A stretch of 32,497 bases of DNA from Flavisolibacter sp. (GTDB lineage: Bacteria; Bacteroidota; Bacteroidia; Chitinophagales; Chitinophagaceae): NCBI GenBank assembly GCA_028288675.1, contig JAQBNG010000188.1:1-32497 (forward strand). Reading direction: 5' to 3'. Shown one piece after another: positions 1 through 32,497 of this stretch. A program made the position numbers and the translations under genes. The notes beneath the pieces are model-generated. The model had not been told where the DNA came from and ran no database searches. It was given only the letters and a program-made list of their open reading frames with translations. Numbering within the stretch: position 1 is the stretch's first letter; every line of letters begins with the position of its first letter.

Positions 1-313
1 TAAGTAAGGTAAGTTTCAGATATTTTTGAAGCAACAACCACGACAGATATTCCTGTGCCTTTCTTTTTTTTAAAAGTTGCAGCAGCTTCCAAACTTTTAG
101 TACCAGCCAAATACCGGCGGCAATGTAAATTGTATCACCCACGCTAAAGGGTATCCATCCTAAAACAGCCCTGAGGGTTTTAGAAACAGGGCCATAAATT
201 CCATTACTATAATATTGTTCCACCCACCTTTCATTCAGGGAAAACATTTTTACCAGGAAGGCTATGAGGAAGAGCAAAAGAAGTTTGCGGTCGCGGAGAA
301 AGCTTTTGAACAT
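1..313 (-). CDS. DUF3810 family membrane protein (N-terminal part)
   Basis: The reverse strand is open from an ATG at 313 to the window edge, about 104 codons, so only the N-terminus is seen. It starts MFKSFLRDRKLLLLFLIAFL, a basic leader followed by a hydrophobic segment. A stretch then resembles the start of DUF3810 proteins of Bacteroidota: WVEQYYSNGIYGPVSK, then WIPFSVGDTIYIAAGIWLV, which is probably a second membrane segment. DUF3810 proteins are uncharacterised inner-membrane proteins. The gene is divergent from yceD, with about 90 bp between the two starts. The family call rests on the W..YYSNGIY and PFSVGD motifs and was not searched. Confidence 0.7.
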   Translation of the reverse strand, partial: MFKSFLRDRKLLLLFLIAFLVKMFSLNERWVEQYYSNGIYGPVSKTLRAVLGWIPFSVGDTIYIAAGIWLVLKVWKLLQLLKKRKAQEYLSWLLLQKYLKLTLL

Positions 314-404
314 GGTTTTTGCAGGGCTATTCGTTAAAATCTTTGCCCAAAATACTTCAATTAAGGGGTTTTCCTTTACTTTCGCAAACTCTTAAATTGA
401 AGTC

Positions 405-971
405 ATGAGCAGCAGGCGGGAATATGAGATAGCTTTTGTTGGACTAAAGCCCGGGGCTCATGAATTTGATTATGAGATAACACAAAAATTCTTTGAAGAG
501 TATGGTGACCAGGACTTTTGGGACTGCAATGCTACAGTAAAGCTGGTGCTGGAAAAGACAGCCAACTTTATGATATTGCGTTTCCAGGTTGGGGGTACAC
601 TCAAAGTAGTTTGCGACCGTTGCAGTTCTAACCTTCCGCTGGGTTTGTTTGAAGACTTTACCGTAACCATTAAGTCGGCAGAGAACCCTGAAGAAATGAA
701 TGATACGGAAGAAGACCCTGACGTATTTTACATTTCCCGTGGTGAAAGTCACCTGAATGTAGCACCAATGATTTACGAGTTTGTAAACCTGAGTGTGCCT
801 ATGCAAAAGGAATGTGAGTACGAAAATATGGATGGCCCTCATTGCGACGAAGCTGCGAGAGAAGTTTTGAACAGAATGAAAGAAGATGCAGCGGGTAAAG
901 AAAACACATTGTGGAAGGGCCTGGAGAAGTTTAAAGGCCTGGAAAGCGAAGATGAAAAGTTAATGGGTTAA
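405..971 (+). CDS. yceD: YceD/DUF177 family protein
   Basis: This 188-residue protein belongs to the YceD (DUF177) family, linked in other bacteria to 23S rRNA accumulation. It has the family's CxxC pair at C70/C73 (VVCDRCSSNL) in the middle of the chain. A second Cys pair, C137 and C147 with H146, lies in the tail and could complete a metal site. An acidic stretch sits around residues 92-106. The main support is context: yceD directly upstream of rpmF and plsX is a conserved arrangement across bacteria. The ATG at 405 is the first in frame and places the conserved N-terminus correctly. A biochemical function is not established for this family in Bacteroidota. Confidence 0.85.
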   Translation: MSSRREYEIAFVGLKPGAHEFDYEITQKFFEEYGDQDFWDCNATVKLVLEKTANFMILRFQVGGTLKVVCDRCSSNLPLGLFEDFTVTIKSAENPEEMNDTEEDPDVFYISRGESHLNVAPMIYEFVNLSVPMQKECEYENMDGPHCDEAAREVLNRMKEDAAGKENTLWKGLEKFKGLESEDEKLMG

Positions 972-1140
972 CAAAGATGAAATCGTATAGATCGCTGATA
1001 AGAATTACAGAACGTACAAGGGAGTGACACAACAGGCGATGCTATAAAATACAAAAGCTGGTAACATAAAAATATTCTTCAAAACAATTTGTTTCGGGGA
1101 AAGAACAACAATAAATAATCTGAATTAAAATAACTGAGTT

Positions 1141-1335
1141 ATGCCAAATCCCAAACGGAGACATTCGCAGCAAAGAAGCGCCAAGCGCAGAACACATTAC
1201 AAAGCTGTACCCGCTACTCTTTCTACTGATAGCGCAACGGGTGAGTTGCATGTACGCCATCGTGCCCACGTAAGCGAAGGTAAATTGTACTACAAAGGCC
1301 AGGTTGTTGCAGAAACGTCGCCAATTAAAAGATAA
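1141..1335 (+). CDS. rpmF: 50S ribosomal protein L32
   Basis: The 64-residue product begins MPNPKRRHSQQRSAKRRTHY, the signature N-terminus of bacterial L32. It continues with HRAHVSEGKLYYKGQVV, the usual central segment. It is a small basic structural protein of the large ribosomal subunit. No zinc-ribbon cysteines are present, so this is the Cys-less form. It lies between yceD and plsX, as in many genomes, and is probably co-transcribed with them. The 169-bp gap upstream shows no feature that I can call. Confidence 0.97.
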   Translation: MPNPKRRHSQQRSAKRRTHYKAVPATLSTDSATGELHVRHRAHVSEGKLYYKGQVVAETSPIKR

Positions 1336-1405
1336 GCGAAACCATTTTTTTGCACCATCCATTCTCCCCCTTGCGGCGGGATAATGGATTTTTTATTTGG
1401 TCAAC

Positions 1406-2344
1406 ATGAAGATAGGCATTGACACGATGGGCGGCGACTTCGCTCCCATAGAAGCGATAAAAGGAGCAAAAGATTATTTAGCCGGCAATAGTGATGCGCA
1501 GTTATTTTTAATTGGCGATGAAGAAAAGATAGGTCCTTTACTTACCGAATACTCATTACCCGCTGAAGCCTGCACTGTAGTTCATGCGCCGCAGGTGATT
1601 GATATGCACGAGCATCCCATAAAAGCTTTGAAAGAAAAACAACAGTCTTCCATTGCAGTTGGCTTTGGCTTGCTGGCAAAAAATAAAATTGATGCCTTTA
1701 TCAGTGCCGGCAATACCGGTGCTATGCTGGTGGGTGCTATGTACTCCCTGAACCCTGTTGAAGGCGTTCTACGGCCTACTATTTCTACTATAATTCCAAA
1801 AGAAAATGGCGGCACAGGTTTGCTGCTTGATGTAGGCTTGAATTCCGATTGCAAGCCGGAGCAACTCAACCAGTTCGCTATTATGGGCAGCGTATATGCT
1901 CAAAATATTCTAGGAATTGAAAATCCTCGTGTAGCCCTCATTAATATAGGTGAAGAAGAAGGTAAGGGCAACCTGCTGGCACAAGCTGCTTATGCCCTGT
2001 TAAAAGTTAACAGGCATATTAATTTTATCGGCAATGCCGAAGGCAGGGATATATTTATTGACAAAGCCGATGTGCTCGTGTGCGATGGGTTCACCGGCAA
2101 TATTATTTTAAAATTGGCTGAAAGCTTTTATGAGATCACACAGCGTAAAGGCATTAATCATGAATACCTCGACCGGTTTAATTTTGAAAATCACGGCGGT
2201 ACGCCCGTGTTAGGTGTTTCAAAACCAGTAATCATTGGTCATGGGATTTCTAAAAGCAAAGCGTTTAAAAACATGATCATCCTGGCGCAGCAAATGATTG
2301 AAAAAGACATTTTAGGAAAGCTGAAATCAGAATTAGAAAATTAA
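1406..2344 (+). CDS. plsX: Phosphate acyltransferase PlsX
   Basis: PlsX converts acyl-ACP and phosphate to acyl-phosphate, the first step of the PlsX/PlsY route to phosphatidic acid; it acts at the cytoplasmic face of the membrane. The 312-residue chain starts MKIGIDTMGGDFAP, the hallmark PlsX N-terminus. It also carries the conserved AFISAGNTGAMLVGA and VLVCDGFTGNIILK segments. The length is slightly under that of typical homologues (about 320-340). A TTG nine bases upstream is in frame, but the ATG at 1406 is preferred because it places the MKIGID motif at the terminus. The gene follows rpmF by 70 bp. In many bacteria fabH comes next; here tRNA-Lys does. Confidence 0.96.
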   Translation: MKIGIDTMGGDFAPIEAIKGAKDYLAGNSDAQLFLIGDEEKIGPLLTEYSLPAEACTVVHAPQVIDMHEHPIKALKEKQQSSIAVGFGLLAKNKIDAFISAGNTGAMLVGAMYSLNPVEGVLRPTISTIIPKENGGTGLLLDVGLNSDCKPEQLNQFAIMGSVYAQNILGIENPRVALINIGEEEGKGNLLAQAAYALLKVNRHINFIGNAEGRDIFIDKADVLVCDGFTGNIILKLAESFYEITQRKGINHEYLDRFNFENHGGTPVLGVSKPVIIGHGISKSKAFKNMIILAQQMIEKDILGKLKSELEN

Positions 2345-2355
2345 GGCGACAATTT

Positions 2356-2387
2356 TTTGGCTGCAATAAGCATCACCCCTATTTTTG
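2356..2387 (+). promoter_or_regulatory. Bacteroidota-type sigma-A promoter for tRNA-Lys
   Basis: TTTG at 2356-2359 is followed after exactly 20 bp by TATTTTTG at 2380-2387. This matches the established Bacteroidota consensus of a -33 TTTG and a -7 TAnnTTTG. The expected transcription start falls around 2394-2396, about 10 bp before the tRNA 5' end. It gives the tRNA a promoter independent of plsX. This is the best promoter match I found in the window. Confidence 0.75.
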
Positions 2388-2404
2388 CACTCCTTTTAAA
2401 GGAA

Positions 2405-2477
2405 GATCTTGTAGCTCAGTTGGTAGAGCAATACACTTTTAATGTATGGGTCCTGGGTTCGAGTCCCAGCGGGATCA
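2405..2477 (+). tRNA. tRNA-Lys (anticodon UUU)
   Basis: A full cloverleaf can be folded by eye. The 7-bp acceptor stem pairs 2405-2411 (GATCTTG) with 2470-2476 (CGGGATC), including two G-T wobbles. The D stem is GCTC/GAGC (2414-2417 and 2426-2429). The 5-bp anticodon stem ATACA/TGTAT encloses CTTTTAA (2436-2442), giving anticodon TTT at 2438-2440. The T stem CTGGG/CCCAG encloses TTCGAGT (2458-2464). The discriminator base is A2477. CCA is not encoded in register (the bases after A2477 are CAG). This tRNA lies at the left edge of the accessory region and is a possible integration target. Confidence 0.96.
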
Positions 2478-2490
2478 CAGAGTAACATAT

Positions 2491-2533
2491 CAAAAGCCTT
2501 GTAAATCAATAATTTACGAGGCTTTTGTTTTTT
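2491..2533 (+). terminator. Intrinsic terminator after tRNA-Lys
   Basis: A 16-bp stem (left arm 2491-2506, right arm 2512-2527, one G-T pair) closes a 5-base loop (CAATA). A run of six T follows at 2528-2533. It begins 13 bp after the tRNA 3' end. This is the classic Rho-independent form and would end the tRNA transcript. It also marks the boundary between the housekeeping block and the accessory region. Confidence 0.88.
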
Positions 2534-2829
2534 AGGGACAACACTTCTCGTTCCTTATAAATTTACCGTATTTCTTTACCGGTAAGCTTTACTTACCCTT
2601 TATAGTATGTTTGATGAGGTAACAAGTTGAAGTAGAAGTTGCCATAATCCTTCCTAAATACGTGGTTAGTGAATAGTTTCACAATCAGCCATAATAAAAG
2701 CCTGGTCATTCCTTTGATACATTCATACCAGCAATAAGCTTCTACGATACTCTATAAGAATAACTCCTACCCTTTTTGGGTTATGCTGTTGGTAGCTATT
2801 TTGTTGCAGCTTATATTTATCCCTACTTC
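2534..2829. other. Gene-free stretch at left edge of accessory region
   Basis: I found no convincing gene here. There is a palindromic patch: TTACCGGTAA overlaps a perfect 6-bp inverted repeat, GGTAAG with CTTACC (2581-2597, 5-base loop), which could be a small operator. An in-frame TTG at 2776 would extend the downstream hsdR fragment by 18 residues, but those residues do not look like HsdR. Confidence 0.3.
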
Positions 2830-3309
2830 ATGAACCAAAACCCGGAACAGCTTGCAAGAGATGAAATAGACCGGCAACTACTTGCTTGTGGCTGGATGAT
2901 ACAGGATAAAAAAACGTTCAACCTTTCTGCAAACATTGGTGTAGCTATTCGTGAGTTCCAAACATCGGTTGGCCCTGCTGACTATGTGTTGTTTGTAAAT
3001 GGAAAACCTGTTGTACTGATTGAAGCCAAGCGGGAAGAAGAAGGTGTACGGCTAACGATGCATGAAGATCAATCCACTGAGTATGCTTCTGCCAAACTTA
3101 AATACATCAATAGCGATCCACTCCCTTTCGTGTATGAAAGCACAGGAGAGCTTACCCGCTTTACTGACTACAAACAACAACAAATCGTTCAGGAAATAGA
3201 AAGCCGCCTTAGTGTTTGTGATAAGATAGAAGAAACAATAACAGCCAGCTTAAAACAGGCAGAGGCTTTACGACAAAGTATTTTAAAAAAGCGTTTGAAG
3301 GGAAATTAA
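2830..3309 (+). pseudogene. Type I restriction remnant: HsdR N-terminus fused to HsdS C-terminus
   Basis: The frame from the ATG at 2830 starts MNQNPEQLARDEIDRQLLAC, typical of HsdR. It continues through the HsdR N-terminal PD-(D/E)xK nuclease core: the D of GPADYVLF and then LIEAKRE. At about 3165-3180 the HsdR similarity stops (TRFTDYK). The frame continues as the end of an HsdS specificity subunit: QQQIVQEIESRLSV, then a coiled-coil-like helix and LRQSILKK. The expected HsdS ending AFEGKLI-stop is present in the next frame at 3291-3314, so a 1-base deletion in the A run at 3285-3290 truncates it as KRLKGN. Motor domains, target-recognition domains and most of both genes are missing. An intact HsdR is about 800-1100 residues; here 159 residues combine two genes. 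It is almost certainly non-functional as a restriction enzyme. Confidence 0.85.
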
Positions 3310-3352
3310 TTTAGGACACACATTTTTTGTATGGCATTAATTCAATTGCTTA

Positions 3353-3385
3353 GTGGAGGTTTTTTTTGCGAAGAGTCACCTCCAC
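3353..3385. other. Perfect 8-bp inverted repeat between hsd remnants
   Basis: GTGGAGGT at 3353-3360 is mirrored by ACCTCCAC at 3378-3385 around a 17-base loop that holds a T run. CTTTT follows on the plus side. It could be a relic terminator of the hsdS fragment or a mobile-element end. The loop is long for a terminator. The minus strand between this repeat and the hsdM fragment is open but matches nothing I know. Confidence 0.35.
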
Positions 3386-3452
3386 CTTTTAATACAAGAG
3401 TGTTTGGCGCAAAATCAGCATCCATTTCATGTCCACGCATCAAATCATATCC

Positions 3453-3688
3453 GAAGTATGGTTGTTCTGCAATACCCTCAGGGATGATGGTGTTGGCTAC
3501 GGCGATTACCTGGAGCAACTTACTTACCAAGAGATAAAACATCTTTAGATCTTACGTGGCTGAAGGATAAATCACTTGCTGATTTGGATAACCTGCCCGA
3601 CCCTGATGTGTTGGCAGAGGAGATAGCAGAGAACCTGGCAAGTGCGTTGGGAAGTTTTAGAGAGATTATTGCGCAATTGAAAAAGTAA
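3453..3688 (+). pseudogene. HsdM remnant: N-terminal piece joined out of frame to C-terminal piece
   Basis: From about 3453 to 3527 one frame reads EVWLFCNTLRDDGVGYGDYL and then EQLTY, the beginning of a type I methyltransferase subunit (family pattern LRDDG..YGDYLEQLTYLLFLKM). From 3524 to the stop at 3686-3688 a different frame reads LPRDKTSLDLTWLKDKSLAD, then LDNLPDPDVLAEEIAENLAS and ALGSFREIIAQLKK, which is the normal HsdM C-terminus. The two pieces overlap by 4 bases and everything between, including the SAM-binding and NPPF/NPPY catalytic motifs, is gone. With about 500 residues expected, roughly 80 remain. This confirms that the preceding fragment belongs to a decayed hsd operon. Confidence 0.82.
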
Positions 3689-3706
3689 ATATTTATTGGA
3701 CTCATC

Positions 3707-4630
3707 ATGAAAGAACAAATCCCGGATTTCCAATCCATTATGCACCCGATTCTCGATTTGCTCGGAGATGGGCAGCCGCACACATCTCAAGATGTTTTAG
3801 CCCAACTTGCAAAACGGTTTAACCTTACTGATGAACATTTGCTGGTTATGGTTCCTAGCGGTCAGCAACCATTATTCAAGAATCGGGTCACCTGGGCGAT
3901 CAGCTATTTAAAAAATGCCGGATTACTGCAGTATGCGAAACGTGGTGTTTATCAAATTACCAAAGATGGTCAGGCAGTTTTACAGGAGGGGATAAACTAC
4001 ATCAACCTCGCATACCTAAAAAAATTTGATGCCTACAAGGCATGGCAATCCACCTTTGCCCAAGCTGAAGAAAAAAATACAGCAATCGTTGCGGAGGAAA
4101 TACTTAAAACGCCGGAAGAACTCATAGGCGAGAGCCTTGCTCGTGTAAATGATAAGATTGCTACTGACCTACTCGAGATCATTAAAAGCAAAACGCCAGC
4201 GCAATTTGAAAAGCTTGTGTTGTTGTTGCTGAATGCTATGGGTTATGGCATGATGGAAGAAAAAGCTTTTGAAGTGGTTGGCAAATCGGGTGATTATGGT
4301 ATTGATGGCATTATTTACCAGGACAAGCTTGGCATTGACCGCATTTATGTGCAGGCAAAAAAGTGGAACGACAACAAAATCCAGTCAAAAGAGATCCGGG
4401 ATTTCATAGGGTCTTTAAGTTTGCGGGGTACAAACAAAGGCGTGTTCATCACTACTTCTCAGTTTACTGATGATGCATTGCGAACGGCCTCCATGAATCC
4501 GCAAAACACAATTATTCTTATTGATGGCAAAAAGCTAACTGATTTTGCTATTCAGTTTAATGTGGGTGTACAGGTAAAGAAACAATACGAATTGAAAGAC
4601 GTTGACCAGGATTTCCTTGATGAATTGTAG
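3707..4630 (+). CDS. mrr: Mrr-type restriction endonuclease
   Basis: The 307-residue protein is close in length to E. coli Mrr (304). Residues about 10-95 form the Mrr_N winged-helix domain (HPILDLLGDGQPHTSQDV ... KNRVTWAISYLKNAGLL ... GVYQITKDG). Residues about 160-285 form the Mrr catalytic domain. The active site pattern is visible: E168 (FEKLVLLLLNAMGYG), D200 (GIDGII) and the Q216-x-K218 of VYVQAKKW-type Mrr nucleases, followed by KEIRDFIGSLSLRGTNKGVF and ITTSQFT. Family members cut modified (methylated) DNA. The start at 3707 lies 18 bp after the hsdM remnant stop. All key residues are present, so the gene looks intact, in contrast to its decayed neighbours. Specificity cannot be read from sequence. 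Confidence 0.92.
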   Translation: MKEQIPDFQSIMHPILDLLGDGQPHTSQDVLAQLAKRFNLTDEHLLVMVPSGQQPLFKNRVTWAISYLKNAGLLQYAKRGVYQITKDGQAVLQEGINYINLAYLKKFDAYKAWQSTFAQAEEKNTAIVAEEILKTPEELIGESLARVNDKIATDLLEIIKSKTPAQFEKLVLLLLNAMGYGMMEEKAFEVVGKSGDYGIDGIIYQDKLGIDRIYVQAKKWNDNKIQSKEIRDFIGSLSLRGTNKGVFITTSQFTDDALRTASMNPQNTIILIDGKKLTDFAIQFNVGVQVKKQYELKDVDQDFLDEL

Positions 4631-4971
4631 CAACCAGGCAGTTGGAAGCAGAATGTTTACATATGTGTGTATCGACACACTTATAAGCCAAAAGGGTTAG
4701 CGCAAATTCAAAAGAATGCAAACAACAATCCGCTGATTTCTGAGAGGCACTAACACGGTCAATGATTTAAGTAGCAACCAAAGAACCGAGGCGTCCACCG
4801 GCCATTGCATAAAAGCTATAAGGTGAGACACATCGGGGAAGGAGAAGGCTCGATTAAAGCCAACTTTTTATCGGTTAAACCAAAACACTTGCCCTTGACC
4901 ACACCACCACGAAAACCGGCTTACATTCGTTTATACGATCGGCGTTACAAATTCTTTATTATTTTAGGTGC
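4631..4971. other. Gene-free stretch between mrr and the CHU_C protein gene
   Basis: No coding region is convincing on either strand. A short inverted repeat, GTGTGT with ACACAC around ATCG, lies about 50 bp after the mrr stop. No T run follows it. I see no clear promoter match for the downstream gene. Confidence 0.3.
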
Positions 4972-7900
4972 ATGTTTTTTGTGACCAGACTGCTTGCTTT
5001 TCTGTTGCTTTCGATTTTTCTTGTTTATCCTGCTTTTGGGCAGGCGGGGGAGCAACTGGATCGGGCAGTGCTGGATTCTCTTTATGCCCTTTCTCTAAAC
5101 AATAACAGGTCTATCGCCGTAAGTCAACTGCCTGTTTCCAGTGATTGGGTGCACCCGCCGCAAACCCGATCCCGTCGTCAATCTCATGTAAATGAGTTTT
5201 TCAGACAGACTGCTACTTGCTACGACACCTCACGAAGGTTTTATTTGGCCAACGATTCTTTGTTTTTTTATCCCCGAGATCCGGTAGTAACAAAAGATGG
5301 AAACCTGCTTATTACGGGTCAATGCGGCAAAAAAAATCCGCCTTATTATAATGGTGGTTTTCTGATCAAGACCGATACCTACGGCAATGTGCTCTGGGGC
5401 CGTACTTATGACAGCCTTGGGCATAAAGGTTATTCATACGTCAATTATGTTCAGGTGATCGAACTGAAGGATGGCTCTTTGGTTATGGTGGGCAGAACTA
5501 ATAACCCGGTTACTGGCAATGATGACATAATTGTTACCAAAACAACCAATGCTGGGGTGATCATCTGGAACAAGACTTACAAATCACGATTATGGACCTC
5601 CGGAAACAGTAGCACTGCTTACTTCTCCGTGCAAGAAATCAAACAGGATCCTTATTCAGGTGACTTGTTTATTTGTGGAAACTTCTGGAGGCAGGGCAGG
5701 GCAGTCATGCGGCTGAGTCAGTCGAGCGGCTCCCTTATCTGGAGCAACACGTACCAATACAGCAACGGCGTAACCATGGTTCCTGACCGTGCTTTTGGTC
5801 TGGATTTTACTCCCACGGAAATCCGGTATTTTGGCCGCTTCCTGGTCAACAATACATACCTCAGCATTCATCGGCTTGACCGAAATACAGGCGATACGTT
5901 ACAGACGAAGGTGCTGCGCATTGGTGCGCCTGCCACAAGCAAAATGGAATTCCTGACCGGAGAGCCTGTGACCGTCTTAGCCAATGGAAATTATGCCATC
6001 AGCGGGGGATGCTATGACGGTTACCCCACGGGACTGCCCACCACAGTGCCTCTGCACCAGGCGGCTGTTGTGGAGTTGGATCAAAATTTCAATTTCGTAC
6101 GTGCCTTCAGCTTTCGAAATTTGTACACATCCAATACATATAATCCGCGTGTCTCTATCTTTCCGGATGGCTCTGGGATGTTTACAATGAGGTGGCTGAA
6201 CAACGGCAATGCTGGAGAAGTTTGTTATGTACAATCAAAAGGCGGCCTAATTACCAAACAACGAAAACAACAGTACATTGGGGAAAGCGTTCCGGGAATG
6301 AACCGTGTAGCACGGCCCGTTGATGGCAGCGACGTGATGGTTGATCTCTCGTGGGATGGAGTCGCTGATAACGCAAAACTTCACTTTCTAAAGTTGCATA
6401 CTACCGACACAAGTTCCACTTGTCTCGGTATTGACGACACAGCAACCTTTGTCCAGTGGTTTACGTATGTGCCTGCCCTATATCCATTAGATTCCATCGG
6501 ACGAAATGTCTTTCAGGAGAATTTGCCCAAAACTATCATGGCGCAAGAAGTATCGTTCGGATTTCAACCGGGCTGCGAACAAGTGGCGCATTGCGATTCT
6601 TTGCAACTAGTGGCGCCTGTTACCTCTGTCTGTCTCGGCCAATCGCTTCAGGTGACAATTCGGAAAAATGAGGGGTGTGGTGCGCTTGCGCCTTTGGTGT
6701 ATAACACCTCTGCGGTCAATTCGGTTATACGACTAAATGACTCCACTTTAAGCTTGCAATTCAACACGGTATGGTCAGGCTATATTTATGCGAGCATCCA
6801 AGGTTGTAAAGAATTGAAGGATTCCTTATTTATACAGGTGCTTCAGTCACCAACCGTATTGAACCTTGGTCCTGATAAATCTTTATGCCCAGGCAATACC
6901 ATCCTGCTCAATGCCCTCAGCGGTTATGCTTCCTATTTGTGGCAAGATGGGTCTACGGATTCAACATTCACTGTGACGCAGCCTGGGCTTTACCATGTTT
7001 CTGTCAGCAATGCATGCGGTGGTGTGTACAAAGACTCGGTGCATTTCACAGCAGCTCCGCCAATTCCCTTTGACATCGGTCCTGATCGAACGAAGTGCAA
7101 CCATGATACAATTCAAATAACAGCACCTTCAGGCTTTTTAAATTTTTCTTGGAGTAACAGCTATAACATCAGCTCTACGACAGCACAAACAGTGGTGGTC
7201 AATCCCTTAGTCGATACATCTTATCATGTGAGGGCTGAAAAAACGCCAGGTTGTTTTGCCTATGATACTGTAAGAATTACAGTTAGCCGATCACCGCCAA
7301 TTAATTTAGGATTAGATAAAAGCTTTTGTTTGGGTGACAGTGCCGTATTTACTGCGGGAAGTGGTTTTCAAAGCTATAGCTGGAGCAATGGACAAACATC
7401 ACCACAAATCGTAGTAAAATCAGCCGGGCAGTATTCCGTTATTGGTACTACAGTTGAAGGCTGTAAAAGTTTTGATACAGTAAAAGTGACAAGTGTATAT
7501 CCATTACCTATTGTGAGTCTTGATCAAGCCACTGCTATCTGCCTTGGAACCAGTAAAACACTGGCCGCAGGGAACTTCTCTTCTTACCAATGGAATACAG
7601 GAGCCACCACACCTACTCTTTCCGTAAATAGTATCGGCGTATATGCTGTTACCGTTATCGATGCTAATAGCTGCATAGGAAGTGATACAACAGCTATCAC
7701 TACGCTTTATCCTTTACCTGCCGGCTTCTTACCAATAGATACATCCATTTGCTCCTATGGTAGTTTACAACTTAAGCCCACCACTTTTTATAAGACTTAC
7801 CTATGGAGCACCGGTGCCGTCAGTCCTTCGGTAAGCATTACACAACCTGGCTTTTACTGGTTAGAGGTAAGAGATAACAATACGTGTAAGGGTAAAGATT

Positions 7901-8205
7901 CTATTGTTGTCAGTCCCAAAGATTGCCTGAAAGGCTTTTATGCGCCAACCGCTTTTACACCCAATGGCGATAACAGAAATGACGTGTTTCGTCCCCTATT
8001 ATTCGGCAATGTAAAAAATTACCAGTTCACGGTTTATAACCGCTGGGGGCAAATAGTTTTTCAAACCAAAGAGCTGCAAAAAGGATGGGACGGCAAAGTG
8101 GGAGGTGTACCACAACAAAGCAACGCCTTTGTATGGACCTGTAGCTATCAATTTGAAGGCGAAACACAAAGAACGGAAAAAGGCAGTGTGATGGTGATAA
8201 GATAA
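4972..8205 (+). CDS. Large secreted repeat protein with gliding-motility-type (CHU_C) C-terminal domain
   Basis: The 1077-residue protein opens with a signal peptide (MFFVTRLLAFLLLSIFLVYP, cleavage likely at AFG-Q around residue 24). Residues about 100-480 hold repeated strand motifs of the type GNLLITG ... DTYGNVLWGRTYD ... DGSLVMVGRTN, suggesting a propeller-like domain. Residues about 629-985 contain five Ig/PKD-like repeats of about 71-77 residues, each with a C...G..L core and a Y.WS.G motif (LGPDKSLC, IGPDRTKC, LGLDKSFC, LDQATAIC, PIDTSIC). Residues 991-1077 are the CHU_C type B domain (APTAFTPNGDNRNDVF ... YNRWGQIVFQT ... GWDG), which in Bacteroidota directs secretion by the type IX system to the surface or medium. 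The ligand is unknown; an adhesin or surface binding role is inferred. Confidence 0.88.
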   Translation: MFFVTRLLAFLLLSIFLVYPAFGQAGEQLDRAVLDSLYALSLNNNRSIAVSQLPVSSDWVHPPQTRSRRQSHVNEFFRQTATCYDTSRRFYLANDSLFFYPRDPVVTKDGNLLITGQCGKKNPPYYNGGFLIKTDTYGNVLWGRTYDSLGHKGYSYVNYVQVIELKDGSLVMVGRTNNPVTGNDDIIVTKTTNAGVIIWNKTYKSRLWTSGNSSTAYFSVQEIKQDPYSGDLFICGNFWRQGRAVMRLSQSSGSLIWSNTYQYSNGVTMVPDRAFGLDFTPTEIRYFGRFLVNNTYLSIHRLDRNTGDTLQTKVLRIGAPATSKMEFLTGEPVTVLANGNYAISGGCYDGYPTGLPTTVPLHQAAVVELDQNFNFVRAFSFRNLYTSNTYNPRVSIFPDGSGMFTMRWLNNGNAGEVCYVQSKGGLITKQRKQQYIGESVPGMNRVARPVDGSDVMVDLSWDGVADNAKLHFLKLHTTDTSSTCLGIDDTATFVQWFTYVPALYPLDSIGRNVFQENLPKTIMAQEVSFGFQPGCEQVAHCDSLQLVAPVTSVCLGQSLQVTIRKNEGCGALAPLVYNTSAVNSVIRLNDSTLSLQFNTVWSGYIYASIQGCKELKDSLFIQVLQSPTVLNLGPDKSLCPGNTILLNALSGYASYLWQDGSTDSTFTVTQPGLYHVSVSNACGGVYKDSVHFTAAPPIPFDIGPDRTKCNHDTIQITAPSGFLNFSWSNSYNISSTTAQTVVVNPLVDTSYHVRAEKTPGCFAYDTVRITVSRSPPINLGLDKSFCLGDSAVFTAGSGFQSYSWSNGQTSPQIVVKSAGQYSVIGTTVEGCKSFDTVKVTSVYPLPIVSLDQATAICLGTSKTLAAGNFSSYQWNTGATTPTLSVNSIGVYAVTVIDANSCIGSDTTAITTLYPLPAGFLPIDTSICSYGSLQLKPTTFYKTYLWSTGAVSPSVSITQPGFYWLEVRDNNTCKGKDSIVVSPKDCLKGFYAPTAFTPNGDNRNDVFRPLLFGNVKNYQFTVYNRWGQIVFQTKELQKGWDGKVGGVPQQSNAFVWTCSYQFEGETQRTEKGSVMVIR

Positions 8206-8742
8206 TTATTCTTATATCACTAACCTCCACAAGTTCACTCTCTTGTCATCATAAAAATAAACATGGGCTGGAATAACTGATAGACGTCATTTAATTTAAT
8301 AAGGTTCGAGTCCTGACAGGATCAGGGCAGGAAAAGGGTTTGAAGCTGTCTCAAATTTCTCCTTCACTTTTTACCATTTTTAGGTATTTACTTCATGTCC
8401 CTCGGAATGACATTCATAACCTCAGGTTATATGTGTAAACGCTCCGGAACTGGTAAGTTAGTGCAGTTGTTGATGAAGAAACAGATGCAATGGAAGCATA
8501 TATAAAAGATTAAATCATCTCACCAATTTCATTCGGTGACTAAAACAATTTCCTGCGGGATAGGAATGAAAGTCAATGCGGTTAGCATATCCCAACTGAA
8601 TTTTTTTTTCAATCTTGTTTTGGTTCCCGCTCTTATCTCCGTGTGAACTTAGACTTATAAAGCATACTATTTATGTTTTTTCTTTTCCAAAAAAGGAAGC
8701 CTCCGTGACTTCTCAATTCTTTATTTCAACTAACTTGTTACT
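8206..8742. other. Gene-free stretch with relic-like short repeats
   Basis: No coding region is supported. It contains the tRNA-like 22-mer at 8303-8324 (separate entry) and TTTGA...TCAAA at 8339-8355 around AGCTGTC. It also holds a phrase at about 8393-8413 ending CCCTCGGAATGACAT that resembles dispersed intergenic repeats of Bacteroidota as I remember them. A 7-bp inverted repeat, ATAACCT-C-AGGTTAT, lies at 8416-8430. The mixture suggests accumulated mobile-element or repeat debris at the right edge of the accessory region. Confidence 0.4.
8303..8324 (+). repeat. Degenerate copy of the tRNA-Lys 3' end (possible att remnant)
   Basis: This 22-mer matches the last 22 bases of the tRNA-Lys gene (2456-2477) at 18 positions, in the same orientation. 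It begins with the identical GGTTCGAGTCC and ends with the identical GGATCA. The remaining tRNA body is absent. Tyrosine-recombinase islands typically leave such a 3'-end duplication at the far end. The T-loop core is shared by many tRNAs, so descent from a different tRNA is possible. No integrase gene lies between the two copies. Confidence 0.45.
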
Positions 8743-9822
8743 ATGCGATTCTTATTCACCGGTTACTTATTCATGATAACACTTTTATCAATTAGTCAAA
8801 CAAAAAAGCCTTTCCGCATTGCTATCGATGGCCTTACACATACCCACGTGCATGGACTGCTTGGAAGGGCAAAGGATGGTGATATTGAGATTGTTGGCAT
8901 CGCGGAAAAAAACCGTGAGCTCGCCGAGAGATATTTGAAACAATACGGTCTTTCCCTCACACTGCTTTACCCTTCTTTATCAAAGATGCTGGAAACGGTA
9001 AAGCCAGAAGCAGTTGCTGCTTTTAATTCTATTTATGAACATCTTTCAACAGTACAAGCCTGCGCTCCAAAGGGTATTCATGTGATGGTGGAAAAACCGC
9101 TGGCTGTCAGTTTTGCTCATGCAAAAGAAATGGAAGCATTGGCATCAAAACATCATATTTTTTTACTCACTAATTATGAAACCACCTGGTACGGCAGCAA
9201 TTACAAAGCCTATGATTTGCTTGACTCTTTGGGAGGCATAAGAAAGGTGGTAGTGCACGATGGTCACCAGGGGCCAAAAGAAATAGGCGTCAATAAAGAA
9301 TTCCTTGAATGGTTAACAGATCCTGTTATGAATGGGGGCGGCGCACTTACCGACTTTGGATGCTATGGTGCCAACTTGATGACATGGCTTATGAAGGGTG
9401 AAAGGCCGGCCAGTGTGTTTGCTGTTACACAACAATTAAAACCAGAAGTTTATCCAAAAGTAGACGACGAAGCCACTATCGTCCTTACGTATCCAAAAGC
9501 GCAGGCTATCATCCAGGCTTCCTGGAACTGGCCCTATAATAGAAAAGACATGGAAGTTTATGGGCAGCGGGGCTATGTTATTGCCGATAGAAAAGGGATC
9601 AAAATAAAGCCGTCTTCCACCGAGGCCGAGATGGTGAAAGTTGTTCCTTCCAGGGAATATCCCTATCATGACCCTTTCGCCTATCTCGCGGCTGCTGTTC
9701 GTGGTGAAATCAAGGTTGCTGACAACGACCTATCTGCACTGAAAAACAACATGATTGTAGTTGAGATCCTGGAAGCGGCTAAACAATCAGCACGAACAGG
9801 AAGAAAGATTGAATTCAAATAA
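8743..9822 (+). CDS. Exported Gfo/Idh/MocA family oxidoreductase
   Basis: This 359-residue NAD(P)-dependent sugar-oxidoreductase-like protein starts with a probable Sec signal (MRFLFTGYLFMITLLSISQT, cleavage near residue 19-20). The Rossmann start is atypical: FRIAIDGLTHTHVHGLLGR replaces the usual GxGxxG, a pattern I associate with one subfamily of these enzymes. The family EKP motif is at 117-119 (GIHVMVEKPLAV), and the substrate-domain segment MNGGGALTDFGCYGANLMTW lies near residue 200. It lacks the twin-arginine leader seen in the second homologue (17435-18772). It converges on the PUL from the opposite strand. The likely role is oxidation or reduction of a sugar or keto-sugar; the substrate is not readable. 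Confidence 0.85.
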   Translation: MRFLFTGYLFMITLLSISQTKKPFRIAIDGLTHTHVHGLLGRAKDGDIEIVGIAEKNRELAERYLKQYGLSLTLLYPSLSKMLETVKPEAVAAFNSIYEHLSTVQACAPKGIHVMVEKPLAVSFAHAKEMEALASKHHIFLLTNYETTWYGSNYKAYDLLDSLGGIRKVVVHDGHQGPKEIGVNKEFLEWLTDPVMNGGGALTDFGCYGANLMTWLMKGERPASVFAVTQQLKPEVYPKVDDEATIVLTYPKAQAIIQASWNWPYNRKDMEVYGQRGYVIADRKGIKIKPSSTEAEMVKVVPSREYPYHDPFAYLAAAVRGEIKVADNDLSALKNNMIVVEILEAAKQSARTGRKIEFK

Positions 9823-9973
9823 TTTCAATTGAAGTGCTACAAATGTTTGGATACGATGATGCTTTTAAAATAATGATGTGGGCTTAGGGATTTAGCTCAT
9901 TTTTTTACGTTTCCCATAATATGGTTAGAACTGCTCGTGATTGTATTTACAATCAATGGCTAGATGATTACGG
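9823..9973. other. Gene-free convergent gap
   Basis: This is the space between the plus-strand oxidoreductase and the minus-strand PUL relic. I see no gene and no convincing terminator hairpin. Together with the relic at 9974-10149 it makes up the 358-bp gap. Confidence 0.3.
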
Positions 9974-10149
9974 CTACTTATTATAGTCCTTAAAGCTTTG
10001 TTGGGGCCGTATATCATAACCTGCTACTGGGTTCTTCATTCCCGTCCACCAGTTTGCCGGTTCAACCCGCGTGATGTTTATAGCTTTCGCCGGCGAGGTT
10101 ATTAAAACAACTGCAATAGAAAGCAGGACGGTATATAAGCTTTCTTCAT
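9974..10149 (-). pseudogene. Truncated N-terminal relic of a third neopullulanase/cyclomaltodextrinase
   Basis: Read on the minus strand, this stretch has an ATG at 10149 (MKKAYI), then in a shifted frame a hydrophobic leader TVLLSIAVVLITSPAKA, followed by INITRVEPANWWTGMKN. This matches the mature N-terminus of the two full paralogues upstream (IEITRVEPAFWWTGMKN at 12817-14640). Similarity ends there and the frame stops at 9974-9976. The ATG and the conserved stretch are in different frames, so at least one indel is needed. It lies 31 bp after the last PUL gene. I read it as the decayed end of a three-copy GH13 array. Confidence 0.78.
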
Positions 10150-10180
10150 TATTAAGTTTTATGAAGTGAATGCTCTCGTC

Positions 10181-11542
10181 TTAGTTTTTATAAACCATAT
10201 AGGAATAAGGTTCGAGTGTAATGGAAGTTTTTAAAGTGGTTCTGCCTCCGTTAAATGCATCTTTCCAGGCAGTGTTTACCAAAGTTGCAGGCACCATATA
10301 AGTAACTTGTTTATTTCTCAAATTGGATAAAACCAACACCTTTTCGGTTCCCTTTATTTTAGTAAATACACATACATCATCATCGCTGTATGATGTTAGC
10401 AGCCCTCTTCTTATTGCTTCGCTCCTATTTCTAAAAGCGATGATCTTTTTATAGTCCGCTGTTATATCCGGATTCTTAAGTGTCCAGTCAACTTTGGTAG
10501 AGGTAAAAGGAAACGTCAGCCTATATGGTGTTCCTATTTCCTGCCCATTGTATATCATAGGAATTCCTTTCATGTAGGCAACCACCACAAAAGCCGCCAT
10601 TGATCCCGTCTTTCCTCCAAACAGGTCCAGGGGTGTTCCGTCGGAACCATTAACATCATGATTGGTCAGGTATCTTACCATTGCCTGGCCCTCTTCAACT
10701 GTACCCCTGTAATCTCTTATGTTCAGCGTATCAATTGATCGTACAGATTTATTTCTGCTATAAATATTTTTTAAGTTGCCAAAGAAGCTGAAGCCGAAAT
10801 TGTAATCAAATCCTGCAGCAAAGTGTTCAGGCCGGCTTCCCTCAGCTAGCATTAATAACTTATGAGTAGTGATAGTTTTCATCGTATCCAATGCCTGTTT
10901 CCAAAAATCAATAGGCGGACCGTCAGCAAAGTCACAACGAAAGCCATCGATATTGGCTTTATACACCCAGGCCTTCATCGATTTAATAAGACTTAGACGC
11001 ATATCGCTATTCTTAAAATTTAGCTGGGCTACATCTCTCCAGGTCCTTGGGTATTTGATATTTCCGGCGGTGTCCAGTTCATAAAAAGATTTGTTAGTTA
11101 TCCAGGGATGATCCCAGGAAGTATGATTGGCAACAATGTCGATCAGCACAGCCATTTTTCGTTTATGCGCACCATCTACAAGGGCACGCAAATCATCCAA
11201 TGTTCCGAATTCAGCACCCACAGAATCATAATTTCTTGTAGCATAGGGGGAGTTAACAGACTTAAGTACACCAACCGGAAAAACCGGCATTAGGTAAATT
11301 ACATTTACGCCCAGTTCCTTTATAGAATCTAAACGGGCAGTAACTCCCTTTAAATCTCTGGTGTCGCTAAAGGAACGCATATTCACCTGGTACATGGTAA
11401 CATCCCGGCGATCAGGTACATCCTTAAATGGTTTGCCGTATTGAGGCGGATATGGCTCGCCTGGTAACATTTGAGCAAACGAAATTGTTGTATTGAAACA
11501 CAATACCAGGGTGCTGAATAAAATGCCTGTAATTTTTTTCAT
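10181..11542 (-). CDS. GH13 alpha-amylase family protein (secreted)
   Basis: The ATG at 11542 gives a 453-residue protein with signal peptide MKKITGILFSTLVLCFNTTI-SFAQ. An upstream in-frame ATG at 11662 would overlap the esterase gene and hide this signal, so it is rejected. The GH13 barrel is complete: region I VLIDIVANH (about 132-140), region II GFRCDFAD with nucleophile D204, region III MLAEGSRPE with acid/base E234, and region IV YLTNHD with D296. The C-terminal beta domain ends LEPYSYMVYKN. It would hydrolyse alpha-1,4-linked glucans or oligosaccharides, probably in the periplasm because no lipobox is present. The start lies 13 bp after the esterase stop, so the two genes are translationally close. 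Confidence 0.9.
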   Translation of the reverse strand: MKKITGILFSTLVLCFNTTISFAQMLPGEPYPPQYGKPFKDVPDRRDVTMYQVNMRSFSDTRDLKGVTARLDSIKELGVNVIYLMPVFPVGVLKSVNSPYATRNYDSVGAEFGTLDDLRALVDGAHKRKMAVLIDIVANHTSWDHPWITNKSFYELDTAGNIKYPRTWRDVAQLNFKNSDMRLSLIKSMKAWVYKANIDGFRCDFADGPPIDFWKQALDTMKTITTHKLLMLAEGSRPEHFAAGFDYNFGFSFFGNLKNIYSRNKSVRSIDTLNIRDYRGTVEEGQAMVRYLTNHDVNGSDGTPLDLFGGKTGSMAAFVVVAYMKGIPMIYNGQEIGTPYRLTFPFTSTKVDWTLKNPDITADYKKIIAFRNRSEAIRRGLLTSYSDDDVCVFTKIKGTEKVLVLSNLRNKQVTYMVPATLVNTAWKDAFNGGRTTLKTSITLEPYSYMVYKN

Positions 11543-11555
11543 GCTATAGGATAGA

Positions 11556-12743
<1,188 letters not shown>

Positions 12744-12816
12744 TTAAATGAATCATTTTACGTCTGATATCGAGCTCTCTTTTTTTATCGTACAACTGAT
12801 GCGATTGCTATTTGTT

Positions 12817-14640
12817 CTATTTTCCTAATTCCAAAATATAGGCTCCTCTTGCAGGTATAGAGAGAGAAGTTTTTATGTCAACATTCTTTCGTGTTATTAC
12901 ATCTTTTCCAAATGTGTTCGTACCAATAGCATCTTGAAAACGTTCCATCGTAATTGTTTTATCAGCGTTAGTTCCGTTTAGCACAACAAGTACACGCTGA
13001 TCGTTGGTATACCTGCTATACACATAGACACCACTATTATCAGGGGTATAGTGCATAAGCCTGCCTTGTGTGACAGGGGAATTTTTTTTTCTCCATTGAA
13101 GCAGTTTTTGCAAATAGTTCCATGCTTCATTTTGCATTGGAGTTCTTCCTGCAGATGTGAAGGAGTTAGCCGAATCTTTAGCCCACCCGCCCGGAAAATC
13201 TTTTCGGTTAGATCCGGACATGAGAATCTCTGTTCCGTAATAAATTTGCGGAATACCCCGGGTCGTTAATAAAAAAGTGAGTGCCTGTTTGTACCTTTTC
13301 AGATCTTGTTCATCTGCTCTCATAAACCTGGCTATATCATGGTTGTCAAGAAACGTAAGAATATTTGCGGGATCAGGAAAGAGGAAATCCTGTGCAATCA
13401 CTTCGTAGAGATTAAATACTCCTGCCTCTGAACCTTCTCTTGAACTTGACTCCTGGTCAAAAGCTTTTTGCATTTTGAAGGTTAGTTCAAAGTCCATTAC
13501 AGTTTTTAGGTTGGTGTTTTTGTTGTTTATTATCGAATTGCGCTGCCACCATGCCGATGCTGTTCCGCGGGGATACCATGCTTCACCTACAATATTAAAC
13601 TGGGGATACTGCGCTTCCACTTCCTTGCACCATTGAGCCATAAAATCATAATCGGCATATGGATGAGTATCCTGCCGAATGCCATCAATTCTTGAATACT
13701 CAATCCACCAAATGCTATTCTGAATGAGATACCTTGCCATGTGACGGTTACGCTGATTAAGATCGGGCATTGATCTTACAAACCACCCATTAATTAAAAC
13801 ATCCTTCTCGCTTTTTGGTGCATGTACATCCATCATCGTCCATTTATAATGGTTGGTTTGCACATATTTTTCCTGCGAATTAATCCAGTCTTTTGAAGGC
13901 AGATCTTTCATCCACCAATGAGAACTTCCACAATGATTGAATATCATATCCATTACCACTTTCATCCCTTTAGAATGAACTTGCTTAATCATATCCTTAT
14001 AATCTTCATTCGAACCGAAACGTGTATCTACTTTATAGAAATCGGTAATGGCATAGCCATGATAGGACCCATTAGGCATTTTGTTTTCCTGAATAGGATT
14101 AAACCATACTGTTGTAACGCCCAAGTCTGCTATATAATCGAGGTTCTTTACAATTCCTGCTATGTCGCCGCCATGACGGGCACCATTTTGCAGCCGGTTA
14201 GCCTGGACACCTTCCAAGGAATCATTTGCAGGATTGCCATTTGCAAAACGATCAGGCATTATAAGGTACATCACATCAGCCTGGCTAAAACCCGCAGCGC
14301 CGCCTGCATTTTCACGGGCTCTAAGTGTATAGGTGTGGTTATACTTTTGACTGCTTTCGGTGAAGACGATATTAAATGTACCCGGTTTTGCTTTGGAAGA
14401 TATATCGAGGTAAATAAATAAGTAGTTCGGATTTTCTGCAGCAACTATTTCTTTAACCTTCACTCCGGGATAAGATAACGAGACTTTAGATTTTGCAATA
14501 TCCCTTCCATAGATAAGAATTTGCAGTTCTGTATTTTTCATCCCGGTCCACCAAAAAGCTGGTTCGACGCGGGTAATTTCAATTGCCGATGACTGTAAAA
14601 TTGAGCAAGCGAATAAAATAAAAAATAGAAGACCTTTCAT
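12817..14640 (-). CDS. GH13 neopullulanase/cyclomaltodextrinase (SusA-like), copy A
   Basis: The 607-residue protein has a signal peptide (MKGLLFFILFACSILQSSA) and an N-terminal cyclomaltodextrinase Ig-like domain (about 20-107, starting IEITRVEPAFWWTGMKN). The GH13 catalytic barrel follows: VVMDMIFNHCGSSHWW; GIRQDTH with nucleophile D324; IVGEAW with acid/base E353; FLDNHD with D435. A C-terminal beta domain ends SIPARGAYILELGK. The extended N-terminal domain and MPDLNQRN motif are typical of periplasmic SusA-type enzymes, which cut cyclodextrins, pullulan and malto-oligosaccharides. It is a tandem duplicate of the next gene upstream, 13 bp apart. LFAC in the leader is not a good lipobox because F occupies the -2 position. 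Confidence 0.92.
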   Translation of the reverse strand: MKGLLFFILFACSILQSSAIEITRVEPAFWWTGMKNTELQILIYGRDIAKSKVSLSYPGVKVKEIVAAENPNYLFIYLDISSKAKPGTFNIVFTESSQKYNHTYTLRARENAGGAAGFSQADVMYLIMPDRFANGNPANDSLEGVQANRLQNGARHGGDIAGIVKNLDYIADLGVTTVWFNPIQENKMPNGSYHGYAITDFYKVDTRFGSNEDYKDMIKQVHSKGMKVVMDMIFNHCGSSHWWMKDLPSKDWINSQEKYVQTNHYKWTMMDVHAPKSEKDVLINGWFVRSMPDLNQRNRHMARYLIQNSIWWIEYSRIDGIRQDTHPYADYDFMAQWCKEVEAQYPQFNIVGEAWYPRGTASAWWQRNSIINNKNTNLKTVMDFELTFKMQKAFDQESSSREGSEAGVFNLYEVIAQDFLFPDPANILTFLDNHDIARFMRADEQDLKRYKQALTFLLTTRGIPQIYYGTEILMSGSNRKDFPGGWAKDSANSFTSAGRTPMQNEAWNYLQKLLQWRKKNSPVTQGRLMHYTPDNSGVYVYSRYTNDQRVLVVLNGTNADKTITMERFQDAIGTNTFGKDVITRKNVDIKTSLSIPARGAYILELGK

Positions 14641-14653
14641 GTTTTGAATTGTA

Positions 14654-16501
14654 TTATTTCCCTAAATCGATTACGTAAACCCCTCTCGCCGGAATACTCA
14701 CCGACGTTTTAATATCAATGCTTTTTCCACTAATAATCTCTTTACCGGAAGTGTGGTTACCGATAGATTCTTTGAAACGTTGCATCGGTATAGTTTTGTC
14801 AGCGTTAGTTCCATTTAAAATAACAAGTACACGTTGGTCATCCTTGATTCTTGCATAAACATATACTCCATTATTTTCTGGCATATAATGTTGCATCGTT
14901 CCGTTGGTTACAGCTTTACTTGTTTTTCTCCATTGCAAAAGGTTTTGCATATAACACCATGCATCATTTTGCAAAGGAGTTCTTCCTGCTGACGTAAATG
15001 CATTAATTGAATCACCAGCAAAACCACCCGGAAAGTCTTTTCGCATCAAACCATCTCCCTCTTGTTTGGTTCCGGTCATCAGAAGCTCTGTGCCATAAAA
15101 GATTTGAGGTATACCCCTTATCGTAAGTAGGAATGCCAGGGCTTGTTTGTACCTGTTTAAATTCTTTTCGTCTTTGCGTATGAATCTGCTGATATCATGG
15201 TTATCTAAAAATGTAAGAACGTTATCCGGATCAGCATATAAAAAGTCCTGTGCTAATATTTCGTAAAGCGTAAAAAGTCCCGCCTGGTCTCCATCCTGGT
15301 GATTTGATTCTTCATCAAATGCTTTTTGCATTCTAAACACAAGGTCGAAATCCATAACTGTTTTCAGGTGCGAATTTTTCTTGTTTGTTGGTGAATTGCG
15401 CTGCCACCATGATGTAGCGGCGGCCCCGCCTGGAAACCAGGTTTCACCAACAATATTAAATTGCGGATATTCTGCCATTACTTCTTTACACCACCGTGCC
15501 ATAAAATCGAAGTCGGCATAAAAGTGAGTGTCCTGTCGAATACCGTCGATGCGTGCATATTCTATCCACCAAATGCTATTCTGAATCAGGTAAGTGCCCA
15601 TGTGGCGATTTCGTTGATTAAGATCGGGCATTGTTCTGGTGAATGAACCATTTATCAATCCGTCTTTTTCGCTTTTTGGCGCATGTATATCAAGCGATGC
15701 CCAACGATTGTGATTGCTGCCAAGGTAGACATCGGCGGAGCTAAGCCAATCTTTTGATGGCAGATCTTTAATCCACCAATGTGAACTACCGCTATGATTA
15801 AAGATCATATCCATCACCACCTTTAATCCTTTAGCATGAGTTTTCTCAATGAATAGACGATACTCCTCGTTTGTTCCGAAGCGCCGGTCTACGCTGTAGA
15901 AATCAGTTATTGCATATCCGTGATAAGATCCGCCGGGCATATCGTTTTCCTGTACGGGATTTAGCCATACGGTTGTAATACCAAGGTCTTTCACATAATC
16001 TAAATGGTTTTCAATTCCCAGCAGATCACCGCCATGGCGGGAATTTGGCCGGCTCCTGTTAACTGTAGAATTTCCCAGTTTATCGTTTGCTGTATCTCCA
16101 TTTGCAAAACGATCAGGTGTAATTAGATACAATACATCTGAAGGCGTAAAGCCTAATGCTCCCGGCGTTTTTGCCCGGGGCCTTAAAGGGTATTGCTTCA
16201 CTATTTTATCAGGGCCAGACGTAAATACTAAATTCATTGTTCCCGGGTTAGTAGCACCGCTTACCGTTAAATAAACGAACAGGTAATTAGGGCTTTCGAC
16301 TTTCGTAACTTCCTTGATTCGTACACCTGGATAACTTAAGGAAACCTTTGATTTAGAAATATCCTTACCATATACCAGAATCTGCAATTCAGTATTTTTC
16401 ATTCCTACCCACCAGAAAGCAGGTTCCATTCTGGTTATTTCTATAGCGCTGGTCTGTATGAAAAAGAAAAGAAAAAAAGTAGGTAATGCTAACTTTTTCA
16501 T
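14654..16501 (-). CDS. GH13 neopullulanase/cyclomaltodextrinase (SusA-like), copy B
   Basis: The paralogue of copy A shares colinear domains and, by eye, well over half of its residues. From the ATG at 16501 (MKKLALPTFFLFFFIQTSA) the protein has 615 residues. This start is preferred over the in-frame ATG at 16516 because the leader then matches copy A in length and the catalytic residues fall at identical numbers: D324 in GIRQDTH and E353 in IVGETW. FLDNHDISRF supplies the third carboxylate. Copy B has small insertions, such as AAATSWW near 361 and KQEGDG near the 470s-480s. Presumably periplasmic, it hydrolyses cyclic or branched malto-oligosaccharides. The start is 57 bp from the DUF1080 stop. 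Confidence 0.91.
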   Translation of the reverse strand: MKKLALPTFFLFFFIQTSAIEITRMEPAFWWVGMKNTELQILVYGKDISKSKVSLSYPGVRIKEVTKVESPNYLFVYLTVSGATNPGTMNLVFTSGPDKIVKQYPLRPRAKTPGALGFTPSDVLYLITPDRFANGDTANDKLGNSTVNRSRPNSRHGGDLLGIENHLDYVKDLGITTVWLNPVQENDMPGGSYHGYAITDFYSVDRRFGTNEEYRLFIEKTHAKGLKVVMDMIFNHSGSSHWWIKDLPSKDWLSSADVYLGSNHNRWASLDIHAPKSEKDGLINGSFTRTMPDLNQRNRHMGTYLIQNSIWWIEYARIDGIRQDTHFYADFDFMARWCKEVMAEYPQFNIVGETWFPGGAAATSWWQRNSPTNKKNSHLKTVMDFDLVFRMQKAFDEESNHQDGDQAGLFTLYEILAQDFLYADPDNVLTFLDNHDISRFIRKDEKNLNRYKQALAFLLTIRGIPQIFYGTELLMTGTKQEGDGLMRKDFPGGFAGDSINAFTSAGRTPLQNDAWCYMQNLLQWRKTSKAVTNGTMQHYMPENNGVYVYARIKDDQRVLVILNGTNADKTIPMQRFKESIGNHTSGKEIISGKSIDIKTSVSIPARGVYVIDLGK

Positions 16502-16558
16502 GCTTGTATATTTCATTGCCTCTTCGGGATATTTTTTGAAGTTGAATCATATAACGAG

Positions 16559-17356
16559 CTAAAGATTCCGGACCCAGATATTACGGTACGCTACCCTGGT
16601 TCCATGATCTTGTAGTGAAAGAGGCATCCGGCCATGTGGTTCGTATTTTGGAAAGCCAGTGTAAGGTGTGGTTCCTTTTAAAACATAATTGTTTTGAACC
16701 ACGATTCCGTTTAAAACTACTGTAACCATTGCAGGCGATTCCAATTCGTCATTGGTTCCAAACCTCGGTGCTTTCCAGTAAATATCATATACCTGCCATT
16801 CACCATTTTTGGTGTATGCATTTACAGATGGAGCCTGTTGCTTATATACGCTTCCAACCATACCGTTCACATATGTTGGATTATTGTCTCCATCCAGTAC
16901 CTGGATCTCGTACCTGCCTTGAATCATGATTCCACTGTTACCTCTATTTTGTCCCATGTGTTGTTCAGGTGCCGGCGATTTAAATTCAATATGCAATTGG
17001 CAATCGCCAAAGTAGTCTTTAGTAATAACAGATCCTCCACCAGGTTCTACAACCAGTTCACCATCTTTTACTGTCCATTTAGCTGGGCTATTATCCCTTG
17101 CCTTCCATTTCGAAAGATCTTTACCATCAAACAAAATAATAGCGTCCGATGGAGGCTTAGTACCACCGCCCGGCTGAACCTTTGGCGGTACGGGGTAATG
17201 CCATTCTGTACTTTCGGGTGCAGGACCCTGCTGGCGTTGTGGCTGTATCCGCTGAACGCTGTCAGCATTCGCTTGTACCCGGTTAGTTCCTTGTTGTGCA
17301 TGAATGACTGCTATACTGGTTGCAAGAAAGATAAAAGTGAGGATTAAATTTTTCAT
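16559..17356 (-). CDS. DUF1080 (3-keto-disaccharide hydrolase family) exported protein
   Basis: The ATG at 17356 gives 265 residues with signal peptide MKNLILTFIFLATSIAVIHA; an ATG at 17380 would add 8 residues before it. A Gln/Pro-rich linker (about 15-60) follows. The DUF1080/PF06439 concanavalin-like fold then begins with DAIILFDGKDLSKWKARDN and includes LVVEPGGGSVITKDYFGDCQ, NSGIMIQGRYEIQVLD and the ending GPL-type PLSLQDHGTRVAYRNIWVRNL. Members of this family cleave 3-keto-glycosides produced by Gfo/Idh/MocA dehydrogenases. The gene lies directly after such a dehydrogenase (78 bp gap), which supports that role here. An 11-bp direct repeat, GAAATTTTTGA at 17366-17376 and 17381-17391, lies in its leader. 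Confidence 0.87.
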   Translation of the reverse strand: MKNLILTFIFLATSIAVIHAQQGTNRVQANADSVQRIQPQRQQGPAPESTEWHYPVPPKVQPGGGTKPPSDAIILFDGKDLSKWKARDNSPAKWTVKDGELVVEPGGGSVITKDYFGDCQLHIEFKSPAPEQHMGQNRGNSGIMIQGRYEIQVLDGDNNPTYVNGMVGSVYKQQAPSVNAYTKNGEWQVYDIYWKAPRFGTNDELESPAMVTVVLNGIVVQNNYVLKGTTPYTGFPKYEPHGRMPLSLQDHGTRVAYRNIWVRNL

Positions 17357-17434
17357 GTTTATTCTGAAATTTTTGATCATGAAATTTTTGACATGATCGG
17401 TAAATGGATTGAAGGAATTACATCATGTTATAAA

Positions 17435-18772
17435 TCACACTACCGGAATTTTCCACGGAGTACGATACGCTTGTTTGAGAAAATGATCTGCTGCAGCGTT
17501 GTTTACAAACCTGCGTTTAAGCGGGTCATATACGACGCTGGTTCCTGTCAAATAAGAGATGTTGCCCATGTGCGCCAGGATAGTTGCAAAGGCGCCTTTT
17601 TCGATCGGGCTGTTTGTGTTATGACTTTGGTCCCTGATGCAGGCGCACCAATTGGTGGCATGGGCTTCAATACCACCTTCCTCAAATTTACCAACCAGTT
17701 GGACTTTTTCTGTAATGAGTGCTCCTTCCCTTGTTTTTTCAGGTATTAATTCAAAGCCTTCACGGTTGCAAACCAAGGTTGCCTTACTACCAATCCATGC
17801 CACTCCCTGGTTCCTGTTATACAGGTGGGCTACCTGCTGCGACCACTCTATATGAAAATTTTCAAATTGAAAAACTGTTGTTTGACAACTTGGAGTTTCG
17901 TTATTTGTCTTTGGATGTTTGTATGCTGTTGAATACACGGTTTTAGGATACTCAAGATTACTGAGTCCCAGTGCTTTCAGTCCATCTAAAGCAGAGTCAA
18001 TCCAATGCACCCCCCAATCAGTTTGTTGTCCACCACCATAATCCCAAAATGAGCGCCAGTTTCGAACACGAACAGGATTATACGGCCTTTTTGGTGCAGG
18101 CCCTAACCACATTTCATAGTCAAGGTTATCAGGAACCGGCACATCTTCAGCACCCGGTCTTGGATCCGTATTTTGGCTGAGCCATATTTGTACTTTATAA
18201 ACGTCGCCTAACACACCCGACTTTAATATTTCATTCGCTCCCTGAAAATAGCGTTGACTCGTCTGCCACAAACCTGTTGTGATAATACCCTTATACTTCT
18301 TTTGCAGGTCCATCATCAGGTTACATTCCTCTATGCTATTTGCTACTGGTTTCTCAACATAGATTGCCTTCCCTGCTTTGAGAGCCTCAGCAAAAATATA
18401 GGTGTGCCAATGATCTGGCGTAGCGATAATAACGCCATTGATGTCTTTGTTTTCTAACAATTTGCGAAAATCACCATACAACTGCATATTGGCAGTTTGG
18501 TTGGGAAAGTCTTTCTTAAATCGTGCAGCCTGTTCTTCAAGGCGTTGCTTGTTTACGTCGCACATGGCAATACAGTGTACCCATGGGTTATCTGTTAGGG
18601 CACCCTGCAAATCCCTGCACCCCATACCAACACCAATAACAGCAAGATTAACTCTGGAGAGAGCTGATCCCGCAAAGGTGGTAGATGCTTTGCTTGCAAT
18701 AAGGGATGAAAACCCTAAACCAACGGCTAAAGTGGAAGAATTTTTAAGAAAGCCTCTTCTATTTGTTGTCAT
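17435..18772 (-). CDS. Tat-exported Gfo/Idh/MocA family oxidoreductase
   Basis: The 445-residue protein begins MTTNRRGFLKNSSTLAVGLG, a twin-arginine (NRRGFLK) leader, so it should be exported folded with its nucleotide bound. The Rossmann motif VNLAVIGVGMGCRD (41-54) is present, as are CDVNKQR at the end of beta 2 and the EKP motif at 140-142 (AIYVEKPVANS). The C-terminal domain holds RNWRSFWDYGGGQQTDWGVH and DSALDGL, typical of the subfamily found with DUF1080 proteins. I infer that it oxidises a sugar at C3 or reduces the keto product, paired with the adjacent DUF1080 protein. The electron acceptor and substrate are unknown. It is embedded in the PUL, 103 bp after the GH13 amylase gene. Confidence 0.9.
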   Translation of the reverse strand: MTTNRRGFLKNSSTLAVGLGFSSLIASKASTTFAGSALSRVNLAVIGVGMGCRDLQGALTDNPWVHCIAMCDVNKQRLEEQAARFKKDFPNQTANMQLYGDFRKLLENKDINGVIIATPDHWHTYIFAEALKAGKAIYVEKPVANSIEECNLMMDLQKKYKGIITTGLWQTSQRYFQGANEILKSGVLGDVYKVQIWLSQNTDPRPGAEDVPVPDNLDYEMWLGPAPKRPYNPVRVRNWRSFWDYGGGQQTDWGVHWIDSALDGLKALGLSNLEYPKTVYSTAYKHPKTNNETPSCQTTVFQFENFHIEWSQQVAHLYNRNQGVAWIGSKATLVCNREGFELIPEKTREGALITEKVQLVGKFEEGGIEAHATNWCACIRDQSHNTNSPIEKGAFATILAHMGNISYLTGTSVVYDPLKRRFVNNAAADHFLKQAYRTPWKIPVV

Positions 18773-18875
18773 GTGGCCTTTATTTCTTTTAAAAAATATC
18801 TATAAGCAGCATTATTTTATGCAAGTTTGGTAGGGCTGAGGCAGCTTCTTAATAAATTCGGCAATTTTTTAAGAA

Positions 18876-20447
18876 TTATTTCTTAAGCAGCACAGTGCTA
18901 TAGGCCGGCATTTTCAGGCTATTGTTTCTTAGCGTTACATCTTTATTCTTAAAAGATATTTTGCTGTAATCTTTTAGTTCATCAGGTACTGTAACATTCA
19001 CTTCCGATTTGGAAAGGTTATGCAGCACTAACACTGATTCCCCCTCAGCCAATCTTACAAAAGCACATAATGCAGCATTGTTAAGGTTTACCGGTTCTAC
19101 TGCTCCATAAGAAAGTGCTTTACTGCCATTCCTAAGTTGAATAAATGTTTTATAATGACTATAGATGGAATTTTTATCCTTCATCTGTAATGCAACAGGA
19201 GTAATTGTTGAATCGGTGCTGTTCCTTGGCGCTTCCCATGTGGCTCGCGATTTATCTTTTCCCTTTACATCCCACAGGAACGGCTCCCGGATAAACTGGT
19301 CCGGCTTTTTTCCCTGCATTCCGATCTCCTCTCCATAATACAGGTAAGGCGAACCGGGAAGAGTCAGTAAAATGGAGGCTGCTATCTTGGCCTTATCCAC
19401 ATCATTATTAACGGAACTCATGATACGGTTCTGATCGTGGTTGGTAAGGAAGGTAGCATCAACATAATCCGGATTAATTGTTTTATAAAAATCCCTGATC
19501 TTTTTATGCATGATTGTAAGAGAATCTCCTTTTTCTGTATTCACAGCTTTTATAATAGCACTGCCCATATCAAAGTTGAACAAAGCAGGTATCCCCTTCA
19601 AATAAGGGCCGACAACTTCAGCTGGCGCCCATACCTCTCCAATCAAATAGAAGTCCTTATTAACTTTACGCATTTCCTGTAGAAAATACTCCCACCACCG
19701 GTGGTTATCCTGCGGCCGTTCGTCGGGAAAAATGTGGCGGGCGGCATCAAGTCTAAATCCATCGACTTTCACCTCTGAAGCCCAAAATCTGCCGATTTTA
19801 AAAACTTCCTGCCGAAGCTTGGGATTGTCGAAATTCAGATCCGGCATGTTGCCACCAAATTGGGAATAATAAAAATAATTGCTGTCAACACCTCGCAACC
19901 TTGTCCAGTGATTCCTCCTTCTGTTTTCACCCGCTGTTACATTGCCTTGACTTTGGGTTTGTGGGTCACTCATTTCTGTCCACACATAATAATCCCGGTA
20001 AGGACTATTGACATTTTTACTGGCATCTAAAAACCATGGATTTCTGCTGCTCGAGTGATTAAGCACCATATCGATTACTACTTTGATATTTCTTTTATGT
20101 GCTTCTTCAACAAAATTTTTAAAATCGTCTATTGTGCCGTAGGCAGAATCAATTCCATAATAGTCCGTGACATCGTATTTGTGATACGACGGTGAAGGGC
20201 TCATTGGCATCAGCCACACTCCTTCTACTCCAAGGTCTTTGAGATAATCCAGCTTCGAGGTCATCCCCTTAATATCGCCCTTTCCATCGCCGTCGGAATC
20301 GGCAAAAGACTGTACGTATATTTCATATGTTACCCCTCTTGGCCATGCGCTGACGCGGGGAGTGGTCTGTGCATTTAGTACAGTAACAACGCACAACTGA
20401 CCAATGAAAATGGAGAGTAATACCTGTATAAAAAATGGTTTCTTCAT
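18876..20447 (-). CDS. GH13 alpha-amylase (secreted, first enzyme gene after SusD)
   Basis: This 523-residue protein has a signal peptide (MKKPFFIQVLLSIFIGQLCV, cleavage near VLNA-Q27). QLC is not a lipobox because -1 is Leu. The GH13 core has the calcium-loop motif DSDGDGKGDIKG (50-61). Region I is VVIDMVLNH, region II GFRLDAAR with nucleophile D234, region III LIGEVW with E271 and region IV FLTNHD with D338. The GDIKG loop and YYGEEIGMQGKKPD place it among alpha-amylases/oligosaccharide hydrolases close to SusG-like enzymes. A C-terminal beta domain follows from about 430. It is the main candidate for the endo-acting enzyme of the locus, but its predicted periplasmic location differs from surface SusG. 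Confidence 0.91.
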   Translation of the reverse strand: MKKPFFIQVLLSIFIGQLCVVTVLNAQTTPRVSAWPRGVTYEIYVQSFADSDGDGKGDIKGMTSKLDYLKDLGVEGVWLMPMSPSPSYHKYDVTDYYGIDSAYGTIDDFKNFVEEAHKRNIKVVIDMVLNHSSSRNPWFLDASKNVNSPYRDYYVWTEMSDPQTQSQGNVTAGENRRRNHWTRLRGVDSNYFYYSQFGGNMPDLNFDNPKLRQEVFKIGRFWASEVKVDGFRLDAARHIFPDERPQDNHRWWEYFLQEMRKVNKDFYLIGEVWAPAEVVGPYLKGIPALFNFDMGSAIIKAVNTEKGDSLTIMHKKIRDFYKTINPDYVDATFLTNHDQNRIMSSVNNDVDKAKIAASILLTLPGSPYLYYGEEIGMQGKKPDQFIREPFLWDVKGKDKSRATWEAPRNSTDSTITPVALQMKDKNSIYSHYKTFIQLRNGSKALSYGAVEPVNLNNAALCAFVRLAEGESVLVLHNLSKSEVNVTVPDELKDYSKISFKNKDVTLRNNSLKMPAYSTVLLKK

Positions 20448-20616
20448 TTTGTATTTACGTTTTTATGAGTATTAATAGTGATTTTTTTTTATGAAACAGA
20501 CGGAACTTTCTCTTAGCTCAGTGTTCTATGAAATTTACAGTACCCTGCCAGAACCTGCAGTCTAATGCCGTCACCAGGTTTTAGACCCGCTATTTGTTTC
20601 TCGAGTTCGTGTTAAC
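20448..20616. other. SusD to amylase gap: no SusE/F-like gene
   Basis: In starch-type PULs this position often holds SusE/SusF-like surface glycan-binding lipoproteins. The 169-bp gap contains no reading frame of useful length and no recognisable remnant. It is included because the absence matters for how the locus works. Confidence 0.6.
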
Positions 20617-22023
20617 TTAATTTACTGTAATGCCCGGATTTCCATTTTGTTCATTATCCGGAATCTGAAATAATATTTTCCTGGAATCCCATGCATCGCC
20701 TCGTACTATTTGTCTCAACCTTTTAAGTTCATGTAATCTTTCTCCGCGTAGCGCAAGTTCTAACCGGCGTTCTTTTTGGACTGCAGCAATGATCGCACTT
20801 TGCGTAGCCGTAACTAAAGTTTGAGGGGTGCCGTATGCACGGGTTTCAATTTTGTTAAGCCAGGAAACCGCTTCGGTTCGATCTGTTGCGTTGGCAGAGG
20901 ATGCTAATGCTTCAGCATATATCAATAATAATTCATCGAAGCCCGTGACGATACCATCCATGTATTCATAATTGAATTTTGTTGAATAGACAATATTGTT
21001 AGCTGTTCTATAGAGCTTGGTGAACCGCGTATCGTTTGCAGCATGCGCAGCTACAAGACCCGGTGAAGGCCTCCATTGGGGAAGGGTACCAGTAGAATTA
21101 TTGCTTCGATATGAAGTCCTCATTGTGCCCCACGAATCATCTGATGCTGCTGTACTAGGGATCGAAAAAATCACTTCCTTAGTAGCATTTTTTAGCTGTG
21201 CCCTTGAATATTTTGCAACGATATCTGCATCAAGCGCAAATTGTCCTGAATTCATAACCGGTCTAGCTTCAACTGCAGCGTTAGCCATATCGCCTTTAAA
21301 GAAATACACTTTTGCTAACAGCGCTTTAGCTGCATCGCGTGTTGCAAGGCCACTGTTCCATGTTCTGGTACCAGGCAAATTGGCCGCCGCAAATTTCAGG
21401 TCGTTTATAACCTGTGTATATACTTCTTCAACTGTTGACCGCTGCGCCACTTCAAAAGCGTCGGCTATGATCGCTGTCCCTTTCAGCCTGATGGGAACAC
21501 CCATGCCCGGCGTATTTTTAGTCTGGTCGCTATAGGGTAAACCGAACAATCTTACCAGATGAAAAAGGCCCAAGCCTCTGATATAGGCGGCATCTGCCTT
21601 CAAACCATTTACTACATCCTGACTGGCAGACTGTAAAATAGGATCGGCCAATAAACTTGAAGAAGCAACGTTAGCCCGGTTGATAGCCTGGTAGGTATTA
21701 TTCCAGGTATTTCTACCAGGAGGATTGAAAAGATCCATTGAATGTCCAACTATCTGAGACCAATCGAAAGTGCTGTTTGTTGTAATTGCATCATCAGCTA
21801 TTACATCCCCGGCAATCAAGGCGGTTCCACCTAAAAACCCGGCGCTGCGTATTTGATTATATGCTCCAATCATCAGTTTTTGGAGATCTTCAGGAGTTTT
21901 TATAGCCTCTTCTGTAAGCGTCGTATTTAATGGCTTAATATCAAGGAATGAACTTTTTTCGCATGAACTTAGTAACAGGCAATATCCTGCTAACACAAGT
22001 AGTAATTTATGTTTAGACTTCAT
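20617..22023 (-). CDS. susD: SusD/RagB family glycan-binding lipoprotein
   Basis: The 468-residue protein has a clear lipoprotein signal, MKSKHKLLLVLAGYCLLLSSC, with acylated C21 after LLSS. Next comes FLDIKPLNTTLTEEAIKTPE, the standard SusD start. TPR-type helices (about 90-260) include AAYIRGLGLFHLVRLFGLPY, and the SusD C-terminal region has FDELLLIYAEALA, ERRLELALRGERLHELKR and the ending FQIPDNEQNGNPGI. It sits on the outer face of the outer membrane as the lid of the SusC transporter. It lies 10 bp after the susC stop, so the two are co-transcribed. The length is at the short side for the family (roughly 450-600). Ligand identity comes from context (GH13 enzymes), not from the sequence. 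Confidence 0.95.
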   Translation of the reverse strand: MKSKHKLLLVLAGYCLLLSSCEKSSFLDIKPLNTTLTEEAIKTPEDLQKLMIGAYNQIRSAGFLGGTALIAGDVIADDAITTNSTFDWSQIVGHSMDLFNPPGRNTWNNTYQAINRANVASSSLLADPILQSASQDVVNGLKADAAYIRGLGLFHLVRLFGLPYSDQTKNTPGMGVPIRLKGTAIIADAFEVAQRSTVEEVYTQVINDLKFAAANLPGTRTWNSGLATRDAAKALLAKVYFFKGDMANAAVEARPVMNSGQFALDADIVAKYSRAQLKNATKEVIFSIPSTAASDDSWGTMRTSYRSNNSTGTLPQWRPSPGLVAAHAANDTRFTKLYRTANNIVYSTKFNYEYMDGIVTGFDELLLIYAEALASSANATDRTEAVSWLNKIETRAYGTPQTLVTATQSAIIAAVQKERRLELALRGERLHELKRLRQIVRGDAWDSRKILFQIPDNEQNGNPGITVN

Positions 22024-22033
22024 TGCTTTGCTT

Positions 22034-25000
22034 TTAAAAGTTAAGGTTTAGCTGTATAGTGTAGCTACGTGACTGGGGTGGTGTTAGATAGGATACATTA
22101 GGACTAAGGTTCCGCGCTTGCGCACTTCCTGCATCTCTGAAAACCTCCGGGTCGCCATCATAGGAACTAATAGTGAAAATATTAGTAGCGGAAAAACTTA
22201 ACCGTGCGCCAGAAAGAAGGGCATATTTAACCAGGCTTTTTGGTAGGTTGTAGCCTAAACTGATAGTTTTAAGTCTGAAATAACTTGCATCATGAAGGAA
22301 CTCGGTTGTATTGCGGGTACGCTCTAAACCACCTAATCCCATAGAAAGTCTGGGCACAGAGGTTATATCCCCTGGTTTTTGCCATCTTGTAAGGGCCTTT
22401 GCACGAAGATTCCAGGCGCCAATACTGTTCATCTGGAATTTCTCGGCATCGTCGAATATGTTTCCGCCAATCTGAAATGTTCCGAAAAATCCAAAATCAA
22501 AGCTTTTCCAGGTGAACCTATTATCAATACCTCCGATAACATCCGGGTAAGGATGGCCAACCACCTGACGGTCTCTTTGTGTATTGTATACTTTTGTTGT
22601 TCCGGCAACCTGTTTAGCAGCATCAAGCATTTCGTAAACCGGCAACCCATCTGCAGGGTCAATGTATAATGTTCTTACCAGATAATTTGAGCCTATTGGT
22701 TTACCAACAATTACACGAGTATCTCCGTTACCACCCAAAGCATCAGGACCAGCGGTGCCAATATCTAATACTTTGTTGGTGTTACGTGAGATATTGAAGT
22801 TTGTATTCCACGTAAAATTTTTCTTTACGATATTTTTAGAATTAATACTAAACTCAATCCCTTTGTTTCTCAATTTTCCGACGTTTCCCAGAATTGACCC
22901 ATATCCTGTTGACGTACTTGTTGAAACACTTTGAAAGAGATCTTTGCTATTGTTTACATAATAGGAAACTTCTCCTGTAATCCTGTTGTTAAGAAACCCA
23001 TACTCAATACCCAGATCAGTTTTTGCAGTTGTTTCCCATCTCAAATTGGGATTAGCCAATGAAGAAATAGTAAAATATTGCATACTATTATAAAGCAGGG
23101 TATTCGCATTATTCGTAAGTCCCCATTGAGCATAATTTCCAATTTCTGCATTTCCTGTCAAGCCATAACCAGCTTTTAATTTTAAATAGCTGATAGCTTT
23201 ATATTTTTTCATAAAGTTTTCCTCAGTCAATATCCACCCGGCTGATAATGCTGGAAATGTTCCGAATTTGTTGTTTGTACCAAATCTTGATGAGCCGTCT
23301 GCACGGATAGTTCCCGTTAGCATATAACGGTCCTTTAAAGTGTAATTAACTCTTCCAAAATAGGAAAGAAAAGAATATTCAGAAGGGTTATTAACCGTAT
23401 AGCGGTTATTTGTATTTGGTGTGCCGTTTGCATTTATTTCCAGAGGTAATACAGGGTTATTAAAAAGCCAATCTTCCTGCCCTGCCACAAAGGTTACGTT
23501 ACGGGTATTAGACTGAGAAACATTTTTCAGAATCTCGCTACCCACCATAAATTTAAGCCGGTGGATATTTTTAATATTCATAGCATAATTCACCAAGGCT
23601 TTACCATTCCAATTGGTCAGGTAACGCCGGTTCTTGGAGGCTGAAGGTGATGTAGCCAATACCCGTGTTGTCAGGGCATACACCTCATTATGGCTATAGT
23701 CCAGGTTTCCTTCGATCCGGACAGTCAATTCTTTCAGGATATTTATATCTGTAAACAAGCTTGCCAAACTCCTTTGTCCCCTTGTTTTACGCGTTCTATT
23801 GTTGATTTCTGCTACAGGATTTGTAGATACGGGAAATCTGTAAAGCGCCCCGGTATCATTGTAAATCGGGAAATAAGGCAGGGCATTTGAAACCGCCCGT
23901 CCGTAGCCTCCATCAAACCCTACGGGTATGTGGTTTTGGTCGGTATAAGAGAAGGATAAATTCGCTCCTACTTTTAAAAAAGTAAAGGGACTGTAATCCA
24001 GGTTCAGCCTGGCGCTTGATCTTTTAAAATTATCATTAACCAGGAACGATTTTTCGTCAACGTATGAAAGTCCAAAATATCCCCTTAGTTTATTATTTCC
24101 CATACTTACCGATAAATCATTAAAACTTGAAAGGCCGGTATGTGTTGTTGCATCCTGCCAGTCTGTATCAGTCCGTAATGCAGTGGCCTCCGGAATATTT
24201 CCTGGTAAAGCGAGTGAAGCAGGAGCTCCGGTGGGATTGAATTTATAATCATTAGCTACAGCCTCCTTATACAACGTTATAAATTCCTGGGAATTCAACA
24301 TATCAAGTCGCCTGGTAATGTTTACCAATGAAAGACGGGAGCTAAAATTGATTTTAGGCTTTCCCTTGGTTCCCCGTTTAGTAGTGATTAGAATTACACC
24401 ATTAGCGCCACGTGATCCATATATAGCTGCTGCTGATGCATCTTTTAGTATTTCTATACTTTCAATATCATTTGTATTAATTGAAGCCAGCGGATTTTCG
24501 TTAATAGCTCCCAGGGTTTGCCCGGAGTTGGCAGCAATAGGAATACCATCGATAACATACAAAGGCTCGCCACCCGAAGTAATTGAGCCAACACCTCTTA
24601 TCCGAATTTGAGCACCTGCACCAGCCATACCGGTTGACTGAATAACTTGCACTCCAGCAGCTCGTCCCTGCATAGCCGCATCAAACGACGACACGGGTAC
24701 AGAGGATAGCACTGTTTTATCAATCCGTGCAATGGAGCCGGTAATGTCGCGTCGGTTCTGCGATCCATAACCAACAACTATCACCTCATTCATTGTTGAA
24801 GCTCTTGTTGTTAGCGATATGGCAAAATCTGTCTGATTGTCTATTGCTACTTCCCTTGTTTCATACCCGATAGAAGTGATTACCAATACATCTTTAGACA
24901 TAGCATTAATAACAAATCTGCCGTCTTCTCTTGTGGTTACAGTACTGCCTTTTCCTTTGACAGAAACAGTGGCTCCAACCAACGGTTCACCTTTTTCATT

Positions 25001-25102
25001 GTTTATCCTTCCCTTAATAGAAGAACTCTGTGCAACTGCCTGATGGAATGAAAATGACAACAGCGAAAAAAGTAATAATTGTAGTATTCGACTCTTTCTC
25101 AT
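22034..25102 (-). CDS. susC: SusC/RagA family TonB-dependent outer-membrane transporter
   Basis: The 1022-residue protein has a signal peptide (MRKSRILQLLLFSLLSFSFH, cleavage near AVA-Q25). A carboxypeptidase-regulatory-like domain follows (about 28-90, IKGRINNEKGEPLVGATVSV). The linker NEVIVVGYGSQNRRDITGSI leads into the plug domain (about 115-225), which holds AMQGRAAGVQVIQSTGMAGA and EPLYVIDGIPI. A 22-strand-type barrel makes up the rest and ends in YTIQLNLNF with a terminal Phe. It imports oligosaccharides with SusD, driven by TonB. No N-terminal STN (sigma/anti-sigma signalling) domain is present, consistent with control by the HTCS. It has the usual length for the family. Confidence 0.96.
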   Translation of the reverse strand: MRKSRILQLLLFSLLSFSFHQAVAQSSSIKGRINNEKGEPLVGATVSVKGKGSTVTTREDGRFVINAMSKDVLVITSIGYETREVAIDNQTDFAISLTTRASTMNEVIVVGYGSQNRRDITGSIARIDKTVLSSVPVSSFDAAMQGRAAGVQVIQSTGMAGAGAQIRIRGVGSITSGGEPLYVIDGIPIAANSGQTLGAINENPLASINTNDIESIEILKDASAAAIYGSRGANGVILITTKRGTKGKPKINFSSRLSLVNITRRLDMLNSQEFITLYKEAVANDYKFNPTGAPASLALPGNIPEATALRTDTDWQDATTHTGLSSFNDLSVSMGNNKLRGYFGLSYVDEKSFLVNDNFKRSSARLNLDYSPFTFLKVGANLSFSYTDQNHIPVGFDGGYGRAVSNALPYFPIYNDTGALYRFPVSTNPVAEINNRTRKTRGQRSLASLFTDINILKELTVRIEGNLDYSHNEVYALTTRVLATSPSASKNRRYLTNWNGKALVNYAMNIKNIHRLKFMVGSEILKNVSQSNTRNVTFVAGQEDWLFNNPVLPLEINANGTPNTNNRYTVNNPSEYSFLSYFGRVNYTLKDRYMLTGTIRADGSSRFGTNNKFGTFPALSAGWILTEENFMKKYKAISYLKLKAGYGLTGNAEIGNYAQWGLTNNANTLLYNSMQYFTISSLANPNLRWETTAKTDLGIEYGFLNNRITGEVSYYVNNSKDLFQSVSTSTSTGYGSILGNVGKLRNKGIEFSINSKNIVKKNFTWNTNFNISRNTNKVLDIGTAGPDALGGNGDTRVIVGKPIGSNYLVRTLYIDPADGLPVYEMLDAAKQVAGTTKVYNTQRDRQVVGHPYPDVIGGIDNRFTWKSFDFGFFGTFQIGGNIFDDAEKFQMNSIGAWNLRAKALTRWQKPGDITSVPRLSMGLGGLERTRNTTEFLHDASYFRLKTISLGYNLPKSLVKYALLSGARLSFSATNIFTISSYDGDPEVFRDAGSAQARNLSPNVSYLTPPQSRSYTIQLNLNF

Positions 25103-25714
25103 ATGAAAGATTTTAATTCTTTTTCAAGAAATGGTTATGATACATGGAGTAATATGCTTCGACTAAAAATCCGATAATTGAAACGATAGAATAAGGGAGG
25201 CGGCAAGTCGTACCAACTCCTCATTACAGGAGAGTAAAGACGTAGTTTAGTCATATAGCAGTCGCAATTTAAAATTAAGCTTGGGTGGTATCAACCAGCC
25301 CTAAATTGAAGCAAGTTTACAGCAACTAAGAAAGACATTTTTTTTGTTCAAGAGTGATTTGGGTTGTTCAATTTTGTATCAATATATCTCATTTTTTATT
25401 TTGGTTTACCTGCGCTACAATAGCTTATGACTGCTTTCTATTTCAGGCCTAAAATTTCTCTTCTATTATGCGTATGAACGGTTGAATCTGGCAGAACAAA
25501 AAGTAGTGAGTAAAACAAACGGCACAACTAATGATAACGTGAGAATGAAGGTTTAAAGGTCAGGTCAGGATAACCAAACAGGGACTCTGAAAACAAGGCC
25601 TGAACTAGGGATTCAAGCTCCAGCAAAACAAGTTTATAAACCAACTGAGCAAAAACCTTTCGACTTTAGATAGAGTGCCTTGTACAATAAAGGCAACGGA
25701 TTTATAATGAGCTA
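25103..25714. other. 612-bp control region between HTCS and susC
   Basis: No gene is supported. Read toward susC (minus strand) it holds the TTGAACAA direct repeats (separate entry) and, 24 bp downstream of them, TAAACTTG at 25319-25312, one mismatch from the -7 consensus TAnnTTTG. No -33 TTTG stands at the right distance from that box. A weak TGCCTT/AAGGCA hairpin lies near 25675-25695, just after the HTCS stop, without a T run. Confidence 0.45.
25344..25371 (-). promoter_or_regulatory. Direct repeat TTGAACAA x2, candidate HTCS operator
   Basis: On the minus strand TTGAACAA occurs at 25371-25364 and again at 25351-25344, exactly 20 bp apart (two helical turns), about 240-270 bp before the susC start. 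AraC-type DNA-binding domains, as in the HTCS next door, commonly bind paired direct repeats spaced by about two turns. The repeat ends 24 bp upstream of a -7-like TAAACTTG. The assignment to the HTCS is inference. Confidence 0.4.
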
Positions 25715-28700
25715 TTAGCTGTGTTGCAAACTGTTAATATAGCTGCTAGGCGTGATACCAAATTGTTTGTGAAAGTCCCTCGAAAAATTATTTTGTAAAC
25801 TGTAGCCAACCATATTGGCCACTTCGTTTACTTTATATCCTTCGGTTAATAATTCTGCAGCTTTTTTTAATCGTGATAAGGTAATAAGTTCACTGGGTGC
25901 AAGATTAGATAATACTTTTATTTTCCTGTACAAGGTGGGCCGGCTCATATTCATGAGTCCCGACAATTGCTCAACATCAAGTTCTATGTTAGTGATGTTA
26001 TCATTGATTATATTATGTAACCGTTCCAAAAAATTCTTATCAGGTTTAGAACATGCCATGCCTTTTAAATGGGTCAAAGGCGAACTCGCAAAATAGTCTT
26101 TTAACTTATCCCGGTTCGTAAGCAGATTGGTAATTTGTGCTTGTAGATGTTCTAATGCAAAAGGCTTTTCAATGTAGGCATCTGCCCCTACTTCAAGTCC
26201 TGCTATTTTTGAATCCAATGAGTTTTTAGCAGTCAGCAAAATTATTGGCACATGACTATATTGAAGATCTGTTTTAATTATTTTAGATAATTCAATACCA
26301 TCCATAACAGGCATCATGATATCGCTAACAACTAAACTTACATTTTCTTTTTGAAGAATTTCCAGTGCCTCGCACCCGTTAAATGCCTGGAAAACTTTGT
26401 ATTTTAAACTTAATGCTTTGTAGAGAAACCCTAAGATTTCTTTGTTGTCTTCAACTATTAAAATAGAAGGCTTTTGAGAATTAGATTCCTCCTCCTGAGC
26501 AATTGAAACTATTTCTTGTTTTTCGTCATTAGACGATTTCAGATATTGCAGGTCAATTGCTTCTTCCTGCTGTATAGGCAGTGATAATAAAAAAACATTA
26601 AATCCGCCTTCGGGCTTTTTTAATTCTAAAATACCTTTATGCAATTCGGCCAAAGATCTCGCAAGCGACAAGCCAATGCCGGTGCCTGATTGCTTCTCAG
26701 TTTCTTTTATTCTGTAAAAGGGCTCAAATATTTTTTCTTTTAATTCAAACGGTATCAGATAGCCATCATTTTTGAATTCAATATTAAGTACATCATCATC
26801 ACACCCGAAAGGCAACAGCTTAACAACAACCGAAGTTTTTGCATACTTAATGGCATTGCCAAAAAGATTACTCAATATTTTCCTGAAAGCTTCCGGATCT
26901 AAATAAGCATGTGGTTCAATGCGGCATAACTCTATTTTAAGTTGTAAACTTTTCTGTTCTGCTGCCGGCTTAAAGTTTATATATTCTTCCCTTAATAAAC
27001 TGGAAACATTGGATTTCATAAAACTCAGGCTGTAACTGTTTGCCTCTGCCTTACGGAAATCAAGTAATTCATTACTCAAGTCGATCAGCCTATTGGTATT
27101 TTTATTTATCATATGCAAGCCGTCTTTAATTTCTTGATCTAAGATTTCTTTATTCATAAGTTGATCTATAGGCAACTTTATGAGCGTAAGAGGTGTCTTG
27201 ATTTCATGAGTCACATTTGTAAAGAATTCGATCTTCGCATGATAAATTTCGCGTTCTTTTTCCATTTGGAATGCTTCCATTCTTCTTTTGCTCTTTTCTT
27301 TCATGGCCACATGGTAATACCGAATAATCGTAGTAACAATCACTATGATTATTACACCGTATAATATAAAAGCCCAAAGACTTGACCACCATGGCGGGCT
27401 AATGCTGATGGTTAATTTTGTTTCCTTAGGATTCCACCGTCCGTCGCTATTAGCGCCTTTAACTTTAAGTGTATAGTTGCCAGGAGGAAGTTTGGTATAA
27501 AAAATCTTTCTATTGCTTTTCATGTGGATCCATTCCTTGTCCAGCCCCTCAAGAATATATTGATATTCGTTCTTTTCCGGAGCCGCATAGCTCAGGGCAG
27601 CCACACCAAGGCTAATGTCTGACTGATTGTAAGGCAGCTCAAGGTGTTGTGTATACGTTATAGAGGTTTTGAGTGGCGACTGAGCTTCTCTTATGTTTAC
27701 CTCCTTGTTGTTAACCTGAATGTCGGTTATATAAACTGGAGGAACAAAGCTGCTTTGCGTAAACCCAGCAGGGTTAAAACTGATCAATCCTCTGACAGTA
27801 CCAAAGAAAAGCGTTGATCCTTTTTTCAAGGCCGAGTTATAATTAAATTGTTCGCTAACCAAACCATTTGCTGTACCATATTTCCGGACGCTTTGGGTGA
27901 GGGGATTTAACTGTACAAGCCCATGAGCCGTTGATATCCATATATAGCCAAGATCATCCTCCAGCACACGGAATACCTGGTTATCAAGCATACCACTCAG
28001 TATGGTATAATTAGTAATCTCGCCACTACGAGGATTATATTTAGAAAGACCTTCTTCGGTACAAAACCAAAAATTATTTTTACTGTCCTCAAAAATATTG
28101 TTGACGTAATCATTAATGAGACTTTTGGCATTGCCTTGCATGTGCCTGATAGCACCCCTTTTACCCGTACCGGCATTGTAATAATAAACGCCTTGACCGT
28201 ATGAACAAACCCATAAGGTACCTTCACTATCCTCATGTATTGCCTGAATTTGCATATCAAAAAAAGGCACTGGAGAGAAGTTGTCCCTCTTTCTATTGTA
28301 ACTGAACATGCCATTCCTTGTACCTATCAAGATGTCACCATTACGCCTTTGGTATATTGAAACAATAAAATCACTTTTCAGCGAGTTACTGTCATTGCCT
28401 GCATTGTAGTGCCTGACTACTTTTTCTGTTTGTAGGTCCATTACATCCAGTCCCTGTTCAAACGTGCCTATCCACAACTCTTTACCTGCAGCAAGCAAGC
28501 CATGTATCTTGTTATAGCAAATTGAACCTTTTAGTTTACTTGCCCCAAAATGTTTGACTTCTCCTGTCTTTCCATTTATTTTATTTAAACCCGCGTCTTC
28601 GGTTCCCACCCATAAATTACCTTTACTGTCTGTAGTGATCTCATGTACTATATTGCCCTTAAAGCCGCTACTAAGATTTGAGTTATGAATATACTTCTGA

Positions 28701-29695
28701 AATTTATTGAACTGATTGGAACAATAATTAACCCCACCATAGAAAGTACCCAGCCAGGTACCTCCTTCTGAGTCCTTAGCAATAGAAAAAACAACATCAT
28801 TGGAGAGTGAGTAAGGATTGTCCAGCTCTTTTCGAATGCGACTGCCCTGCCCTGTTTTGACATTAAATGTGTACAGCCCTGTTTCACTTCCAATCCAGTA
28901 TACACTGTCTGATTGAGGAAAAATACTTCGCACTTTAATATCATTTGCCCAGGAGTATCGTTTGAATACATTCTCCGTTCGGAGGGTGTTGGTATTAACA
29001 AGCAATACCTGGTTCATTACACCAATTAAAAAAGTGCTGTCACTTAAGGGAAACAGATCACGTATATTGTCTATCTTCTTTTGCTTTGGCAAGGAGGCTA
29101 ATACACTGTAGGGGATAAAACTATTTGTAGTGGGATTGTACTTTTTAATCTTTCCTGTGTTGGTGCCCACCCATAGTTCTCCGTTTGAGGATAAACGCAT
29201 GCAGGTACTTAATTCGCCTCCAAATGAATAGCGCTCTACGTCACCCCTCTCCGTATACCTATAAAGTTCATATCCTGCTATAATCCATATATTGTTTCTG
29301 TTATCCGATAGTATGGTACGAATATCAATATCAGGAAGCTTTCTAAATGGAGTAAAAACTTCTCTTTGGGCGTCATAAATGTAAACACCTTTATGCGTGC
29401 CTACCCACAGGCGACCCCGCTTGTCCTCGTACAAACTACCAACGGAATTACTGCCTATACTTAATGAGTCAGAAATATTATTTCTGAAAATTTTAAAAGA
29501 TGTGCCATCAAAACGATTAAGCCCATTACGCGTACCAAACCACATAAAACCTTTGTGGTCCTGCAAAATACTTATTACAGCGTTGCCGGACATTCCCTCC
29601 TTAACTCCGTAACTACGAAAAGAATAGGGCTGAGCTTTCAACAAAGAAAAGCAGCAAATAAAATATAAAAGAAATATAAATCGTCGTGCAACCAA
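25715..29695 (-). CDS. Hybrid two-component system (HTCS) sensor/regulator
   Basis: This 1326-residue one-protein signalling system starts with a signal/anchor (MVARRFIFLLYFICCFSLLK). The periplasmic two-component-regulator propeller repeats run from about 22 to 650 (repeated D..G..WvGT..GL..y units). A Y_Y_Y domain covers about 700-765 and the membrane segment about 771-792. The HisKA domain has H830 in FFTNVTHEIKTPL. The HATPase has its N box around NLFGNAIKYA (943-952) and its G box GTGIGLS (1004-1010). The receiver has D1083, phospho-acceptor D1125 in VVSDIMMPVMDG and K1177. An AraC-type helix-turn-helix occupies about 1225-1320. It presumably senses an oligosaccharide in the periplasm and activates susC. 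No ATG is available: the frame begins with TTG at 29695 and stops at 29722-29720 upstream. Confidence 0.95.
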   Translation of the reverse strand: MVARRFIFLLYFICCFSLLKAQPYSFRSYGVKEGMSGNAVISILQDHKGFMWFGTRNGLNRFDGTSFKIFRNNISDSLSIGSNSVGSLYEDKRGRLWVGTHKGVYIYDAQREVFTPFRKLPDIDIRTILSDNRNNIWIIAGYELYRYTERGDVERYSFGGELSTCMRLSSNGELWVGTNTGKIKKYNPTTNSFIPYSVLASLPKQKKIDNIRDLFPLSDSTFLIGVMNQVLLVNTNTLRTENVFKRYSWANDIKVRSIFPQSDSVYWIGSETGLYTFNVKTGQGSRIRKELDNPYSLSNDVVFSIAKDSEGGTWLGTFYGGVNYCSNQFNKFQKYIHNSNLSSGFKGNIVHEITTDSKGNLWVGTEDAGLNKINGKTGEVKHFGASKLKGSICYNKIHGLLAAGKELWIGTFEQGLDVMDLQTEKVVRHYNAGNDSNSLKSDFIVSIYQRRNGDILIGTRNGMFSYNRKRDNFSPVPFFDMQIQAIHEDSEGTLWVCSYGQGVYYYNAGTGKRGAIRHMQGNAKSLINDYVNNIFEDSKNNFWFCTEEGLSKYNPRSGEITNYTILSGMLDNQVFRVLEDDLGYIWISTAHGLVQLNPLTQSVRKYGTANGLVSEQFNYNSALKKGSTLFFGTVRGLISFNPAGFTQSSFVPPVYITDIQVNNKEVNIREAQSPLKTSITYTQHLELPYNQSDISLGVAALSYAAPEKNEYQYILEGLDKEWIHMKSNRKIFYTKLPPGNYTLKVKGANSDGRWNPKETKLTISISPPWWSSLWAFILYGVIIIVIVTTIIRYYHVAMKEKSKRRMEAFQMEKEREIYHAKIEFFTNVTHEIKTPLTLIKLPIDQLMNKEILDQEIKDGLHMINKNTNRLIDLSNELLDFRKAEANSYSLSFMKSNVSSLLREEYINFKPAAEQKSLQLKIELCRIEPHAYLDPEAFRKILSNLFGNAIKYAKTSVVVKLLPFGCDDDVLNIEFKNDGYLIPFELKEKIFEPFYRIKETEKQSGTGIGLSLARSLAELHKGILELKKPEGGFNVFLLSLPIQQEEAIDLQYLKSSNDEKQEIVSIAQEEESNSQKPSILIVEDNKEILGFLYKALSLKYKVFQAFNGCEALEILQKENVSLVVSDIMMPVMDGIELSKIIKTDLQYSHVPIILLTAKNSLDSKIAGLEVGADAYIEKPFALEHLQAQITNLLTNRDKLKDYFASSPLTHLKGMACSKPDKNFLERLHNIINDNITNIELDVEQLSGLMNMSRPTLYRKIKVLSNLAPSELITLSRLKKAAELLTEGYKVNEVANMVGYSLQNNFSRDFHKQFGITPSSYINSLQHS

Positions 29696-30968
29696 TATAT
29701 AACAGATTGAAATGTATGACTAGCAATTTGAGGTTTTTTAAAAGATCTTTGGCCTCATCATTTTTATACAATCTAAAAAAAATTCAGAGTCTACTGCAAC
29801 TTATTTCAAAAATCATTTTCGCTGATCTTGAACAACCCCTAAATTTCTTAAAAACGTTTTGGCCAATGTTATTGCATTAGGCAACTGCTCATAATTCAAA
29901 AGATGAGTTTTATAAAATGAAAATTTCCATGACAATTACTATTAGATTTTGGGGTGAAACAAATTACCCGGTTAAAACATTAAAGTAAGTTTTTCATTTT
30001 TCATCTCAAGCAGTTCAACAAATTTGGAATTTAGAGTATTCTACAAATTCACATGATTTAATGTCGCCATTAATAATAGTCATGCATTCTCGAATTGAAG
30101 GCCAAGTTATTGAGTACCAAAAATTCATCTTAGGAATCACAATTTGCATAATCGAGCGAGAGCACCTTCGGTGTACCGAAGGTCTATGCATGGGTCTTAA
30201 TACGAAAATGCAGATAAACGTAAGAACACATACTTCATATTTCTACGAGTCAGGTGCAGTTTACCGGAGGAGAGTCGAACCAGTTATCACAGGATTTAAT
30301 AATGCTTACACAATGTTTTAAGTGGTTCTCAGTGATTAATAGTCGATGGTTTATCAGTATTTGTGGATCGACTTTTTGGTTTTATCCGCTTAGGTCTATC
30401 TGGGCTAATAGTTTTGGAAACTAACTAAAATTGATTTTGAGTGCACTTGCCACAAGTTGATTAATCGGATGTAGCGAATTTTTTTATACTTAGAGTCCGA
30501 ATCCAGTCCTGTGCACCCGATTTTCAATATTTTTTACAAAGTTCATTTTATAAAATATTATCTGACAAAAAACAACTTTTAAGTGGTACTTATGTCTTGT
30601 TTTCTTTGGCTTCATTGTAGGGTGCCGGAAAAGCCCCTTAAAACTTTTCGGCTTACTTTCCAAAATGCTTAGCCAAAGAATTCTTCTGCGTAACTAAAGA
30701 AGCAACACTCGAGTCTAAGAGTGTATGTATTATCTCCAACTAAGAAAATAACTCTTGGTTTACCATTGGCCTTGATAGTGCCTTCATCCCTTTTAAGGGG
30801 TTGCGTAGAAACTTTTTAGACAGCCTATTTCTGTAAGTCTTCACAATGTTGCTGCCAAAAACTTTTATTAAATCAATATTTCTATATGACATACCAGCCG
30901 AAGTTTAAAGTGCCACTAATGTTTCATGACATATAAGGCGGCCAACTTTATCTTATGTACTTTCACAT
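29696..30968. other. 1.27-kb stretch without a convincing gene
   Basis: The DNA is AT-rich and lacks any long frame with recognisable protein features. An 86-codon frame at 30061-30321 is open but unlike any family I know. TTGAACAACCC at 29828-29838 is the same 11-mer found (reversed) in the susC control region. A 9-bp perfect inverted repeat lies at 30164-30183. A CCGGAAAAG/CTTTTCGG hairpin-like pair lies near 30624-30652. Promoters for the HTCS gene and the divergent cyclase gene should be here, but no full consensus is seen. Confidence 0.4.
30164..30183. repeat. Perfect 9-bp inverted repeat
   Basis: ACCTTCGGT at 30164-30172 and ACCGAAGGT at 30175-30183 are exact reverse complements separated by GT. 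As RNA it would form an 8-bp hairpin with a 4-base loop. As DNA it is a symmetrical 20-bp site. There is no T run, so it is not a standard terminator. Confidence 0.5.
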
Positions 30969-32497
30969 ATGCGCCAACTTGCTGCAATAATGTTTTCCGA
31001 CATGACGGGTTACACTGCCCTTATGCAGCAGAACGAACAACTAGCTAAAGAAAAGCATCGAAGACTAAAAGAAGTTTTGGAAACATCCGTATTAGTTTAC
31101 AATGGAAAAATTCTTCAATATTATGGAGATGGTGCATTAAGCATTTTTAATAGTGCCATTGACGGTGTACATGCTGCCGTGGAAATACAACAAACACTAC
31201 AGCAGGAACCCAAAGTAGACCTTCGAATAGGTATTCATACTGGAGACATTTCAATTGAAAAGGAAGCTATCTACGGTGACGGCGTTAACCTGGCATCAAG
31301 GATCGAATCTCTTGCCGTTCCAGGATCAATTTTTATTTCAGAAAAGGTGTTTGATGAAATAAGAAACCAGGATAACCTTACAGCCCGTGAAATGGGCTAC
31401 TTCGAATTTAAGAATGTCCTAAGACCTGTCCGCATATTTGCCATAGATAATAAAGGCCTTGTTGTACCTACACGGGATGCACTAAAAGGCAAAACAAAGC
31501 AACCAACTAACCGTCTCGCTGTGCTGCCTTTTGTAAACATGAGTGCAGATCCTGAAAATGAATACTTCAGTGACGGGATTACAGAAGAACTACTGAATGC
31601 ACTTACTAAAGTAGATGGCCTGCAGGTCACTTCGAGAACCTCAGCGTTTGCTTTTAAAGGAAAGGATACGGATATACGTGAAATTGGCATTCAGCTAAAC
31701 GTAGATAGAATTCTGGAAGGAAGTGTACGAAGGGCAGGGAACCGGGCACGCATCACGGCGCAGCTAATAAATGCTGCCGACGGGTACCATATATGGAGCG
31801 AAGTTTATGACCGGGAGCTTACTGACATATTTAAAGTGCAAGATGAGATCAGCAGCATCATTGCCAACAAGCTTCGTGAAAATCTGACGGCAAAACAGCA
31901 GGAGGAAACACTTGTAAAAATCCCTACTCAAAACATTGAGGCCTATACATTATTTTTAAAAGGCTTGCATTTTCATAATAAGATTACTCCCAAGAATACT
32001 AAGAAAGCTATAGAATGTTTTGAAAAGGCAATAACACTTGAACCAAATTATGCTGCTGCTTATGCAATGGCTGCCACTTCATATGCATCTCTTGGTGCTA
32101 CCGGACAGATGCAACCGGCTGAAGCTTTTGAAATTGTACATAGGTACAGCGACAAGGCATTAGGCCTGAACCCTTCACTGGCAGCAGGATACTCGGCAAA
32201 GGGTGCGGCGTATTTGCTTTACGACTGGAAATGGGGCGAAGCATATGAATCTTTGATAAAAGCTGTAGAATTGCATCCTCCTACAACGGAGGCTCACCAG
32301 CTACTTTCTTTATATTATTTGAGCACAGGCCGAAAGCAGGATGCTGTTGAAATAATGGAAAAAGCGTTGGAGGTAGATCCAATATCTCCCATCGTCAACC
32401 AGTATCTTGCAGACGCCTACCTTAATGCCGGCAAAGCGGATGATGCACTGAAACAATTGGACCATTTATTAGACCTGTATCCGAATATGCGGGTAGC
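30969..32497 (+). CDS. Class III nucleotidyl cyclase with TolB-like and TPR domains (5' part)
   Basis: The frame is open from the ATG at 30969 to the window edge, 509 codons, so the C-terminus is missing. Residues about 4-155 form the cyclase homology domain: FSDMTGYTAL with metal-binding D11, YYGDGALSIF with D54, and RIGIHTGD and YGDGVNLASRIES with N107 and R111. Residues about 180-310 are the TolB-N/FlgO-like segment (RLAVLPFVNMSADPENEYFS, DGITEELLNAL, RILEGSVRRAGNRARITAQL). TPR repeats follow from about 320 (AIECFEKAITLEPNYAAAYA and others). No transmembrane segment is visible. The positions that usually select adenine (Lys and Asp) appear to be Q50 and A100. It would make cAMP or a related signal in the cytoplasm. 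It is divergent from the PUL with no shared operon. Confidence 0.88.
   Translation, partial: MRQLAAIMFSDMTGYTALMQQNEQLAKEKHRRLKEVLETSVLVYNGKILQYYGDGALSIFNSAIDGVHAAVEIQQTLQQEPKVDLRIGIHTGDISIEKEAIYGDGVNLASRIESLAVPGSIFISEKVFDEIRNQDNLTAREMGYFEFKNVLRPVRIFAIDNKGLVVPTRDALKGKTKQPTNRLAVLPFVNMSADPENEYFSDGITEELLNALTKVDGLQVTSRTSAFAFKGKDTDIREIGIQLNVDRILEGSVRRAGNRARITAQLINAADGYHIWSEVYDRELTDIFKVQDEISSIIANKLRENLTAKQQEETLVKIPTQNIEAYTLFLKGLHFHNKITPKNTKKAIECFEKAITLEPNYAAAYAMAATSYASLGATGQMQPAEAFEIVHRYSDKALGLNPSLAAGYSAKGAAYLLYDWKWGEAYESLIKAVELHPPTTEAHQLLSLYYLSTGRKQDAVEIMEKALEVDPISPIVNQYLADAYLNAGKADDALKQLDHLLDLYPNMRV

Follow-up and report, generated by a model that had tools for sequence, protein, structure and literature searches.

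Sus-type starch loci are made up of SusA to SusG. A different gene cluster, Bacteroides thetaiotaomicron BT2156-BT2160, encodes a 3-keto-glycoside pathway. The available text of PMC9007349 gives PF06439, the DUF1080 family, as that of the 3-ketotrehalose hydrolase BT2157. In Agrobacterium, as far as the available text of PMC10628242 goes, the AtOGE/AtHYD/Gfo pathway divides C3 oxidation, elimination, hydration and reduction among separate enzymes. That pathway resembles the one considered here in its sequence of reactions and differs from it in its proteins: oxidation is by a flavoenzyme, the eliminase is a TIM barrel rather than a DUF1080 protein, and both the eliminase and the likely hydratase are putative sugar phosphate isomerases in the same text.

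Here we compare these systems with a Flavisolibacter locus, found in a stretch of 32,497 nucleotides analyzed as a whole (the window), in which a Gfo/Idh oxidoreductase and a DUF1080 protein sit among GH13 genes. On a reading that we consider about evenly balanced between right and wrong, this SusCD-type locus would act on alpha-glucosides or short alpha-glucans and combine two cleavage chemistries within one operon, the substrate and the activities being deduced from family membership and gene context.

Layout of the locus

The locus runs along the minus strand from an HTCS regulator through SusC and SusD to a SusG-type GH13, the Gfo/Idh and DUF1080 genes, two SusA-type GH13s, an esterase and a fourth GH13:

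25715..29695, minus strand: HTCS hybrid two-component regulator, the probable sensor for the locus (Reg_prop, Y_Y_Y, HisKA, HATPase_c, Response_reg, HTH_18)
22034..25102, minus strand: SusC-like TonB-dependent transporter (PF07715, PF00593, PF13715; 54% identical to the SusC of P. gordonii L013)
20617..22023, minus strand: SusD-like surface lipoprotein (PF14322, PF07980; lipobox LSSC; 52% identical to P. gordonii)
18876..20447, minus strand: alpha-amylase-type GH13 with a SusG_C domain (PF00128, E 6.8e-91; SusG_C, E 3.3e-17; catalytic regions by pattern; no lipobox)
17435..18772, minus strand: Tat-type Gfo/Idh oxidoreductase, a probable glycoside 3-dehydrogenase (PF01408, E 3.1e-16; PF19051, E 8.3e-23)
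16559..17380, minus strand: DUF1080 protein of the 3-keto-disaccharide hydrolase family, with a Sec-like start (PF06439, E 1.1e-43)
14654..16516, minus strand: SusA/neopullulanase-type GH13 (Cyc-maltodext_N and _C; 62% identical to P. gordonii)
12817..14640, minus strand: second SusA/neopullulanase-type GH13 (Cyc-maltodext_N/C; nearest PDB sequence 9fyz, neopullulanase SusA; 66% identical to P. gordonii)
11556..12734, minus strand: putative esterase by domain match (PF00756), with a CBM48-like stretch at its N-terminus
10181..11542, minus strand: fourth GH13, alpha-amylase-type, its start placed at an ATG inside the mechanical ORF (10181-11662), ahead of a signal-like stretch

The original prediction had placed the GH13, Gfo/Idh and DUF1080 genes in tandem ahead of the neopullulanase-type GH13s, and this placement stands. 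The gaps are 169 bp from SusD to the GH13, then 103, 54 and 42 bp up to the next GH13, and from SusC onward every gap lies between 10 and 169 bp, an operon-like spacing. In a terminator scan of the window, these gaps were free of terminator-like sites; one such site (25618-25598, minus strand) lies between the HTCS regulator and SusC, and the other three minus-strand sites fall inside genes. Neither the promoter nor the terminator scan gave an excess over shuffled sequence (37 against a mean of 42.0, and 11 against 13.6).

It is instructive to set this layout beside a Sus-type starch locus. The two have in common SusC, SusD, a SusA-type GH13 and a GH13 with a SusG_C domain. The window locus differs in its HTCS regulator, in having no SusE/F match and no GH13 with a lipobox, and in lacking a GH97 SusB: neither GH97 nor GH31 was matched among the 17 window proteins scanned for domains (22 ORFs less 5 that are nested or antisense). 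The lipobox search applied a simple pattern to residues 1-45 of each of the four GH13 ORFs. Since the fourth GH13 probably starts at residue 41, the pattern missed its true signal stretch, in which no lipobox is visible.

The oxidoreductase and its DUF1080 neighbor

The Gfo/Idh protein begins with MTTNRRGFLK, a twin-arginine pattern, as expected for the Tat-type oxidoreductase originally proposed. In both sequence and fold it is closest to the Alistipes glucoside-3-dehydrogenase AL3, whose structure has also been solved with trehalose. AL3 ranks first by fold with an rmsd of 6.4; other Gfo/Idh structures come close in E-value, the next one about an order of magnitude behind. The protein falls outside the NCBIfam family BT_2158_fam (NF058561), with a score of 163 bits where the cut-off is 750. 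Its DUF1080 neighbor likewise has little sequence similarity to 8tda/3osd (28 bits), and the structure model of that neighbor is poor (pLDDT 50.7).

Two other candidates were set aside. GH109 is an NAD-dependent glycosidase contained in a single Gfo/Idh protein, with a catalytic GGHGG loop according to a reference title in the available part of PMC10628242; this identity was rejected, as the GGHGG string is absent from the window protein and from its counterparts in Parabacteroides distasonis, P. gordonii and Maribellus luteus. A plus-strand Gfo/Idh at 8743-9822 was rejected as the missing partner, being outside the BT_2158 and BT_2159 families at E 1e-10; it also had no blastp relative at that threshold among the ORFs of the loci compared.

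The likeness to BT2156-BT2160 lies in a Tat-type Gfo/Idh that directly adjoins a DUF1080/PF06439 gene and whose fold is nearest a glucoside-3-dehydrogenase. Apart from the BT_2158_fam score, the differences are that the window pair sits inside a SusCD-GH13 locus, and that this locus has neither a BT_2159-type enzyme nor an AP_endonuc_2 barrel. Indeed, the BT_2159-family disaccharide 3-dehydrogenase (NF058563) was found nowhere in the organism's own genome at E 1e-60, and no AP_endonuc_2 TIM barrel, which is hydratase-like, occurs among the 17 scanned window ORFs. Elsewhere in this genome, on contig C126, one AP_endonuc_2 gene adjoins another DUF1080.

Conservation with and without GH13 genes

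Counterparts of the Gfo/Idh and DUF1080 proteins, 67-76% identical, are encoded side by side in all three of these species, and the EKP and GGxxxDxxxH motifs are kept in each Gfo/Idh. The P. gordonii locus (L013, with L055) has gene-by-gene counterparts of the regulator, SusC, SusD, SusA-type GH13, Gfo/Idh and DUF1080. It further carries a BT_2159-type Gfo/Idh, an AP_endonuc_2 barrel and a carboxylesterase, and no counterpart was found in it of the window's SusG-type GH13, fourth GH13 or PF00756 esterase. In genome G799, three GH13 genes directly precede a Gfo/Idh of 73% identity. The HTCS regulator is 41% identical to that of P. distasonis and 34 and 44% identical to two pieces in P. gordonii; the fourth GH13 has 67-69% homologs in two further loci. 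Adjacency and conservation of the pair in three named species, together with the matching regulator, SusC, SusD and SusA-type GH13 of the P. gordonii locus, take the arrangement beyond chance.

The gene set is conserved but rare. The associations in P. gordonii and G799 bear out the conservation that the original prediction had looked for across Bacteroidota, although the exact gene order differs (HTCS-Gfo/Idh-DUF1080-Gfo/Idh-GH13-SusC-SusD-GH13 in P. gordonii) and just 1 of 120 surveyed SusA-type loci contains a DUF1080 gene, which is dissimilar and convergent. Five DUF1080 relatives of 45-61% identity have no adjoining Gfo/Idh, a 40% Gfo/Idh relative has no DUF1080 within its 20 kb, and outside the four species relatives of the two proteins occur separately.

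Both Parabacteroides loci also encode a curated BT_2159-family disaccharide 3-dehydrogenase (713 bits in P. distasonis and 698 in P. gordonii, against a cut-off of 650) and an AP_endonuc_2 barrel (L009 and L055). The Gfo/Idh that comes first in the P. distasonis locus shares only 23% identity with that of the window, over 158 residues. The BT_2159-family neighbor in both Parabacteroides, together with the AL3 fold rank and the PF06439 match, favors the 3-keto route first suggested for the pair, as a prediction from sequence comparison.

P. distasonis and Maribellus carry the pair with no accompanying GH13 genes; its neighbors in P. distasonis are SusCD, a carboxylesterase and a sugar isomerase-like gene. 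The substrate therefore need not be an alpha-glucan. It is possible, if on balance unlikely, that the pair serves some other glucoside, such as a plant or microbial glycoside or a thioglycoside, which enters by the same SusCD or is merely co-induced, with the GH13 genes as independent neighbors. In keeping with this, the window SusC is just 29-38% identical to those of the two GH13-free loci, and BT2158 is described in the available text of PMC11300592 as broad, acting on disaccharides and glucosinolates. The P. gordonii locus, which joins the pair and a SusA-type GH13 to counterparts of SusC, SusD and the regulator, argues against this reading, as do the three GH13 genes ahead of the G799 Gfo/Idh and a SusE/F-type gene in the Maribellus locus.

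This distribution also bears on novelty. The pair had been put forward as the most likely new system of the window; its GH13-free occurrences speak against this, as does a chemistry already published, as far as the available texts of PMC9007349, PMC11300592 and PMC10628242 go. The chemistry is known, and its combination with a SusCD-GH13 locus is a new form of it; among the titles that a limited set of search terms brought up in open-licence literature, none concerned a GH13 locus carrying a Gfo/Idh-DUF1080 pair.

Candidate roles in alpha-glucan use

In the two-chemistry operon, SusCD would import oligosaccharides and periplasmic GH13 enzymes, as their catalytic regions suggest, would hydrolyze alpha-glucan bonds. 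Judging by its relatives, the Gfo/Idh would fold with NAD(H) before Tat export and oxidize a glucose unit at its C3 hydroxyl. Through elimination and hydration, the DUF1080 protein would then cleave the resulting 3-keto sugar at its glycosidic bond, and NAD+ and glucose would be regenerated when the 3-keto product is reduced. The pair most likely oxidizes C3 and then cleaves alpha-glucosides, presumably short ones, that the GH13 enzymes leave over or cannot cut.

A more specific version, which we offer tentatively, is a mixed hydrolytic and oxidative alpha-glucan locus in which the GH13 enzymes would take the main chain and the co-regulated C3 pair the GH13-resistant rest; the whole would be a mobile unit that some scattered Bacteroidota have acquired and their relatives lack. 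The targets of the pair might include ends that are alpha-1,1- or alpha-1,6-linked or acylated, and even acarbose-type GH13 inhibitors with their pseudo-glycosidic bonds.

Could the pair instead stand in for the GH97 or GH31 alpha-glucosidase with which Sus-type systems complete the breakdown of maltose? The lack of both families among the scanned window proteins fits this idea, as does the absence of GH97 from a genome 99.8% complete when 30 of 32 other genomes tested, not a random draw, have it. We nevertheless regard it as improbable, and in strict form unsupported: GH97 is kept in pair-bearing P. gordonii, P. distasonis and Maribellus, 39 of 68 surveyed SusC loci lack a nearby GH97 or GH31 and also DUF1080 or Gfo/Idh, and the genome itself has one GH31. 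Finally, it is very improbable that the Gfo/Idh acts at another position or sugar beside a binding or non-catalytic DUF1080 protein, as the size and many reactions of the Gfo/Idh family, the low family scores and the separately occurring relatives might suggest, for the pair is adjacent in four species, its top fold match is a glucoside-3-dehydrogenase and a BT_2159-type enzyme adjoins it in two species.

Sus-type loci are the textbook model of starch use and are regarded as purely hydrolytic. If the two-chemistry reading is right, a conserved locus with an added redox and elimination pair would imply that certain users of alpha-glucans can open bonds out of the reach of glycosidases. Although 3-keto chemistry is known, it is rarely built into a starch-type sugar-uptake cluster. 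The locus may offer a small, concrete gene set for asking why hydrolytic and oxidative chemistries are joined.

Organization of the window locus

Contig C36 of the Flavisolibacter genome (4.74 Mb, 254 contigs, 99.8% complete) contains the window. In transcription order, the locus reads:

25715-29695, minus strand: hybrid two-component regulator, the first gene
22034-25102, minus strand: SusC, the second gene
20617-22023, minus strand: SusD, with a lipobox
18876-20447, minus strand: GH13 with a SusG_C domain
17435-18772, minus strand: Gfo/Idh protein, with NRRGFL, a twin-arginine pattern, near its start
16559-17380, minus strand: DUF1080/PF06439 protein, directly after Gfo/Idh
14654-16516, minus strand: first SusA-type GH13
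12817-14640, minus strand: second SusA-type GH13
11556-12734, minus strand: PF00756 esterase whose N-terminal stretch is CBM48-like, located between GH13 genes
10181-11542, minus strand: fourth GH13, the last gene

Successive gaps from SusC through the fourth GH13 are 10, 169, 103, 54, 42, 13, 82, and 13 bp. The originally noted run of GH13, Gfo/Idh, DUF1080, and SusA-type GH13 genes on one strand with short gaps is confirmed, with spacings of 42-103 bp. A weak terminator scan, whose counts did not exceed those of shuffled sequences, placed one minus-strand site between the regulator and SusC and none inside the gaps downstream of SusC. Judged by pattern, the GH13 proteins retain three catalytic regions. 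The esterase, with its CBM48-like stretch, may point to acylated alpha-glucans; a single-sequence profile of it matched 4 of 120 loci surveyed below.

Other genes share the window. A second, different Gfo/Idh gene (8743-9822, plus strand), with a signal-like start, is convergent to the locus end and belongs to neither the BT_2158 nor the BT_2159 family. A 1077-aa protein (4972-8205, plus strand) has a CHU_C type IX secretion signal domain at its C-terminus and no other Pfam match at E 0.001; this signal and the SusCD genes point to Bacteroidota. A gene for a 177-aa HSDR_N protein and, directly adjacent, one for a 307-aa Mrr-type restriction endonuclease occupy 2776-4630 (plus strand), adjoining a tRNA-Lys gene (2405-2478).

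Relation of the pair to 3-keto-glycoside enzymes

Among solved structures, the window Gfo/Idh is closest by sequence to 8tdf (E 3e-28) and 8tdh (E 7e-28), both titled as the Alistipes glucoside-3-dehydrogenase AL3, one of the two with bound trehalose. These entries are also the best fold matches of its predicted model (mean pLDDT 71.9; E 2.6e-19 and 6.5e-19, TM 0.61, rmsd 6.4 and 6.7). Other Gfo/Idh enzymes, among them DgpA1 and a glucuronide-3-dehydrogenase, rank close behind AL3, so the fold is not enough to assign the reaction. The window protein scores 163 bits against an NCBIfam BT_2158 equivalog cut-off of 750, and the GH109 loop GGHGG is absent. Its EKP and GGxxxDxxxH motifs are retained in the counterparts from Parabacteroides distasonis, P. 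gordonii, and Maribellus luteus.

The window DUF1080 protein, whose predicted model was too low in quality for use, is near 4qhz (223 bits) and distant from the 8tda/3osd group (28 bits), which we take to be BT2157. In both Parabacteroides loci, an additional Gfo/Idh exceeds the BT_2159-family cut-off (713 and 698 versus 650 bits) and an AP_endonuc_2 barrel is present; these two genes are the pair's strongest link to the published 3-keto pathway. BT_2159-family members were found neither in the Flavisolibacter genome nor in Maribellus (E 1e-60). The Flavisolibacter genome holds 11 DUF1080 matches, one of which has an AP_endonuc_2 gene and a SusCD pair nearby. On its contig C83 (locus L062, 3906-8124), a 449-aa protein with two tandem DUF1080 domains has Tat-like Gfo/Idh genes on either side.

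Published work describes BT2157 as a 3-ketotrehalose hydrolase and proposes a 3'-ketolactose hydrolase role for a DUF1080 protein (PMC9007349), and describes BT2158 as a periplasmic glycoside 3-dehydrogenase required for trehalose, leucrose, and palatinose (PMC11300592). A sequence of oxidation, elimination, hydration, and reduction is set out in PMC10628242, and according to PMC11501099 growth of BT2157 and BT2158 mutants on raffinose-family sugars is not impaired. By analogy with relatives, the proposal that the pair would oxidize glucosides at C3 and then cleave the keto-glycoside stands up well.

Distribution of the pair and its gene neighbors

A Gfo/Idh scan of the genome-contig collection returned four loci, in P. 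distasonis (75% identity), P. gordonii (72%), Maribellus luteus (70%), and a Bacteroidaceae MAG (34%). A DUF1080 protein of 67-73% identity adjoins the gene in the three named species, and the same adjacent pair occurs in L009, a second P. distasonis record from the plasmid collection. L009 (NZ_OY725760.1) is labelled a plasmid, yet it carries greA and prfB and thus is probably a chromosome fragment. Outside these species, five DUF1080 relatives (45-61%) have no adjoining Gfo/Idh, and a 40% Gfo/Idh relative (L058) has no DUF1080 within its 20 kb.

Whole-genome searches, which may miss members since at most 4 candidates per genome were scored (11 for the relatives), found the Gfo/Idh in 1 of 148 related genomes (its own; E 1e-100), 2 of 395 across the phylum (its own and one at 43%; E 1e-95), and 3 of 393 in the order of P. 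gordonii (that species, G799 at 73%, and G569 at 50%; E 1e-110). These low counts indicate that the pair is rare. Beyond its own genome, the pair was not found in that set of host relatives at E 1e-100; it may have moved horizontally.

In P. gordonii, SusC (54%), SusD (52%), SusA-type GH13s (62 and 66%), Gfo/Idh (72%), and DUF1080 (73%) all have counterparts. Its regulator (L013, 3798-7756) is read as two ORFs, 34 and 44% identical to the window regulator, which is a single ORF, as in P. distasonis. On contig C2 of G799, GH13 matches (40800, 42462, and 44200-45039) come before the Gfo/Idh (46238-47575) on the same strand. P. distasonis shares the regulator (41%) and the pair, but its SusC reaches 29%, and no GH13 lies in the annotated stretch or on the corresponding contig of its genome G528. 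Maribellus shares SusC (38%), SusD (31%), and the pair and adds a SusE/F-type protein; no GH13 occurs on the 31.8 kb read or the whole contig. Relatives of the fourth GH13 (67-69%) in loci L084 and L107 adjoin a SusA-type GH13 and SusCD and lack the pair, so the window locus resembles a composite. On this sequence evidence, it looks like an ordinary alpha-glucan locus joined with a P. gordonii-type locus.

SusA-type loci, GH97, and a plausible substrate

The SusA N-domain (PF09087) had matches in 173 of 395 genomes, at no fewer than 150 places; among the matches listed, 148 lay outside the Flavisolibacter genome. Of the latter, 120 loci in 113 genomes were surveyed at about 20 kb each (nine under 15 kb), with profiles built in this analysis; eight others were set aside by choice. 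SusC occurred in 68 loci, SusD in 39 (a profile that probably misses members), GH97 in 28, GH31 in 8 (few seeds), Gfo/Idh in 2, and DUF1080 in 1. That one, L098, also contains GH97; its Gfo/Idh and DUF1080 (29 and 25% identical to the window's) are convergent to the GH13 genes. In L070, the Gfo/Idh is truncated at the stretch edge, so any DUF1080 beyond it would escape detection. In none of the 120 loci, then, was the pair seen co-directional with the GH13 genes. The gene set, though not its exact order, does recur in P. gordonii, with its SusCD and SusA-type GH13 counterparts.

The Flavisolibacter genome has SusA-type GH13 genes and one GH31, yet no GH97 at 99.8% completeness, whereas GH97 occurs in 30 of 32 other genomes, mostly picked for strong PF09087 matches. 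The missing GH97 suggests the pair as a possible substitute for SusB. However, the P. gordonii, P. distasonis, and Maribellus genomes contain the pair and GH97 alike, and 39 of the 68 SusC loci lack nearby GH97 or GH31 and lack DUF1080 and Gfo/Idh as well.

An alpha-glucan is a plausible substrate of the pair. P. gordonii and G799 favor this reading, and P. distasonis and Maribellus weaken it. No title in the open-licence literature searched describes such a SusCD-GH13 locus with the pair. The original prediction called this the most likely new system in the window; its 3-keto chemistry is already known, and having such a pair built into a SusCD-GH13 operon is a variant that is both rare and conserved.
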